This document shows positions 1 through 64,000 of a stretch of 64,000 nt of DNA, one piece after another. Source of the DNA: Ferrimonas futtsuensis DSM 18154 (GTDB lineage: Bacteria > Pseudomonadota > Gammaproteobacteria > Enterobacterales > Shewanellaceae); contig NZ_AUGL01000026.1 of NCBI RefSeq assembly GCF_000422645.1, positions 1 through 64,000 on the forward strand, in the 5' to 3' direction. The notes beneath the pieces are model-generated. The model did no database searches. It was not told the origin of the DNA and was given only the letters and a program-made list of their open reading frames with translations. The position numbers and the translations under genes were made by a program. Positions within the stretch are counted from its first letter, which is position 1, and each line of letters begins with the position of its first letter.

Positions 1-24
1 GTCTCTCATCGAGACAGGAGGCGC

Positions 25-52
25 ATTCTACGCGACTCCCAGCTTTCGTCAA
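25..52 (-). promoter_or_regulatory. rRNA-type promoter (downstream, P2-like)
   Basis: On the minus strand TTGACG (47-52) and TAGAAT (25-30) are separated by 16 bp, followed by a GCGCC discriminator typical of stable-RNA promoters and preceded by A/T-rich sequence resembling an UP element. It fires leftwards out of the window. In E. coli clpB is followed by rrnG on the same strand, so an rRNA operon just beyond the left edge is the expected target; that is inference. Confidence 0.75.
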
Positions 53-139
53 GTACTTTTTTCTCGTTGCCGGTAAAAAAGTTTGCTCGGGTAACACTCC
101 GTAGAGTATTCACAGGCCACATCTCGAAAGCGGACGATC

Positions 140-167
140 ATCATACTGCAAACCGCTGAGCAGTCAA
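140..167 (-). promoter_or_regulatory. rRNA-type promoter (upstream, P1-like)
   Basis: Minus-strand TTGACT (162-167) and TATGAT (140-145) with a 16-bp spacer, about 115 bp upstream of the second strong promoter at 25-52. That spacing matches the tandem P1/P2 layout of enterobacterial rRNA operons. The rest of 53-360 shows no supported gene. Confidence 0.6.
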
Positions 168-354
168 GCGTTTGATGCCATGATCCCTGAGACCGGCATG
201 AAACAACTTGGTCAGAGCGGTGCCTCGCGCCATCTTCGTCGCCAAGGAGGTTCCTTAAGACGGCGAGGCCAATGAGGTATTGCTGCAGACTTTCAAGTGT
301 AGACCAAAGATCCTGGCCAGCGCCGGAAAGGTCTATAACTCTTGGTTCTAAATC

Positions 355-394
355 GTCTAAAAAGACAAAGGGACCCTCCTAAAGGGCCCCTTTG
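355..394 (-). terminator. Intrinsic terminator of clpB
   Basis: A 12-bp stem (366-377 with 383-394, one G-U pair in the minus-strand RNA) with a 5-nt loop, followed on the minus strand by a short U tract (TCTTTTT). It lies just after the clpB stop codon and separates clpB from the leftward rRNA-type promoters. Confidence 0.75.
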
Positions 395-405
395 GGTCTC
401 ACCAC

Positions 406-2976
406 TTACTGAATGAAGCTGAAGCCCTGTTCGCCTTTCTCTATGGTGATCTCCTTGCCCGGCAGCAGCCGGCCACTGAGGATCTCCTGAGCCAGCGGGT
501 TTTCCAATCGGTTCTGGATGGCCCGCTTCAGGGGGCGAGCACCAAATACCGGATCAAACCCAGCCTCGGCAATCAGTGCCAGGGCCTCTTCATTCACCTC
601 CAGTTGATAGTCTCTCTCCATCAACCGCGCCTTGAGCATCTGCAGTTGAATCCGGGCGATGGCTTTGATGTGTTTCTGAGCCAGAGGGTGGAACACCACG
701 GTCTCATCGATGCGGTTGAGAAACTCCGGTCTGAACGCCTGGCTCAGTACCCCCATCACCGAGGACTTCATCTGCTCATACTCTTCGCCAGCTTGCTGCT
801 GAATCAGGTCCGAGCCGAGGTTGGAGGTCATGATCACCACGGTATTGCGGAAGTCCACGGTTCGGCCCTGACCGTCGGTCAGGCGACCATCATCCAGCAC
901 CTGCAGTAAAATGTTAAAGACATCGGGGTGCGCCTTCTCCACCTCATCCAGCAGAATCACCGAATAGGGCTTACGTCGAACCGCCTCGGTCAGGTAGCCC
1001 CCCTCCTCATAACCCACGTAACCTGGAGGTGCCCCCACCAGCCGTGCCACCGAGTGTTTCTCCATAAACTCCGACATATCGATGCGAACCATCGCCTCGT
1101 CGGTGTCGAACAGGAACTGGGCAAGCGACTTACACAATTCGGTCTTACCCACACCTGTGGGTCCCAGGAACAGGAAGGAACCGATCGGACGTTTTGGGTC
1201 TCCCAGGCCAGCCCGGCTTCGGCGAATGGCATTGGACACCGCCAATACCGCCTCCTCCTGGCCAATGACACGCTTGTGCAGCATCGATTCCATGTGCAGC
1301 AACTTCTCCCGCTCCCCCTCCAGCATCTTGGCCACCGGAATGCCTGTCGCCTTAGAAAGAACATCGGCAATTTCGTTGTCTGTCACCTTGTTGCGCAGCA
1401 GGTTCATGTCCTGCATCTCAGCCTGGGCGGCCAGATCCAGCTGCTTCTCCAGTTCCGGGATACGGCCATACTGCAGCTCAGACATCCGGCTCAGGTCGCT
1501 GGCCCGCTTGGCCACCTCCAGATCCTGGCGCGCACGCTCCAGGGCTGACTTAATGTGCTGGGTTCCCGCCAGGGCAGCCTTTTCCGTCTTCCAGACCTCC
1601 TCAAGCTCGAGGTATTCCCGCTCCAGGCCGCTAAGCTGGTCGGTGAGGATCTGCAATCTTTTACGACTGGCCTCATCCTCCTCTTTATTGAGCGCTTCCT
1701 CCTCCAGCTTAAGCTGAATGATCTTGCGCTCCAGCCGGTCCAGGGGCTCCGGTTTGGAGTCGATCTGCAGACGGATGGAGGACGCCGCCTCATCGATAAG
1801 GTCGATGGCCTTGTCCGGCAGCTGACGGTCAGACACATAGCGGTGAGACAGGGTGGCCGCCGCAACGATGGCCGGATCGGTGATCTCCACACTGTGGTGA
1901 AGCTCATAGCGCTCCTTCAGTCCCCGCAGGATAGCAATGGTGTCCTCGACGCTGGGCTCTTCAATCAGCACCTTCTGGAAACGGCGCTCCAGGGCCGCAT
2001 CCTTCTCAATATACTGACGGTACTCATCCAGAGTGGTGGCACCGACACAGTGCAGTTCCCCCCGGGCCAGCGCAGGTTTGAGCATATTACCGGCATCCAT
2101 GGCTCCCTCCGCCTTCCCGGCACCCACCATGGTATGCAGCTCATCGATAAACAGGATGATCTGCCCCTCTAACTGGGACAGCTCATTAAGCACCGCTTTC
2201 AGGCGCTCCTCGAACTCACCGCGGTACTTGGCCCCCGCCAGCAGGGATCCCATGTCCAGGGAGAGGACCTTTTTCCCCTTGAGGCCTTCGGGGACCTCAC
2301 CATTGATGATCCGTTGCGCCAGTCCCTCTACGATGGCGGTCTTACCCACACCGGGTTCACCGATCAGCACAGGGTTGTTCTTGGTGCGGCGCTGCAGCAC
2401 CTGGATGGTACGACGAATCTCATCATCCCGGCCGATGACCGGATCCAGCTTACCCGCTTCGGCGCGCTCGGTCAGATCGATGGTGTACTTGGCCAGCGCC
2501 TGACGCTGGTCCTCGGCGTTCTGATCCTCAACAGTCTGGCCTGCCCGCAGTTTGTCGATACTGGCCTCGAGGCGCGATTTGTCCGCCCCCATCTGTTTCA
2601 GGGTCTCACCCAGGGCGTCGCCGCGCTCAATCACCGCCAGCAGGAACAGCTCACTGGAGATGTACTGATCCTTGCGCTTCTGCGCCAACTTATCGCACAG
2701 GTTGAACACCGCCACCATGTGCCTGGACAGCTGCACGTCACCGCCGGTGCCGGTCACCTTGGGCAGTCGATCCAGCGCTTCCGTCAATTTGGACCTCAGG
2801 GCATTAACGTCGATCCCTGACCCGGCAAGCACAGGGCGAACCGTGCCTCCATCCTGGTTGAGGAGGGCCAACATTAGGTGCTCAGGCTCTATGTACTGGT
2901 GATCCCGTCCCAATGCCAGGGACTGGGCATCGGAAATAGCCAGTTGGAACTTGTTGGTCAGTCGGTCGAGTCGCAT
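406..2976 (-). CDS. clpB: ATP-dependent disaggregase ClpB
   Basis: Hsp100 AAA+ disaggregase that works with DnaK to rescue aggregated protein in the cytoplasm. 856 aa, the usual length. It has an N-terminal Clp repeat domain (1-145), NBD1 with Walker A GEPGVGKT at 206-213, a long charged coiled-coil middle domain (about 400-525), and NBD2 with GPTGVGKT near residue 605 and a C-terminal D2-small domain. Residue 149, which in E. coli is an internal GTG start for a short isoform, is also Val here but encoded by GTT, so that internal start is not available. Start chosen by the conserved [11 protein letters not shown] end. A sigma-32-like promoter lies directly upstream. Confidence 0.98.
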
Positions 2977-3011
2977 ACCCTAAACTCCCACAATTCATCT
3001 AACACAGAGAA

Positions 3012-3041
3012 TAGATGGGTATGCTTAACAGGGATTTCAAG
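3012..3041 (-). promoter_or_regulatory. Heat-shock (sigma-32) promoter of clpB
   Basis: Minus strand: a perfect CTTGAAA -35 box (3035-3041), a 14-bp spacer and an ACCCATCTA -10 box (3012-3020), against the consensus CTTGAAA-N11-16-CCCCATNTA. It sits between pgeF and clpB, 36 bp upstream of the clpB start, so clpB can be heat-induced independently of rluD-pgeF. Confidence 0.8.
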
Positions 3042-3046
3042 TCCGT

Positions 3047-3769
3047 TTAACGGATCCAGATAAGAGACGCCATGCGGCCACAGCGGCCATCACGACGGTA
3101 GGAGAAGAAATTTTCGGGATCGGAAAAGGTACAGAGTCGACTCCGGGTGACCTGAGTCAACCCCAGAGCGAACAGGCGCTGAAGCGCCAATTGCGGCAGG
3201 TTGGCCAGGAATTTCTCGCCCCGGGCGACGAAGGCGGACGCCGCCTTCGGGTCCTGGGCGACAAACTGCTCCCTGATCTCGGGCCCCACTTCAAATGCCT
3301 CGGCGGAGATGGCTGGCCCAATCCACGCGAGAAGATCCGATGCCTCTCCGGAGAATCGAGCCACCGTCTGCTCCAACACCCCATCGCAAAGCCCTCGCCA
3401 ACCGGCGTGGGCCGCCGCCACCTGAGAGCCATCCCGGTGGCACAGCAGAACAGGCAGGCAATCGGCAGTCATGATGGTACACACCTGACCCGGGGTGTGG
3501 GTATAGGCGGCATCGGCCTGGGGAATCGGCTCACCGCAGGGCAGAGTCACCACCCGGGTGCCGTGCACCTGCTCCAGCCAGGCAGGCTCACTGGGCAGTC
3601 GCAACCCCAGGCGCAGCGCCTCCCTGTTGAGGCGAACCGCATCCGCCTCATCACCGACATGAGTCCCCAGATTAAAACCGTCAAAGGGCGGCTTGGAGGC
3701 CCCCCCCACCCTGTCGGTGCTGGCCGCAGCCACCCCTTCAGGCAAACTCCAATCCGGGGTGAACCACAT
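3047..3769 (-). CDS. pgeF: Peptidoglycan editing factor PgeF (YfiH, DUF152)
   Basis: 240-aa DUF152/laccase-domain protein. E. coli YfiH removes wrongly incorporated residues from muropeptides, and relatives have purine nucleoside phosphorylase or polyphenol oxidase activity. The family metal/catalytic residues are visible: His69 (EQVHG), Cys104 (TADCLPVLLC) and His121 (HAGWRGL). The start codon overlaps the rluD stop by one base (TGATG), indicating translational coupling, in the conserved order rluD-pgeF-clpB. Confidence 0.93.
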   Translation of the reverse strand: MWFTPDWSLPEGVAAASTDRVGGASKPPFDGFNLGTHVGDEADAVRLNREALRLGLRLPSEPAWLEQVHGTRVVTLPCGEPIPQADAAYTHTPGQVCTIMTADCLPVLLCHRDGSQVAAAHAGWRGLCDGVLEQTVARFSGEASDLLAWIGPAISAEAFEVGPEIREQFVAQDPKAASAFVARGEKFLANLPQLALQRLFALGLTQVTRSRLCTFSDPENFFSYRRDGRCGRMASLIWIR

Positions 3770-4740
3770 CAGTAGTCCATGCCTCGCTCGGCGGTATCCT
3801 GACGCAGCGCCTCGGTCAGCTTGACCATATCCTCAGGCACCGGCGCATGCCACTGCATCCATTCACTGGTCACAGGGTGGGCCAGCTCCAGCTTGACCGC
3901 GTGCAGCGCCTGACGACGGAAGCCTTTGAGTACGCTCTGCAACTGCTCACTGGCCCCCTTGGTGGGACGGGGACGTCCCTGGTAGAGGGGATCGCCCACC
4001 AGAGGATGCTTGATGTGGGCCATGTGCACCCGGATCTGGTGGGTACGACCGGTCTCGAGACGCAGTCTCAGCCTGGTATGAGCACGGAACTTCTCGGCAA
4101 TACGGTAGTGAGTCACCGCTGGCTTGCCAATCTCGGTTACCGCCATATGGGTACGCTTTTGCGGGTGGCGGCCAATGTTGGCATCCACGCTGCCGCCGGC
4201 GGTCAGGGTGCCATGGGCTATCGCCTCATACTCCCGGGTGATCTCCCGGGCCTGAAGCTGGGCCACCAGATGGGTTTGCGCCGGTACCGTCTTGGCCACC
4301 ACCATCAAACCTGTGGTGTCCTTATCCAGCCGGTGAACAATGCCCGCCCGGGGCACATTGGCGATCTCCGGACAGTGGTACAGCAGCGCATTTAAGATGG
4401 TGCCGTCGGCGTTGCCCGCTCCCGGGTGCACCACCAGGTCCGCTGGCTTGTTGATCACCAGGATGTGTTCATCCTCGTAAACGATATCCAGCTCAATATC
4501 CTGAGGTTTGGAGCTCACCTCCTCCTCAAGGGTGGCCTGAATCGCCACCTGCTGATCCACCAACACCTTCTCCCTGGGTTTGGTGACGGTTTCTCCGTCC
4601 AGAGTCACCTGACCGGCCAGGATCCACTCCTTGATTCGGCTGCGCGAATAGTCGGGGAACAGATCGGCCAGAGCCTGGTCTAACCGCATACCTAGGTGCG
4701 TAGTATCAATTACGCCATTTAATTCAACGTGTTGGGTCAT
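3769..4740 (-). CDS. rluD: 23S rRNA pseudouridine(1911/1915/1917) synthase RluD
   Basis: Makes pseudouridines in helix 69 of 23S rRNA. 323 aa with an N-terminal S4 RNA-binding domain (about 18-80) and a RluA-type catalytic domain containing HRLDKDTTG with the catalytic Asp139, the same number as in the E. coli enzyme. Divergent from bamD with 123 bp between the start codons; coupled to pgeF downstream by a 1-nt overlap. Confidence 0.97.
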   Translation of the reverse strand: MTQHVELNGVIDTTHLGMRLDQALADLFPDYSRSRIKEWILAGQVTLDGETVTKPREKVLVDQQVAIQATLEEEVSSKPQDIELDIVYEDEHILVINKPADLVVHPGAGNADGTILNALLYHCPEIANVPRAGIVHRLDKDTTGLMVVAKTVPAQTHLVAQLQAREITREYEAIAHGTLTAGGSVDANIGRHPQKRTHMAVTEIGKPAVTHYRIAEKFRAHTRLRLRLETGRTHQIRVHMAHIKHPLVGDPLYQGRPRPTKGASEQLQSVLKGFRRQALHAVKLELAHPVTSEWMQWHAPVPEDMVKLTEALRQDTAERGMDY

Positions 4741-4863
4741 ATACTCTCGATGCAGCTGTAAAAGCTCGAAATCACTCGCAGTTCTGATAGAATCGCTCCA
4801 GCCGCAATTTTATCTCTTTTTGCAGCAGAACTTCACGATAATGATAAGGAATTGGTTCAAACA

Positions 4864-5631
4864 ATGCGTAAACTAGCAGGCCCTTTGCTTCTCGCCTTGG
4901 CCGGCACCCTGATGATGGCCGGTTGCTCCTCAACCAAAGAGGGCCCTGATGCCTACGTCGTCGAAGACCGCTCCCCGGAAGCTCTGTATGGCGATGCCCG
5001 CCAGGCCATGGAAGCCGGCAACTTTACCAAGGCCTCAAAGGTTCTTGAAGCCCTGGACTCCAGATATCCCTTCGGCACCTACAAAACCCAGGTGCAACTG
5101 GACCTGATCTACGCCTATTACAAGATGGCTGACACCGCCAGCGCCCTGGCCAACATCGACCGCTTTATCCGCCTAAATCCTACCCATAAGGATATCGACT
5201 ACGTGTACTACATGCGTGGTCTGGTGAACATGCAGGCTGACAGCTACCTGTTCCACGAGCTGCTGGATATGGATCGCACCGACCGCGATCCCGAGAATGC
5301 CAAGGAAGCGTTCAAAGATTTTGAGAAGCTGGTTAAGACCTTCCCGGACAGCCGCTACGCCACCGACGGCCGCCAGCGAATGATCGCCATTAAAAATCGT
5401 CTGGCCGAATACTCTCTGCGCGTGGCCGAATATTACGTCAAGATCGAGGCCTGGATTGCCGCCGCCAACCGTGCCCAGCAGATCCTGGAAACCTACGCCG
5501 GCACCCCCGCAGTAGAGGGCGCTCTGGAGGTGATGGTTCAGAGCTATGAAGAGCTGGGTCAGGAGAAGCTGAAGCAAAACGCTTTGACCGTTCTCAAAGC
5601 AACCTACCCGGACAACAGCCTGGCTGACTGA
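4864..5631 (+). CDS. bamD: Outer membrane assembly lipoprotein BamD
   Basis: Essential TPR lipoprotein of the BAM complex that inserts beta-barrel proteins into the outer membrane. The lipobox LMMAGC follows a short hydrophobic signal peptide, and TPR-like helices fill the rest (255 aa). The frame is open back to a TTG at 4852, but ATG 4864 gives the canonical MRKL signal peptide start. An AAGGA lies 13 nt upstream. Conserved position next to rluD; ended by a bidirectional terminator. Confidence 0.96.
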   Translation: MRKLAGPLLLALAGTLMMAGCSSTKEGPDAYVVEDRSPEALYGDARQAMEAGNFTKASKVLEALDSRYPFGTYKTQVQLDLIYAYYKMADTASALANIDRFIRLNPTHKDIDYVYYMRGLVNMQADSYLFHELLDMDRTDRDPENAKEAFKDFEKLVKTFPDSRYATDGRQRMIAIKNRLAEYSLRVAEYYVKIEAWIAAANRAQQILETYAGTPAVEGALEVMVQSYEELGQEKLKQNALTVLKATYPDNSLAD

Positions 5632-5645
5632 CACCGGCTCAAGAT

Positions 5646-5675
5646 CAAAAAAGGCGCCCTCTGGCGCCTTTTTTA
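5646..5675. terminator. Bidirectional terminator bamD/glnB
   Basis: Stem AAGGCGCC (5651-5658) with GGCGCCTT (5663-5670), 4-nt loop, flanked by A6 and T6 tracts so that it works for bamD (+) and glnB (-). Confidence 0.9.
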
Positions 5676-5701
5676 TGGGTTCCCTGCCGAGCGGGAAGGC
5701 A

Positions 5702-6058
<357 letters not shown>

Positions 6059-6148
6059 CTACCCGCGCCATTGCACAACCATGCCAGCCAGTTGCCAGCT
6101 AAACTGATAAGAGTGTAAGCGATTCAAATCGGGATAGGGAAGCCTGAA

Positions 6149-6676
6149 ATGTTGCCAGGACGCTACGAGCTGGGGTTAACCCTGGTTGAACTTATGATCG
6201 CATTGGCGGTTGCCGCCATTCTGCTGCTGTGGGGCGCTCCCTCCATGCGCACCCTGTTTGCCAACGCCAGAGCCGAAGCGAAGGTCCACGCTCTCTACCA
6301 TGACCTGGCCCAGGCCCGTCACCTGGCTCTCAGCTACCAGGCGATGGTCACCCTCTGTCCTCTCTCCTCCGGCAACCAATGCAATGGTCAGTGGCGAGAG
6401 GGTTATCAGATCTTTATTGATGCCCCCCCACTGCAATCCCTGGGCAGCGACGACCTCGTCATGGTCAGCCGCAACCGGATCAACTCAGCGGATCACCTGA
6501 CGTACAGCGCCACTGTCAATGCGATCCGATTCGATCCTGAGGGGTTTACCGGCCAGAACGGCAGTTTCTACTACTGCAGCGACCAGCAACTGGTCAGCCA
6601 CCCGGTGAAAGTGGTGATCAGCCGCACCGGTCGGGTAAAGCTGGAGGATCATGACGGAACCACCAATTGCCAGTGA
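6149..6676 (+). CDS. FimT/GspH-family type IV minor pseudopilin
   Basis: 175 aa with a class III prepilin leader: short leader ending in Gly (YELG), then LTLVELMIALAVAAIL, with the conserved Glu at +5. A globular GspH/FimT domain follows, with Cys pairs. It probably takes part in priming the type IV pilus with the minor pilins encoded opposite. It is convergent with that cluster: its TGA ends at 6676 and the tapY2 stop begins at 6677, with no terminator between. SD-like AGGGA lies upstream of the ATG. Confidence 0.85.
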   Translation: MLPGRYELGLTLVELMIALAVAAILLLWGAPSMRTLFANARAEAKVHALYHDLAQARHLALSYQAMVTLCPLSSGNQCNGQWREGYQIFIDAPPLQSLGSDDLVMVSRNRINSADHLTYSATVNAIRFDPEGFTGQNGSFYYCSDQQLVSHPVKVVISRTGRVKLEDHDGTTNCQ

Positions 6677-6946
6677 TCATCTGGGCGTCAGTTGCTCCAA
6701 AGCCCGGGCTTGGGGGGAGCGAAACCTCTCACGCCCCGGCTGACACTCCATCACCCGCATGATCTCTGCCGGCTCATCCGCGAGGACTCGCCCGGGCAAT
6801 TGCTGCTGCTCCTGGCGGGCACGGTTTGGATGCCAGAGGAAAAACAGAATCCTCTGATGTCCCTCGCTGTCCTCCAGCCAGCACTTGTACTCCAACCTCA
6901 CAGGCTGATTGAGCATAAGGGGTAAAACCATCCACCACAGCTTCAT
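6677..6946 (-). CDS. tapY2: TapY2-like type IV pilus accessory protein
   Basis: 89-aa small protein with an N-terminal hydrophobic stretch (secretion signal) and then a LEYKCWLEDSEGH segment and a C-terminal MECQ. The paired Cys in YKC and EC contexts and the position after pilE fit TapY2 of Aeromonas and Shewanella. The ATG overlaps the pilE stop (ATGA), so it is translationally coupled. The role in pilus assembly is not well defined. The assignment rests on size, motif and context. Confidence 0.65.
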   Translation of the reverse strand: MKLWWMVLPLMLNQPVRLEYKCWLEDSEGHQRILFFLWHPNRARQEQQQLPGRVLADEPAEIMRVMECQPGRERFRSPQARALEQLTPR

Positions 6947-7338
6947 TGCCAACACTCCAGAGGAGTGCGTGCCCCGGAGTCACTCAAAGTGATGACCGCA
7001 CAACCGGGATCGACGGAAGCCTGGGCTCCCTGGGCCGTCGCCTTAAGCACAAAGCTGTCGCTGCCTGCCGACTGAGCATCTAAGCTGAAACGGCCGCTGT
7101 CCAGCTCCCAAGGGTCTGTGCTCATGCCCAACTTGGTCATATCATCGGTGTAGGTCTGGTGATGCAGATAGTAGCGCTCCTGAAGATTGGCCAGCTTCAT
7201 CAGGGCCGCCACCGACTCGCTGCGGTACCCTGTTGCCAGCTGTCCCTGATAAGAGGGCAGGGCCAGAGTCAGCAACACCCCCAGGATGGCCACCACCAAC
7301 ATCAACTCTATCAAGCTGATACCCCATTGATGCTTCAT
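6943..7338 (-). CDS. pilE: Type IV minor pilin PilE-like
   Basis: 131 aa with prepilin leader MKHQWG, then ISLIELMLVVAILGVLLTLALP with Glu at +5. The C-terminal domain has a Cys pair (GCAVI ... LECWQ) that would form the D-region disulfide. Last pilin of the cluster; it overlaps the pilY1 stop by 4 nt (ATGA). Clustering with pilV/W/X/Y1 supports a minor rather than major pilin. Confidence 0.88.
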   Translation of the reverse strand: MKHQWGISLIELMLVVAILGVLLTLALPSYQGQLATGYRSESVAALMKLANLQERYYLHHQTYTDDMTKLGMSTDPWELDSGRFSLDAQSAGSDSFVLKATAQGAQASVDPGCAVITLSDSGARTPLECWQ

Positions 7339-10300
7339 CGCTCGCCCCCCTGATAGTAATAGAGATACCTCGGTGCCAACACCTTGTCCGGATCGCCACT
7401 GCCACTGCCGCTGAGGCGTATCCCCTCCTCACCCAAGGTAAACCCCTGCCCTACTCCCACCAGAAACACCTTGGGATTCCAATCTGGATCCGCGCCGTCC
7501 GCCGGAGGCGGCACCACAACCTGGGGCGTATCCGGCAGACGCGCCCCCAGATTCAGATATCTGTGCCGATAACGATTCAGCCCCAGGTGCAGATCCAGCA
7601 CATAGAGCCGCCCCTGCCCCGCAGAAAGGCAGCTGTCAGCCTGGTTCTGATTACCGGGTACAAAGGTGGTGAAATAGGCATTGCCATTGAGAATGGTGGC
7701 CGCCGACAGCGCTTTCTCATTCTGACCCAGGCTCACTCGCCAACCCAGTTTGCTGCCCGCCAGCAGCTCCTGTACCAGGCGCGCGTCTTCACCATCGGCC
7801 TGGCCAATGGGATCGGCAGTAGCGTCAAACAGCTGATTCCAGTTGATGGCCTCAGGCACCTCGCTGTGTCCAGGCTCCGCCCTCCCATCAAAACTCTGTG
7901 GATAGAGGTTCAGATCTCTCAAGACAAAGAGCCCATCCTGGGTCCCAGAGGCATTGGGGTGGGCACGATTGCCGCTGCCAACCACCACGGCATCATAGGA
8001 CCGCTCCGTGGTCACCACCCGGGTGACACTCTGGCCATCCCGGGTTTCAGTCAGTGACTCTTTCAGCAGAATCTTGGTCTGGGCTACCGCCACCTCATGG
8101 TGAAAACGGCGATCATCGGCCTGAGTTGCCCCCCCAAGCTGAGCAAACTTGAAGCCGGTCCAGGGGTGACTGCTGCGCGCACCAGGAAGATCCAGGCGCC
8201 AGATGTTGCCGCCGGTGTCCGCCGCGTAGAGGCGATCCGTCAGCCCATCGCCATTGCCATTGCCATCCAGCATCGCCACCCGTCCGGGGATGCTGTCTGA
8301 AAATCCCACCTGGGTGTGCCCCGCTTCTCCGCCCTCGGCGGAAAACCTGTGCACCAGCTCACCGCTCTGGGCATCCAGCACGAACACCGCCCTCCCCAGA
8401 TTGTCGGGGGAGCCAACAGTCTCCAGATCGTTGTTGGTGTCGTATCCACCGCCGACGATCAGCACCGGCCTGGCAGACGCCGCTGACAGGTTGCCCAGAG
8501 GGTGATCCGGTATCCTGGTGATGACAGGTTCAGACCAACTTTGCCCCAGCAAAGACATTCCGGGGTCTGCAGCACTGCGAATCCACATCAGCGACGGCTC
8601 ATCGGGATTGCTCAGATCCAGGGCATAGTAGGCCCTCCCACCCCGGCGCAGACCGAAGAATACCCAAACCCGCTCCCCGCTGGCGGCATCGATCTCTCCG
8701 TCACCGTTGCTGTCATCCACAAAGGCCACCGGTGAGCCGTCCACACCGTAGACGCTGTGTCCTCCGGTCCTGGGGTTACTCCTTAAGGTGGGTTGCAAGC
8801 CCAGGAATCTGTGAGGGCGGAAGCTCCAGCTCTCGGAGAGGGTGTCGCCTGCATCCTGGAACATGTGCAGCACACCGCCATTGGTGCCCATGACAATCCT
8901 CACCCCCTTCTGCTGACCATAGTGGATGGCCAAGGGCTTGGAGTGCAGCGGATCGCCCATCAGATCCGTCCGGGTTTCGGCGGTCACCCCATCGTCATCC
9001 TCATCATCCACATCCTGGCCGGCTAGCCAGGCCAGGGTGCCCGCCAGCTCGCCGGCACCGATCCCCAGCTCCGCCAGCAGGGCTGCACTCCCGCCTGCCC
9101 TCGCTTCCAGAGCAGACTGACTCAGGGGCACCAGGGGACCGCTGCCGGACGCTGGCTCCACCAGAGTCCGGCGCAGAGTCTGAGCCACCAGACTTTCCGC
9201 AGCGCCGCCCTCCTCCACCGAATTGCCATCACCGCCACTGGACGCCAGAGTGCAGGTGGCTGCCTGAGTCCAGAAGCTGCACGCGGTCTCAGCAATATTG
9301 CCCGAACTGTCTATGCCCGGCGCTCCCTTGGCATCGACCACCTGCCCGGATGCGAGGATCTTCAGCTTCTTCAGGTTACCGGACCATCTTGGGCGATCCG
9401 AAGGCAGAAACATGGAGTAGTACACCGAATCCAGTGTCTGGGTCCGGTCAAAGCTGTTGGCGGCGATGGAGGGGGAGGTGAAACTGGCGTCCACCGCCAG
9501 TATTTCTGAAAACACCCGCTGCAGCGCATTTTGCAAGGCCTGGGCACTGGCCGCTGGGAAGTACTGGCCACCTCCCCGCCGGGCGGTTTCTGCCAGCAGG
9601 GCACCGGCCTGATCGATGGCGTCCTGGGAAAAGCCTATGGTGTAGGTGACCACACTCTGGCGACCACTGACCGAGCCATTCAGATCCTGAGTATGCAGAT
9701 ACTCGGCCAGGGCAGGCAGGTAGCTGTCTGCCCAGTCACCACTGCCCAGGGTACGATAGGGGTCATACACCGAATAGGCCTGGGAACCAGCCAGTCCCAG
9801 CTCACTGCGGATGCGGCTGTTGAGGGCCTCATCCTTGGTGGGGGAACCGTCGGTGATCAGCACCACATAGGCCTGGGGCTGGCAACTGGCAAAGGGGCTG
9901 ATATAGCTGCTTGCCGTAGCGAAGGGCTGACCATACACCGCCGTACCGCTGCCGAACATCAGCCCCCCACCACTGAAGTAGCGATATGCCTCAAACAAGG
10001 TTTCACACAGAGGTGTCCAGGTACTGGCGGTCAGCCCCTCCACCGTGTTGATCAAATTGGCCTTATTGAGAGTCGACATCTCCTGTATGCCACTGAGCAA
10101 CCGCCCCCCATGACTACCGCTCTGGTACTGATCATCGCCACTGTTGACGTTGAACACGGCCAACCCAAAATCCACCCCCGGGGTACTCTCCACCATAGAG
10201 GTCACCACCTCCTTGGCAATGGCCAGGCGACTGCGGCGTACCGATTCGGCAGTGAGCAGGTAGTAAAGGTAGTTCTCGGTGTAGAGGGTAACGCTCTCCG

Positions 10301-11000
10301 CATTGGCAAAGCCGGTCTGTGTCAGCGATGCCTGGGCGGCGGCTTCCAATTGAGCGCTGCTGAGTCCTGCATGGCTGCCGTCGTAGGGCAAATCCTGCTG
10401 CAGGTCCTGGGGGAAGCCGCTCAATTGCAGGCTGGCGCTGGTGTGTCCGGTGGCATTGATCAGGCTGAGGTCATGAATGTCCTGAAGACAGTCAAAACCA
10501 AACCCCTCTATGCTGCCACGATCATGGGCCCACCTCAGACTGGAGGGGAATCGGCGCCAGCGCCACTCGGGATCCCGCCGTCCCCCCTTACGGAAGTTGA
10601 GCATGGAATCGGTGAAGAAACCGGTGTGATCGATAATAGCTCTGGCCCCGGGGTCTCCCGGATTCATGGATGCTACCGCCGCGGCACAGCCATTGAGACC
10701 CCGGTCGAAATACCGGTATTCATTGTTACTTCTTGGGTCAGGCAGATTGTTGTTCACCTGACCGCGCACGTAATAGAAACGCCCTCGGTCATTGCCTCCC
10801 GTGTAGTCATGGGCGGGGTCGAAGGGGGGCGGCGCTTCCTCCTCCTCGGTCTTCATCGAACCTGAATTATCGAAGATGATCAGTACCTGGGGACGGCTGT
10901 CCGACGTCAGGGAACCACCGTACACATAGAGCTCGGTATCATCGGCCCAAACGGTGCCCACTCCCCAGATCAGCATTGCCACAAACAGAATCCGCATCAT
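7335..11000 (-). CDS. pilY1: Type IV pilus tip adhesin/assembly factor PilY1
   Basis: 1221 aa with a signal peptide (about 1-19). A von Willebrand A-like N-terminal region has the MIDAS start DNSGSM at 44-49, and a C-terminal PilY1 beta-propeller follows. Asp/Gly-rich calcium-loop candidates are visible (DVDDEDDDG, DDSNGDGEID and DGNGNGDG). PilY1 promotes pilus extension, acts in adhesion and mechanosensing, and is calcium-regulated in Pseudomonas. Its ATG overlaps the pilX stop by one base. The Ca role here is inferred from the motifs. Confidence 0.93.
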   Translation of the reverse strand: MMRILFVAMLIWGVGTVWADDTELYVYGGSLTSDSRPQVLIIFDNSGSMKTEEEEAPPPFDPAHDYTGGNDRGRFYYVRGQVNNNLPDPRSNNEYRYFDRGLNGCAAAVASMNPGDPGARAIIDHTGFFTDSMLNFRKGGRRDPEWRWRRFPSSLRWAHDRGSIEGFGFDCLQDIHDLSLINATGHTSASLQLSGFPQDLQQDLPYDGSHAGLSSAQLEAAAQASLTQTGFANAESVTLYTENYLYYLLTAESVRRSRLAIAKEVVTSMVESTPGVDFGLAVFNVNSGDDQYQSGSHGGRLLSGIQEMSTLNKANLINTVEGLTASTWTPLCETLFEAYRYFSGGGLMFGSGTAVYGQPFATASSYISPFASCQPQAYVVLITDGSPTKDEALNSRIRSELGLAGSQAYSVYDPYRTLGSGDWADSYLPALAEYLHTQDLNGSVSGRQSVVTYTIGFSQDAIDQAGALLAETARRGGGQYFPAASAQALQNALQRVFSEILAVDASFTSPSIAANSFDRTQTLDSVYYSMFLPSDRPRWSGNLKKLKILASGQVVDAKGAPGIDSSGNIAETACSFWTQAATCTLASSGGDGNSVEEGGAAESLVAQTLRRTLVEPASGSGPLVPLSQSALEARAGGSAALLAELGIGAGELAGTLAWLAGQDVDDEDDDGVTAETRTDLMGDPLHSKPLAIHYGQQKGVRIVMGTNGGVLHMFQDAGDTLSESWSFRPHRFLGLQPTLRSNPRTGGHSVYGVDGSPVAFVDDSNGDGEIDAASGERVWVFFGLRRGGRAYYALDLSNPDEPSLMWIRSAADPGMSLLGQSWSEPVITRIPDHPLGNLSAASARPVLIVGGGYDTNNDLETVGSPDNLGRAVFVLDAQSGELVHRFSAEGGEAGHTQVGFSDSIPGRVAMLDGNGNGDGLTDRLYAADTGGNIWRLDLPGARSSHPWTGFKFAQLGGATQADDRRFHHEVAVAQTKILLKESLTETRDGQSVTRVVTTERSYDAVVVGSGNRAHPNASGTQDGLFVLRDLNLYPQSFDGRAEPGHSEVPEAINWNQLFDATADPIGQADGEDARLVQELLAGSKLGWRVSLGQNEKALSAATILNGNAYFTTFVPGNQNQADSCLSAGQGRLYVLDLHLGLNRYRHRYLNLGARLPDTPQVVVPPPADGADPDWNPKVFLVGVGQGFTLGEEGIRLSGSGSGDPDKVLAPRYLYYYQGGER

Positions 11001-11440
11001 CAGTTCCCCACCAGCAGCACCTGCTGCTCTATCCCTGTGGTCACACTCAGGCTGCCCAACGCCCCTTTTCCATACCTCACCTGAGAGCTAACCTGGTTGG
11101 TTCGGCACACAAAGCTGCTGCCCGCATCCGCCAGCGCCGTTCTCTTGCACGGCGCCTCGCCGATAAAGCCGATGCTGTGTTCGGCGGCGAAGAGGGTATC
11201 TGCCTGGGTCTGGGTGCCACTGTTGGTGAGCAGCAAGCTGTTTTGCCTGGCCAGACGCTGGCGCTCGACAAACCCCTCCTGGGCCCCCCTTGCCTGCTGC
11301 AACGCCAGCTGACGCGCCGCCGACGCCGCCGAGCCCATCAGGGTCACTCGGCTACCCCCAGCCAGCGACAGCCCCAGAACCATCAGCAGCACCAACAGGA
11401 AGATGCTGACAACCAGCACGGCACCTCGGTGGCGTGTCAT
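11000..11440 (-). CDS. pilX: Minor pilin-like protein PilX
   Basis: 146 aa. It starts MTRHRGAVLVVSIFLLVLLMVLG, a PilX-type N-terminus with a hydrophobic helix but no canonical Glu+5 prepilin motif. The position between pilW and pilY1, and the length, fit PilX of the pilus priming complex. Overlaps the pilW stop by 4 nt. Confidence 0.8.
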   Translation of the reverse strand: MTRHRGAVLVVSIFLLVLLMVLGLSLAGGSRVTLMGSAASAARQLALQQARGAQEGFVERQRLARQNSLLLTNSGTQTQADTLFAAEHSIGFIGEAPCKRTALADAGSSFVCRTNQVSSQVRYGKGALGSLSVTTGIEQQVLLVGN

Positions 11441-12390
11441 AACTGCCCCCTCAAAGCGAGTACCGGATTGCGCAGCATCACCGTGGCGGTAAACAACCGC
11501 CTGGGAAGACCATCATCAAAGCTCAGAGTCCCCCCGGGCAGGGTGAGCGCCAGGGCTTGCCGCGCCAACGGGTCCGCTTGCGACCCCCTGACCACCAGAA
11601 ACAAGGATACTGAGACCAGGGTCAACGCCCCCTCCCACTGCTCGTGAGTCAAAGACTCAGGCAAGATATAGCTGTCCACGGCCCCATCTCCGGTTGAGTC
11701 CACCCCCAACCTCAGCTGCAGGGCCTCCACGCCCTCCACCAGTTCCTCCTCCACCATGCCACCATTGACATACAGCTGACGCCACTTGAGCACCGGCACC
11801 CCGTCATTTCGACGTTCCACATAGAACACCCGGTGCTGAAACTCCCAGTAACGCCCCTGAGTCAGGGTGGGCACCGGCAGAGTATCGCCGGCGAACAGGA
11901 TCCCGCGGGATCCGTTGGCCAGCAGGTAGTAACGGTTGCTGTCCAGGCCCGAGGCATCTTGTGCCGGCCCCATGGCACGCTTAATCTGCAGTACATGACT
12001 GCCCACCAGGGCCTGCTGGCTGCAGGTCATCTTGGGTGAGGAGGTTTGCTGGTAGGCCCACAGGAAGCGAAAATGTCCCCGCTGCCCCGGCATGGACCCG
12101 TTGTTGTCCCCCTCTCCCAGGCAATCATTGCCCACCGCCGCCAGCACCTGGACACTGCCCAGATTCAACGAGTCTCCGGTGAGCTCTCCCCAGAATCCCG
12201 CCTGTGCGACCTCCTCTCTCATCAGCCTCAGGGCCAGCCGTGCCGACTCCTGCAACTGATTGTACTGACCGGTGCGGCTCACCGAAGAGGAGGAGGCCAC
12301 AAAGACGCCCAGTACTGAGCTCAGCACAAAGAGTCCCAGCACCATGGCGATCATCAGCTCCACCAGTGTCATCCCCAGAATCCGTTTCAT
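11437..12390 (-). CDS. pilW: Type IV minor pilin PilW
   Basis: 317 aa from ATG 12390. The frame is open for another 78 codons upstream, but those overlap pilV, and the prepilin leader MKRILG|MTLVELMIAMVLGLF begins at 12390. Large globular domain typical of PilW. The start overlaps the pilV stop (ATGA). Part of the pilus-initiating minor pilin complex with PilV, PilX and PilY1. Confidence 0.9.
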   Translation of the reverse strand: MKRILGMTLVELMIAMVLGLFVLSSVLGVFVASSSSVSRTGQYNQLQESARLALRLMREEVAQAGFWGELTGDSLNLGSVQVLAAVGNDCLGEGDNNGSMPGQRGHFRFLWAYQQTSSPKMTCSQQALVGSHVLQIKRAMGPAQDASGLDSNRYYLLANGSRGILFAGDTLPVPTLTQGRYWEFQHRVFYVERRNDGVPVLKWRQLYVNGGMVEEELVEGVEALQLRLGVDSTGDGAVDSYILPESLTHEQWEGALTLVSVSLFLVVRGSQADPLARQALALTLPGGTLSFDDGLPRRLFTATVMLRNPVLALRGQL

Positions 12391-12944
12391 AGGGGCACCT
12401 TGCTGCTGTTCAGGTAGGCCTGTCTCCGCCGGGAGCCGCCGCTGCCACACCCCTGACGCCAGCTGTCTCCCGAAGTGGCGCCATCCTGAGTACCGTGGCG
12501 ACTCTGCCAGCTGACCACCACCTCGACCCTGCTGCCCTGGACTCGGATGCAGCCCCGTGCCTGCGCCAACCCCCGGGCTTGACCACCTTTGCGTTCCCCG
12601 TCGCCCCGCAAGGCCATGGCCCATTGGTAGCCATCCCAGTCGAGCATCTGAGTCGGGGTGCAGGGGGTGATTACGCTGCTGGCAGACACACAGCCAGGTG
12701 AGGGAGGAGAAGGCGCAGAGTCGCCATAACTGCCTTGATAGGCAGCCAGTTGAGAGGGGTTGAGTCGTATCCGCTCCAGCATCGCTTCCGCCAGGGTCAG
12801 TGCCCTGGCGTGCTGGAAGGACTCAAAGCTGCTTCGCTGAGCGACAAGGTGCAGTTGCAGGGTGCCCAGCAGTCCCACCGCCAGCACCACCACCGCCACC
12901 AGCACCTCGATCAGAGTGACCCCTGACTGGGTAGAAATAGCCAT
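12387..12944 (-). CDS. pilV: Type IV minor pilin PilV
   Basis: 185 aa. Prepilin motif SG|VTLIEVLVAVVVLAVGLLG with Glu+5 near the N-terminus, preceded by an AAGGA ribosome site. First gene of the overlapping pilV-W-X-Y1-E-tapY2 run; transcription must start in 12945-12997, downstream of the ispH terminator. The C-terminus is rich in Gly, Ser, Arg and Cys. Confidence 0.88.
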   Translation of the reverse strand: MAISTQSGVTLIEVLVAVVVLAVGLLGTLQLHLVAQRSSFESFQHARALTLAEAMLERIRLNPSQLAAYQGSYGDSAPSPPSPGCVSASSVITPCTPTQMLDWDGYQWAMALRGDGERKGGQARGLAQARGCIRVQGSRVEVVVSWQSRHGTQDGATSGDSWRQGCGSGGSRRRQAYLNSSKVPL

Positions 12945-12997
12945 AACATCCTTGTTGGCTCGGTGTCGATCCCTATGAATCTAAGCTTATGCCAGCA

Positions 12998-13027
12998 TAA
13001 AAAAAGCGCCACCCAAGAGGGTGGCGC
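12998..13027 (-). terminator. Terminator of the murJ-ispH run
   Basis: 9-bp stem GCGCCACCC (13006-13014) / GGGTGGCGC (13019-13027), 4-nt loop, with a run of eight A on the plus strand (U tract for minus transcripts). Lies 24 bp after the ispH stop. Confidence 0.9.
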
Positions 13028-13051
13028 CTGTTATACCGAAACAGAAGATGC

Positions 13052-13981
13052 TTATCTCAGCTCAATAGGCACTTGGAAAACCACGTTTTCTTCTCTTCCC
13101 TGGGCCTCTTCAACGTTATCGGCACCCAGATTCTGAAGCTCGGCGACCACCCCTTTCACCAGGACTTCCGGTGCAGAGGCGCCCGCAGTCACACCAATAT
13201 TGGCGGCCCCTTCCAGCCAGGCGGCATCGATATCTTCGGCACCGTCCACCAGGTGGGCGCGGGCCCCGGATTTCTCCGCCAGTTCACGCAGACGATTGGA
13301 GTTGGAGGAGTTCTTGGATCCCACCACCAACACCAGATCACAGCGGGAGGCCAACTCACGCACGGCATCCTGACGATTCTGAGTGGCGTAACAGATGTCA
13401 TCTTTGCGGGGGCCGGCGATGGAGGGGAAGCGACTCCTCAGAGTCTCGATGATCTCTGCAGTATCATCCACCGACAGAGTGGTCTGGGTGACAAACTGCA
13501 GGTTGTCCGGATCCCGGACCTCCATCTTGAGCACATCTTCTGGAGATTCAACCAGATAGATCCCACCGTCGGTGTTATCGTACTGGCCCATGGTCCCCTC
13601 CACCTCAGGGTGTCCCGCATGGCCAATGAGCACACACTCCAGACCCTTGCGACTGGCTCGGGTCACCTGCATGTGCACCTTGGTCACCAGAGGACAAGTC
13701 GCGTCAAACACCTTGAGGCCTCGGTTGTCCGCTTCCTGGCGCACCGCCTGGGAAACGCCGTGGGCACTGAAGATGACGATGCTGTTATCCGGAACCTCAT
13801 GCAACTCGTCCACAAACACCGCGCCCCGCTGACGCAGGCTGTCCACCACATAACGGTTATGCACCACTTCGTGACGCACATAGATGGGCGGCTCAAACAG
13901 CTCCAGGGCCCGCTCTACGATGCTGATGGCCCGGTCGACGCCGGCGCAGAAGCCCCGGGGGTTTGCCAGTTGAATCTGCAT
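13052..13981 (-). CDS. ispH: 4-hydroxy-3-methylbut-2-enyl diphosphate reductase
   Basis: Last enzyme of the MEP isoprenoid pathway; a [4Fe-4S] enzyme making IPP and DMAPP. 309 aa starting [18 protein letters not shown] with the cluster ligand Cys12; the other two family Cys lie in DATCP and DDICYATQ contexts. ATG 13981 is chosen over an in-frame TTG at 13987 because AAGGA sits 6 nt upstream and the start matches the family. Two bases after the fkpB stop. Confidence 0.97.
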
Positions 13982-13983
13982 GC

Positions 13984-14430
13984 TCAATCCTTAACGATGA
14001 TGTCCAGCACTTCCAGATCGAAGATCACCATCTGCCCGGCCAGGGGATGGTTGAAATCCACGGTCACAGAGTCCCCGGCCACCTCTCGGATGATGCCCGG
14101 TACCTGGTTACCGTCTGGAGTGGAAAACGCCATGATGGTCCCCTCAGTCAGATCCGCGTCGGCGGCAAACTGAGTACGATCCATATGGTGAATGTTGTCC
14201 GGGTTACGCTCGCCAAAGGCGTGCTGAGGGTCCAGGGAAAAACGTCGGGTCTCCCCTTTACCCATGCCGCGAATCGCCGCTTCGAACGCTCCGCTGAGGC
14301 TGCCGTCACCCAGAGTCAGCCGGGCGGGCTTGCCATGGGCCCGGGTGCTGTCGGCGACAGTGCCGTCGGGCAACTCCACATTAAAGTGAACGAATACCTG
14401 GCTGTTATTGCCAATCACTGGCTCTGTCAT
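13984..14430 (-). CDS. fkpB: FKBP-type peptidyl-prolyl isomerase FkpB (SlpA)
   Basis: 148-aa SlyD/FkpB-like prolyl isomerase and chaperone with the inserted-flap topology ([15 protein letters not shown] ... [17 protein letters not shown]). It lacks the SlyD His-rich tail, consistent with FkpB. Conserved between lspA and ispH; overlaps lspA by 4 nt. Confidence 0.93.
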
Positions 14431-14927
14431 GACGCCTCCTTGACCTTACGGCCGTCCATCAAGCTGTCGAGGATCATCAGCACCGCGCCAACGCAGATGG
14501 CACTGTCGGCGATATTGAAGGCTGGCCAGTGCCAGCTCCCCACGTAGAAATCGATAAAATCCACCACGTAGCCATAGGCAACCCGGTCGATAACATTGCC
14601 TATGGCACCGCCGATGATCAGCGCATAGGAGAGGTTCAGCCGCCACTGGCTGCTCTCCTGGCGGCGCATCAGCACCAGCAACACCGTGGTCACCACCAGG
14701 GCAAAGCCGGCAAAGGCCCAGCGCTGCCAGCCGCTGGCATCCGCCAGGAAGCTGAAGGCGGCACCGGTGTTGTGCACATAGGTCAGATTCAGGCTGGGGA
14801 TCAGGGCCACACTCTCATAGAGCTGAAAGCTGTCCATCACCGCCAGCTTGGTCGCCTGGTCCAGGACCAGGGCCACCAGCGCGACCCAGATCCATCGCAG
14901 GCCGCTGTTGTTCCACTGTAGTGCCAT
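14427..14927 (-). CDS. lspA: Lipoprotein signal peptidase II
   Basis: Inner-membrane aspartyl protease that cleaves prolipoprotein signal peptides (needed for BamD and NosL-type lipoproteins in this window). 166 aa from ATG 14927 with four TM helices. Catalytic Asp residues lie in GNVIDR and NIADSAI. An upstream in-frame extension to 15053 overlaps ileS and is rejected; ACGGAG precedes the chosen ATG. Confidence 0.96.
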   Translation of the reverse strand: MALQWNNSGLRWIWVALVALVLDQATKLAVMDSFQLYESVALIPSLNLTYVHNTGAAFSFLADASGWQRWAFAGFALVVTTVLLVLMRRQESSQWRLNLSYALIIGGAIGNVIDRVAYGYVVDFIDFYVGSWHWPAFNIADSAICVGAVLMILDSLMDGRKVKEAS

Positions 14928-14937
14928 TGTCGCTCCG

Positions 14938-17754
14938 TTAGGCAAACTGACGCTGCTCTCCATCACCATCAACGTTGGTGACACAGCGGCCACACAAGGC
15001 CGGGTGCTCGGCGTGGCTGCCCACATCTTCACGGTGGTGCCAGCAGCGCTCACACTTGGCGGATTCGGACAGGGTCACACCCACCTTGATACCGGCCAGA
15101 GCGGTCTCAGCCAACTCACCGGCGTCAGCCAATGGCGCCAGCTTAACATCACTGGTGATCAGCACGAAGCGCAGCTCGTCACCCAGGCTGGCCAGCAGCG
15201 GCGTCAGCACGTCATCGGCATACAGGGTCACACTGGCATCCAGCGGGTTGTTAATGCCTTCGGACTTGGCCTCTTCCAGCGCCTTACGAACCACACTGCG
15301 CACCTCCAGCAGCTGCTGCCACTGGTCATCGCTCAGGGTGCCCGCTTCACGGCTCAGGCCGTCGAACCAGGTCTGGGTAAACACAAACTGGTCACGCTCG
15401 CCTGGCAGCAGCTGCCAGATCTCGTCGGCAGTAAAGCTCATTACCGGCGCCATCCAACGCACCATGGCTTCCAGGATCAGGTACATGGCACTCTGGCAGG
15501 AGCGACGGGCGTGGCTGTCCGCCTTGGCGGTGTACTGACGATCCTTAATGATGTCCAGGTAGAAGCTGCCCAGCTCGATGGAGCAGAAATGCATCAGCTT
15601 CTGGGTAACCTGCAGCAGGTTGTAGCTGTCGTAGGCTTCAATCAGCTCTTTTTGCAGGTCATAGGCACGGGCCACCATCCAGCGATCCAGCTCCACCATC
15701 TCAGCCGGGGCCACCATGTGCTGGCTGGGCTCGAAACCGTTGATGTTGGCCAGCAGGAAGCGGGCGGTGTTACGGATACGGCGGTAGGCGTCGGCGCTGC
15801 GCTTGAGAATCTCGTCGGAGACGGTCATCTCACCGGTGTAGTCGGTGGAGGCCACCCACAGGCGCAGAATGTCGGCACCCAGCTTGTTGACCACCTGCTG
15901 TGGGCTGATGACGTTACCGATGGACTTGGACATCTTGCGGCCCTTGCCATCCACGGTGAAACCGTGGGTCAGTACCTGCTTGTAGGGGGCCTTGTCCTTG
16001 ATGGCCACACCGGTCATCAGTGAGGACATGAACCAGCCACGGTGCTGGTCGGAACCTTCCAGGTAGAGATCCACCTCGGCGCCACCAAACTCGTCGCGGG
16101 CATCCACTACGGAGGCGTGGGTCGAGCCGGAATCAAACCATACGTCCAGGGTGTCCATCACCTTGTCGTACTGTTCCGCTTCCTCACCCAGCAACTCGGC
16201 GGCGTCCAGATCCCACCAGGCCTGGATACCGGCCTCGGCAACCCGATCCGCCACCATGTTCATCAGGGCTACGGAGTTGGGGTGCAGCGCCTGGGTCTCT
16301 TTGTGGACAAACAGGGCGATGGGCACACCCCAGGTGCGCTGACGGGAGATACACCAATCGGGACGACCGGCCACCATCCCCTCGATGCGGCTCTGACCCC
16401 AGTCGGGGATCCACTGCACATCCTTGATCTCCTCCAGGGAGCGCTCACGCAGCTTGGCCTGGTCCATGGAGATAAACCACTGGGGCGTGGCACGGAAGAT
16501 GATTGGGGTCTTGTGACGCCAGCAATGCGGGTAGGAGTGACGGAAAGACTCGTGATGCAGCAGGGCCCCCTTCTCCTTCAGCACTTCCACCACGGCATTA
16601 TTGGCCTTGAATACGTGCTGACCGGCAAACAGCGGGGTGTCAGGCAGGTAAACACCGTTGTTGCCCACAGGGTTGGCCACCTCCAGGTTGTACTTCAGGC
16701 CCACCGCGAAATCCTCCTGGCCGTGGCCAGGGGCGGTGTGCACCACGCCGGTACCGGACTCGGTGGTCACGTGGTCACCCAGAATGGCCGGTACGGTCAT
16801 CTCGTAGAAGGGGTGATTGAACTGCTGCATCTCCAGATCCTGGCCCTTACAGTAACCCAGGTTGTGGTAGTGCTCGATGCCGGCACGGTCCATCACATCC
16901 TTCACCAGGTCAGCGGCCAGAATCAGGCGCTCAGGGTGGTCACCCTCAACCTGAACCAGGGCATACTGCAGGTCGGCGTGCAGACACACGGCACGGTTGG
17001 CAGGCAGAGTCCAGGGGGTGGTGGTCCAGATCACTACGGAGACAGGACCCTGGCCAGTGTGGCCTTCGACACAGTCAAACTTGTCTGCCACCAACTTGGC
17101 GTCCACGGCGCTGAAACGCACATCGATGGAGGGAGAGGTCTTATCCTCATACTCCACCTCGGCCTCTGCCAGGGCAGAGCCACAGTCTGTGCACCAGTGA
17201 ACCGGTTTGGCGCCCTTGTGCAGATGGCCATTGTCGATGATCTTGGCCAGGGAGCGGATGATCTCCGCCTCGGTACCGTAGTCCATGGTCAGGTAGGGCT
17301 TGTCCCACTCACCCAGCACACCCAGACGGATGAAGTCGGCCTTCTGACCTTCCACCTGCTTGTGAGCGTACTCACGGCACTTCTGACGGAACTCGGCAGC
17401 AGAGATCTTCTGGCCAGGCTTACCCACCTTGCCCTCTACCTTCAACTCGATAGGCAGACCATGACAGTCCCAGCCCGGCACATAGGGGGCATCGAAGCCG
17501 CCCAGGGTCTTGGACTTGATAATGATGTCTTTCAGGATCTTGTTAACAGAGTGACCAATATGAATGTCGCCGTTCGCATACGGAGGGCCATCATGCAGAA
17601 TGAATGGCTTCGCGCCCTGACGGCTGGCACGAATCGCTTTATACAGCTCTTTCTCGTCCCAGCGTTTCAGCATCTCAGGTTCCCGCTTGGCCAGGTTGCC
17701 ACGCATGGGGAACTCAGTTTCCGGCAGGTTTAGCGTTGATTTGTAGTCGCTCAT
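14938..17754 (-). CDS. ileS: Isoleucyl-tRNA synthetase
   Basis: 938 aa, the same length as E. coli IleS. Class I motifs: HIGH as [12 protein letters not shown] and KMSKS as [12 protein letters not shown]-terminal zinc finger has four Cys (CERCWHH ... CGRC). The start [11 protein letters not shown] at 17754 has AAGGA 5 nt upstream, better than the in-frame codon at 17769. Followed 10 nt later by lspA. Confidence 0.98.
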
Positions 17755-17814
17755 CGATCCTTTCACCATAGTTCAGGTAACACCAACTATTTAATGCCCC
17801 TGGTATAAAGCAGT

Positions 17815-18744
17815 TTAAGACGCAGACAGCAGGGTCTTGGCCTGCTGAGCATCCTTGATAATCTGTGATTGCAGAGCCTCGAGAGATTCGAAAGCCTGCT
17901 CTTTTCTCAAGTGACTCACCAGAGCCACCCGCAAATGTTCTCCATAGAGGTCACCGTCGAACTCGAACAGGTGCACCTCCAACTGGCAGCGCGTTCCCGA
18001 CACCGTGGGTCTGTGACCCACATTGGCCACCCCCTCATAGCAACGGTTGCGCTCATCATAGACCCGCACCGCAAACACTCCGTTGACGGGCACCACCCGG
18101 CGCTTCATCAGGATGTTGGCGGTAGGGAAGCCCAGAGTCCGCCCCAACTTGCGGCCATGAGCCACCCGGCCGGTAATCTGGTAGTGGTAGCCCAGCATCC
18201 CATGGGCCCGGTCCAGATCTCCGTGCGCCAGGGCCAGGCGTATCAGGGTCGAGCTGACCCGCTGCTGAGCCATCATAAAGCTGGCGGTGGGCACCACCTG
18301 AAAACCATGGTGCTCGCCAGCCTGCTCCAGGGTCTGGAAGTTCCCCTTGCGCCCTTTTCCGAAACAGAAATCGTCCCCTACCACCAGGTAGCGAACATCC
18401 AGCTTATCCACCAGCAGCTGATCAATAAACTGTTCACTGGTCAACTCGGCAAACCTGTGGTTAAAACTGATGCACAGCACCCGGTCCACCCCAAGCTCCG
18501 TCAGCCGCTGCAGCTTATCCCTCAGCAGGTTCAGACGTGCCGGAGCACGATCGCCGGCAAAATGCTCCTGAGGCTGAGGCTCAAACAGCATCACCGTGGT
18601 GGGCAAATTCAGCTCTTTGCCCTTTTCGACCAAGGAGTTAATCACCTCGGCGTGGCCCCGATGGACCCCGTCAAAGTTACCTATGGTCAGAACGCACCCC
18701 CGGTGACGGGGACGCAGATTATGTATACCTCGGATCAGCTCCAT
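17815..18744 (-). CDS. ribF: Bifunctional riboflavin kinase/FAD synthetase
   Basis: Converts riboflavin to FMN and FAD. 309 aa; the N-terminal adenylyltransferase has the nucleotide-binding GNFDGVHRGH motif, and the C-terminal flavokinase domain has the LGFPTANI motif. Conserved murJ-ribF-ileS order. Confidence 0.97.
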   Translation of the reverse strand: MELIRGIHNLRPRHRGCVLTIGNFDGVHRGHAEVINSLVEKGKELNLPTTVMLFEPQPQEHFAGDRAPARLNLLRDKLQRLTELGVDRVLCISFNHRFAELTSEQFIDQLLVDKLDVRYLVVGDDFCFGKGRKGNFQTLEQAGEHHGFQVVPTASFMMAQQRVSSTLIRLALAHGDLDRAHGMLGYHYQITGRVAHGRKLGRTLGFPTANILMKRRVVPVNGVFAVRVYDERNRCYEGVANVGHRPTVSGTRCQLEVHLFEFDGDLYGEHLRVALVSHLRKEQAFESLEALQSQIIKDAQQAKTLLSAS

Positions 18745-18813
18745 CGTATTGCCAGGGCTTTTTACTGTCGAAAATCGCCGGATTATACCTCAGAGTGACG
18801 CCGGAATCAGCAC

Positions 18814-20370
18814 TCAGGCTGCACGCAAATGACGAGGGCGGATCCCGGACACCATCAAGATCACCAAATAGAGTGCCCCGCCTCCGCCAATCAGCGCCGC
18901 CAGGGTCAGGCAGCGCGCGGCAAAGGTCATGGCCACCCACTCACTTTCCGCGGGAGACAGTTGCAGCAAAGTCACCGCCATCACCACGGCAGCCACAATC
19001 ACCCTGGCCACGAAACCCAGGGTCTCGCCACTCAGGCAGTAAACCCCCTGACGGCGCAGGCCAACGTAGAGCAATCCGGCATTGAGAGTGGCAGAGGCTG
19101 CGGTGGCCATGGCCAGCCCCACATAGCCGAAGGGGATAGCCAGCATCACATTGAACACCATGTTGCTCACCATGGCGATGATGCCATAGCGCACCGGCGT
19201 CTTGGTATCCTGACGGGAGTAGTAGCCTGGCGCCAGCACCTTCACCAGCATAAAGCTGAGCAAGCCACTGCCGTAGGCCATCAGGCTGTAAGAAGCCATC
19301 TGGCTGTCTGCCACAGAAAACTGACCGCGCATGAACAGCACCATCAACATCGGCTGAGCCAGGGCAATCAACCCCGCCGCCGCCGGCACGCCGAGCACCA
19401 CCACTGAGCGTACCCCCCAATCCATGGTAGAGGCAAACTCACCCCCATTGTCACTCACATGCTTGCGGGACAGGGCGGGCAGAATCACCGTGGCGATGGC
19501 AATGCCAAACAGCCCAAGGGGAAACTCCAGCAAGCGATCCGAGTAGTAGAGCCAGCTGATGGATCCGGTCATCAGGAAGCTGGCGATAAAGGTGTCGAAC
19601 AGCAGGTTGATCTGGCTGACCGACACCCCGAACATCGCTGGCAGCATCAGGGTGCGAATCCGCTTAACCCCGTCATCGTTCCAGCCCCAGCTGGGCCGCA
19701 CCAACACCTTGGCCTTGAGAAGAAAAGGGATCTGAAACAGGAACTGAATCAGGCCGCCCAGGAACACCCCCCAGGCCAGGGCCAGTTCAGGGCGAGCCAA
19801 CTGGGGGGCCAGCCAAAGGGCACAGCCGATGATGGCAATATTCAGGAATACCGGGGTAAAGGCAGCAACGGCGAAGCGCCCCAGAGTGTTGAGAATGGCT
19901 CCGGACAACGCGGTAAAGGTGATAAACCACAAATAGGGGAAGGTGATCTTCAGCATCAGGCTGGCCAGTTCAAACTTGGCCCCGGCGGGCTCGTCATTGA
20001 GCCAGGCCACGAACCAGCCGGTGCCAAACAGCGCCGCCAACACCGGCGAGGCCACCACCCCCACCAGGGTGACGATGGTCACCAGGGTGCCCAGGGTGCC
20101 ACTGACCTTGGCAATAAGGTGGCGAACCTCCTCATCGCTGCCCTTCTGCTTATATTCGGTCAATACAGGTACAAAGGCCTGGGCGAAAGCGCCCTCGGCG
20201 AACAGGCGCCGAAGGAAATTGGGAATCTTGTTGGCCAGGAAAAAGACATCCGCCGCGGCACCCGCCCCCATGAGGTTGGCCACCACCACATCCCTAACCA
20301 ATCCCAGAACACGGGAGATCAGGGTCATGGCACTCACCACCGCCCCGGAGCGCATCAACTGTTTACTCAA
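18814..20370 (-). CDS. murJ: Lipid II flippase MurJ
   Basis: 518-aa MOP-superfamily membrane protein with about 14 TM helices, translocating lipid II across the inner membrane for peptidoglycan synthesis. N-terminus RSGAVVSAMTLISRVLGLVRD and the GAGAAADVFFLANKIPNFLRRLFAEGAF region are diagnostic. First gene of the leftward murJ-ribF-ileS-lspA-fkpB-ispH run, divergent from rpsT. Confidence 0.97.
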   Translation of the reverse strand: MSKQLMRSGAVVSAMTLISRVLGLVRDVVVANLMGAGAAADVFFLANKIPNFLRRLFAEGAFAQAFVPVLTEYKQKGSDEEVRHLIAKVSGTLGTLVTIVTLVGVVASPVLAALFGTGWFVAWLNDEPAGAKFELASLMLKITFPYLWFITFTALSGAILNTLGRFAVAAFTPVFLNIAIIGCALWLAPQLARPELALAWGVFLGGLIQFLFQIPFLLKAKVLVRPSWGWNDDGVKRIRTLMLPAMFGVSVSQINLLFDTFIASFLMTGSISWLYYSDRLLEFPLGLFGIAIATVILPALSRKHVSDNGGEFASTMDWGVRSVVVLGVPAAAGLIALAQPMLMVLFMRGQFSVADSQMASYSLMAYGSGLLSFMLVKVLAPGYYSRQDTKTPVRYGIIAMVSNMVFNVMLAIPFGYVGLAMATAASATLNAGLLYVGLRRQGVYCLSGETLGFVARVIVAAVVMAVTLLQLSPAESEWVAMTFAARCLTLAALIGGGGALYLVILMVSGIRPRHLRAA

Positions 20371-20557
20371 AGGAAATTGCTCTACTTTTCACTGCCGAGG
20401 CGCCGCAAAGAGGCTGGGGTGAGAAATATCCCTCACTGCCCCTGTCGCCCGACAAAAAATGCTGCTAGAATTGCGCCCCATCTTAAACTAGTTGGCCCGA
20501 AGAATGCCAAAGTTAGGAGTTTCTCCGAACTTGGTGTCGCTAATTTGCGCGGCGTGA

Positions 20558-20586
20558 TTGACATTGCCCCATAAAAGCGGTATTTT
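20558..20586 (+). promoter_or_regulatory. rpsT sigma-70 promoter
   Basis: Consensus -35 TTGACA (20558-20563), 17-bp spacer, TATTTT -10 (20581-20586), giving a leader of about 40 nt before the TTG start. A second, weaker candidate with TAGAAT at 20466-20471 and a GCGCC discriminator lies upstream, recalling the two promoters of E. coli rpsT. Confidence 0.75.
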
Positions 20587-20633
20587 CCACGGCCTTTGAG
20601 AATACGACAGCACCGTCTTTTAGGAGTTTGACC

Positions 20634-20894
20634 TTGGCTAACATCAAGTCTGCTAAGAAGCGTGCAATTCAGTCTGAGAAGCGTCGCCAGCACAATGCTA
20701 GCCGCCGCTCCATGTTGCGCACCTATCTGAAGAAAACCGTAGCTGCTATCGCCTCTGGCGACAAAGCTGCTGCTACCGAAGCTTTCAACGCCGCCGCGCC
20801 GATCCTGGATCGCATGGCGACCAAAGGCCTGATTCACAAGAATAAGGCTGCCCGTCACAAGAGCCGTCTGAACGCTCAGATCAAAGCTCTGTAA
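20634..20894 (+). CDS. rpsT: 30S ribosomal protein S20
   Basis: 86 aa, basic, beginning (M)[17 protein letters not shown]. The start codon is TTG at 20634, placed 7 nt after AGGAG; an earlier in-frame TTG at 20628 is too close to the SD. E. coli rpsT also starts with UUG, which is part of S20 translational autocontrol, so the rare start is probably functional. Confidence 0.97.
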
Positions 20895-20913
20895 GCTTCT
20901 GGTTTCGTGACGA

Positions 20914-20944
20914 TAAAAAACCGGCCTAGGCCGGTTTTTTTTAT
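20914..20944 (+). terminator. rpsT terminator
   Basis: A6CCGGC / GCCGGT8-type hairpin: CCGGC-CTAG-GCCGG core with flanking A and T tracts, 20 bp after the rpsT stop. Confidence 0.9.
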
Positions 20945-21044
20945 GCCTGAAATTCGGTGTCCCGCCCTTTCGCTTCTTTGCCTGGCCCCATCCGAATCTG
21001 CTACATTGCCCGGCCATGGAAAAATCACAACCACAAGGATCCCC

Positions 21045-22442
21045 ATGCGTCTGCCCCTGACACTGCTCGCCAGCCTGCTGGCCGCCCACTCCACACTGGC
21101 CGCCCCCTTTACTCAAGAGGTCCTGGACCAGGGTCAACAGCTGCGCCAACACGCCACGGTCAGCAACCAGGCCTGGAATCTGCTGGAATCCCTGACTACG
21201 GAAGTTGGTCCACGGCTGCCAGGCACCGAAGCGGATCGCCGTGCCGTAGCCTGGGCCAAAGCCAAGCTGGAGACCATGGGATTCGACAAAGTCTACATCG
21301 AACCTGTGACCGTGCCCCACTGGCACCGAGGAGACGCCAAGGCCAGCATCACCGCCCCCTTCCCCCAACCCCTGGTGGTCAGTGCCCTGGGTAACACCAT
21401 AGGAACAACCGCAGAGGGCGTCGAAGCCCAGGTGGTGGCCTTTGACAGCCTCGAAGAGCTGAAGAGCGCCGACGCCGACCAGGTGACCGGGAAGATCGTC
21501 TTCATCAACCATAAGATGGAGCGATACAAGGATGGCCGCGGCTATGGCCCTGTGGTCAAGGCCCGGGGCAAAGGCGCCGTGGAAGCGGCCAAGAAGGGGG
21601 CCGTGGCCATGCTGCTGCGCTCCGTGGGCACAGACAGCCACCGCTTCGCCCATACGGGTATGATGCGCTATCAGGATGGCATCGCCCAGATCCCCGCCGC
21701 CGCCCTCTCCAATCCGGACGCGGATCAGCTGGCCCGCCTGCTGAAACGGGGCCAGCCCGTCAGCCTCAACCTGACCCTGGGCAGCGAAACCCGTACCGAG
21801 CAGACCAGCCACAATGTGATCGCCGAGATCACCGGCAGCACCCTGCCAAATGAAATTGTCCTGATCGGTGCTCATCTGGACTCCTGGGATGAGGGCACCG
21901 GCGCCCTGGATGACGGGGCTGGCGTCGCCATGGTCACCGCGGCTGCCAAGCACATCATCGAGCGCGATCTTAAGCCCAGGCGCACCATCCGGGTGGTGCT
22001 GTTTGCCGCAGAGGAGATCGGCCTGGTCGGCGCCAAAGCCTACAAACAGGCGCACCTGGATTCACTGGACAGCATCTATATTGCCGCCGAGGCGGACTTT
22101 GGCGCTGGCCCCATCTATCGCCTGGACTCCAGGGTCAATGACGCCGCCCTGCCGATGATGGAGGAGGTTGCCAAGCAGCTGGCCTCTCTCGGGGTAGAGA
22201 GGGGTCACAACCGCACCTGGGGCGGCCCGGATGTCTCCATCCTGCCGGACGAAGGGGTGCCGGTGGCGGGCCTGTCCATGGACGGCACCGACTATTTTGA
22301 CTTCCACCACACCATGGATGACACCCTGGATAAGGTGGATCCTGACGCCCTGCGCCAGAGCAGTGCCGTCTACACCCTCTACACCTGGCTGATGGCCAAC
22401 GCCGAACAGACGCTGCGCCCGATTCCTCTTCCAAAAGAGTGA
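21045..22442 (+). CDS. Secreted M28-family zinc aminopeptidase/carboxypeptidase
   Basis: 465 aa with a signal peptide (MRLPLTLLASLLAAHSTLAA), an inserted PA domain (about 120-240) and an M28 peptidase domain. Zinc ligands are visible: His and Asp in GAHLDSWDEGTGALDDGAG, Glu-Glu in FAAEEIGLVG, Asp in EADFG and a late His in FHHTMDD. It probably cleaves peptides outside the cytoplasm; the exact substrate is not predictable. ATG 21045 (AAGGA 7 nt upstream) is chosen over a long upstream extension that would run through the rpsT terminator. Confidence 0.9.
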   Translation: MRLPLTLLASLLAAHSTLAAPFTQEVLDQGQQLRQHATVSNQAWNLLESLTTEVGPRLPGTEADRRAVAWAKAKLETMGFDKVYIEPVTVPHWHRGDAKASITAPFPQPLVVSALGNTIGTTAEGVEAQVVAFDSLEELKSADADQVTGKIVFINHKMERYKDGRGYGPVVKARGKGAVEAAKKGAVAMLLRSVGTDSHRFAHTGMMRYQDGIAQIPAAALSNPDADQLARLLKRGQPVSLNLTLGSETRTEQTSHNVIAEITGSTLPNEIVLIGAHLDSWDEGTGALDDGAGVAMVTAAAKHIIERDLKPRRTIRVVLFAAEEIGLVGAKAYKQAHLDSLDSIYIAAEADFGAGPIYRLDSRVNDAALPMMEEVAKQLASLGVERGHNRTWGGPDVSILPDEGVPVAGLSMDGTDYFDFHHTMDDTLDKVDPDALRQSSAVYTLYTWLMANAEQTLRPIPLPKE

Positions 22443-22456
22443 CCCTGAAACACCCG

Positions 22457-22490
22457 CACAAAAAAGGAGGACCCGCGTCCTCCTTTTGTG
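22457..22490. terminator. Bidirectional terminator M28 peptidase/yaaA
   Basis: Stem AAAAGGAGGAC / GTCCTCCTTTT with a 4-nt loop between the convergent genes, flanked by A- and T-rich arms. Confidence 0.85.
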
Positions 22491-22503
22491 TCTCTGCCGG
22501 ACT

Positions 22504-23280
22504 CTACGCCGGCTCGTCCCGCAGGAACACCAGGGTCTTATCGTCGGAGTGCTCGGCGCTGTAGTAGTAACCGCCGTAGTTGAATTGCTCCAGCTGGGCC
22601 AGCTCGGTCACCTGCTCCTTGGCCATAAACCGAGCCATCATCCCCCGCGCCTTCTTGGCGTAGAAGCTGATGATCTTGTACTGGCCACTCTTAAAATCCT
22701 TGAATACCGGGGTCACTACCTTGGCGTTCAGCTCACGGATCTTCACCGACTTGAAGTACTCGTTGGACGCCAGGTTCACCAGAATCTGGGTCTGCTGCTC
22801 AGCCAGAGTCTGGTTGAGCCTGTCGGTGATCAGCTTGCCCCAGAATGCATACAGGTCCTTGCCCCTGGGATTGGCCAGCTTGGTGCCCATCTCCAGGCGA
22901 TAGGCCTGCATCAGGTCCAGGGGGCGCAGCAGACCGTAGAGGCCGGAGAGAATCCGCAGATGCTGCTGGGTGTACGCCAGCTCCTGCTCATTCAGACTGC
23001 CCGCGTCCAGGCCGGTGTAGACATCGCCATTGAAGGCAAACAACGCCTGCTTGGCATTGTCTGCGGTAAAGGGAGCGCTCCACGCCTGGAACCTGGCCAC
23101 ATTCAGCCCCGCCAGCTTATCGCTGAGCTTCATCAAAGAGGCCAGATCCGCCGGAGTCAGCTTACGGCACACCTCAATCAGCTCGGCGGCCTCATCCAGC
23201 ATCTGCGGCTGGGTGCTGACAGCAGTGGGGGCGGGGGTGTCGTAATCCAGATTCTTGGCGGGGGAAATAACGGCCAGCAT
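22504..23280 (-). CDS. yaaA: Peroxide stress protein YaaA (DUF328)
   Basis: 258 aa, identical in length to E. coli YaaA, which lowers free iron and limits Fenton damage under H2O2 and binds DNA. Starts [19 protein letters not shown] 23280 has GGAG 6 nt upstream and is preferred over ATG 23292. Characteristic segments [18 protein letters not shown] and [13 protein letters not shown] are present. Confidence 0.94.
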
Positions 23281-23333
23281 GGCAGGCTCCATCCTTATTC
23301 AACAGTAGTGCAGCCATGATAGCACCGGCGCCA

Positions 23334-23365
23334 AACAAAAAAACCACGCCGGATGGCGTGGTTTT
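23334..23365 (-). terminator. Terminator of the AGCS symporter gene
   Basis: Hairpin AAACCACGCC-GGAT-GGCGTGGTTT; seven A on the plus strand form the U tract for minus-strand transcripts, 18 bp past the symporter stop. Confidence 0.85.
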
Positions 23366-23382
23366 CGATAGGGGTAATCGGC

Positions 23383-24837
23383 TTACTTCTCCCAGACGCC
23401 CGGGGCCAGTTTGCCCTTGAGCTCGGGGAAACGTGCGGGATCGAAGCTGGGGGTCTTACCCGCATCCAGCTGCTGCACGTAGTCCTTGGCCAGTTTCACC
23501 GCCAGACCGGAGAGACCCAGGATCGCCACGATGTTCACCAGCGCCATCAGACCCATGGAGGCGTCGGCCAGGTCCCAGACCACAGCCACCTTAGCCAGAG
23601 AGCCGAACAGCACCATACCCAGTACGGCGATGCGGAACAGCATCAGCCCTTTGTGGGTGTTGCCGTTGAGGAACATGATGTTGTTCTCGGCGTAACTGTA
23701 GTTGGCGATGATGGAGCTGAAGCTGAAAAGGATGATGGCAAAAGCCACGAAGTAGCTTGCCCAGCCACCCAGTTCATTGGTCAGAGCCAGTTGCAGCAGG
23801 CCAATGCCCTGGGCATCACCCGGGTTGTCCAGCACGCCGGAGAGCAGGATGATGGCCGCCGAGGCGGTACAGATCACCAGGGTATCAACGAAGACACCGG
23901 TCATCTGGATGAAGCCCTGGGAAGCGGGGTGCTTGGGGTTAGGGTTGGCACTGGCCGCCACGCTGGCCGCCGAACCCATACCCGCTTCGTTCGAGAACAG
24001 CCCGCGCTTGGCACCGATGATCAGCGCACCCAGTGCACCGCCGGCAAACTGCTCCAGGCCAAAAGCACTCTCGATGATCAGCGCCAGAGCCGCAGGCACC
24101 TTGCCCAGGTTCATGAACACCACCACCAGGGCAACCGCCAGATAGACCACGGCCATAATCGGCACGATCACCTCGGAGGCGTGAGCCACCTTCTTCATAC
24201 CACCGACAATGATGAAGGCGGTCGCGGCGACCATCACCAGGCCCAGCATCAGCTTATCGAGGCCGAAGGCATCACCGATGGCACCGGCAATGGTGTTGGC
24301 CTGAACGGCGTTGAACACAAAGCCGAAGGAGATGATCAGGAAGATGGAGAACAGGATGCCCATCCAGCGTTGACCCAGGCCCTTCTCCATATAGAAGGCG
24401 GGGCCGCCACGGTAGAAGCCTTCATCGTCCTCAACCTTGAACAGCTGAGCCAGGGTGGCCTCAACGAACGCGGTGGACATGCCAAGCAGGGCAATGACCC
24501 ACATCCAGAAGATGGCGCCTGGACCACCACCGACGATGGCCACGGCAATACCCGCCATGTTGCCGGTACCCACACGGGCGGCCATGGAGGTACAGAACAC
24601 CTGGAAGGAGGAGATGCCGTGTTCGGTCTCACGACCATGCATCACAGAGCGGAAACCATGGCCCAGGCGGCGGAACTGGATGAAGCCCAGGCGTACGGTA
24701 AACAGGAGGCCTGCAAATACCAGCAGGTAGATCAGGATGTGATTCCACAGTAGACCGTTTACGGCGCCGGTTGCCGAAGCCAGAACGTCGTTCACGGCTT
24801 CCAGGGCAGTGGCCCCGGTGACTGCTGTCATATTCAT
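23383..24837 (-). CDS. AGCS-family alanine/glycine:cation symporter
   Basis: 484-aa inner-membrane sodium:amino acid carrier (AGCS/DagA/AlsT family), about 11 TM helices. The family signature GTGNMAGIAVAIVGGGPGA is intact, along with EATLAQLF and the FSNEAGMGSAA motif. It imports alanine, glycine or a related small amino acid; the substrate cannot be fixed from sequence. The start MNMTAVTG has a weak SD. A terminator-like hairpin stands just upstream of the start codon, suggesting transcription attenuation. Confidence 0.93.
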   Translation of the reverse strand: MNMTAVTGATALEAVNDVLASATGAVNGLLWNHILIYLLVFAGLLFTVRLGFIQFRRLGHGFRSVMHGRETEHGISSFQVFCTSMAARVGTGNMAGIAVAIVGGGPGAIFWMWVIALLGMSTAFVEATLAQLFKVEDDEGFYRGGPAFYMEKGLGQRWMGILFSIFLIISFGFVFNAVQANTIAGAIGDAFGLDKLMLGLVMVAATAFIIVGGMKKVAHASEVIVPIMAVVYLAVALVVVFMNLGKVPAALALIIESAFGLEQFAGGALGALIIGAKRGLFSNEAGMGSAASVAASANPNPKHPASQGFIQMTGVFVDTLVICTASAAIILLSGVLDNPGDAQGIGLLQLALTNELGGWASYFVAFAIILFSFSSIIANYSYAENNIMFLNGNTHKGLMLFRIAVLGMVLFGSLAKVAVVWDLADASMGLMALVNIVAILGLSGLAVKLAKDYVQQLDAGKTPSFDPARFPELKGKLAPGVWEK

Positions 24838-24859
24838 ATTGGAATTCTTCTTTGCTGAG

Positions 24860-24894
24860 TGAAAAAACCCGGTGTCATTCTGACCGGTTCACTA
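24860..24894 (-). promoter_or_regulatory. Attenuator-like hairpin in the AGCS symporter leader
   Basis: In minus-strand RNA an imperfect ACCGGTCA-GAA-TGACACCGG stem is followed by GTTTTTTC, only about 25-30 nt before the symporter ATG. The upstream leader (about 24900-25100) holds further pairings, such as CCCTAA (24908-24913) with TTAGGG (24951-24956). It looks like a riboswitch or attenuator expression platform, but I recognise no known aptamer class. Confidence 0.4.
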
Positions 24895-25522
24895 TTAATG
24901 GGACTGTCCCTAACCACAAAGTGCGGCCTTGCCTGGCCTTTCGCCCCGATTTAGGGTTGTAATTGAACAAAAGAGGGCAACTTTTAGGCACCTCTTTCGG
25001 GCGATGGGGGGGCACGTTAGCATAGGTTTTTCAGAACAGCGCGTGAGGCCGCTCACAACACAACACCCCGCTATCCTGGGCGCAACCAAAGCATTACCCA
25101 AAAAGCCACCCTCGGCAGCATTTTTTTAACCTGAAGCCAATATTTTACCCATAATCGTCGTGGCAAACCCCGGCCTGACGACTACCTTTTTCTATAGGCC
25201 GGAGATGTAGACCTGCGGCGACACTCGACTCTGATGACTTTTCACTCACCCATGGATGGAAATTGGCTCTGTTCCATGAAAAACCCGGTGAAAATTGACT
25301 TATATGGGTGAACCCAGGTGTCGCTTTGATCTAGACTCTCTGATTCTGCTCGAAAAAGTAGCCTGAAATCATTGAGAAACAAGCACCTTTTTCTATGCGG
25401 AGCCTGACTCTTGCCTCAGCTCACGGCTGGAGAGGGGGAAAGAGACCAAAGGGAATTCACTCCCAAAATGAGCGATTGGGTCCCTGAGGCTGGCGATTCA
25501 CTGTAATTTTATTACTTTATTG
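24895..25522. other. Long non-coding intergenic region
   Basis: About 630 bp between the symporter leader and the tal promoter with no convincing ORF, tRNA or repeat. It contains nested inverted repeats: GCGACAC (25218-25224) with GTGTCGC (25318-25324), ACCCAT with ATGGGT inside it, and ATGGAA (25256-25261) with TTCCAT (25272-25277), which could fold into a ~107-nt RNA structure. Confidence 0.5.
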
Positions 25523-25551
25523 TTGGCAAATAATACAAAATCGCATTTAAT
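25523..25551 (+). promoter_or_regulatory. Candidate tal promoter
   Basis: TTGGCA (25523-25528), 17-bp spacer, TTTAAT (25546-25551), 41 bp before the tal ATG, in locally A/T-rich sequence. Confidence 0.5.
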
Positions 25552-25592
25552 GGTGGGCTAATTGCCCAGAAAGTTGTAACGGAAGAACATCT

Positions 25593-26549
25593 ATGTCTAA
25601 TGCTCTAAACCAACTGAAAGCACTGACGACCATAGTAGCCGATACCGGTGATATCGAAGCGATCAAACGCTACCACCCGGAAGACGCCACCACCAACCCC
25701 TCTCTGATCCTGAAGGCCGCCCAGATCCCTGAGTACGCCCCCCTGATTGAGGAAGCGGTCGCCTGGGCCAAGGCGCAGAGCAGCGATCCTGCACAACAAC
25801 TGGAAGATGCCGCCGACAAACTGGCGGTCAACATCGGCCTGGAGATCCTCAAGATCGTTCCCGGACGCATCTCCACCGAAGTCGATGCCCGCCTCTCTTT
25901 CGACACCAAGGGCTCCATCGATAAAGCCCACAAGCTGATGCGCCTCTATAATGAAGCGGGAATCAGCAACGAACGCATCCTGATCAAGCTGGCCTCCACC
26001 TGGGAAGGCATTCAAGCCGCCCGCCACCTGGAGCAGGAAGGGATCAACTGCAACCTGACCCTGCTGTTCAGCTTCTCCCAGGCCCGCGCCTGTGCCGAAG
26101 CCGGCGCCTACCTGATCTCTCCCTTTGTTGGCCGGATTCTCGACTGGTATAAAGCCAGCACCGGCAAGGAGTACAGTGCCGCCGAGGATCCTGGCGTACT
26201 TTCCGTCAGCAGCATCTACGACTACTACAAGCGCCACGGCTATCAGACCGTGGTGATGGGTGCCAGCTTCCGCAACACCGGCGAGATTCTGGAACTGGCA
26301 GGCTGTGATCGCCTGACCATTGGCCCGGGCCTGCTGGAGCAACTGGAACAGAGCAATGTTCAGGTAGAGCGAAAGCTGAGCTTCAGCGGCGACGTGGAAT
26401 CCCGCCCGGCCCCCATCACCGAAGCCCAGTTCCGTTGGGAGATGAACCAGGATGCCATGGCCACAGACAAGCTGTCCGAAGGCATCCGAAACTTCGCCAT
26501 CGACCAGGACAAACTGGAAGCGATGCTCAGCGAGCAGCTGACCGGCTAA
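25593..26549 (+). CDS. tal: Transaldolase (TalB type)
   Basis: 318-aa class I aldolase of the non-oxidative pentose phosphate pathway, interconverting sedoheptulose-7-P + glyceraldehyde-3-P with erythrose-4-P + fructose-6-P. The Schiff-base Lys132 lies in [12 protein letters not shown], and DATTNPSL is at 31-38. Followed 55 bp later by pgi on the same strand, linking the pentose phosphate pathway to glycolysis. Confidence 0.98.
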
Positions 26550-26604
26550 CGCGATTTTCCGGGCTCCCCCTGTGGGGAGCCTGACTGTTTTATAAGGATC
26601 TGTC

Positions 26605-28248
26605 ATGAGCACCCTGACCTCCCTGCCTGCCTGGAAAGCCCTGGCGGAGCACGCCAAAGAGATTAAGGCCACCCACCTCAGAACCCTGTTTGCTGACGAC
26701 CCAGCCCGCTCCCAGCGGTATCTGGCGGGGGCCGCAGGCCTGCAACTGGATTTCTCCAAGAACCGCATCAATGATCTGACTCTCAAACTGCTGGCCCAGC
26801 TGGCCGAAGAGTCCGGCCTGAGTGCCAAGATCGACGCCATGTTCGGTGGCGACGCCATCAACCACACCGAGAATCGTGCCGTGCTGCATACCGCCCTGCG
26901 CAGCAACAGTGATACCCCGCTGATGGTGGACGGTGAGGACATTCGTCAGGAGATCGCCAGCACCCTGAGCAAGATGGAAGCCTTCGTCAAGGCGGTTCAC
27001 CAGGGTGAATGGCTCGGCTACACCGGCAAGAAATTTACCGACATTGTCAGCATCGGCATCGGTGGCTCCTTCCTGGGCCCCAAAATCATGGCCGAGGCGC
27101 TCAAGCCCTACTGGCATAAAGATCTCAATTGCCACTACGTGGCCAACGTCGACGGCACCGCCATCAGTGAAAAGCTGAAGAAGGTGGATCCCGAAACCAC
27201 CCTGTTTGTGATGTCCTCCAAGTCATTCACCACTCAGGAAACCCTGACCAATACTCTGACCGCCCGAGACTGGTTCCTGGCCAAAGGAGCGCCGGATAAA
27301 GCCATTGGTCAGCACTTCGTTGCCGTAACGTCCAATGTCCCTGCCGCAGTCCAGTTTGGCATCGACGAAGAGAACATCTTCCCCATGTGGGACTGGGTGG
27401 GTGGCCGCTACTCCATGTGGTCTGCCATCGGCCTGCCCATCGCCCTGCAGATTGGTTTCGACTCGTTCCGTCAGTTGCTCGGCGGTGCCGCACAGATGGA
27501 CCAGCACTTCCAGAGCGCGCCTCTGGAAAAGAACCTGCCGATGCTGATGGGGCTGCTGGCGGTGTGGTACACCAACTTCTTTGACTCCGCCAGCCATGTG
27601 ATTCTGACCTACGACCACTACCTGCGTGGTCTGCCCGCCTACGTCCAGCAGTTAGATATGGAGAGCAACGGCAAAGGGGTCAACGCAGACAACAGCGACG
27701 TGGACTACCACACAGGTCCGGTAATCTGGGGCGGCGAAGGCACCAATGGCCAGCACGCCTACCATCAGTTGCTGCATCAGGGCAGCGGCGTGATCCCCGC
27801 AGACTTTATCCTGCCGCTGAACAGCCACAACCCCCTGGGCCGTCATCACGCCATGCTGGCCGCCAACTGTTTTGGCCAGACCCAGGCGCTGATGGCCGGC
27901 AAAACCCTGGAGGAGGCCCGCCGTGAGCTGGAGCAGAAGGGGATGGACGCCGACGCCATCGACGCCCTGGCTCCCCACAAGGTGATGCCGGGCAACAAAC
28001 CCAGCAATACCCTGTTGATGAACAAACTGACCCCCGCCACCCTGGGCGCACTGGTTGCTCTCTATGAGCACCGCACCTTCGTCCAGGGAGCGATCTGGCA
28101 GATCAACTCCTTCGATCAGTGGGGGGTTGAGCTCGGTAAGGTGTTGGGCAATTCCATATTAGATGACCTGGAAAGCGATACACCAAAGCTGGATCAGGAT
28201 GCCTCCACGGCCAGGCTGATTACTATCTTCCATAAAGGAGAGATCTAG
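26605..28248 (+). CDS. pgi: Glucose-6-phosphate isomerase
   Basis: 547 aa, interconverting glucose-6-P and fructose-6-P in the cytoplasm. Family motifs: [30 protein letters not shown], and the C-terminal signature region ending [20 protein letters not shown] precedes the ATG. Probably co-transcribed with tal. Confidence 0.98.
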
Positions 28249-28265
28249 TCGAGTAATCCCCTTCG

Positions 28266-28338
28266 GCCTCAGTAACCTTTATGCAACATTTGAGTTGCAT
28301 ACTGAAATCCGGCTGTGATATACCGATATTACTGAGGC
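28266..28338 (+). repeat. Nested inverted repeats in the DUF3545 leader
   Basis: A perfect 10-bp inverted repeat GCCTCAGTAA (28266-28275) / TTACTGAGGC (28329-28338) encloses a 7-bp one, ATGCAAC (28281-28287) / GTTGCAT (28294-28300). No U tract follows, so it is not a simple terminator. It ends 19 bp before the DUF3545 start codon, close to its SD, so it could act on translation. Confidence 0.55.
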
Positions 28339-28357
28339 AAAGCTGAGGAGGGGACCT

Positions 28358-28543
28358 ATGGAAAGGTTGGATTACGGCTCACCATTAGGAAGCGTGGTCG
28401 AAAAGCCGACCCGTTCACGGAGCAGCAGCAAGAAGCGCAAGTGGCGGGAAATTGAAGCACTGAAAGAGCGTCATCGCTTGGAAAAAGAGCTGCAAGATAT
28501 CGATTTCAACTACGAGCCCGACTGGGACCTCATCGAAGCCTGA
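28358..28543 (+). CDS. DUF3545 small protein
   Basis: 61-aa highly charged protein with a basic central SRSSSKKRKWREIEALKERH segment and an acidic C-terminus (DIDFNYEPDWDLIEA), matching DUF3545, found in Shewanella and Vibrio relatives. Function unknown. Strong GGAGGGG SD. Followed by its own terminator and preceded by a structured leader. Confidence 0.85.
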   Translation: MERLDYGSPLGSVVEKPTRSRSSSKKRKWREIEALKERHRLEKELQDIDFNYEPDWDLIEA

Positions 28544-28549
28544 CAGAAT

Positions 28550-28580
28550 TAAAAAAGCCCCGCACTCGCGGGGCTTTTTG
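28550..28580. terminator. Bidirectional terminator DUF3545/hemerythrin
   Basis: AAAAAGCCCCGC-ACTC-GCGGGGCTTTTT hairpin between convergent genes. Confidence 0.92.
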
Positions 28581-28598
28581 TAGTGCAAGACTCGATGA

Positions 28599-29141
28599 TC
28601 AATCTTCGACGTCGGCCAGGTAGTTGCGCAGATCTTCAAACTCCTGTTCAGAGGCACTGCCAAACAGGGGGTCCTCGACCAGTTTGCTGGCCACCAGTCG
28701 GTCCACCTGCTTCCAGTCATCCTCATCAAAAGTCGCTTCCAACAGGGGCAGTACCTTGCCCTCTTCATACTTGAGATGGTTGATCTGCATCTGCACAAAG
28801 GCTTCCACATCGTGGATCAGCTTCTCTCTGGGCACCACGGCATCGTTGAGAATCATCCCCAGGGTGTCCAATAACTCCTCGGTAGAGACATGCAGAGACT
28901 GGTGCTCCTTTTCCAGCTGACTCACCTCCCCCTCTCGCCCAGTCTTGTCCAGATAGTGACGATAGAGGATATCCTCCATCGGGTGGTGGCTGTGGTCGGC
29001 GTACTGCATCAGGTAGTGCACCACATCCCGGATCAGGGTCAGGTTAACCTCCTGCCCCTCTCGCAGGCTCTTCGCCTTTCCGGAGAGAACCCGGAGCAAA
29101 GTCAGAATGTGTTTGTGGTCGGTATGAATCCTGGCCAGCAT
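28599..29141 (-). CDS. Hemerythrin HHE-domain protein
   Basis: 180-aa helical protein. The spaced His/Glu ligand set of a diiron hemerythrin fold is visible: H in ARIHTDHKH, HSHHPMEDILY, EKEHQSLH and NHLKYEEGKVLP. Such proteins sense or bind O2 or NO, or act in iron-centre repair; which applies here is unknown. Monocistronic, between a terminator and the ung gene. Confidence 0.85.
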   Translation of the reverse strand: MLARIHTDHKHILTLLRVLSGKAKSLREGQEVNLTLIRDVVHYLMQYADHSHHPMEDILYRHYLDKTGREGEVSQLEKEHQSLHVSTEELLDTLGMILNDAVVPREKLIHDVEAFVQMQINHLKYEEGKVLPLLEATFDEDDWKQVDRLVASKLVEDPLFGSASEQEFEDLRNYLADVED

Positions 29142-29238
29142 GGCATTCCCCTTAAAAACGTACGTCGTTTAATCATAGTTAAATTTAAGTTGCCACCAAA
29201 AAACATTTTCTGTTCAAGCCTCTAAGCTTTGACAGAGA

Positions 29239-29901
29239 TCAAGGGCGCCAATCGATCGGGGACTCCCCCCGCTGCTCCAGCCATTGATTTGCCATGGAGA
29301 AATGGCGGCACCCGAAGAAGCCACGATGGGCCGATAACGGGGACGGATGGGGTGCAGTCAGCACCAGATGGCGCCGGTCATCCAGCTTGGCCCCCTTCTT
29401 CTGAGCATGTGCGCCCCACAGCATGAACACCGCACCAGGATGGCGCTGATTCAGCTCATCCAAAAGCACATCGGTAAACCGCTCCCAGCCAAACCGCGCG
29501 TGGGAGTGGGCTTTGCCCCGCTCAACAGTCAGTACTGTATTGAGCAGCAGGACCCCTTGCTCGGCCCACGACTGCAGATAACCGTGGCCTGGAATCTCAA
29601 ACCCGGGGATATCCTGAGCCAGCTCCTTATAGATGTTCTTCAGAGAGGGCGGGGTTGCCACCCCCTGTGGCACAGAAAAACTCAGGCCGTGAGCCTGGCC
29701 CGGGCCGTGGTAGGGATCCTGCCCGAGGATCACCACCTTGACCTGTTCGAAAGGGGTCTGGAAGAGCGCGTTGAACACCTCTCCACTGGGGGGATAGACC
29801 TCGACACCACTTTGCCTGATGTCGGCGATGCGGTGAGCCATCTCCTGAAAATAGGGCTGCTCCCGCTGCCTATCCACAATGCCCTGCCAGCTAATATCCA
29901 C
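29239..29901 (-). CDS. ung: Uracil-DNA glycosylase
   Basis: Family 1 UDG that removes uracil from DNA. 220 aa starting at GTG 29901 (GGGAGA upstream). The catalytic water-activating Asp is in [17 protein letters not shown], and the leucine-loop [13 protein letters not shown] is intact. The frame is open upstream to 30123 but would run into the divergent nfo gene, so it is rejected. Divergently paired with the base-excision partner nfo. Confidence 0.95.
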
Positions 29902-30022
29902 GGTTTCTCCCGACTCTGCTCGAAAAGAGGCACAGCATAAACAACCCAATGATTCAGAGCAATTGATCCCAGCGCCCGGACTCCCTAGGATCCCCCTGTT
30001 ACAGAAATCAGGAAATGCACAG

Positions 30023-30868
30023 ATGAGACGAATCGGAGCCCACGTCAGCGCCTCAGGCGGCGTAGAGAATGCCCCTCTGAACGCCCGGAAGATTGGCGCA
30101 AAATCCTTTGCCCTGTTCACCAAGAATCAGCGTCGCTGGCAGGCCAAACCCCTTACAGAGAAGAGCATCCAGGCCTTCAAGGAGAACTGCGCCAAGGTGG
30201 GCATCGCCCCGCAGCATATCCTGCCCCATGACAGCTACCTGATTAACCTGGGCCACCCGGACCCCGATGCCCTGGCACGCTCGCGGGAGGCCTTCATCGA
30301 TGAGATGCAGCGCTGTGAACAGCTGGGTCTGCCACTGCTTAACTTCCACCCAGGCAGTCATCTGAAGCAGATCGACGAAGACCACTGCCTGAAGCTGATC
30401 GCCGACTCCATCAACCTGGCCCTGGACAAGACTCAGGGGGTGACCGCAGTGATCGAAAACACCGCGGGACAAGGCTCCAATATGGGACACCGCTTCGAAC
30501 ACCTGGCCCGCATCATCGAACTGGTGGAGGACAAAAGCCGGATTGGGGTCTGTCTGGATACCTGCCACACCTTTGCCGCCGGCTATGACCTGTCCAGCTA
30601 CGCCGCCGCCGAGGCCACCTTCGCGGAGTTTGACGCAATCGTAGGACTGGAATACCTCAAGGCGATGCACCTCAATGGCTCCAAATCCACCCTGGGCAGT
30701 CGGGTGGACCGTCACCACAGCCTGCAGCAAGGGGAGATGGGGGTCGACGCATTTGAATTTATTATGAACCATCCCTCGACACAGGAGATCCCCATGGTCC
30801 TGGAGACCATTGATGAAGATCTTTGGGCCGAAGAGATCCGCTGGTTGTACAGCCTGGAGAGAGATTGA
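30023..30868 (+). CDS. nfo: Endonuclease IV (AP endonuclease)
   Basis: 281-aa TIM-barrel tri-zinc apurinic/apyrimidinic endonuclease. Starts [17 protein letters not shown]. The family signatures [36 protein letters not shown] and the C-terminal ETID motif supply the zinc ligands. ATG 30023 is chosen over the 48-codon upstream extension. It acts directly after Ung in base excision repair; the two genes share a 121-bp divergent promoter region. Confidence 0.96.
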
Positions 30869-30883
30869 GCCCGGAAGACAGGC

Positions 30884-30912
30884 AAAAAAAAGGCAGGCCA
30901 TCAAGGCCTGCC
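30884..30912 (-). terminator. Minus-strand terminator-like hairpin without a gene
   Basis: GGCAGGCC (30892-30899) / GGCCTGCC (30905-30912) with loop ATCAA and eight A on the plus strand: a good intrinsic terminator only for minus-strand RNA. The adjacent nfo gene is on the plus strand, and no minus-strand gene is convincing in 30913-31343. Confidence 0.6.
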
Positions 30913-31343
30913 AACAGTAAAATAGCAAAAGGGACTGACGTATTGAGAAGCTCCGACACAAAAAAACTTCTCGGCCCCATTTGGCAAAATAACTGGATGA
31001 AACGAAAAACACTCACACACTGAGATGGCACAAACCTTGTGCCTATACCCTGCGGCGATCATTGACCTGGACTCTGACTCCTGAATCAACGAGGTGTTCA
31101 ATTTACCCCCAATCCAGGCCTGGCACAAACGACGAAAAATACTCCTCGAATTAATTTCGCTCATGTGAAATGGCGATATCGCTCCCATTAACCGATCTCT
31201 ACAAATCAGTAACTTCATGCAACCTGACCATTGCTGTGACCCATGCCACAGCACAGAGTCCGGTATCAATGCAAATAAGTGTCATTAATAAACCAAACTG
31301 ATAGAGTGTGGCCTCCACTCTCCACAGAAAATCAGGAACTGCG
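30913..31343. other. Non-coding region upstream of ltaE
   Basis: About 430 bp with no supported protein gene. It contains a hairpin GGCACAA-ACC-TTGTGCC (31027-31043), a CRP-like site (31235-31250) and, on the minus strand, space for a small RNA ending at the terminator at 30884-30912. Confidence 0.45.
31235..31250 (+). promoter_or_regulatory. CRP-like site upstream of ltaE
   Basis: TGTGA-CCCATG-CCACA matches 9 of 10 bases of the CRP half-site consensus and lies inside a wider palindrome TGCTGTG (31232-31238) / CACAGCA (31247-31253). It is centred about 100 bp before the ltaE start. Confidence 0.45.
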
Positions 31344-32360
31344 ATGATCGATTTCCGCTCCGATACGGTAACCCGCCCCAGTGAAGAGATGCGCCGTCTT
31401 ATGGCCGACGCTCAGGTTGGGGACGACGTCTACGGCGATGACCCCAGCGTCAATCGACTGGAGGAGTACACCGCGGATCTGGCCGGTTTCGAAGCAGCCC
31501 TGTTCACCAGCTCCGGCACCCAGGCCAATCTGCTGGCCCTGATGAGCCATTGCCAGCGGGGAGACGAATACCTCTGTGGTCAGCAGGCACACAACTACCG
31601 ATTCGAAGGGGGCGGCGCCGCCGTTCTGGGATCCATCCAGCCTCAACCGGTGGAGAACAACCCAGATGGCACCCTGCCTCTGGATACGCTTGCGGCCCAG
31701 ATAAAGCCCGATGACATCCACTTCGCCCAGACCCGACTGCTGAGCCTGGAGAACACCATCGGCGGTAAGGTACTCCCCCAGGAGTATCTGGCTCGAGCCC
31801 AGCGTTTTGCCTTCGATCATGGCCTGAAGATCCACCTGGATGGCGCCCGGGTATTCAACGCAGCGGTAAAGCTGCAACTGCCCCTGTCCGCCATCGCCCA
31901 GCATTTCGACTCCCTGACCATCTGTCTGTCCAAGGGGTTGGGGGCACCTGTGGGCTCGCTGCTGGTCGGTGATGAAGCCCTTATCAACAAGGCTCGCCGC
32001 TGGCGCAAGGTGCTGGGCGGAGGCATGCGCCAGGCTGGCATCCTGGCCGCCGCCGGGCAATACGCCCTTGAGCACAATGTGGCGCGCCTGGCCGAGGATC
32101 ACGCCAACGCCCTTCACCTGGCCAGTGAACTGAGCCAACTTGAGGAGTTTGAAGTTGACCTGGCCCAGGTCCAGACCAATATGGTGTTTGCCCGCCTGAA
32201 GGGACAGGATCCGAGGGCTCTGCAGCATCACCTGGCTCAGCGGGGTATCGTCATCTCCGCGGCCAATACCCTGAGACTGGTGACCCACCTGGATGTGGAT
32301 CGAGCCGGCGTGGATAAGCTGGTCACCGAAACCAAAGCTTTCTTTACGAGTAACAGATAA
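31344..32360 (+). CDS. ltaE: Low-specificity L-threonine aldolase
   Basis: 338-aa PLP enzyme splitting L-threonine or L-allo-threonine into glycine and acetaldehyde. Start MIDFRSDTVTRPSEEMRRLM. The PLP lysine lies in SLTICLSKGLGAPVGS. ATG 31344 (AGGAA upstream) is used rather than a 12-codon upstream extension. Its TAA overlaps the yciA ATG by one base. Confidence 0.95.
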   Translation: MIDFRSDTVTRPSEEMRRLMADAQVGDDVYGDDPSVNRLEEYTADLAGFEAALFTSSGTQANLLALMSHCQRGDEYLCGQQAHNYRFEGGGAAVLGSIQPQPVENNPDGTLPLDTLAAQIKPDDIHFAQTRLLSLENTIGGKVLPQEYLARAQRFAFDHGLKIHLDGARVFNAAVKLQLPLSAIAQHFDSLTICLSKGLGAPVGSLLVGDEALINKARRWRKVLGGGMRQAGILAAAGQYALEHNVARLAEDHANALHLASELSQLEEFEVDLAQVQTNMVFARLKGQDPRALQHHLAQRGIVISAANTLRLVTHLDVDRAGVDKLVTETKAFFTSNR

Positions 32361-32755
32361 TGAGCAACACACGCACTCCCAAGGGCCAACTGCTGCTGCG
32401 TACCCTGGCCATGCCCGCTGACACCAACCCCAACGGCGACATTTTCGGCGGCTGGATCATGTCCCAGATGGACATGGCAGGCGGTCTGCTGGCCAAGGAG
32501 ATCGCCCGAGGACGTATCTGCACAGTGTCGGTAGATGGCATGAGTTTCCATACTCCGGTCTCGGTAGGAGACGCGGTGTGCGTTTATGGCCAATGTACCC
32601 GAGTTGGCACCAGCTCCATGACCATTACCCTGGAGGTGTGGGCCAAGCCGGTACTCAAAGGAGAAGATGAGCGTCATTGCGTGACAGAAGGCACCTTTAC
32701 CTATGTGGCCATCACCGACTCCGGGAAGCCAAGGCCAGTCCCAGCACAGCGCTGA
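32360..32755 (+). CDS. yciA: Acyl-CoA thioesterase YciA
   Basis: 131-aa hot-dog fold thioesterase that hydrolyses short to long acyl-CoAs. Family motif NPNGDIFGGWIMSQMDMAGG with the catalytic Asp. Translationally coupled to ltaE (TAATG). Confidence 0.92.
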   Translation: MSNTRTPKGQLLLRTLAMPADTNPNGDIFGGWIMSQMDMAGGLLAKEIARGRICTVSVDGMSFHTPVSVGDAVCVYGQCTRVGTSSMTITLEVWAKPVLKGEDERHCVTEGTFTYVAITDSGKPRPVPAQR

Positions 32756-32770
32756 CATCAGGACATCTGC

Positions 32771-32802
32771 CAAAAAATGGGGAGCCAATGGCTCCCCTTT
32801 CT
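32771..32802. terminator. Bidirectional terminator yciA/ndh
   Basis: GGGGAGCC-AAT-GGCTCCCC stem with A6 on one side and a short T run on the other, between convergent genes. Confidence 0.85.
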
Positions 32803-32829
32803 CTACCTGCATCATTCACTGACTGAATA

Positions 32830-34125
32830 TCAATGCAACTTTAACTCAGGCCGCATCAGACGTTGCAACCCATTGAGGGTCATCAGCAACAGCCCTCGCC
32901 AAAGCCCATGCAGGGCGATCAGGTGTCGGCGATAGAGGGTGGTATACACCCAGCGTGCCAGCTTCCCCTTCACCGTCATTCCACCTCCGACACAGGAGAG
33001 CAGATTGCCCACGGTATGGAATCTGGACATGTTGATGAAGGCACCCAGATCCCGGTAAACATACTCACCCAGGGGGGCGTTGGAGTCCTCCATCAACTTC
33101 TGAACGTTGTCACCCACCAACAGAGCCATCTGCCGGGCAGTCTGCCCCCTCGGCGGCACCCAGGAACCATCCTCCTGAGGGCAGGCGGCACAGTCTCCGA
33201 AGGCAAAGATGGCCGGATCGGTGACACTCTGACAACTTGGGTGCACCAGGATCTGATCCGTGTTGCTGGTCTCCAGCCCCAGAGTGGCAAGCATGGGGTG
33301 GCCTTTTACCCCAGCGGACCAGATCACCATATCTGACGGGATAAACTGGCCACTACTGGTCAACATGCCATCAGCCTTTACTTCGCTGATGCGGGTATTG
33401 GTCATCACATTAACCCCCAGTTTGCCCAGCTCTCGGCCTACCGCATCGCAGATGTGCAGTTTATCGATCCTCGGCAGTACCCGGTTGGACGCTTCTATCA
33501 GGTTGACCTTCAGCAGATCTTCCTTGATGTCATAGCCGTAGCCCCTCAGGGTATTGGCCGCATGGTGCATCTCCGCCGCCATCTCAACACCGGTTGCTCC
33601 GGCACCAACGATGGAGATCTGGAAGTGCTCCGTCTCCACATTATGCTCCTTGGCGTACTGCAGGAATCGGTTGCGGATCTTGCGACGCAGCTGCATCGCC
33701 TCCTCGGTCAGATCAAGAAAATCACAGTACTGCTGCACGCCGGCAATCCCAAAATCGTTGGTGACCGCCCCCACTCCCAACACCAGGTAGTCATAGTCGA
33801 TGCGCCGCTCAGGCAGGATCTCCCTGTCCTGGTCATCCTTCATGGGAGAGAGAATCAGCTGCTTCGCCCCCCGGTCGATGCCATGCAGCATCCCCTGCTC
33901 GAACCGATACCCATTCCGTGCAGCATGAACCCGGTAATCCAGGGCATTGAGCCCCTCATCCAGACTGCCCGTGGCCAGCTCATGCAACAGAGGCTTCCAG
34001 ATATGGTGATCACAGCGATCCACCAGGGTGATCTCCGCTTTTCCCTTCTTTCCCAATTTCCTGCCCAGCTTAGTCACTATCTCCATGCCGCCGGCTCCGC
34101 CGCCGACGATCACTATCTTAGTCAT
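32830..34125 (-). CDS. ndh: Type II NADH:quinone oxidoreductase
   Basis: 431-aa single-subunit, non-proton-pumping NADH dehydrogenase on the inner face of the membrane. The FAD-binding GxGxxG is at the N-terminus (IVIVGGGAGGMEI), a second NAD-binding GAGATGVEMAAE lies mid-protein, and the C-terminal amphipathic segment anchors it. ATG 34125 has GGAG upstream; the in-frame upstream extension to 34251 lacks homology. Two hairpins and a 12-bp inverted repeat lie in its upstream region. Confidence 0.93.
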   Translation of the reverse strand: MTKIVIVGGGAGGMEIVTKLGRKLGKKGKAEITLVDRCDHHIWKPLLHELATGSLDEGLNALDYRVHAARNGYRFEQGMLHGIDRGAKQLILSPMKDDQDREILPERRIDYDYLVLGVGAVTNDFGIAGVQQYCDFLDLTEEAMQLRRKIRNRFLQYAKEHNVETEHFQISIVGAGATGVEMAAEMHHAANTLRGYGYDIKEDLLKVNLIEASNRVLPRIDKLHICDAVGRELGKLGVNVMTNTRISEVKADGMLTSSGQFIPSDMVIWSAGVKGHPMLATLGLETSNTDQILVHPSCQSVTDPAIFAFGDCAACPQEDGSWVPPRGQTARQMALLVGDNVQKLMEDSNAPLGEYVYRDLGAFINMSRFHTVGNLLSCVGGGMTVKGKLARWVYTTLYRRHLIALHGLWRGLLLMTLNGLQRLMRPELKLH

Positions 34126-34161
34126 TGCTCCACTCCAGGTTGGACTCTTAGGAAAACACTT

Positions 34162-34195
34162 GGCGGGTGACTCCCGCCATCCGGTAAAGTACCGG
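34162..34195 (-). promoter_or_regulatory. Tandem hairpins in the ndh leader
   Basis: GGCGGG-TGACT-CCCGCC (34162-34178) and CCGGTA-AAG-TACCGG (34181-34195) sit back to back 37-70 bp upstream of the ndh ATG. After the proximal hairpin minus RNA reads AAGTGTTTT, a weak U tract. Could be an attenuator or a protein-binding leader. Confidence 0.35.
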
Positions 34196-34354
34196 GTTAA
34201 CAACGGCTTAAGCAAAAGTTGATCCAGTGAAGATCGGGGCGAGTCTAACAATGGCCAAGGTGCTCAGCAATTAGCCAAAAGGATAGGAAAAAAGCTTTTA
34301 TGATCAGCAACTAAATAAACCAGAAATGAAGATGGGGCGCACATCTAATGCGCT

Positions 34355-34412
34355 GATTATCGAAAGTTTTCTTGAAAAAATAACCAATTGACCAATTGAG
34401 CTTTCGATAATC
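34355..34412. repeat. 12-bp inverted repeat with tandem repeats in its centre
   Basis: GATTATCGAAAG (34355-34366) is exactly repeated in inverse as CTTTCGATAATC (34401-34412). Between them lie two tandem copies of ACCAATTG (34383-34390, 34391-34398), and CTTGAAAA occurs after each arm. The element lies in A/T-rich intergenic DNA between ndh and the EAL gene. Confidence 0.7.
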
Positions 34413-34543
34413 TTGAAAAGTTACACTTTTATGCACCAAAGCTGTGCAAACATTGAGAATGACGCCCAGTAATGATGTTTGTTCTCCTTGGCTTCTCAGA
34501 AAGTTTCACAGACTCCCCCCCAGGGTCCAAGGGTAAGACCAGG

Positions 34544-36805
34544 TCAATGGGCAAGGGGCTCCACTTCCAGGACTTTACCAAACTCCACAATGGGCATGGG
34601 CTTGCCGTGCAGATAGCCCTGCATCAGGTCGCAGCCATGGCGGGCCAGCCACCTCTGCTGCTCTGCGTACTCCACCCCCTCGGCAACCACAGTGAGACCC
34701 AGGGTGTTGGCCAGTGACAGCACCGCTTTGGTGATTTTGCAGTAATAGGGATCCCGGGGGAGATGACGCACAAAACTGTAATCGATCTTGAGCACATCAA
34801 AGGGAAGCTGGGACAGGTGGGCCAGTGAAGAGTAGCCGGTTCCGAAGTCATCGATGGCAAAGCAGATCCCTAAGGCCTTCAGCCTGAGCATCACCTCCTT
34901 GCCCCGCTCCAGGTTCTCCATCATCATCGACTCGGTCAACTCAAACTCCACCATCTCCGGGTCCACCCCGGTGCGCTGGATCACCGACTCCACCCTCTCA
35001 ACAAATTTGCTGTCCATCAGCTGGCGGGCCGAGATGTTCACCGCCACCCCCATCTCTCCTCCCTGACCATTCCAGCTGCACACCTGAAGGCAGGCCTGTT
35101 CCAGCACCCACTCCCCGATGTCCAGTATCAGGCCAGTCTGCTCCGCCAGGCCGATAAATTCATCAGGGGGGACCAAACCCAGTTCCGGGTGCTGCCAGCG
35201 CAACAGTGCTTCGGCCCCGACAATCTGCCCATGATGGTTGCACTGCTTCTGGTAGTAGACCTGCAGTTGATTCCGCTCCAGGGCATAGCGCAGATCCTGC
35301 TCCAACTGCACCCTGCGACGCTCCATGTCACCCTGCTCAGGAGTATGGATACAGAGGCGGTCCCCTCCCTGGGCCGCGGCCCGCCCCGCTGCGCAGTCCG
35401 CATCACGCACCAGGCTGTCCACATCCCGCTCGGACAATCCCGTTGCCGCAAACCCCTGGCTCAGTGTGAAATGAAAACGCCGGTTGGTCCTGACGCACAC
35501 CACTGGCGACGCAAACCCCCGCCGGATCCGTTCGGCCAACGCCTTCACCCTGGTGCGTTTAAACGGGGTCACCCAGAGCATGGCAAACCGGGTAGACTCG
35601 AACCGGTAGAGGGAGAGCTGTGCATCGGGATCCGCCTCCTTATTCAACTGGTTCCTCAGCAACTCTGTGGCCCCCTTGAGCACAGAATCCCCCCCTTCGA
35701 AACCGATGGCGGCGGTCACCCTTTGAAAGCGGTCCAGGTGCAGCATACCCACCACCACATCGTGCTGAGACTCTTTAAGCCAGAACTTGAGATCCCGCTC
35801 GAACTGGCGTCGGTTTGGCAGGCCAGTGAGAAAGTCATGGTTAACCTGATGCTCCATGTTCTTCTCTACCCGGCGAGCCTTGGAGATATCCTTGAGATGG
35901 AACTGCACCTGGGACAATGATTTGAGCAACACCATGCGCACCAGCAGGGTGCGGTTGCCCACCTCCTGCTCCCTCTCCAAAAGCTCATCACCCTGCTGAA
36001 TCAGCTGCTGGGCGTCAGGCTTAATCTGTTCAAGCAGTGTTGCCGGGCCGGACAGCCCCAGCAAGCGGCACAGACTCAACGCCGCAGGATTGGCGTATTC
36101 CACCTCCAGGTTCAGGTTGCTCGCCATGACAGGATCCGGGTTGCGCTTGGCAAAACTGGTCAGCCTGAGGCTTCGCCTGTGTTCTTTCGTGTAGAGTCGC
36201 AACAGATAGATGACGGCGCCAACCAGCAACCACAGGGCCAGATTGGCCCCCATGGCCATCTCCATGGCTTGCTGATTGAGGGCTCGCACCGTATCGGGAT
36301 AACTCTGGCCGCTGAGCATCAGCTGTTCAGACATGGAGGAGAGCTCACCCTGAACCCGTTCCGAGACAGACAGGGTGGCAGAAAAAACGGATTCCAGGCG
36401 CTCCCCCTGACTCAGCCCTTCGCCGTAGAGGGCCAGCAGTTCATCCAGGCGGCCTGCCCCCTCCTCCAACAGCCGCACCAAAACAGGAGAGTGGCGCTCC
36501 AGGGCACCGGTGGAAACCATGTCGAGCACGCGCAATCTGGCCTGGGTCAGGGACTGGAGCAGAGAGGGAGTCAGCCCTTGATGCCTGAGCGCCATCAACA
36601 GCTTCTCTATGGATACGACCTCGAACTGCAGCCGATGCACCTGGGCCAGGCTGGGCAGTTGCTCATTGACCAGATGGTGGCTGGCGCCATCGAGCTCGAC
36701 ACCATGCAGATGGATGCGCCAGGCACCCAGTCCACCCAATGAGAGAATAATGAGAAAGAGCACCACCAGCTGTGCTCTGATAGACCATGCGGAGTAACTG
36801 CGCAT
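34544..36805 (-). CDS. Membrane-anchored c-di-GMP phosphodiesterase (degenerate GGDEF + EAL)
   Basis: 753 aa from ATG 36805. TM helices near residues 10-30 and 205-225 flank a ~170-residue helical periplasmic sensor, followed by a PAS-like linker, a GGDEF domain and a C-terminal EAL domain. The GGDEF active-site motif is replaced by RFESTRF, so cyclase activity is unlikely. The EAL domain keeps EALLRW, NISARQL, ELTESMMM, DDFGTGYSSL and VAEGVE, so phosphodiesterase activity is expected. It probably lowers c-di-GMP in response to an external signal; pilus genes (pilTU) lie nearby. Confidence 0.9.
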   Translation of the reverse strand: MRSYSAWSIRAQLVVLFLIILSLGGLGAWRIHLHGVELDGASHHLVNEQLPSLAQVHRLQFEVVSIEKLLMALRHQGLTPSLLQSLTQARLRVLDMVSTGALERHSPVLVRLLEEGAGRLDELLALYGEGLSQGERLESVFSATLSVSERVQGELSSMSEQLMLSGQSYPDTVRALNQQAMEMAMGANLALWLLVGAVIYLLRLYTKEHRRSLRLTSFAKRNPDPVMASNLNLEVEYANPAALSLCRLLGLSGPATLLEQIKPDAQQLIQQGDELLEREQEVGNRTLLVRMVLLKSLSQVQFHLKDISKARRVEKNMEHQVNHDFLTGLPNRRQFERDLKFWLKESQHDVVVGMLHLDRFQRVTAAIGFEGGDSVLKGATELLRNQLNKEADPDAQLSLYRFESTRFAMLWVTPFKRTRVKALAERIRRGFASPVVCVRTNRRFHFTLSQGFAATGLSERDVDSLVRDADCAAGRAAAQGGDRLCIHTPEQGDMERRRVQLEQDLRYALERNQLQVYYQKQCNHHGQIVGAEALLRWQHPELGLVPPDEFIGLAEQTGLILDIGEWVLEQACLQVCSWNGQGGEMGVAVNISARQLMDSKFVERVESVIQRTGVDPEMVEFELTESMMMENLERGKEVMLRLKALGICFAIDDFGTGYSSLAHLSQLPFDVLKIDYSFVRHLPRDPYYCKITKAVLSLANTLGLTVVAEGVEYAEQQRWLARHGCDLMQGYLHGKPMPIVEFGKVLEVEPLAH

Positions 36806-36991
36806 CCTTGCACCTCTAAACCCAGAGAGTCCTCCCGACTCCAACTTTAAAGTTAGTCAGAATGGACGGTTCCCGCTAGGCCCAGGTGCAAAACCAGGGT
36901 GTCGAGTTAGCAGTCTCCTGGCACAAAAAGCTATTTGGTCAGATAGTTGCCCCAGAGTCACCACCAAACATTTCCTAGAAATCCGGGCGGA

Positions 36992-37651
36992 TCACTCACA
37001 AGTGGATGAGTCACTTTCTCGCAGCAGTCCCGCTTCCAGCAGGGCCAGGTTGTGCTCAGCCAGGCGTTCGATGAACTCTTCATCCAGAGTAATGCCATGA
37101 AGCTGGAGCATTTTCGGCGGTGCGACAAAAGGAAACACCATCAAGCTCATCAGGCTCAGTCTGGCCATGGTTGGGTCTATACCGGGCTTGAGATCACCAT
37201 TGTCTGCCATGGCCTGCATCAGCGGCTTTTCGCCCAGCCCAAGTCCTTTCTCAATCATGGAGTAGGCATGAACGACCTGACCATCCCTGCCATCCATGGA
37301 GAGCAGTCGATACATCAGCTTGGGAAAAGAGGGGCTCTTGGACATCACCCGATAATAGGTACGAAACATCTCAGACAGGGATGAGAAGTCCTCCCCCTGC
37401 CTGGCCTTGATCGCCTTGTCGAACACAGGCTGAACCGTCTCCTGCATCATCGCCTCAAACAATCCCCACTTGTTGGAGAAGTAGTAGCGAATCAGCGAAG
37501 CATTCACCCCGGCCCGCTCGGCCACCTTACGGGTGGACACCTTTTCGTAGGGCAATTCAGAGAACAGATCCCGGGCTGCTTCTATCAACAGCTCTCTGGC
37601 ATTGGACTCCCCGACTGGCCGCCCCAGTTTATTGGCCATGGATTCCGTCAC
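36992..37651 (-). CDS. TetR/AcrR-family transcriptional regulator
   Basis: 219 aa counted from GTG 37651 (ATG 37639 is an alternative start). N-terminal HTH: STRKVAERAGVNASLIRYYFSNKWGLFEAMM. The C-terminal ligand domain is not diagnostic. It lies only 11 bp after pilU on the same strand, so it may be co-transcribed with pilTU; target and ligand are unknown. Confidence 0.85.
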   Translation of the reverse strand: MTESMANKLGRPVGESNARELLIEAARDLFSELPYEKVSTRKVAERAGVNASLIRYYFSNKWGLFEAMMQETVQPVFDKAIKARQGEDFSSLSEMFRTYYRVMSKSPSFPKLMYRLLSMDGRDGQVVHAYSMIEKGLGLGEKPLMQAMADNGDLKPGIDPTMARLSLMSLMVFPFVAPPKMLQLHGITLDEEFIERLAEHNLALLEAGLLRESDSSTCE

Positions 37652-37662
37652 CCCTGCGTACT

Positions 37663-38778
37663 CTAGTCCAGTTCAATGGTGACCCCTTCCAGGCTGCCCG
37701 TTGAGCCCCCCTCACTGGCCTTGAGTTTGATCATCAGTCTCAGGTCATTGGGGGAATCGGCGTAGTGAAGGGCATCCTCATAGCTGATCTGCTTAGCCAT
37801 GTAGAGGTCAAACAGAGCCTGGTCGAAGGTCTGCATCCCCTGCTCCCGACTGGCCGCCATGGTCGCCTTCAACTCATGCAGTTCACCCTTGGCAATCAGG
37901 TCCGCCACCCTGGGGGTGTTCAGCAGCACCTCGATGGCCACCCTGCGGCCATTGCCCTCCTTGCAGGGCACCAGTTGTTGGGCCATCACCGCCTTCAGAT
38001 TCAACGAGAGGTCAAACAGCAGCTGCCGGTGCTTCTCCTTGGGCACCAGGTGCATGATGCGATCCAGTGCCTGATTGGCGTTGTTAGCGTGCAGTGTGGC
38101 CATACACAGATGGCCGGTTTCCGCGAAGGCCAGGGCAAACTCCATGGTCTCCTGACTGCGGATCTCACCAATGAGGATCACATCCGGAGCCTGGCGCAGG
38201 GAGCTCTTCAGGGCCGCTTCGAAGGATTCGGTGTCCAGCCCCACCTCCCTCTGGGTCACTATGCTTTTGCGGTGCTTATGGACAAACTCCACCGGGTCCT
38301 CGATGGTGAGGATGTGCCCCGCCTGATGGGCATTGCGGTGTCCCACCATGGCCGCCAGCGAGGTGGACTTACCCGTGCCCGTGGCCCCCACCATGATCAC
38401 CAGGCCGCGCTTGGCCATCACCACGTCCGTCATCACCCGAGGCAGGTGCAACTGCTGGGGCGTGGGGATCTCGGTCTGAATGCGACGCAGCACCATGCCT
38501 GCCTGCTCCCGCTGCCAGAATGCAGAGACCCGGAAACGCCCCAGAGACTCATCAAAGCTGTAGGCGAAATTGGCCTCGCGATGCCGATGAAACTGCGCTT
38601 TGGTGTCCGCAGTCATCACAGACTCCACCAGGGACAGAGCCTGCTCAGCGGTCAGTGGCGCCTCACCAAGGGGAGTCATCACCCCGTCAACCTTGGCACT
38701 GGGGGGAAAGTCTGCGGTGATAAACAGGTCACTGGCCTGGTGGCTGACCATCTGGGCCAAAAGCCGATTGATCTCCAT
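37663..38778 (-). CDS. pilU: Type IV pilus retraction ATPase PilU
   Basis: 371-aa PilT-paralogue hexameric ATPase that assists pilus retraction. Walker A GATGTGKST at 131-139, Asp box TIEDPVEFVH, Walker B VILIGEIR and HLCMATLHANNA. The C-terminal ~30 residues, rich in Gly, Ser and Glu, are PilU-like rather than PilT. Follows pilT after 8 bp. Confidence 0.95.
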   Translation of the reverse strand: MEINRLLAQMVSHQASDLFITADFPPSAKVDGVMTPLGEAPLTAEQALSLVESVMTADTKAQFHRHREANFAYSFDESLGRFRVSAFWQREQAGMVLRRIQTEIPTPQQLHLPRVMTDVVMAKRGLVIMVGATGTGKSTSLAAMVGHRNAHQAGHILTIEDPVEFVHKHRKSIVTQREVGLDTESFEAALKSSLRQAPDVILIGEIRSQETMEFALAFAETGHLCMATLHANNANQALDRIMHLVPKEKHRQLLFDLSLNLKAVMAQQLVPCKEGNGRRVAIEVLLNTPRVADLIAKGELHELKATMAASREQGMQTFDQALFDLYMAKQISYEDALHYADSPNDLRLMIKLKASEGGSTGSLEGVTIELD

Positions 38779-38786
38779 GGGGGCTC

Positions 38787-39818
38787 CTAGAGGGAAGGCT
38801 TATTCAGCTTGGACAGCATATCCTGACGGCTGATGACGCCCTGGTTGGCCAGCTTGGTCAGGCTCTGCTCCAGGGTCTGCATACCATGGCTCATACCGGT
38901 CTGAATGGCGGAATACATCTGCGCCACCTTGTCCTCACGGATCAGGTTACGGATGGCCGGAGTGCCCATCATGATCTCATGAGCAGCCACCCGGCCTCCC
39001 CCCACCTTCTTCACCAGAGTCTGGGAGATCACCGCCTGCAGGGATTCCGACAACATGGTGCGCACCATATCCTTCTCCGCCGCCGGAAAGACATCCACCA
39101 CCCGGTCGATGGTCTTGGCCGCCGACGTAGTGTGCAGGGTGCCAAACACCAGGTGGCCGGTTTCTGCCGCAGTCAGAGCCAGGCGGATGGTTTCCAGGTC
39201 CCTGAGCTCCCCTACCAGGATCACATCGGGATCCTCCCGCAGGGCGCTGCGCAGGGCATTGTTGAAGCTGTGAGTATCCCGGTGCACCTCCCTCTGGTTG
39301 ATCAGGCAGTTTTTCGGCTTGTGGACGAATTCAATGGGATCCTCAATGGTCAGGATATGATCGCGGCGATCCGCGTTGATGTAATCCACCATGGCCGCCA
39401 GGGTGGTACTCTTACCGGAACCGGTAGGGCCGGTCACCAGCACCAGCCCCCTGGGGAAGGAGGCGATCTGACGGAAAATGTCCGGGGCATCCAGTTGTTC
39501 CAGAGTCAGCACTTCGCTGGGGATGGTACGGAACACCGCGGCGGCCCCCCGAGACTGGTGGAAGGCGTTTACCCTGAAGCGTGCCAGATCCGGCACTTCG
39601 AAGGAGAAGTCGATCTCCAGTTTCTCTTCATACTCCTTACGCTGCTTGTCATTCATAATGTCGTAGACAAGAGCCTGGATGGTGGCGTGATCCAGTTCCG
39701 GAACACTCAGACGGCGAACCTCGCCGTCCACCCGAATAAGAGGTGCCACGCCGGAAGATAGGTGCAGATCGGAGGCGTTGTGTTTTACACTAAAAGCAAG
39801 AAGCTCAGTAATATCCAT
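38787..39818 (-). CDS. pilT: Type IV pilus retraction ATPase PilT
   Basis: 343 aa. Walker A GPTGSGKST at 130-138, TIEDPIEFVH, VILVGELRD, and the PilT AIRNLIRE motif needed for retraction. It drives pilus disassembly for twitching motility and DNA uptake. Its ATG is only 28 bp from the divergent yggS ATG. Confidence 0.97.
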   Translation of the reverse strand: MDITELLAFSVKHNASDLHLSSGVAPLIRVDGEVRRLSVPELDHATIQALVYDIMNDKQRKEYEEKLEIDFSFEVPDLARFRVNAFHQSRGAAAVFRTIPSEVLTLEQLDAPDIFRQIASFPRGLVLVTGPTGSGKSTTLAAMVDYINADRRDHILTIEDPIEFVHKPKNCLINQREVHRDTHSFNNALRSALREDPDVILVGELRDLETIRLALTAAETGHLVFGTLHTTSAAKTIDRVVDVFPAAEKDMVRTMLSESLQAVISQTLVKKVGGGRVAAHEIMMGTPAIRNLIREDKVAQMYSAIQTGMSHGMQTLEQSLTKLANQGVISRQDMLSKLNKPSL

Positions 39819-39846
39819 TTATCTGACATCACATAACCCAAAAATT

Positions 39847-40530
39847 ATGACAACCATAGCAGACCAGCTGAGTCTGGCCAAAGCGCAGATTGCACAGTCT
39901 GCCGCCGCCGCCGGACGAAATTCAGACGAGATCACCCTGCTCGCCGTAAGCAAGACCAAGCCCGCGTCCATGCTCAGAGAGGCCTATGAGGCGGGTCAGC
40001 GCCATTTCGGAGAAAACTATCTTCAGGAATCGCTGGAGAAACAGCAGCAGCTGACCGATCTGGGGATCATCTGGCACTTTATCGGCCCCATCCAGTCCAA
40101 CAAGACACGCCCCATCGCCGAGCAGTTCCACTGGGTTCACAGCGTGGATCGCATCAAAGTCGCCCGACGGCTGGCGAAACAGAGGCCGGCTGAGCTGGCC
40201 CCGCTGAACATCTGCCTTCAGGTGAACATCAGCGATGAGGAGTCCAAATCCGGCGCCAGTGCCAATGAGGTGCTCGCCCTGGCTCGGGAAGTCAGCCAAC
40301 TGCAGAACGTCCGTCTGCGCGGACTGATGGCCATCCCCATGGCCACTCCGGATCCCGCACAGCAGAGGGCGCAGTTTGCCAAAGTTAAAAAGCTGTTTAA
40401 TGAGCTAAAATCTGAATTTAGCGATATAGATACCCTTTCCATGGGGATGAGCGGCGACCTAGATGCCGCCATCGCCGAACAGAGCACCATGGTCAGGCTG
40501 GGAACGGCCATTTTTGGGGCAAGGACCTAA
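39847..40530 (+). CDS. yggS: PLP homeostasis protein YggS
   Basis: 227-aa PLP-binding TIM-barrel protein (PLPBP/COG0325) that buffers pyridoxal phosphate. The PLP lysine lies in LLAVSKTKP, with HFGENYLQE and HFIGPIQSNK downstream. ATG 39847 gives the conserved N-terminus; no SD is visible and only 28 bp separate it from the pilT start, so its transcript may have a very short leader or start inside pilT. Confidence 0.94.
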   Translation: MTTIADQLSLAKAQIAQSAAAAGRNSDEITLLAVSKTKPASMLREAYEAGQRHFGENYLQESLEKQQQLTDLGIIWHFIGPIQSNKTRPIAEQFHWVHSVDRIKVARRLAKQRPAELAPLNICLQVNISDEESKSGASANEVLALAREVSQLQNVRLRGLMAIPMATPDPAQQRAQFAKVKKLFNELKSEFSDIDTLSMGMSGDLDAAIAEQSTMVRLGTAIFGART

Positions 40531-40532
40531 CA

Positions 40533-41360
40533 GTGACACAGATGCAACAGCCAACCCTGGGCTTTATCGGGGCCGGCAACATGAGCCACAGTATCATCAG
40601 TGGCCTGGTCAAGGGCGGCTACCCTGCCAGTGCCATCATCGCCAGCAATCCAAGCAACCCGAAGCTGGAGGAGCTGCAAAACAGATTCTCCATCCGCACC
40701 AGCAACGATAATCTGGATGCGGCGGCCAGCGAGGTTGTGATCCTGGCAGTGAAACCCCAGATCCTGAAACAGGTCTGCGAAACCCTAAGCCACATCGATT
40801 TCAGCAACAAGCTGGTGGTCTCCATCGCTGCCGGCGTTACCTGCGCCAGAATCGCCGAGTATCTGGGTCAGGAAGTGCGGGTGGTACGCGCCATGCCGAA
40901 CACCCCATCCCTGCTCGGGCTGGGTATGACAGGCCTATACGCGGCAAAGGGGTGCAGCCAGGCAGATCGGCAGCTGGCCGGTCACCTGATGCAGGCGGTG
41001 GGAGAGATCACCTGGGTGGAGCAGGAGTCCGGCATCGATCAGGTGATCGCCTGTGCCGGCAGTGCCCCCGCCTACTTCTTCCTGATGATGGAAGCCATGG
41101 AGCAGAGCGCCGTCAACAGCCTGGGGGTCAGCCGGGAGCAGGCCAGGGAGATGATCCAACAGACCGCCATCGGTGCCGCCGCTATGGTAAAACAGAATCC
41201 CGATCTGTCCCTGGCAGAGCTGCGGAACCGGGTCACCTCCAAGGGAGGCACCACCGCCAAGGCGATAGAACATTTCGAACAGCAGGGATTGCGCGACACA
41301 GTGGACGGGGCCATGAAGGCCGCGGTAAAACGGGCCGTAGAGATGGCCGAACAGTTTTAA
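40533..41360 (+). CDS. proC: Pyrroline-5-carboxylate reductase
   Basis: Last step of proline synthesis. 275 aa; Rossmann motif LGFIGAGNMSHSI and the P5CR signature near the C-terminus (AELRNRVTSKGGTTAKAIEHFE). GTG 40533 has AAGGA 8 nt upstream and is preferred over ATG 40542. Follows yggS after 2 bp. Confidence 0.95.
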   Translation: MTQMQQPTLGFIGAGNMSHSIISGLVKGGYPASAIIASNPSNPKLEELQNRFSIRTSNDNLDAAASEVVILAVKPQILKQVCETLSHIDFSNKLVVSIAAGVTCARIAEYLGQEVRVVRAMPNTPSLLGLGMTGLYAAKGCSQADRQLAGHLMQAVGEITWVEQESGIDQVIACAGSAPAYFFLMMEAMEQSAVNSLGVSREQAREMIQQTAIGAAAMVKQNPDLSLAELRNRVTSKGGTTAKAIEHFEQQGLRDTVDGAMKAAVKRAVEMAEQF

Positions 41361-41386
41361 TTTTTTTATTAGGGTAACCATTAACT

Positions 41387-41935
41387 ATGTCATCTGCCTT
41401 TCTCTATCTGATCAGCACGGTCTTTAACCTCTATCTGATGGTGGTCATCCTGCGTGTCTGGCTGCAGTGGGCCCGCGCCGATTTCTATAACCCCTTCAGT
41501 CAGTTCATTGTGAAGGCCACCCACCCTTTACTGGCCCCTCTGCGACGGTTCATTCCCGCCATCGGCAGCCTGGATCTGGCCGGAGTCGTGCTGGCTTATC
41601 TGGTCGCCCTGGGCAAGTGGGCGGTGCTGATGCTGGTACAAAGCGGCACCTTTGACCCCATCGCCTTCTACCTGGGGGGGATCACCCTGGTGAAGGAAAC
41701 CGGTATGCTGCTGTTCTGGATCCTGATCATTCGCGCCATCATGAGCTGGATAAGCCAGGGCCAGAACCCCATCGAGTACGTGTTCATGCAGCTCACCGAG
41801 CCGATGCTGGCCCCCATCCGCCGGGTCATTCCTGCCATGGGCGGCCTGGATTTCTCCCTGATGGTGGTACTGATTGGCCTCAACTTCATCAACCTGTTCC
41901 TCTATGACCTGATCCCTCTCTGGGGCGCCATTTGA
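41387..41935 (+). CDS. yggT: YggT-family membrane protein
   Basis: 182 aa with two YggT repeats, each with TM helices and a [13 protein letters not shown] / [11 protein letters not shown] motif (internal duplication). Implicated in osmotic or potassium tolerance and membrane biology; exact role unclear. Conserved in the yggS-proC-yggT-yggU block; its TGA overlaps the yggU TTG start. Confidence 0.9.
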
Positions 41936-42219
41936 GGCCAGTAGAGCAGCAGGGGGAATCCCTGCTGCTGAATCTCTATATTCAACCCAAGGCCAGCCGA
42001 GACCAGATAGTGGGTGCTCACGGCGAGGAGTTGAAGATAGCCATCACCGCCCCTCCGGTAGACGGCAAGGCCAACGCTCACCTGACCAAGTACCTGGCCA
42101 AGCAGTTCCGGGTGGCCAAGGGTCAGGTATCCATACTCAAAGGGGAGCTGGGCCGTCACAAGCAGGTACGCATTGATGACCCGGTGCAGATCCCTGAACC
42201 CATTGAGCAACTATTATAA
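41932..42219 (+). CDS. yggU: DUF167 protein YggU
   Basis: 95 aa with the DUF167 core [34 protein letters not shown]. Start is TTG 41932 inside the yggT stop (TTGA, 4-nt overlap), consistent with translational coupling. Function unknown. Confidence 0.88.
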
Positions 42220-42284
42220 TAGTGACAGTGGCCCTGTGAGGCGGGGCCATACCAACGCGCAACACACAGAGAAGGAGTTCGTTT

Positions 42285-42722
42285 ATGTTCAAACGTCTAT
42301 GCGCCCTGCTGGCGCTCAGCCTGTTCCTGGTCCTTCCCGCCCAGGCGGAGCAGAAGGTTCAGGTGGGGGACTACGCCATCCACTACGTCTCCTTCGGCAG
42401 CACCTTTATCCCCCCCTCCATCGCCAAGACCTATGGCATCAACCGCAGTCGCTATGTTGGCCTGGTGAATGTGGTCATACTGGACACCTCCAAAGGTGAT
42501 GAGGGAGAGGCGGTCGCCGCCAGCATCAGCGGCAATGCCCAGAACCTCTTGGGAAGCCAGAAGTCCCTCAAGTTCAAAGAGATTCGCGAAGGCACTGCCA
42601 TCTACTACATCGCCGAGGTGAACCATAGGAATGAGGAGACCTTCACCTTCACCCTGGACATCTCCAACGGCACGGACCTGGACACCAACCTGCAGTTCAA
42701 ACAGAAGTTCTACGTAGACTGA
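42285..42722 (+). CDS. DUF4426 periplasmic protein
   Basis: 145 aa with a clear signal peptide (MFKRLCALLALSLFLVLPAQA), then a soluble beta-rich domain matching DUF4426, commonly found between yggU and rdgB in Shewanella and Vibrio relatives. Function unknown. Strong SD AAGGAG. Confidence 0.85.
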   Translation: MFKRLCALLALSLFLVLPAQAEQKVQVGDYAIHYVSFGSTFIPPSIAKTYGINRSRYVGLVNVVILDTSKGDEGEAVAASISGNAQNLLGSQKSLKFKEIREGTAIYYIAEVNHRNEETFTFTLDISNGTDLDTNLQFKQKFYVD

Positions 42723-42785
42723 TATCGCACTCAGGCCGGGGCTCGGGTAGAATTCCAGCCCCTAGCCCTGGTTTGAGTAGATGCC

Positions 42786-43382
42786 ATGAAACAGATTGTC
42801 CTGGCCACCGGCAATGCCGGCAAGGTCAAAGAGTTCGCCACCCTGCTGGCCGACTTCCCCATTAGCGTTTCCCCCCAAAGCGAATTTGAGGTTCCCGAAG
42901 CCGTTGAAGATGGCCTCACCTTCGTAGAAAACGCGCTGATTAAGGCGCGCAATGCCGCCAAGGCCACCGGCCTGCCCGCCATCGCCGATGACTCCGGCAT
43001 CGAGGTGGATGCCTTGAACGGCAAGCCTGGCATCTATTCAGCCCGCTTCGCCGGCTTACCCTCCAATGCCGAGAACAACTGGCGCAAACTGCTGGTGGAG
43101 ATGGACGGCAAAGAGAACCGCGATGCCCGCTTCCAGTGTGTTCTGGTGTTTATGCGTCACGCCGAAGACCCGACCCCAATCATCTGTCAGGCCAGCTGGG
43201 AGGGTGAGATCCTTACCGAGGCCCGCGGCGAGAAGGGCCACGGCTATGATCCCGTGTTTCTGGTGAAGGGGGACTCCCGCACTGCCGCCGAACTGGATGC
43301 TGACGAGAAAAATGCGCTGAGCCATCGTGGCAAGGCGATGGATCTGCTGCTGGCCCAGCTGACAGAGAAGGGCATCATCTGA
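42786..43382 (+). CDS. rdgB: dITP/XTP pyrophosphatase RdgB
   Basis: 198-aa house-cleaning NTPase that removes dITP, ITP and XTP. N-terminal VLATGNAGKVKEF and the ADDSGIEVDALNGKPGIYSARF core are intact. Its TGA overlaps the hemW ATG (TGATG). Confidence 0.95.
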   Translation: MKQIVLATGNAGKVKEFATLLADFPISVSPQSEFEVPEAVEDGLTFVENALIKARNAAKATGLPAIADDSGIEVDALNGKPGIYSARFAGLPSNAENNWRKLLVEMDGKENRDARFQCVLVFMRHAEDPTPIICQASWEGEILTEARGEKGHGYDPVFLVKGDSRTAAELDADEKNALSHRGKAMDLLLAQLTEKGII

Positions 43383-44527
43383 TGATGCAGCTGCCGCCGC
43401 TCTCCCTCTACGTCCACATCCCCTGGTGTGAACAGAAGTGCCCCTATTGCGATTTCAACTCCCATGGCCGCAAAGGCGCCATTCCGGAGGAGGGCTACAT
43501 TGATGCCCTGCTGGCGGATCTGGACCGGGACAGGCACCTGGCCCAGGGACGCGCCCTGCGCAGCATCTTTATTGGCGGCGGCACCCCATCCCTGATCTCT
43601 GCCGAAGGGATTGGGCGTTTGCTGCAGGGCATCGAGCAGCGGCTCCCCTTTGTCCCAGGCATTGAGATCACCATGGAGGCCAACCCCGGCACCCTGGAGG
43701 CGGGCCGTTATCAGGGCTACCGCCGTGCCGGCATCAATCGCCTCTCCATAGGGGTACAAAGCTTCCAGCCACAGAAGCTCAAGGTGCTGGGGCGCATCCA
43801 TGACGATGCCCAGGCGCTGGAGGCTGTGGCCAGCGCCAGAGAAGCGGGCTTCGAGCGCATCAACCTGGATCTCATGCATGGACTGCCGGACCAGAGCGTG
43901 GAAGACGCCCTCTATGATCTGCGCCAGGCCATTGCCCAGGACACGGTTCACCTCTCCTGGTACCAGCTCACCATAGAGCCCAACACCCAGTTTGCCTCCC
44001 GGCCCCCAGCATTGCCTGAAGAGGAGGTGCAGTGGCAGATCTTCGAAAAGGGGCGGCAGCTGCTTGTGGCCGCCGGCTATGAACAGTATGAGATCTCCGC
44101 CTGGGCCAAACCGGGCTACCGCTGTGAGCACAACCTCAACTACTGGCGTTTCGGCGACTATCTGGGCATCGGCTGCGGTGCGCACGGCAAGATCACCCAG
44201 CCTCTGACCGATCAGGTTCTGAGAACAGTGAAGGTGAAGCACCCCACCGGATTCCTGGACCCAAACAGAGAGTTCATGGACAGCTGTTCAAGAGTCGAGC
44301 AGGAGGACTTCGCCCTGGAGTATTACATGAATCGGCTGAGGCTGATGGAAAGCATGCCTGTGTCGGAACTCACGCAGCGAACCCCGCTGACACTGGCCCA
44401 GGTTCTGCCACAGCTGCAGCAGGCCAGGGACCGGGGACTGATCCATCTGGATGATGAAAGGATGGGGCTGACCGAACAGGGTCATCGCTATCTGAATGAA
44501 CTGCTTGCGATGTTCCTGCCTGACTGA
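43382..44527 (+). CDS. hemW: Radical SAM heme chaperone HemW
   Basis: 381 aa with an N-terminal radical SAM CX3CX2C motif (Cys16, Cys20, Cys23 in PWCEQKCPYCDFNSHG) and the extra HemW Cys-free C-terminal domain. HemW binds heme and delivers it to respiratory enzymes; it is not the coproporphyrinogen oxidase HemN. Translationally coupled to rdgB. Confidence 0.93.
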   Translation: MMQLPPLSLYVHIPWCEQKCPYCDFNSHGRKGAIPEEGYIDALLADLDRDRHLAQGRALRSIFIGGGTPSLISAEGIGRLLQGIEQRLPFVPGIEITMEANPGTLEAGRYQGYRRAGINRLSIGVQSFQPQKLKVLGRIHDDAQALEAVASAREAGFERINLDLMHGLPDQSVEDALYDLRQAIAQDTVHLSWYQLTIEPNTQFASRPPALPEEEVQWQIFEKGRQLLVAAGYEQYEISAWAKPGYRCEHNLNYWRFGDYLGIGCGAHGKITQPLTDQVLRTVKVKHPTGFLDPNREFMDSCSRVEQEDFALEYYMNRLRLMESMPVSELTQRTPLTLAQVLPQLQQARDRGLIHLDDERMGLTEQGHRYLNELLAMFLPD

Positions 44528-44638
44528 TCCTGAGGCCAACTTCCCGGGCAGGCTGTCGAAAGCCCTCGACACTTGTTCACCTCAGCAAACAATAGTTGGC
44601 CCATCTCAACAGATGTTGACGCACAGCCAAAGAAAAAG

Positions 44639-44661
44639 GGAGAGCCTTTCGGCTCTCCCAT
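44639..44661 (-). terminator. Intrinsic terminator, minus-strand oriented
   Basis: GGGAGAGCC-TTTC-GGCTCTCCC hairpin; on the minus strand it is followed by a U-rich CCCTTTTTCTTT. It ends 25 bp after the stop of the hypothetical ORF at 44686-45009. It may also terminate hemW less efficiently. Confidence 0.7.
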
Positions 44662-44685
44662 CTCTTGTTATTATGCTGGGCTCAA

Positions 44686-45009
44686 TTATTTTGTTTTTGA
44701 CGCTGCCCATCGCCCGGCTACCGCTCTCCAAGGCTCTTTGGCCTTTATTTGTAGGGTACGGAGGAGGTATCTTTGCCGCTGAAAAATGCCCCGGATACTG
44801 CCGGGGCCAAAATTCCAGATGATGGATTTCAATAATCCTGTGATGGAGAACCGCGAGGTGACTCGCCACCACTCGGTGAGGTCAAACGGCTGGCTTAATG
44901 GAGGGGTCAATTCCAGAAAGCTTTTAACCTCAACCGATGTGGCCATTGTATTCATATCAGAACAATTGACAAGGCCTCGCCCGTTAACAATTCCACCATA
45001 ACGCAACAT
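44686..45009 (-). CDS. Hypothetical protein (weakly supported)
   Basis: 107-aa frame, or 87 aa from an internal MNTMATSVEV start. No recognised domain; mildly basic C-terminus. The only support is a good intrinsic terminator 25 bp after its stop and the otherwise empty ~600-bp gap between hemW and the LysR gene. No clear SD, and the sequence is more A/T-rich than its neighbours. A second terminator-like hairpin (GCCCCGG/CCGGGGC, 44788-44807, followed by ATTTTT on minus) lies inside it and argues against it, so the gap could instead hold an untranslated RNA. Confidence 0.3.
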   Translation of the reverse strand: MLRYGGIVNGRGLVNCSDMNTMATSVEVKSFLELTPPLSQPFDLTEWWRVTSRFSITGLLKSIIWNFGPGSIRGIFQRQRYLLRTLQIKAKEPWRAVAGRWAASKTK

Positions 45010-45128
45010 TTCTGCAAAATCAGGTTCAGGATTAAGCAGGCGAGATCTTAAAAATCAACAGGTTAGCTATCAGGGGTCCAGCAAACCACGGCTGTGTTCC
45101 TTATTGAGAACAATGTTTTCGCCAGGAA

Positions 45129-46058
45129 CTACAATAACAGGGCCAATTTGCGATCCCAGCGTGGCACTTCGCCCAGGCTCTCCTTGACGAAATCGGTGAA
45201 GGCACGCACCTTGGGGGCCAAATTCTGGCGTCTGGGATAAACCGCCTGCAGGGCCAGAGGGTGGGTCAGGCTCCACTCGGTTAAGATAGGGATCAGTTCC
45301 CCCTCCTGCAGTTCGTTGTCCAGCAGGTAGGTAGAGAGATAGACAATGCCCAGCCCCTTCTTGGCGACCTCTTTCAGTGCCGGGGCGTCATCTACCCTAT
45401 AGTTACCCTTTACCGGGATCTTCTTCTCGTCGGCACCGCGCTTAAACTCCCACACCGCATGCTCATACCACTCGCTTTTGTAAACCAGGCAGTTATGCTT
45501 CACCAGATCATCAGGCGTAGAGGGAACACCGTGTTTGGCCAGGTAGTCAGGAGACGCCACCAGAACGAAACGGCAGTCCATCAAAGGCCTGGCAACCATC
45601 CCCAGGGGCAGCTGCTCTGACATGGTAAGCAGCAGGTCCAGCCCTTCATTCACCACGTCCACCTTGTGATCCAGGAAGCTGATCTCCAGCTCCAGGTTGG
45701 GGTAGCGAGCCATAAAATCAGGGATAAGAGGCATCAGGTGCATGGAGCCAAAGGCCTGGGTAATGCCCACCCGAAGCACGCCACGGATCTCATCATGCAG
45801 GCTCTGAACGTTTGCCACCGCAGAGTCCACCTCACGGATGATGGACTCGCCATGACGATAGAGGGTTTCCCCCGCTTCGGTCAGGCTCAGAGAGCGGGTG
45901 GTGCGCTGCACCAGTTGAACGCCAAGTTGCTGTTCCAGCTGACTTACCTGGCTACTTACCTTGGATTTTGAGATGCCCAGACGGCGGGCGGCGGCAGAAA
46001 AGCCCTGGGCACGCACCACATGGGTATAGATAACTATGGGTTCTAACAGCTCACGCAT
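45129..46058 (-). CDS. LysR-family transcriptional regulator
   Basis: 309 aa. N-terminal winged HTH (GFSAAARRLGISKSKVSSQVSQLEQQLG) followed by a periplasmic-binding-like effector domain, of the AaeR/DmlR-like subgroup. Targets unknown; no obviously co-regulated divergent gene, as the neighbours are yggN (upstream, same strand) and the empty region downstream. Confidence 0.9.
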   Translation of the reverse strand: MRELLEPIVIYTHVVRAQGFSAAARRLGISKSKVSSQVSQLEQQLGVQLVQRTTRSLSLTEAGETLYRHGESIIREVDSAVANVQSLHDEIRGVLRVGITQAFGSMHLMPLIPDFMARYPNLELEISFLDHKVDVVNEGLDLLLTMSEQLPLGMVARPLMDCRFVLVASPDYLAKHGVPSTPDDLVKHNCLVYKSEWYEHAVWEFKRGADEKKIPVKGNYRVDDAPALKEVAKKGLGIVYLSTYLLDNELQEGELIPILTEWSLTHPLALQAVYPRRQNLAPKVRAFTDFVKESLGEVPRWDRKLALLL

Positions 46059-46102
46059 ATCACTCTCCGGTTAACCCATACATTGAACCCTTTTAGAAAA
46101 CA

Positions 46103-46131
46103 AAAAAAAAGCGGCAAATGCAGGTATGCCG
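46103..46131 (-). terminator. yggN terminator
   Basis: GCGGCA / TGCCGC stem with nine A on the plus strand giving the U tract, about 95 bp after the yggN stop. Confidence 0.75.
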
Positions 46132-46225
46132 CAAAGAGTGGAGTTTGGATCAACTTTTCAGGGAGTAGATTGTCCGCTGTAGCGAACTGAATTTAGGGGG
46201 CAGACTGCCAGCCCCCGTTCAAAGC

Positions 46226-47035
46226 TCAGTACCAGCGGTATGCCAGCTTGTCTGCTTTCACATCCAGCTGGTCAAAGGGCTTGAGTTCGGGGATCTGCTG
46301 CAGCAGCTGATTTTCCATCTCGTCCAGTTGCTGCCAGCTGCGACACAGCTGCTCGGCCTGGGCTTCCAGAATCTGTTCCTGGCCGGCGAAGCGTTGCTCC
46401 AGCTCTTCGCCCATACGCTCCATGCGCTCGCCAAAGGCTTCCATCTTGGCTTCGAAGCCTTCACCCTCACTGTTCATCATGGCGGAGCCCATCTGCATCA
46501 TGATCGCCCCCATGGACTGGGTTATCGCCGTCTCCAGCTGACGCTCGAACTCCTGATCGAACTGGTCGCCGAATTGATCGAAATCACCGCTCACCAGGCG
46601 ATAGGAACCATCATCCATGGCAATCTTCTCGCGCACCGACTGGGCCAGGGTGTCAGCCACATCACGCAGGTTGTCCATATCCACACCCAGCTCGGAGAAC
46701 TCGGTGGCGACCGCATCCATGGCGATGCTCGCCATCTCCAGCGCCTGTTCAATCACCGCCATGGTGGCGGGCATCTGGTTGTAGACCGCCAACTGGAAAT
46801 CATTCATGGCATCCTGCTGGCTGCCATCCAGAGAGACACTGTCTCCCTCAACCCACAGTCGGCCATCTTCAAACAGGTACAGGGTGCGCCCCTCCTCCAT
46901 CACCTCCAGCTTGGTGTCGCTGATCACCAGATCGTGGTTGAAAGAGAAGTCACACTGCTGGTTTTCGGCCAGGGCGGCACCTGAGGCCAGAGTGGAGGAC
47001 AGCATCACGGCGGCGGCAACTTTGGACAATGACAT
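46226..47035 (-). CDS. yggN: DUF2884 protein YggN
   Basis: 269-aa exported protein (signal peptide ending ALA-EN) with an acidic, Met-rich, coiled-coil-prone C-terminal half and two conserved Cys (QQCDF, EQLCRSW). Matches DUF2884/YggN, conserved near yggL-trmB-mutY. Function unknown. Confidence 0.88.
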   Translation of the reverse strand: MSLSKVAAAVMLSSTLASGAALAENQQCDFSFNHDLVISDTKLEVMEEGRTLYLFEDGRLWVEGDSVSLDGSQQDAMNDFQLAVYNQMPATMAVIEQALEMASIAMDAVATEFSELGVDMDNLRDVADTLAQSVREKIAMDDGSYRLVSGDFDQFGDQFDQEFERQLETAITQSMGAIMMQMGSAMMNSEGEGFEAKMEAFGERMERMGEELEQRFAGQEQILEAQAEQLCRSWQQLDEMENQLLQQIPELKPFDQLDVKADKLAYRWY

Positions 47036-47176
47036 TACTCAGCTCCTTTGAATTGGATTATGTCTGGATAATGCCAATATCGGGCCACATATGTAAGCTG
47101 CTGATATGGAAGAAATTAAATAAAAGGTAGCGAGGCGTTGCTAGGGGTGTTCACCAGAATGTGGTGAGATTCACCA

Positions 47177-48091
47177 TCAGAAGATGGAACGCTCCAGCCG
47201 CTTGGCCAGCAGCTCCAGCATCCGGGTACCCGCCAGGGAGTTCCCCGAAGGGTCGAGCTCGGGGGACCAGACGCAAACACTGAGTTCGCCAGGGACTAGC
47301 GCCACAATGCCGCCGCCGACGCCACTCTTGCCAGGCATGCCGACACGATAGGCGAACTCTCCTGCCCCGTCGTAAAGCCCACAGGTCGCCAGCAGGGCGT
47401 TCACCTGACGGCTTTGGCGCTCACTGATCATCCGCCTGCCACCCAGGCAGACCCCCTTGTTGGCCAGGAAGAAGAAGGCCCGGGCCAGATCGGCGCAGCT
47501 CATGCGGATGGCACAGTGGTTGAAGTAGCTCTTCATCACGTCATCCACGTCGTTGTGGAAGTTGCCGAAAGATTTCATCAGGTAGCAGATCGCCGCATTA
47601 CGGGCCGAGTGTTCATACTCGGAACGGGCCACCACCTTGTCGCAGACGATGTGCGGATTGCCGGAGAGCTCGCGCACCAGCTCCAGCATCCGATGCTTGG
47701 GGGCACTCAGCCTCCCCTGGAGCATGTCGCTCACCACCAGGGCGCCTGCATTGATAAAGGGATTTCTGGGAATGCCGTGTTCAAACTCCAGCTGAACCAG
47801 GGAGTTGAACGGGTTTCCCGAGGGCTCCTTACCCACTCGCTTCCACAGCTCCTCCTCCTCATACAGGCTCATGGCCTGAATCAGGGAGAACACCTTGGAG
47901 ATACTCTGAATGGAAAAGGGCTCCAGGTAATCACCGGCCCCCAGCATCTCACCATCCGCGGTGCAGATGGCGATGCCGAGGCGGGTGGCAGGCACCCCGG
48001 CCAAAGCCGGAATATAGTCCGCCACCTGACCCTGCCCGATAAGGGGCAGGGCTTCTTCATGGATGCTTTGCAGCAGAGCCAGGTCGGGCAT
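47177..48091 (-). CDS. glsB: Glutaminase
   Basis: 304-aa serine-dependent glutaminase (beta-lactamase-like fold) converting glutamine to glutamate and ammonia. The catalytic Ser-x-x-Lys lies in SIQSISKVF (Ser63-Lys66); PFINAGAL and [11 protein letters not shown] are also present. Starts at ATG 48091 overlapping the yggL TGA, in the slot where E. coli carries ansB. Confidence 0.95.
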
Positions 48092-48432
48092 CAGCCCCAC
48101 CAGATGTCGTACAGCTCGGAAGCGTTAACCTCAGTCACCGGCTTGTCGGCAAAGAACTTCTCTACCGCCTGACGGTGCTCCTCGGTGCATTTGCCCAGTT
48201 TCTGGGTACAAACGATGCCGTCCCAGGCCTTGTGGCCGCCACCGCTGTAACCCAGCTTCAGAGGCTCGATCACCTCCTCAATCAGCTGATCCACCAGGGC
48301 GTCGATCTGCTCTTCGGTCACATCGTCGTTAAAGCGCCAGCTCAGGTCGAAACCCAGCTCCTGGAACTCGTCTACGCGCAGCTTCTTGCGCAGGCGGCGG
48401 CTACGGTTCTTGGCGGTTGGAATGGTGGTCAT
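48091..48432 (-). CDS. yggL: DUF469 protein YggL
   Basis: 113 aa; basic N-terminus ([20 protein letters not shown]) and the DUF469 core. YggL is a 50S-ribosome-associated protein in E. coli. Between trmB and glsB; stop overlaps the glsB start. Confidence 0.9.
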
Positions 48433-48441
48433 ACTGCTCTC

Positions 48442-49152
48442 CTATTTGCTTCGAGCAAAGATAAGGTCCCAGACACCGTGGCCCAGGCGATGGCCACGGG
48501 CTTCAAACTTGGTCAGGGGACGGAAATCGGGGCGGGGCACAAAGTCCTTGTCGGCGGTGTTGGTAAAGCCCGGGGCTTCATTCATCTCCTCCAACATATG
48601 CTCGGCATAGTGCTCCCAGTCGGTCGCCATATGGAATACGCCGCCCATCTTAAGCTTATTGCGTACCGATTCAATGAATTCCGGCTGAACAATGCGGCGC
48701 TTGTGGTGACGCTTCTTATGCCAGGGGTCTGGGAAGTACAACTGTACCCGATCCAGGGAGGCATCAGGGATGCAGTCGCCCAGTATCTCCACCGCGTCGT
48801 GTTCATAGACGCGCAGGTTCTTTACACCCAGCTCTTCGGCGTACATCAGGCAGGCACCCACGCCAGGGCCGTGTACCTCGATGCCGATGAAGTTCTTCTC
48901 CGGCTCGGCGGCGGCCATCTCGACCAGGGACTTACCCATGCCGAAACCGATCTCCAGCACCACAGGCGCCTCACGACCGAATACCTGGGTCAGATCGATC
49001 CTGCCCATGTCGTGCTCCAGGCCCATGGTGGGCCAGTAGACCTCCATAGCCCGGGCCTGGCCCTTGGTCATGCGCCCTTCACGCTTTACATAGGAGCGGA
49101 TCTTGCGGATACGCTTGCCCTCAGGCAGATCCGGCTTTTGCTCTTCAGTCAT
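48442..49152 (-). CDS. trmB: tRNA (guanine-N7-)-methyltransferase
   Basis: 236-aa SAM-dependent enzyme making m7G46 in tRNA. SAM motif [15 protein letters not shown] and the catalytic [13 protein letters not shown] region are intact. Divergent from mutY, conserved pairing. Confidence 0.96.
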
Positions 49153-49231
49153 CTCAACCTTCTCGCTTATAGCCCTAAGGCGTTACACTGTGACGCCAAA
49201 AAGCGGCAATTGTAATTTAGGTGAATAGTTG

Positions 49232-50287
49232 ATGGAAGCGAGCAGGAGGTCATTTTCTGACAGGGTGATTCAGTGGTACCGGCTCGCTGGACGAAAAACC
49301 CTGCCATGGCAGCAGGATAAAAGTCCCTACAGAGTATGGATCTCAGAGATCATGTTGCAACAAACTCAGGTCGCAACTGTGATTCCCTACTACCTGAAAT
49401 TCATGGAGCGCTTCCCGACGATCAAGGATCTGGCCGAGGCCCCCACGGATGACGTGCTCCACCACTGGACCGGGCTGGGCTACTACGCCCGTGCCCGCAA
49501 TCTGCACAAAGCCGCCAAGGCGATCATGGCCGAGCACAATGGCGAGTTCCCTCAAACCCTGGAGCAGGTGATGGCCCTGCCCGGCATTGGTCGCTCCACC
49601 GCCGGCGCCGTGCTCTCCCTCTCCCAGGGACAGCGTCATCCCATCCTCGACGGCAACGTCAAGCGGGTGCTGGCCCGTCATCAGGCCATCGACGGCTGGC
49701 CAGGGCAGAAAGCGGTGGAGAACCGCCTGTGGCAAGCCACCGAAGCGGTAACACCGGCAGACGAGATCCAGGCCTACAACCAGGCGATGATGGACATAGG
49801 CGCCATGATCTGCACCCGCACCAAACCCAGGTGTGGCGAGTGCCCGGTGGGAGACGACTGTCAGGCCCATGACCAGGGCAGCCAGACCGACTACCCAGGC
49901 AAGAAGCCCAAGAGAGAGAAGCCGGTGCGGGCCTGCGTCCAGCTGATGCTGGTGCATGACGGTCAGGTTCTGCTGCACAAACGCCCCCCCAGCGGCATCT
50001 GGGGCGGCCTGTGGTGCTTTCCCCAGTTCGACACCGAGCAGCAGGCCAGACAGTGGCTGACAACCCAGGGCATCGACACAGATTGGCACCCTTTCGAACC
50101 ATTTCGCCACACCTTCAGCCACTATCACCTGGATATTCAACCGGTGAAGCTGGAGCTGGGACGCCCGCCTGGCCAGGTGGGGGAACTGGAGCACAACTGG
50201 TTTGCCCTTGAGAGCCCCATCCAGGTGGGTCTGGCCGCCCCCACCGAAGGGCTGCTGAGGAGCCTGGTAACCGGCCGTCGGGATTAG
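49232..50287 (+). CDS. mutY: Adenine DNA glycosylase MutY
   Basis: Removes A mispaired with 8-oxoG. 351 aa from ATG 49232 (a TTG lies one codon earlier). HhH-GPD core [16 protein letters not shown] with catalytic Asp in [12 protein letters not shown], [4Fe-4S] ligands C-X6-C-X2-C-X5-C in [17 protein letters not shown], and a C-terminal NUDIX-like 8-oxoG recognition domain. Confidence 0.97.
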
Positions 50288-50343
50288 AGTTCTAGGGCCG
50301 CATTTGGTATAACTGAGCAATCCAATCTGGTAAGGACCCGATC

Positions 50344-50619
50344 ATGGCACGCACCGTATTTTGCCAATACCTGAACAAAGAGGCTGAAGGCCTGGACTTT
50401 CAGCTGTACCCCGGCGAGCTGGGGAAGAAGATCTTCGACAACATCTCCAAGGAAGCCTTCGGCCTGTGGCAGAAGAAGCAGACCATGCTGATCAATGAGC
50501 ACAAGCTCAACATGATGAATCCCGAGCACCGCCAGATGCTTGAGGAGAAGATGACCGGCTTCCTGTTTGAAGGCCAGGACGTGGAGATTGAAGGCTACCG
50601 TCCGCCCGAGGAGAAGTAA
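50344..50619 (+). CDS. yggX: Fe(II)-trafficking protein YggX
   Basis: 91 aa, [19 protein letters not shown] with the conserved Cys7. Protects Fe-S clusters from oxidative damage; conserved directly after mutY, whose product needs an Fe-S cluster. Confidence 0.96.
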
Positions 50620-50629
50620 GCCTGTTCCA

Positions 50630-50662
50630 CGAAAAAGCCCGCCAACTGGCGGGCTTTTTGTT
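50630..50662. terminator. Bidirectional terminator yggX/sir accessory run
   Basis: AAAAAGCCCGCC-AACT-GGCGGGCTTTTT hairpin marking the boundary between the ygg block and the sir locus; serves yggX (+) and the last gene of the leftward sir run (-). Confidence 0.92.
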
Positions 50663-50667
50663 GTCTG

Positions 50668-51489
50668 TCAGACCCTTTTGCGCTTGAAGATCTGCCAGCC
50701 GGCAAACAGGCCGGCGGCGCTCCAGGCGAACATCAGCAGCAACATCAGCCACAGGTTAGAGTTCTGGGAAGTCACCAGGGAGAGTACGCCGCTGACCGAC
50801 TGATGCTCCACGTACACCAGGTTGGAGAGGCGGAACAGATCCACCGGGTTGGCCATCATCAGCGCCCTGACCCAGGACTCGCTGCCCTCGGCCACAATCA
50901 GTCCCAGCAGTACCAGGTCGTAGAGCAGCACCAGCACAAACCACAGCAGCAGGCAGATGGCCATCGCCCTGCCCTTGGTGCTCACCGCCAGGCTCACCAG
51001 ATAGCTCACCAGCAGGAAGGTGCAGGCCAGCAAAGCCGAGCTGAAGATAAACAGGGCGAAGGCGGCGGTCAGCTCCAGCAGCTGATCGGTGCCCACCACA
51101 AAACCCAGAGCCACGGCGGTGACCCCGAACCCGATGAGGCAGGTGGTGGCCAGTACCGCCCCCTGCCCGAGGAACTTGCCCAGCAGCAGCTGCCAACGGC
51201 TGATGGGGTAGGAGAGCAGCAGCAGCAGGGTGCCCCCTTCGAGCTCCCCCACAAAGCTGTCGTGGCCGAGAAGCACCGCCAGCAGGGGGATCACCAGGGC
51301 CGCCAGGGTTGCCAAGGCGGAGATGGTGGGCGCCAGCTCCGGGGTGCTCAGCTGGCCACTGACCGCCGAGCCAAGAAAAGCCACCGCCAGGGATAGCAGT
51401 GCAAAGCTGAGAGAGGCAAAAACTACCCAGCGGTGGCGAAAACCGTCGATAAACTCTTTGTGGGCCACCAGGGCCACCGGGTTCAGCAT
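50668..51489 (-). CDS. NosY-like ABC transporter permease
   Basis: 273-aa ABC-2 type membrane protein with about six TM helices, resembling NosY of the NosDFY complex that assembles copper centres of nitrous oxide reductase. Here it ends the leftward sir run. It overlaps the nosF-like ATPase gene by 7 nt. No nosZ is present, so the likely client is SirA, whose family has a heme-copper active site (inference). Confidence 0.85.
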   Translation of the reverse strand: MLNPVALVAHKEFIDGFRHRWVVFASLSFALLSLAVAFLGSAVSGQLSTPELAPTISALATLAALVIPLLAVLLGHDSFVGELEGGTLLLLLSYPISRWQLLLGKFLGQGAVLATTCLIGFGVTAVALGFVVGTDQLLELTAAFALFIFSSALLACTFLLVSYLVSLAVSTKGRAMAICLLLWFVLVLLYDLVLLGLIVAEGSESWVRALMMANPVDLFRLSNLVYVEHQSVSGVLSLVTSQNSNLWLMLLLMFAWSAAGLFAGWQIFKRKRV

Positions 51490-52394
51490 GGTAACTCCTC
51501 CAGTTGCGCCCTAAGCTGGCAGCTCTGATACACCTCAGGCAGCGATGGGGGCAGGACATTGAAGTCGAAAATCTTATGGTGGGCGGTCAGGTGCTCAAGC
51601 AGCTGTCGCTTCTGCTCCTGGCCGACCATAAAGGCTTTGCTTTGAGGGTCATACATAGCCGCCAGCAACATATCACGACTGGCCAGCAGCTCTGCTCCGG
51701 CCACCTCCACCTTGGTGGGAAGCTTGTGCTCCTGGCGCAACTCCTCGATGCTGCCCCGGGCCAGCTCGCGCCCCTTGGCCAGGATCAGGGCCGAGTCCAG
51801 ATGGCGATCGATGAGGGTCAGCTCATGGGTGCAGATGATCACCGCGGTGCCATTGTTGCGCAGGGCGGCCACCAGTTCGTAGAACAGGGCGCTGGCCTGG
51901 GGATCCAGGCCCACGGTGGGCTCATCCAGGATCAACACCCTGGGCTCAGCCAGGATCGCCTGAGCCAGCCCCAGGCGTTGACGCATCCCCTTGGAGTAGG
52001 TGCGCACCTTGCGGTCCCTGGCGTAATCCAGCTGCAGCCTGGCCAGCACCTCCTCCACCCGTTCCTTGCCTACCCGGCGTAGGCCGGCAAAATAGCCCAG
52101 CAACTCTCCGCCACTGAGGTTGTCATAGAGGCTGACATGCTCAGGCAGGTAGCCGATAGACAGAGAAGCCCGGTGTTCGGTCCGGCCCGGATCCCTGCCA
52201 TTGACCCGGATCTGGCCACGATCCGGGGTGCTCAGGCCGAGGATCAGTTTGATCAGAGTGGTCTTGCCGGCACCATTATGGCCCAGCAACCCCAGCAGTT
52301 CGCCGGGGCGCAGAGACAGGCTGACCTCATCCAGAGCCTGAACCTCGCCAAAGCGCTTGCTCACCTGTACCACTGAGACTGCCGATTGTGTCAT
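51483..52394 (-). CDS. NosF-like ABC transporter ATPase
   Basis: 303 aa. Walker A GHNGAGKTTLIK, ABC signature YSKGMRQRLGLAQ, Walker B VLILDEPTVGLDP and an H-loop. Together with the NosY-like permease and the NosD-like periplasmic protein it would form a NosDFY-type complex. The start overlaps the nosD-like stop by 4 nt. Confidence 0.9.
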   Translation of the reverse strand: MTQSAVSVVQVSKRFGEVQALDEVSLSLRPGELLGLLGHNGAGKTTLIKLILGLSTPDRGQIRVNGRDPGRTEHRASLSIGYLPEHVSLYDNLSGGELLGYFAGLRRVGKERVEEVLARLQLDYARDRKVRTYSKGMRQRLGLAQAILAEPRVLILDEPTVGLDPQASALFYELVAALRNNGTAVIICTHELTLIDRHLDSALILAKGRELARGSIEELRQEHKLPTKVEVAGAELLASRDMLLAAMYDPQSKAFMVGQEQKRQLLEHLTAHHKIFDFNVLPPSLPEVYQSCQLRAQLEELPC

Positions 52395-53662
52395 AGGTTA
52401 CTTCTTTCAATGACGGGAGAGATTAACGGTCGGCTGTCGGTAATGCCTTCCGCCTGGGGCGGCAACATCTGCCGCTCCAGCCAACGCAGAACCCCCACAA
52501 CCGGGGATTCCATTAAAAATTTTGCTTCCGGGTAGACCCAGAACAGCCTATCCAGGGCATCATTGGGGCGATAGGGAAGATCGCCGATGCCATCTCGGTC
52601 TGTGTCCCAGCCGCCGTAGCTGCTCCAATAGTTGCCCCGTCCCTGGTGGCTCCACTCCAGCACCACGTCCCCGACGTAACGCACCTGCACCTGATTGGCG
52701 ATGAAGTCGTTAGCGAACACCTGGTTGCCCTCCCCTCCCAGCGCCATGGCGATGCCTATCTGGCTCTGGGCGAAGCGATTGCCTGAGATGGTGTTATCCT
52801 GGGCGCCATAGACGTAGATCCCCTTGCCTTCGCCATCAAAAACAGTTGCAGCATCAGGGTTATGGATGCGGCTTACCAGATTATCCTGAACCCGTACGCC
52901 ACTGCTGATATTGAGCAGGATGCCGAACTCTACCGCATCCTCCACGCGGTTGCCCAGTACTGCTCCCCCTTCGGAACCCATAATTGCGTAGCCGCCCACG
53001 ACATTGTGACTGGTGTTGTGACTGGTGACCGTCTCCCTGGCATACATATAGTGCACCGGATACTGCTGATCGCTCATGGTGTTGGCGTCGATCACCACCT
53101 CCGCCACACTCTCCACATAGACGCCATCACGACCGCCACTGAGACGGTTGCCGCTGATGACCGCCTGGCGGCTGCCCTTGAAGTAGATGTTGTCTCCCCG
53201 GGCAACCACGGGTCGGCTGGTGTTCCCCTCAATCAGATTACCGAGGATCTGAAACCCCTCCCCGGCATCGAAGCGGATACCAAAGCCGTCACCGCGCAGG
53301 GTGTTGTTGGCAATCAGCACTCGGGAGACGCCCTGTTCACCGCGAATGGCGGCGTCCATCTCCGGCAGCTCATCCCCCCAGTTCTCCACCGTCAGTCCGT
53401 GAAGCTCGATGCCGTCGGCAGCAAGCAGGATGGCGGTCCCCCGACCGCCGCCATCGAAGATCACCCCAGGCTGGCCTCGCAAAATCAACGACTGACCGAT
53501 GCGCCAGTTGCCAGGGTAGAGACCGGGCTCAAGCCGCAGCTCATCACCGGGCCTGGCCGCCTCAAGCCAGTGGGCGAGCTGTTGTGGCCCCTGCACGCTG
53601 ATGCTCGCCCCCTGACACAGCAGGGGCAGAAACGTCAGTAGAAACAGCAGCCCTCTCAACAT
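52391..53662 (-). CDS. NosD-like periplasmic copper-assembly protein
   Basis: 423 aa with a signal peptide (MLRGLLFLLTFLPLLCQGA) and a right-handed beta-helix of parallel repeats (IxxNxxxGN-type). In nos systems NosD is the periplasmic partner of NosFY in metal-site maturation. ATG 53662 has GGAG 5 nt upstream; the extension to 53701 is rejected. Confidence 0.88.
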   Translation of the reverse strand: MLRGLLFLLTFLPLLCQGASISVQGPQQLAHWLEAARPGDELRLEPGLYPGNWRIGQSLILRGQPGVIFDGGGRGTAILLAADGIELHGLTVENWGDELPEMDAAIRGEQGVSRVLIANNTLRGDGFGIRFDAGEGFQILGNLIEGNTSRPVVARGDNIYFKGSRQAVISGNRLSGGRDGVYVESVAEVVIDANTMSDQQYPVHYMYARETVTSHNTSHNVVGGYAIMGSEGGAVLGNRVEDAVEFGILLNISSGVRVQDNLVSRIHNPDAATVFDGEGKGIYVYGAQDNTISGNRFAQSQIGIAMALGGEGNQVFANDFIANQVQVRYVGDVVLEWSHQGRGNYWSSYGGWDTDRDGIGDLPYRPNDALDRLFWVYPEAKFLMESPVVGVLRWLERQMLPPQAEGITDSRPLISPVIERSNL

Positions 53663-53672
53663 CTGGACTCCG

Positions 53673-54197
53673 TCAGTGATGCTTGTGCTTGTGGTGACCA
53701 CCCTTGCCCAGCATCTCCAGGGTCAGCTGGTCATAGGCACGAACCTTACCGCCATAGGAGTTGGCAAAGGCCTCCGCCATATTACGGGAGCTGAAACTGG
53801 CCAGGGTGGGGCCCATGGCACCGTGTCGGGAGGATCCCACCACATACCAGGCCCGGTTCGCAGGAATAAAGGCGCTGTCGGAGGGCTTGTCCCAGTCGGT
53901 CTGGGCCAGGTCATGAACCCAGGCCTGTTCCACCTGGCGCCGATTCTGGGGCTGAAGGATAAACTGGAACAGGTCGCTGGTAGAACAGAACGCGGTATCT
54001 CCAGGTTGTCCCTTGACCCGGGCGACCCCCTTAGGACCCGGATAACGGGTAATGAACATGCCACACTGGTGGCAACGTCGCTCGTCGGTGACCTGAATGC
54101 TGTGGGTCTTGGGGCCGGCCACCGGAGTCGTGTCCGCTACAGATTGGCCGCAGCCGGTCAAAACCAGGGGCAGAAGGAGCAACAGGAGGTTACGCAT
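53673..54197 (-). CDS. NosL-like copper-binding lipoprotein
   Basis: 174 aa. Lipobox LVLTGC (Cys16). Cu(I)-binding motif CHQCGM at 42-47, as in NosL copper chaperones. An unusual C-terminal tail ends HHKHKHH, with five His in the last seven residues. Probably an outer-membrane or periplasmic copper donor to SirA maturation. Ten bp before the nosD-like gene. Confidence 0.9.
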   Translation of the reverse strand: MRNLLLLLLPLVLTGCGQSVADTTPVAGPKTHSIQVTDERRCHQCGMFITRYPGPKGVARVKGQPGDTAFCSTSDLFQFILQPQNRRQVEQAWVHDLAQTDWDKPSDSAFIPANRAWYVVGSSRHGAMGPTLASFSSRNMAEAFANSYGGKVRAYDQLTLEMLGKGGHHKHKHH

Positions 54198-54244
54198 AGT
54201 CTTTCTCTTGGTTGTGGGGAGGACCAGCCTCCCCGGTACTCATA

Positions 54245-55189
54245 TCAGATGGTGTAGATCTGCCCCGCGTAGAGCAGGAAGAGTCGCAGGCACATCATGC
54301 CGCAAATCACACTGCCCCCCGTGAGGTAGAAGGCTCTGCCCGAGTGGGCAAACTTCTGACCCAGAGCGAAGTTCAGCATCAGGGGAAGAACGAAGCCGAG
54401 GCCGATGACCCCGCCCCAGAACAGGCTGGACCAGCCTCCCTGAGAAAACGCCTGGGTGGCCGCCTGGCTGGGTCCGGCGCCGAAGATAAGGCCGCTGAAC
54501 AGCATGAACAGGAACATCGCCTCAACCGCCATGATCGGCCATTCGGCGCCGTGCAGCAGGGTCATATCCTGGGAGTGCAGAGACTCACCAAACCACTTCA
54601 CCGCCACCATCTTGGCCATGGCCGCCCCCGCGGACAGGCCGGAGACGATGAACAGCGCCGGCAGCAACGAGGTATTGATGATGGGGAAGCGAATCAGCGC
54701 CGAGATCAGGAAGCCGGTGTAGGCGCAGACGGAGACCGCCAGCACCAGGGTCAACCACTCCAGGGGAGTGCGCAGGGTAGCCAGCCTCTCCAGCCAGGGC
54801 ATCAGCGACTTCAGCTGGGGGAAGCGGGCCAGTTCACCACGCAGGGCGATGGCGGCAATCACCGCGGTCAGCGGAATGTAGAACAGCAGTACGATAACGC
54901 CCAGGGACATCACCGAATTCAGGTTGTAATAGAGCAGGATTTTCCAAAAGAACAGTGGGTTGGAAAGATCCAGCACCAGGCACAACATCCCCAGACAGAT
55001 GGTGACAAAAGAGACGACACCCGCCGCCTTGAGCAGCGGCGTATCCTGGGTCTGCTTCTTGTAGATCCGCATTAACAGGGCAATGGCCAGGGCGCCACCG
55101 GAGATCCCCGCAAAGAACAGGTAAACCGCAATGGGCCAGGGCCAGGCGATGGCGTCGCCAAGACCGGTGGAAAAATCGATTCCGTTCAT
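54245..55189 (-). CDS. sirD: NrfD-family membrane quinol dehydrogenase subunit SirD
   Basis: 314 aa with about 8 TM helices and the PSRC/NrfD fold; starts MNGIDFSTGLGDAIAWPWPIAVYLFFAG. With SirC it oxidises menaquinol and passes electrons to SirA in the periplasm. ATG 55189 has GAGGTG upstream; the upstream extension overlaps sirC and is rejected. Four bp after sirC. Confidence 0.88.
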   Translation of the reverse strand: MNGIDFSTGLGDAIAWPWPIAVYLFFAGISGGALAIALLMRIYKKQTQDTPLLKAAGVVSFVTICLGMLCLVLDLSNPLFFWKILLYYNLNSVMSLGVIVLLFYIPLTAVIAAIALRGELARFPQLKSLMPWLERLATLRTPLEWLTLVLAVSVCAYTGFLISALIRFPIINTSLLPALFIVSGLSAGAAMAKMVAVKWFGESLHSQDMTLLHGAEWPIMAVEAMFLFMLFSGLIFGAGPSQAATQAFSQGGWSSLFWGGVIGLGFVLPLMLNFALGQKFAHSGRAFYLTGGSVICGMMCLRLFLLYAGQIYTI

Positions 55190-55193
55190 CTTG

Positions 55194-55904
55194 TTACACC
55201 TCAGGCTTGGCAATAGGGATGTAGTGAACACTGGGCTCGGTGCCCAGGTGTGGCTTCACCCTGGCGGTGTTCTTGACCGCCAGCAGTCGGGCGACGTAGG
55301 ACTTGGGATCGCTGGCATCGCCAAACACCAGGGCGTCAAACTTGCACTGACTGACACAGGCCGGCAGCTCACCTTTGGCCAGTCGGCTTTGCAGACAGAA
55401 GTCGCAGTTCTCCGCCACCTTGGTTTCACTGTTGATAAATCGCACCTTGTAGGGACAGGCGGCGATGCAGTATTTGCAGCCGGCACATTTGTCGCCGTCC
55501 ATGGTGACGATGCCGGTTTTCTCATCCCGGTACGCCGCCCCTGTGGGGCACACCATCACGCAGGGGGCGTTGTCACACTGTTGGCAGGAGACCCGCACAT
55601 ATTTGCGATCGCAATTGCACTCGGTCTTGCCACAGCGGGGACATACCGCACCCGGCACCCGGTCGCTCTGACGCTCCAGGGTCAGGCGGGCAACGCCCTC
55701 CGGCAGGTTGTTCGCCTGGTTACAGGCATCTTTACAGCGGCCGCAGCCCACACACTTGGTCTGGTCAAACAGCAGCACATAGTTGGGTCCCTCACCACCT
55801 CCGGCGGCAGGATCGGTGGAACCGCACCCTCCCGCCAGCATGGCTACCGACCCCACGCCCAGGCCCTTCAACAGGCTGCGGCGCGGTAACATCACATCGT
55901 TCAC
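55194..55904 (-). CDS. sirC: Periplasmic 4Fe-4S ferredoxin SirC (NrfC-like)
   Basis: 236 aa. Twin-arginine signal PRRSLLKGLGVGSVAMLAGGC, which also resembles a lipobox, followed by four Cys clusters (CVGCGRCKDAC, CQQCDNAPCVMVC, CAGCKYCIAAC, CDFC...CVSQC) and an extra Cys group CPRCGKTECNC. Carries electrons from SirD to SirA. GTG 55904 is preferred because GGAGG lies 5 nt upstream; ATG 55892 is an alternative. Confidence 0.9.
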   Translation of the reverse strand: MNDVMLPRRSLLKGLGVGSVAMLAGGCGSTDPAAGGGEGPNYVLLFDQTKCVGCGRCKDACNQANNLPEGVARLTLERQSDRVPGAVCPRCGKTECNCDRKYVRVSCQQCDNAPCVMVCPTGAAYRDEKTGIVTMDGDKCAGCKYCIAACPYKVRFINSETKVAENCDFCLQSRLAKGELPACVSQCKFDALVFGDASDPKSYVARLLAVKNTARVKPHLGTEPSVHYIPIAKPEV

Positions 55905-55927
55905 ATCATCCTCCAACTCTCTCTGTG

Positions 55928-56626
55928 TTATTGCGGCGTGGCTGCCGCTTTTATCCTTGCTTTAGCCCGTTCCACAGCCCGTTGGATGGCTGCCTCCCGG
56001 GTACCGGCTGCGCCGCTGTCCAGCAGCACCTGCCAATGTTCCACAGCTTCCTGATACTGCCCCTGCCGATAGGCATGGGACGCCAGCAATTCACGGCTGG
56101 TGAAATCGGTGTTATCAAGGCTCAGAGCCCGGGAAACCGCCGCCAAGGCGTCGACTCCCAGGGCCCGGCCCTGTTGGTAGTAAAGGTATTTGGCCTTCAG
56201 GCCCAGCAAGGGGGCAGTTTCCCCCTGCAGCGCCAGGGCCTGATCGAGGGCGTCCACCGCCTCACCATAGTGACCTCCGGCCGCCTGGTCCTCTGCCAGG
56301 GCCAGCCAGGTGGTGGCATCGTCGGGGCGGCGCTCGGCCTCCATCATGCTTTGGTTGATCCTGCTCTGAAGCAGGTAATCGACCCGGGTTTCGGTGTGTT
56401 GCTGTCGCCAGCCGGAAAAATGCCCCAGGCGGGAGTAAGCAAGCAGGGAAATGAGGATGAGGAAAACCAGCATCAACGCTGGAGCCCACCACCCCGCCCT
56501 GGGCAAAGAGGGGCCCTCTCCCAGCGCAGTCTCCCCGGCGGCCCGGAGATAACCTCTGTGACCGCAAGCCAGGGTGAATGCCGCGGCCAACAGTGCCAGG
56601 GAGATGCTTAGGGAAAGGGTCATCAT
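55928..56626 (-). CDS. CcmI/NrfG-like TPR protein
   Basis: 232 aa: two N-terminal TM helices (about 5-22 and 46-66) and three or four TPRs (90-225). This architecture matches CcmI/NrfG proteins that hold apocytochrome for heme attachment. Within the sir run it probably presents apo-SirA to the dedicated heme lyase encoded divergently. Confidence 0.8.
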   Translation of the reverse strand: MMTLSLSISLALLAAAFTLACGHRGYLRAAGETALGEGPSLPRAGWWAPALMLVFLILISLLAYSRLGHFSGWRQQHTETRVDYLLQSRINQSMMEAERRPDDATTWLALAEDQAAGGHYGEAVDALDQALALQGETAPLLGLKAKYLYYQQGRALGVDALAAVSRALSLDNTDFTSRELLASHAYRQGQYQEAVEHWQVLLDSGAAGTREAAIQRAVERAKARIKAAATPQ

Positions 56627-56665
56627 GCTGAATACAGCTCCTAACTGAAATCCGGATCGAACCTG

Positions 56666-57475
56666 TTACTGCTGGCCGAACATCTGGGACATGGAGCCCA
56701 TGCCCATGGCGCCCATGCCCATGGCGCCCATTCCCATGCCCATACCCATCTCTTTGTGGGCATCACCGGGCTTGTTGGCGTCAATAAGCTCAATCTCAAA
56801 CACCAGGGCAGAACCCGGGGGAATGGCTCCCATTCCCTGCATGCCGTAGCCCAGCTCGGCAGGAATGGTGAATTTGTAGGTGGAGCCCACTGGCATCAGT
56901 TGCAGCCCCTCTTCCCATCCGGCGATGGAGTTGATCAGAGCCACTTGGCGGGGCTGGGCGTTACTGTCGGCACGGGTATCCTGAAACACGGTGCCGTCCA
57001 CCAACTGGCCCTTGTAGTGCACTGTGACGGCGTCTTCACGGGCGGGCATCTTGCCCTCGCCCTTCACCAGCACCTCATACTGAAGACCGGATTCGGTGAC
57101 GGTTACCCCCGGCTTGCCGGCATTGTCAGACAGATAGTCGCGGGAGGCCTGGGCCACCTCTTTCATACGGGCGGCTTTGCGCTCATCCTTACGGGTATTA
57201 AGCAGCTGGGCCCTGGCGTTGAGGGCGTCGATCAGTGCCTCCTTATCCAGGGAGGATTGACCTTTAACGGCATCCTCGAACCCTTTGAGTACCTGCTCCA
57301 GATCGGCGCTGAGGCCAAACTCTTCCTGCATAGCCAGCTGGCCATTGAGGTAGTTGCCCAGAGAAGCGCCAATGGCGTAAGACTCAGTGTTAGCGTCGGT
57401 TTGCGCCTGCTGCGCCAAGGCGGGAGCGGATGCGAAGGCCAGGGCGATGATCAGGGGTTTGATTGCGGTTTTCAT
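56666..57475 (-). CDS. Periplasmic FKBP-type prolyl isomerase with Met-rich tail
   Basis: 269 aa. Signal peptide (1-21), N-terminal FkpA-type dimerisation domain (about 25-125), and an FKBP catalytic domain with VTVHYKGQLVDGTVF and AIPPGSALVFEIELI. The C-terminal 28 residues contain ten Met in Met-Gly/Ala-Met-Gly repeats, encoded by a short tandem DNA repeat (56698-56750). Met-rich periplasmic tails often bind Cu(I). It may fold SirA or help supply copper; ATG 57475 starts the signal peptide. Confidence 0.9.
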   Translation of the reverse strand: MKTAIKPLIIALAFASAPALAQQAQTDANTESYAIGASLGNYLNGQLAMQEEFGLSADLEQVLKGFEDAVKGQSSLDKEALIDALNARAQLLNTRKDERKAARMKEVAQASRDYLSDNAGKPGVTVTESGLQYEVLVKGEGKMPAREDAVTVHYKGQLVDGTVFQDTRADSNAQPRQVALINSIAGWEEGLQLMPVGSTYKFTIPAELGYGMQGMGAIPPGSALVFEIELIDANKPGDAHKEMGMGMGMGAMGMGAMGMGSMSQMFGQQ

Positions 57476-57512
57476 GAGTATCTCTCTTCTAATCCAGTTA
57501 GTACCTAAAGGC

Positions 57513-57935
57513 TCAGGGCTTCTCGGTTGGGCGCCCTGACATCCGCCATCCGAAGATGCCATCAGGCATCTGGCGGACGTTGGTGTAGCCCATCTGCATC
57601 ACCGAATAGGCCGCGATCTCGCTGGCGTTGCACAGGCGGTTGGCGCAGTAAAAAATCATCTGGGCGTTCTTGTCCTTGGGCAGCAGCTCTTTCCAGTTTT
57701 CTGTGAAGAAGTGCACCGCCCCGGGAATGAACCCCTGAGCCCAGAGCTCCAGGGTATTCACGTCGAAGAAGTAGACATCCTTATTGCCTACCAGCTGTTC
57801 TGCTTCCTGCATGCTGATGTAATTCAGTTCCATACGATATTCATCTGCCGGCCGAATCTCGTCGGCGCCGCCGGCCTGAACCGGGGCAGCCATCAGCAGG
57901 GACAGAGCCGTGGCAGCTGCAATGGGGTAACGCAT
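57513..57935 (-). CDS. Periplasmic rhodanese-domain protein
   Basis: 140 aa with a signal peptide (MRYPIAAATALSLLMAAPVQA) and one rhodanese domain with catalytic Cys97 in IFYCANRLCNAS, plus Cys102 nearby. Rhodaneses transfer sulfane sulfur; beside sirA it may handle sulfur intermediates or heme/copper-site thiols. It is the first gene after sirA, 57 bp away. Confidence 0.88.
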   Translation of the reverse strand: MRYPIAAATALSLLMAAPVQAGGADEIRPADEYRMELNYISMQEAEQLVGNKDVYFFDVNTLELWAQGFIPGAVHFFTENWKELLPKDKNAQMIFYCANRLCNASEIAAYSVMQMGYTNVRQMPDGIFGWRMSGRPTEKP

Positions 57936-57992
57936 GGTGTGTGCCTCTCTCATTTGAATGGCCCCCGGTTGCCCGGGGGCGCTTAGGGTTGG

Positions 57993-60017
57993 TTACTCTT
58001 TGTCGTAACCGGCGTCATCCATGATGGCCTGAGCTTCCTGAACGTAGATCCAGGCGTCGTTCATCATGCGCTGCGCCATGGAGGGTCCGTGGACACCCCA
58101 GGAGCCGTCTTTCTCGATCTTGGCGGCGGACTCACGGGCCTTATCGACCATCATCAGTACCTTGGCCTTCTCGGAAACGGACAGGCGGGTCACATTCATC
58201 AGCTCGTCGATACGCTGAAGCTGTTTAACCACCTTGGCGTGAGTCTCCTTAACGGGCTCCTGCCACTCCATCACTTCGCCGTAGATCTCCATCTGGTCTT
58301 CGAAGTGCAAGCCTTCGTCGAGCTCAGACTGGAACTGGCTGTGACAGCCTTTGCCACTGACCACAGTACGGTCCAGGGCAGAGGTGCGGGCACAGGTCCA
58401 CATCAGATCCAGATAGGAGTAGCCATCCTCATCCTGAGCCACAGTCCAGCCCTTGGTGGCGGAGGTGCGGGGCTTGCCTTCCGGCGGATTCAGGGTCTTC
58501 TTGGTGGGAGAGACCTTGATGTTCCAGATGTGGGAAGCACGAACGTTGTCGAAGCCAGCCTCATCGGGGAACTGGATGGCGGTGAACTTCTCGCAGCTGC
58601 CCATGTTGGGCATGTGGCAAGAGGAACACTCGGATTCGCTGTGAGGCTTGGAACTGGCGTGGAACTCGGCCTGAGTCTCGTGACAGTCGGCACACTCCTT
58701 CTTGATCTTGGTCTTGGTCACGTGGGACAGGTAACTGCCGTCGGTAACCTCGTGAGGATCGTGACAGGTGGTACAACGCATGCCCTTGTCATAGTGAGCA
58801 GAGTTGAACATCTGACCACCTTCGGTACCGCAGGATGGGCAGGCACCTTTCATCTTCACGGTGAAGGCATCTTCAGGCTTGGCGTTGGGGCCTTCGGCCA
58901 TCTCTGCCACGTAATTGAAGCGCTGGTGACAGCGTTCACAGTTGGACGGCATGCCGCCACCTACGCCACCATCGAGGTGGGCACCGGCACCGTGACACTC
59001 TTCACAGGCAATACCCTTGGAGATGGTGTGTTCACGCAGCTTCCTGGGGTCACCCAGGGCGTCGAAGTACTCCTGCTTGTTCTGGAAGTCGAACTTGAAG
59101 GTGTGGCACACCTCGCAGTAAGAGGACGCGGGCTGGAACAGGAACATCTTGTCCTTCTTGGCGCCGTAGGAGTTCACCCCCCACACGTCAGATCCGGAGT
59201 AACCAAACTCTTCCATCACTGCCGGGAACTCAGGGATCACCTCCTTGATTTCACGAGCCTTCTCAGGCGTCAGGAAGGTCAGCCAGTTCACAGAGAACTG
59301 GTTACCACCGGCGTGCAGAGTGCCTGTGCCATCGCGCAGCAGACCATCTTTTACGTGGTAGGAACCGCGAACCAGCCAGGCGTCAATAAAGCCGTACTTG
59401 GTTCTGGGAGTACCGATAACCGCGTAGATGGCGTCCTCGGTAATGCCCTGAGGCAGGATCGGCACGTCGGTACCGAACATCCCCTTCTTCAGGTCACCGC
59501 CGGTTTCCACCATCTCCTCGGGGAAACGCACAGTCTTGGCGTGACGGGAGCGCTTCCACTTCTCGTACTGGACGCCGTGGCATTCGCCACACTTCTCGGG
59601 GCCAATAAACTTGTTGGGGTAATCCAGAATGGACTTGGCGCCCAGGCGATACTGAACCGCCATGGGACGACCAATCTTGTCACTGTAGTCCTCTGAGTTA
59701 CCCGTGTGCAGATACTCCTCGCCACGGTCGGAGATGTGGGGCTTACCCACCATCCGGCCCTCAGGGGCATAGGTCTTAAACACAGGGTGGTTCTCAAACA
59801 GGAAGTCCCACAGCTCCTTCTCCTGGATGATGTAATCATGCAGGGTCTTCACCCCCTTCGCCTCTTCAGTCCCGTCAGGGTTGGCGAAGATCATCTGGGC
59901 CTGGGGGGACTGCTTATAGCCCTGGTCACTCTGGGCGGCGTCTGCCGCAACCGCTGAACCAGTCCATACACAGACCAGGGCGGCCAAAGACGCCTTTATT
60001 TTCCAGCCTTTCATCAT
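57993..60017 (-). CDS. sirA: Octaheme c-type cytochrome sulfite reductase SirA/MccA
   Basis: 674 aa, signal peptide ending AVA-AD. Reduces sulfite to sulfide with six electrons in the periplasm. Seven CXXCH sites at 143, 301, 338, 360, 415, 442 and 464, plus an eighth unusual C-X15-CH (Cys542, Cys558-His559, GKGCH), the family hallmark. In Wolinella MccA this site carries the catalytic heme next to a Cu(I) held by two Cys. Non-heme Cys393, Cys396 (CPSC) and Cys475 are present and could supply them. No CXXCK, so it is not NrfA. AGGAG precedes the ATG. Confidence 0.95.
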
Positions 60018-60340
60018 TATCTCCTACAAAAGGGTTTTGTATTTCTTGCCTGGCATTGCTTTTTGTGTCCAAGCCTGAAGCCAATTAGGTTGGTAATTGC
60101 AAGAAACGCTATAGATAACAACAGAAGAACGGCCGTAAAAAGTGGATTTCAAGCACAAATCGGGTTCGCTTTATGGCCTCAATGCAACCACCCCTGACAA
60201 TTACCAAAAAATACCCACATGAGCAGCAACTTAGCCAAAATCGACCCATTTGTGATTTAGAGTTTTCGAGCCATTTTCAGGAGATAAAACAGATAAAAAA
60301 AGATAAAAACAGAATATTTTACCTAGGAATAAATGGTAAT

Positions 60341-60356
60341 TGTCACCGAGATCACA
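60341..60356 (+). promoter_or_regulatory. CRP-like site in the sir intergenic region
   Basis: TGTCA-CCGAGA-TCACA matches 9 of 10 half-site positions of TGTGA-N6-TCACA. Anaerobic respiratory genes in Shewanella are commonly CRP-dependent, which makes the site plausible. It overlaps the right copy of the 12-bp TGGTAATTGTCA repeat. Confidence 0.45.
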
Positions 60357-60488
60357 GACAGCCACCAGTTGACAAATCATCCATAAAAAACCAATTCAAC
60401 AACAAACATTCCCGGCTCACAAAATTAATTCTTGCCAAGAGAAAGGACTATTTATAGGTGATAGAGTCATATTTAAACCCATGACAAA

Positions 60489-60507
60489 AACCTAGCCCCC
60501 TTAGGTT
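60489..60507 (+). promoter_or_regulatory. Hairpin before the ccmF-like SD
   Basis: AACCTA (60489-60494) / TAGGTT (60502-60507) with a 7-nt loop ends five bp before the GGAGG ribosome site (60512-60516) and could influence translation of the GTG-started gene. Confidence 0.35.
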
Positions 60508-60522
60508 TACCGGAGGCTGACT

Positions 60523-62424
60523 GTGATCCCTGAGATAGGCCACTTTCTACTGATACTGGCAACGGCAACCTCGTTGTTGACCGGTCTGTTCCTGCTGCTT
60601 TGGGGCAGATCCGCAGAGCTCTATCTCAACCACTTTGTCCGGCCACTCTCTTACTTGTGCGCCTCACTGGCCCTGGGATCCACAGTCATCCTGGTGTACA
60701 GCTTCCTGACCGATGACTTTTCCGTCGCCTATGTGGCCAACCACTCCAACAGTCACCTGGCCTGGTACTATAAGGTTGCCGCACTCTGGGGCGGCCACGA
60801 GGGCTCCATGCTGTTCTGGGCCCTGGGACTGGCTCTGGTCACCGCCGTAGTGGCCGCACGCCCTCATCACCCTCACCGCTTCGCCAGCCGCACTGCATCA
60901 ATACTGGCCTTGCTGAGTTTTGGCTTTCTGCTGTTTATCCTGCTGACTTCCAACCCCTTTGATCGACTGCTGCCCGCAGTGCCCATCGAGGGGCGGGACC
61001 TCAATCCGATGCTGCAGGATATCGGCCTGATTCTGCACCCGCCCATGGTGTTTGGGGGCTATGTGGCCCTGGCGGTGCTGTTTGCCGGTGCCGTAACCGC
61101 CCTGGGGCGAGGCCATATAAAAGGCGCAGAACTGGCCTGGCTCAGGCGTTGGAATCTGCTGGCCTGGTTTATGTTGACCCTGGGAAATCTGTTTGGCTCC
61201 TGGTGGGCTTACAACGAACTCGGGTGGGGAGGGTGGTGGTTCTGGGATCCGGTGGAGAACGCCTCCTTTATCCCCTGGCTGCTCAGCACCGCCCTGCTTC
61301 ACACCCTGCATCTGGCCCGAACCCAGAATGCCCTGGTGTTGACCTCACTGGTCCTCAGCCTGGGCGGATTCATAGTCAGCCTGATCGGCACCTTCCTGGT
61401 TCGTTCCGGCATCATTCAATCTGTGCACGCCTTTGCCTCAGACCCACAACGGGGCAGTGGCGTGCTCATACTGCTGCTGGCCACCGCCCTACCCGCCCTG
61501 ACCCTGCTGGCCTGGCAAGCCCCCGCCATGGCCCGTGGCCAGGCTCTCAACGGCCAGAGTCGTCACTGGCTGGTGATGGTCGGAGCCCTGTTACTGGTGG
61601 TCGCCGCCCTCTCTGTACTGCTGGGCACCTGCTACCCCTTTATCTACGCAGCCCTGAATCTGGGCAGCATCTCGGTGGGAGCGCCTTACTTCAATACCGT
61701 GTTTATCCCCATGGTGCTGCTGGCGGCCCTGCTTCTAGGTTGGGTGATAACGCCTCCCTCGACCCCCACAGGGTTTCGAGTGGCACTGCTGCTTTTGTGC
61801 GGCGGCGGTGCCACAGCTCTGACTCTGTATGCCAGCAGCGAGCGACCAGACTGGATGTGGATGGGACTGATGTCTGCCTCCTGGCTGGTTCTCACCCTAC
61901 TCCTCTGTGGTTATCACCACTGGCAGCAGTCCAGGTTTAACCTTTTCCTGGCCCCCTGGCTTGCCCATCTTGGGGTGGCGGTGTTTGTGTTGGGCGCAAC
62001 GGTACTGACCCATTACGAGGAGGCGGTCATGGTGCGCATGGGACCGGGCAACGGCCGCACCCTGGCCGGCTATACTGCGGTGTATGAGCAGACACTGAGC
62101 GTCCAACAACGCAATTATCAGGCAAGCGAAGCCCTCATTCGGCTTGACAACTCAAGTAAGCAAGCACTCACATACATCCGTCCCCAGAGACGCACCTACC
62201 TGGATGATCGCAGTGAGGTCTCCATCGCCGGGGTGTACCACTCCCCACTGTCCGACCTCTATATCTCCATGGGCCCGTCCATCAATGACAATCAGTTTCT
62301 GGTGCGAATCAGTCACAAACCCTGGGTAAGACTGCTCTGGCTTGGCGGGCTGCTGACCGCCTTTGGGGGCTTGCTGGCCTGGCGGCGCAGCCGCATCACT
62401 CACTACCAGGAGTACAACGGATGA
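60523..62424 (+). CDS. CcmF-like dedicated cytochrome c heme lyase subunit (SirE/NrfE type)
   Basis: 633-aa polytopic membrane protein of the heme-handling family. The WWD heme-binding loop is at about 234-246 (GWGGWWFWDPVEN); conserved His in GGHEGS and LHPPMVFGGY would ligate heme. GTG start with GGAGG 6 nt upstream. It probably attaches heme to the atypical C-X15-CH site of SirA, like the extra lyases of other Sir and Nrf systems. Overlaps the ccmH-like gene by 4 nt. Confidence 0.92.
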   Translation: MIPEIGHFLLILATATSLLTGLFLLLWGRSAELYLNHFVRPLSYLCASLALGSTVILVYSFLTDDFSVAYVANHSNSHLAWYYKVAALWGGHEGSMLFWALGLALVTAVVAARPHHPHRFASRTASILALLSFGFLLFILLTSNPFDRLLPAVPIEGRDLNPMLQDIGLILHPPMVFGGYVALAVLFAGAVTALGRGHIKGAELAWLRRWNLLAWFMLTLGNLFGSWWAYNELGWGGWWFWDPVENASFIPWLLSTALLHTLHLARTQNALVLTSLVLSLGGFIVSLIGTFLVRSGIIQSVHAFASDPQRGSGVLILLLATALPALTLLAWQAPAMARGQALNGQSRHWLVMVGALLLVVAALSVLLGTCYPFIYAALNLGSISVGAPYFNTVFIPMVLLAALLLGWVITPPSTPTGFRVALLLLCGGGATALTLYASSERPDWMWMGLMSASWLVLTLLLCGYHHWQQSRFNLFLAPWLAHLGVAVFVLGATVLTHYEEAVMVRMGPGNGRTLAGYTAVYEQTLSVQQRNYQASEALIRLDNSSKQALTYIRPQRRTYLDDRSEVSIAGVYHSPLSDLYISMGPSINDNQFLVRISHKPWVRLLWLGGLLTAFGGLLAWRRSRITHYQEYNG

Positions 62425-62807
62425 GAGTTATTGTTCTGCTGTGCCTATCGCTTTTCTGTCTGCCGCTCAGCGCCGCCTCAGACAGCAGTAACCTGAGCCA
62501 GCGGGCAGAACGCCTGGCAAGCACACTGCGCTGCCCCGCCTCGGTCAACCAGACCCTGGCTGACTCGGAGGCGGCCATCGCCTTTGAACTCAAAGGACTC
62601 ATTGCCCAGCAACTCAGGGCGGGCCATCAGGAGGAGCAGATTGTCCAATACCTGGTGGAACGCTACGGCGAACAGATCCGCTACCAGCCTGGCCTCGCCG
62701 GGGCCACCGCCCCCCTGTGGCTGATGCCTCTGCTGCTGGTCGGCTTGCTACTGATGGTGTTGATCTGGCCCCGTATGCTGCGCCGCCCACCAGGACTAGG
62801 AGAATAA
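62421..62807 (+). CDS. CcmH/NrfF-like heme lyase partner with a single-Cys motif
   Basis: 128 aa: signal peptide (to about residue 19), CcmH domain and a C-terminal TM helix. The canonical LRCxxC redox motif reads LRCPAS: Cys38 is kept but the second Cys is Ser41 (codon TCG). It therefore cannot form the usual intramolecular disulfide, though it could still make a mixed disulfide with apo-SirA or the thioredoxin. Follows ccmF-like gene with a 4-nt overlap. Confidence 0.88.
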   Translation: MRVIVLLCLSLFCLPLSAASDSSNLSQRAERLASTLRCPASVNQTLADSEAAIAFELKGLIAQQLRAGHQEEQIVQYLVERYGEQIRYQPGLAGATAPLWLMPLLLVGLLLMVLIWPRMLRRPPGLGE

Positions 62808-62809
62808 AG

Positions 62810-63406
62810 ATGAAAGCCCTGACCCTGACCGCCGCCCTGTTCACCTCCCTGATGCTGCCGTCCCAGGCAAGCGCCTCAAACCTGGAGAAGGTGTACGGGA
62901 CCGGTGCCCCCATCCCAAAACCGATGATCATGAATAAATTTGTGGAGTTCACCAACGCCCGCAAGCCTCCCGAGCTGGTGTTCCATGGCCGGGACGGCGC
63001 CCCGGTCTCCATGAATCGGTACAGGGGCAACCTAACCCTGATTAACATCTGGGCCAGCTGGTGTGGTCCCTGTCTGAAGGAGTTACCCGCCCTGGAGCAG
63101 ATGGAGCGGGACTACCAGGGGCAACCTCTGGCTGTGGTACCGGTTTCCATCGATGAGCAAAGCCCGGATGAGGTGTACGAGATCCTGGCCAACTACCAGC
63201 TGGAGAAGATAGATACCCTGTTTGATGCTGACCACAGCATGCATGGAGTGATGCCGGTAAACGTCGTGCCCGCCACCTATGTGCTGGACGGCAACGGTAA
63301 TATCGTTGGTTTTGTCCGCGGCTATCTGGACTGGGAAGACCCGGATGTCGCGCCCTATCTGGACAAGCTTATCGCCAAATACAGCGCAGCCAGGCCCCAG
63401 GATTAA
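62810..63406 (+). CDS. CcmG/TlpA-like periplasmic thioredoxin
   Basis: 198 aa. Signal peptide (MKALTLTAALFTSLMLPSQASA), then a thioredoxin fold with active site WCGPC at 84-88 and cis-Pro in VNVVPATYVLD. It probably reduces the Cys pairs of apo-SirA, including the 15-residue-spaced pair, before heme ligation. Two bp after the ccmH-like stop, with AGGAG upstream. Frame extension to 62717 is rejected. Confidence 0.92.
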   Translation: MKALTLTAALFTSLMLPSQASASNLEKVYGTGAPIPKPMIMNKFVEFTNARKPPELVFHGRDGAPVSMNRYRGNLTLINIWASWCGPCLKELPALEQMERDYQGQPLAVVPVSIDEQSPDEVYEILANYQLEKIDTLFDADHSMHGVMPVNVVPATYVLDGNGNIVGFVRGYLDWEDPDVAPYLDKLIAKYSAARPQD

Positions 63407-63416
63407 ATCCGCGGAT

Positions 63417-63447
63417 GCAAAAAGGGCGGCCCTTGGCCGCCCTTTCT
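63417..63447. terminator. Bidirectional terminator at the right end of the sir locus
   Basis: AAAGGGCGGCC-CTT-GGCCGCCCTTT hairpin with five A on one side and TCTCT on the other, between the thioredoxin gene and the convergent partial gene. Confidence 0.88.
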
Positions 63448-63480
63448 CTAGGTGAGCAAGTCAGATTCGGCGAAAGCCAA

Positions 63481-64000
63481 CTACATCGCCATGGTGGACT
63501 TCTTCATCCAGGCCAGCGAGTAACCGTAGAAGGGGATCACCCAGGCGGCGGAGTGCTCATCCTGATAGAAGCGGTAGAAGTAGAGGGGCTCTTCGGACAG
63601 GCTCTGACGGCGCAACTCCCGATAGAAGGGCAGCGCGGCCTGGGTTACCTTTTCCGGCTTCAGCAGGTTACGCGACTGGGTTTCAATCTTGAACACATCC
63701 ACCTTATGGCCGCCAATATCTGCGGTATAGCGGGTGAACTCCCCCTCAAAGTTGTACTTGATGGGCGAGGTCAGGCAGTCCTGATCGGTCACGCAGAATG
63801 ACGCAAAGAACAGCCCTTTGGAGTCATCTTTGTAAACCAATGAGATGTTGTGATCGACCCGCACCAGCAGTTGGTCATTTCTGGGGAAGTAGACATCGGC
63901 ACTGTACATATGCTCGGTCAGCTCCCCCTGATGATAGGGAACCGTTGGCAACTCAATGCGGTTGTACCTGATGCGCTGCTCCATGATCTTCGCCAGTTCG
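63481..64000 (-). CDS. Hypothetical protein, 5' end beyond the window
   Basis: At least 167 aa from an internal Met (63984), but the frame stays open to the window edge (ELAKIMEQ...), so the true start may lie outside. No recognised domain: mixed beta-rich sequence with aromatic C-terminus (VIPFYGYSLAWMKKS) and two Cys. Convergent with the sir heme-lyase run, separated by a terminator. Confidence 0.7.
   Translation of the reverse strand, partial: ELAKIMEQRIRYNRIELPTVPYHQGELTEHMYSADVYFPRNDQLLVRVDHNISLVYKDDSKGLFFASFCVTDQDCLTSPIKYNFEGEFTRYTADIGGHKVDVFKIETQSRNLLKPEKVTQAALPFYRELRRQSLSEEPLYFYRFYQDEHSAAWVIPFYGYSLAWMKKSTMAM

Follow-up and report, generated by a model that had tools for sequence, protein, structure and literature searches.

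A Shewanella-type sir locus in Ferrimonas futtsuensis DSM 18154 whose NosLDFY helpers most likely load the copper of SirA

Introduction

The NosDFY complex is known from a multicopper centre. Can it also load one Cu(I) ion held by two cysteines beside a heme? This question is raised by a gene cluster of Ferrimonas futtsuensis DSM 18154, in which genes of the NosL, NosD, NosF and NosY families accompany the gene of the octaheme enzyme SirA. Shewanella nos genes found without nosZ were termed curious in the available part of PMC9415397, and were used as an argument for nitrous oxide chemistry in that of PMC2886065. SirA is the likely client of such genes in bacteria apparently without a nitrous oxide enzyme, which offers a reason for keeping them.

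Judged from its sequence, the segment 50668–63406 of the window (the whole stretch of 64,000 nucleotides analysed) is a sir locus of Shewanella type, predicted to serve sulfite respiration. Its gene arrangement is already known from the published locus of Shewanella oneidensis, and the cluster is an ordinary one for these bacteria. It is very probably the Ferrimonas copy of that system, in which SirDC would feed sulfite reduction by SirA, SirEFGH would provide the hemes and NosLDFY the copper, under the control of CRP and SirR. This reading is built on gene identities, motifs, conservation, a NosL and a NosD that are unique in the genome, and co-inheritance.

Organization and boundaries of the locus

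The leftward arm comprises SirA, a rhodanese, an FKBP, SirG, SirC, SirD and NosL-D-F-Y, and the rightward arm SirE-F-H. The thirteen genes listed in the original prediction are all open, lie on the strands given there and match the named families or solved homologues. The complete sir gene set that it claimed was borne out by matches to families and solved homologues and by locus comparison: sirA with sirI, sirG, sirC, sirD and sirJKLM (nosLDFY), the divergent sirEFH and a nearby sirR are all present. Packing is tight, with overlaps of 4 bp (nosD/nosF), 7 bp (nosF/nosY) and 4 bp (sirE/sirF). The same operon formula (sirAIGCDJKLM, sirEFH, sirR) and functions are given for S. oneidensis MR-1 in the accessible portion of PMC6976685. 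Shewanella loci share with the host the families and their order, the two divergent arms, the dedicated heme lyase and the ToxR-family SirR. The MR-1 locus has reportedly also been treated by Shirodkar et al. 2011.

Terminators had been proposed at both ends (50630–50662 and 63417–63447) and are real, as judged by folding against shuffled sequence. The first hairpin (50632–50659) lies in the gap between nosY and yggX and is found in the terminator listing of the window; the second (63420–63444), between the convergent sirH and sirR, is absent from that listing and evident on folding. The segments 50625–50668 and 63410–63455 (both strands) fold better than shuffles (z −2.2 to −5.9). The genes from 50668 to 63406 stand as members of the locus, but the proposed end at 63406 does not, since sirR (63481–64000, minus strand), which had been missed, runs past the window. 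The term "island" fits a compact cluster but not a composition shift or a foreign block: G+C is even (0.55–0.61 in the locus versus 0.55–0.60 in the 10 kb to its left) and the flank is common to relatives, yggX/mutY to two of them and yggX alone to a third. A recently transferred mobile island was rejected on these grounds and because no SirA was found among 72,556 plasmid records, although tRNA-Phe genes lie beyond sirR. An Rfam search of the window gave no match at gathering scores.

The octaheme enzyme SirA

The sirA gene (57993–60017, minus strand; an ORF of 674 aa) was assigned to the octaheme heme-copper sulfite reductases of the MccA family by its match to 4rkm and by its heme motifs, seven CXXCH (at 142, 300, 337, 359, 414, 441 and 463) and one CX15CH (at 541). 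A single-sequence search of solved structures matched MccA (4rkm) at full length, with an E of 4e-210, and no other chain at E ≤ 1e-3. With a 22-row SirA profile, MccA (4rkm/4rkn) scored 1086 bits over the full length, whereas the runner-up aligned over 35 positions with 21.6 bits. Among solved structures, a grouping with the hydroxylamine or nitrite octaheme families was not found, and the SirA/MccA identity first put forward holds, MccA being the sole strong structure match. Residues C395 and C474 align with the copper-ligand cysteines of Wolinella MccA, which we take to be Cys399 and Cys495. They are kept in 93 of 93 ungapped rows (95 rows, not deduplicated, two of which are gaps), and an extra cysteine is found at C392. 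The predicted structure has a mean pLDDT of 64.5, falling below 50 over residues 388–448 and 461–528, so that the geometry between C392 and copper is unreadable.

SirA occurs in all 14 Ferrimonas genomes; that of the host is 60–67% identical to Shewanella SirA. In a class-wide search of 369 evenly drawn genomes, six had matches at E ≤ 1e-3: a full-length one in the host, and five others that did not exceed 31.7 bits and were not full length. By analogy with Wolinella and S. oneidensis, the host enzyme would bind copper and form sulfide from sulfite, the reaction taking place at a heme c beside the Cu(I) held by two cysteines.

Could SirA mainly reduce nitrite, hydroxylamine, tetrathionate, or thiosulfate together with the rhodanese, sulfite being secondary? 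A rhodanese gene does follow sirA in 58 of the 58 testable gammaproteobacterial loci; in the host it lies at 57513–57953 (minus strand, family match), with a signal-like N-terminus by eye and the active loop CANRLC. Moreover, a SirA-like octaheme protein of Dethiobacter, clustered with rhodanese proteins, was upregulated on thiosulfate, as stated in the part of PMC10376724 at hand. However, the SirA profile matches MccA only, above chance level, among the solved chains, and S. oneidensis cannot reduce sulfite without its orthologue of the enzyme (PMC6976685, available sections). Another main substrate thus appears very unlikely.

Electron donors and heme attachment

Downstream of the rhodanese gene, and on the same minus strand, a gene in the sirI position (56666–57475) encodes an FKBP-type prolyl isomerase by family match, with a signal-like N-terminus; its name follows the operon order given in PMC6976685, as far as that text is available, and such a gene is present in all 58 testable gammaproteobacterial loci. 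It is followed by sirG (55928–56626), for a TPR apocytochrome chaperone (NrfG/CcmI-like, family match), sirC (55194–55892), for an NrfC-like 4Fe-4S subunit with a twin-arginine-like start by eye, and sirD (54245–55189), for an NrfD-like membrane quinol oxidase (PF03916, 218 bits). The plus strand carries, each by family match, sirE (60523–62424; CcmF/NrfE-type heme lyase), sirF (62421–62807; CcmH/NrfF-type protein) and sirH (62810–63406; TlpA/ResA/DsbE-type thioredoxin).

These helpers resemble those of Nrf nitrite ammonification, the best curated neighbours of SirC, SirD, SirE, SirF and SirG being NrfC, NrfD, NrfE, NrfF and NrfG. SirE passes the NrfE model PRK10369 (441.7 bits, cut-off 394) and stays below TIGR03145 (660.9 versus 927.3). 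Unlike in Nrf systems, the enzyme gene is of MccA type and SirC, SirD, SirF and SirG fall below the Nrf cut-offs; the NrfC/NrfD equivalog level is reached neither by SirC (TIGR03149, 220.6 versus 377.6 bits) nor by SirD (TIGR03148, 236.2 versus 347.6). A quinol-oxidising SirCD pair and a private heme lyase SirEFGH, as originally predicted, are in line with the S. oneidensis experiments, from which the function of SirG and the attachment of heme by SirEFG are known (PMC6976685, in the portion available). Carried over to the host, SirD would pass electrons from quinol to the Fe-S protein SirC and from there to the periplasmic octaheme SirA, while SirE-F-G-H and the housekeeping Ccm system would take care of heme attachment, chiefly at the CX15CH site.

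NosLDFY and copper supply

Four minus-strand genes complete the leftward arm. In the sirJ position, nosL (53673–54197) encodes a NosL-like copper chaperone with a lipobox-like start by eye and a C..CGM motif (7og7 NosL, E 3e-39). The nosD gene (52391–53662, sirK position) encodes a beta-helix protein of the NosD-like copper family (TIGR04247, 367.5 bits, cut-off 300; 7o0y NosD, E 3e-86). An ABC ATPase and an ABC permease follow, nosF (51483–52394, sirL position; best chain NosF of 7o0y, E 6e-68) and nosY (50668–51489, sirM position; NosY of 7o0y, E 5e-53). The best solved chains of all four are NosL/NosDFY proteins, and the set is that of the nos cluster of nitrous oxide reducers (NosDFY 7o0y, NosL 7osf). 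Unlike in that cluster, the enzyme gene is sirA, and NosZ above cut-off (TIGR04244, TIGR04246) was found in none of the 14 Ferrimonas genomes, nor in the control genomes. Matches below cut-off were obtained in one of the 14 genomes with one NosZ model (19.4 bits) and in 11 with the other (28.8 bits or less, in the final ~60 positions); PF18764 had no match anywhere.

The only NosL and the only NosD of the host genome are those of the sir locus. NosL occurs in 13 of the 14 Ferrimonas genomes, all 15 matches lying within ~6 kb of a sirA, and these 13 also have NosD above cut-off. For ten Shewanella genomes that carry two sir loci, mean SirA identity is 96/97% within the copy classes and 79% between copies, and mean NosD identity 77/72% within classes and 51% between the copies of one genome. 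These values suggest that each NosLDFY set tracks its own SirA on average, the identity ranges of NosL, NosD, NosF, NosY and SirR overlapping at the extremes.

The four genes might be left over from a nitrous oxide reductase cluster that has since disappeared, lying beside the sir genes by chance and of no use to SirA. Their products do match the NosL and NosD models and the solved NosDFY and NosL, the Shewanella genes are treated as denitrification genes in the available parts of PMC2886065 and PMC9415397, and nosL is interrupted in locus L017. Such a remnant would be expected to decay, yet no internal stop was found in the NosL of the host and in 14 of the 15 other matches in the genus Ferrimonas (15 of 15). 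Moreover, nosLDFY is kept in 13 of 14 Ferrimonas although none has NosZ above cut-off, is found next to sirA in 56 of the 57 Shewanella/Ferrimonas loci that could be tested, L017 included, and is on average inherited together with each SirA copy. A useless remnant is accordingly very unlikely.

The NosLDFY helpers most likely load the copper of SirA: NosL would give Cu(I) to the NosD-F-Y complex, which would load the copper site. The private copper-loading route suggested at the outset is thereby supported by genome content and co-inheritance. Nevertheless, SirA does not always depend on NosLDFY, since locus L106 (genome G007) looks intact in a genome without NosL and without NosD above cut-off, and since NosL is near sirA in 0 of 22 type 1 Campylobacterota loci. 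One Ferrimonas without NosL carries a TonB copper receptor in its sir locus. The comparison of loci suggests that, in different lineages, unrelated proteins have taken over copper delivery to a single enzyme family.

Rhodanese, third cysteine and kinds of SirA locus

On comparison, SirA loci appear to fall into three kinds. Type 2 loci (Wolinella/Sulfurospirillum, with MccA 4rkm) resemble the host in their CX15CH octaheme, two copper cysteines, FKBP and SirC/SirD-like pair, and carry NosL as well (16 of 16, with two motifs in 13); across SirA loci, NosL goes with FKBP and SirCD. They differ in that rhodanese and third cysteine are each found in 0 of 16. L228 was the sole type 2 locus scanned; there NosL is followed by an FtsX-type permease and an ABC ATPase, and sirD by a ResB-CcsA type lyase; a two-component-like pair is seen upstream by eye in a type 2 locus. 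The rhodanese goes with the third cysteine, which forms a CPSC motif with the neighbouring copper ligand: both are present in gammaproteobacterial and type 1 loci, and neither in type 2. Type 1 Campylobacterota have them without NosDFY beside sirA, and one Campylobacterota group has the rhodanese fused to a multiheme cytochrome. A link of the third cysteine to NosDFY was rejected, since type 1 and Deferribacterota carry CPSC without NosL near sirA. The idea that the rhodanese donates sulfur to the copper site was weakened: among 22 type 1 rhodanese domains, the catalytic cysteine is absent in at least nine, present in seven and unread by pattern in six.

It is very unlikely that NosDFY supplies sulfur rather than copper to the CPSC/copper site, with the rhodanese as sulfur carrier: the joint occurrence of rhodanese and C392 would fit, but type 1 loci, and the lack of the catalytic cysteine in at least nine of their rhodaneses, speak against it, as does the constant pairing of NosDFY with NosL, the copper carrier, in gammaproteobacterial loci.

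A broader reading, possible but doubtful, divides SirA into two chemical kinds: one is rhodanese-linked, has the added cysteine (CPSC) at its copper site and occurs in Shewanella/Ferrimonas, Deferribacterota and type 1 Campylobacterota; the other is that of MccA, which lacks this cysteine. The rhodanese would then be a working part that binds to SirA and its electron donor or provides them with sulfur species, and copper supply would be swappable among NosL-NosDFY, NosL with an FtsX-type ABC transporter, a TonB copper receptor, and PCuAC with SCO1. If the rhodanese were such a working part, the gammaproteobacterial enzymes would be more than MccA with added helpers.

SirR and regulation

The window holds the C-terminal part of sirR, which encodes a ToxR/CadC-like regulator; beyond the window it extends as far as contig position ~64776, with a likely GTG start. 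A sirR relative is present in 49 of 49 gammaproteobacterial loci of at least 22 kb. Unlike in Shewanella, where it lies downstream of nosY, sirR adjoins sirH in the host, as it does in L003, L004, L005, L009, L010, L047 and L061; the Ferrimonas loci L007 and L108 have it behind nosY, as in Shewanella.

A CRP-like site is predicted upstream of the host sirR (L105:2881–2896) and, at one mismatch or fewer, in seven of eight further Ferrimonas loci and none of three Shewanella loci. A CRP site in the sirA–sirE gap (60341–60356) was set aside as probably due to chance, because at that threshold no such site occurs in any of the 12 related gaps, each delimited by the ends of stop-to-stop ORFs. For S. 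oneidensis, a CRP–SirR–sirA cascade and a single operon are described in the available part of PMC6976685; contrary to this, the accessible text of PMC4412017 reports Crp acting directly on sirA, with sirA and sirCD in separate operons. Following the former scheme, SirR would activate the host operon and would itself be under CRP control.

Gene content of the sir locus and identity of SirA

A complete sulfite respiration (sir) locus had been proposed at 50668–63406, and all the gene families named in that original prediction were recovered. From 60017 leftward, sirA is followed by genes for a rhodanese and an FKBP isomerase and by sirG, sirC, sirD, nosL, nosD, nosF and nosY; from 60523 rightward run sirE, sirF and sirH. 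The proposed role in sulfite respiration is likewise supported by the full-length match of the host SirA to Wolinella MccA (E 4e-210), by its heme motifs (seven CXXCH and one CX15CH), and by the published functions of the S. oneidensis sir genes. Against solved chains, the SirA profile matched MccA with 1086 bits and a single other chain with 21.6 bits. Residues C395 and C474 of the host SirA align with Cys399 and Cys495 of MccA, which are reportedly copper ligands. Both are kept in all 93 ungapped rows of a 95-row alignment, the rows not being deduplicated.

Within the host genus, sirA is present in 14/14 genomes, with 20 long copies in total. The host, a Ferrimonas with a genome of 4.30 Mb, shares 98% SirA identity with F. 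sediminicola (L047). The nearest curated families of SirC, SirD, SirE, SirF and SirG are Nrf proteins. The Nrf cut-offs are missed by SirC, SirD, SirF and SirG, and SirE lies below the cut-off of TIGR03145 but above that of PRK10369; these mostly sub-threshold scores fit Sir paralogues of Nrf proteins. According to a study in S. oneidensis, SirEF are essential for SirA maturation and SirG and SirH important, CcmI being of help, and SirEFGH play no notable part in maturing the other cytochromes that were tested (PMC6976685).

A probable copper module associated with sirA

This kind of locus is already published; of value here are the copper module and the kinds of SirA revealed by comparison. 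The words copper, NosL and rhodanese are absent from PMC6976685, which places the copper arm outside that study.

The evidence that NosLDFY would serve SirA is indirect but coherent. The best solved chains for the host NosL, NosD, NosF and NosY are NosL and NosDFY proteins, and the only NosL and the only NosD of the host genome are both encoded inside the sir locus. NosL was found in 13 of the 14 genomes of the genus, all 15 matches lying at most about 6 kb from a sirA. No NosZ exceeded the cut-off in any of the 14 Ferrimonas genomes, using two models run without a positive control (weak sub-cut-off matches in 1 and 11 genomes). When the Shewanella and Ferrimonas (gamma) loci with enough flank are considered, nosL, nosD, nosF and nosY follow sirA in 56 of 57, a count that includes L017, whose nosL is interrupted. 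The sole miss, L006, is the second locus of F. senticii, and the same genome has the full set at L007. The sirE, sirF and sirH genes are found upstream of sirA in 42/53 loci, and all 11 misses have another sir locus in the same genome or stretch.

A further comparison used ten Shewanella genomes that carry two sir loci, the second copy lacking sirEFH or cut before it. Every gene from sirA to sirR is on average closer to its counterparts of the same copy class in other genomes than to the other copy in its own genome. At their extremes, the ranges overlap for NosL, NosD, NosF, NosY and SirR. On average, NosLDFY thus travels with its own SirA, as expected from linked inheritance of the whole locus.

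Shewanella nos genes are described in two papers: one treats the presence of nosDFYL but no nosZ in a strain as a curiosity (PMC9415397), and the other assigns the nos genes of MR-1 to nitrous oxide (PMC2886065); from the gene sets, we infer that both are sir-locus nos genes. In the accessible, mostly non-subscription literature, one paper brings SirA and sulfite together with Ferrimonas. Among accessible papers that mention NosL, NosD or NosDFY along with MccA, SirA or sulfite, no test of NosLDFY on SirA was found.

Three kinds of SirA locus

Two kinds of locus were sampled in Campylobacterota: type 1 from 22 of the 37 matches at 735 bits or more, and type 2 from 16 of the 48 matches at 665–726 bits; two Deferribacterota matches were added. 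Type 2, the Wolinella kind, has FKBP, SirC, SirD and NosL in 16/16 loci and a rhodanese in 0/16. None of the 22 type 1 loci (L200–L221) has FKBP, SirC, SirD or NosL, and in all of them a fusion of rhodanese and six-heme protein is encoded right next to sirA. The same fusion is seen in both Deferribacterota loci (L238, L239), hence in 24/24 together. One of the two fusions scanned gave a weak match to cytochrome b561 (PF01292, 27.6 bits for a cut-off of 30.1), a possible sign of a membrane quinol dehydrogenase replacing SirCD. The Shewanella and Ferrimonas loci combine the type 1 and type 2 gene sets. Rhodanese genes adjoining a SirA-like octaheme protein are already in print for Dethiobacter (PMC10376724).

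SirA itself varies among these kinds. C392 stands three positions ahead of a copper cysteine; it is kept in 86/86 complete gamma rows (not deduplicated), 34/35 type 1 genomes and 2/2 Deferribacterota genomes, and is found in 0/16 type 2 loci and 0/3 further rows (L062–L064). At the atypical heme site, all 86 complete gamma rows and the 16 type 2 loci have CX15CH, and Deferribacterota and 21/22 type 1 loci have CX17CH, the last type 1 locus (L207) having CX18CH. An unrooted tree of 65 SirA rows sets type 2 on one side of a branch (100/100) and groups type 1 with Deferribacterota (100/99). The unusual Ferrimonas genome G007 sides with the latter group (100/100) on a long branch, the remaining gamma sequences being placed between the two.

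The SirA locus of G007 (L106:1492–14217) encodes a TonB-dependent copper receptor (TIGR01778, 701 bits for a cut-off of 472), rhodanese, FKBP, SirE, a SirG/CcmI-like protein, DsbA- and thioredoxin-like proteins and SirR. SirC and SirD had no match in the 20-kb stretch around this locus. G007 is the only one of the 14 Ferrimonas genomes where NosL is missing, and it has no NosD over the cut-off. In L239, from a Mucispirillum MAG, PCuAC and SCO1/SenC copper chaperone genes (13211–14690) lie behind the sirA-fusion pair. These loci, one case each, are leads to a possible exchange of copper supply between lineages.

The regulator SirR

An ORF truncated at the right window edge (63481–64000, minus strand), overlooked in the original prediction, also belongs to the locus; we call this putative regulator gene sirR. 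Once fetched whole, it probably starts with a GTG at contig position 64776, a longer TTG frame being also possible. It encodes one Trans_reg_C winged helix, after which, judging by eye, there seems to be a single membrane helix. A SirR relative is found in all 49 gamma loci of at least 22 kb, and in Shewanella its gene lies downstream of nosY. Just past the host sirR, close to the contig end, are two tRNA-Phe genes (L105:3068–3143 and 4685–4760, in the host stretch).

CRP control runs via SirR in S. oneidensis according to PMC6976685, whereas an earlier paper has Crp directly controlling sirA, with sirA and sirCD as separate operons (PMC4412017). In the host, the probable GTG start of sirR is preceded, at a distance of about 105 bases, by a CRP-like site that has one mismatch (L105:2881–2896). 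Over the whole host locus, such sites with up to two mismatches show no excess (2 observed, 1.9 expected). With at most one mismatch, a site is found upstream of sirR in 7/8 further Ferrimonas loci and in 0/3 Shewanella loci.

Variant loci and records

In seven of the 58 testable gamma loci (L012, L013, L014, L015, L019, L054 and L055), sirC and sirD are missing, with rhodanese, FKBP, sirG and nosLDFY kept. SirA must there draw electrons from another donor, perhaps CymA. The sirA-rhodanese-FKBP-sirG-sirC-sirD unit occurs in tandem copies, with one sirEFH set upstream, in four Ferrimonas loci (L003, L004, L107 and L008), and nosL is duplicated alongside it in L008. The sir locus of Shewanella sp. 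ANA-3 (L017) has an interrupted nosL. The sirA-like genes of G727 (Deferribacterota) and G511 (Campylobacterota) are broken or fragmentary. The contig coordinates of sirA in L009, a record entitled Marinobacter nauticus DP3N21-5, are identical to those in G011, which is placed in the host genus; the title of L009 looks misassigned.
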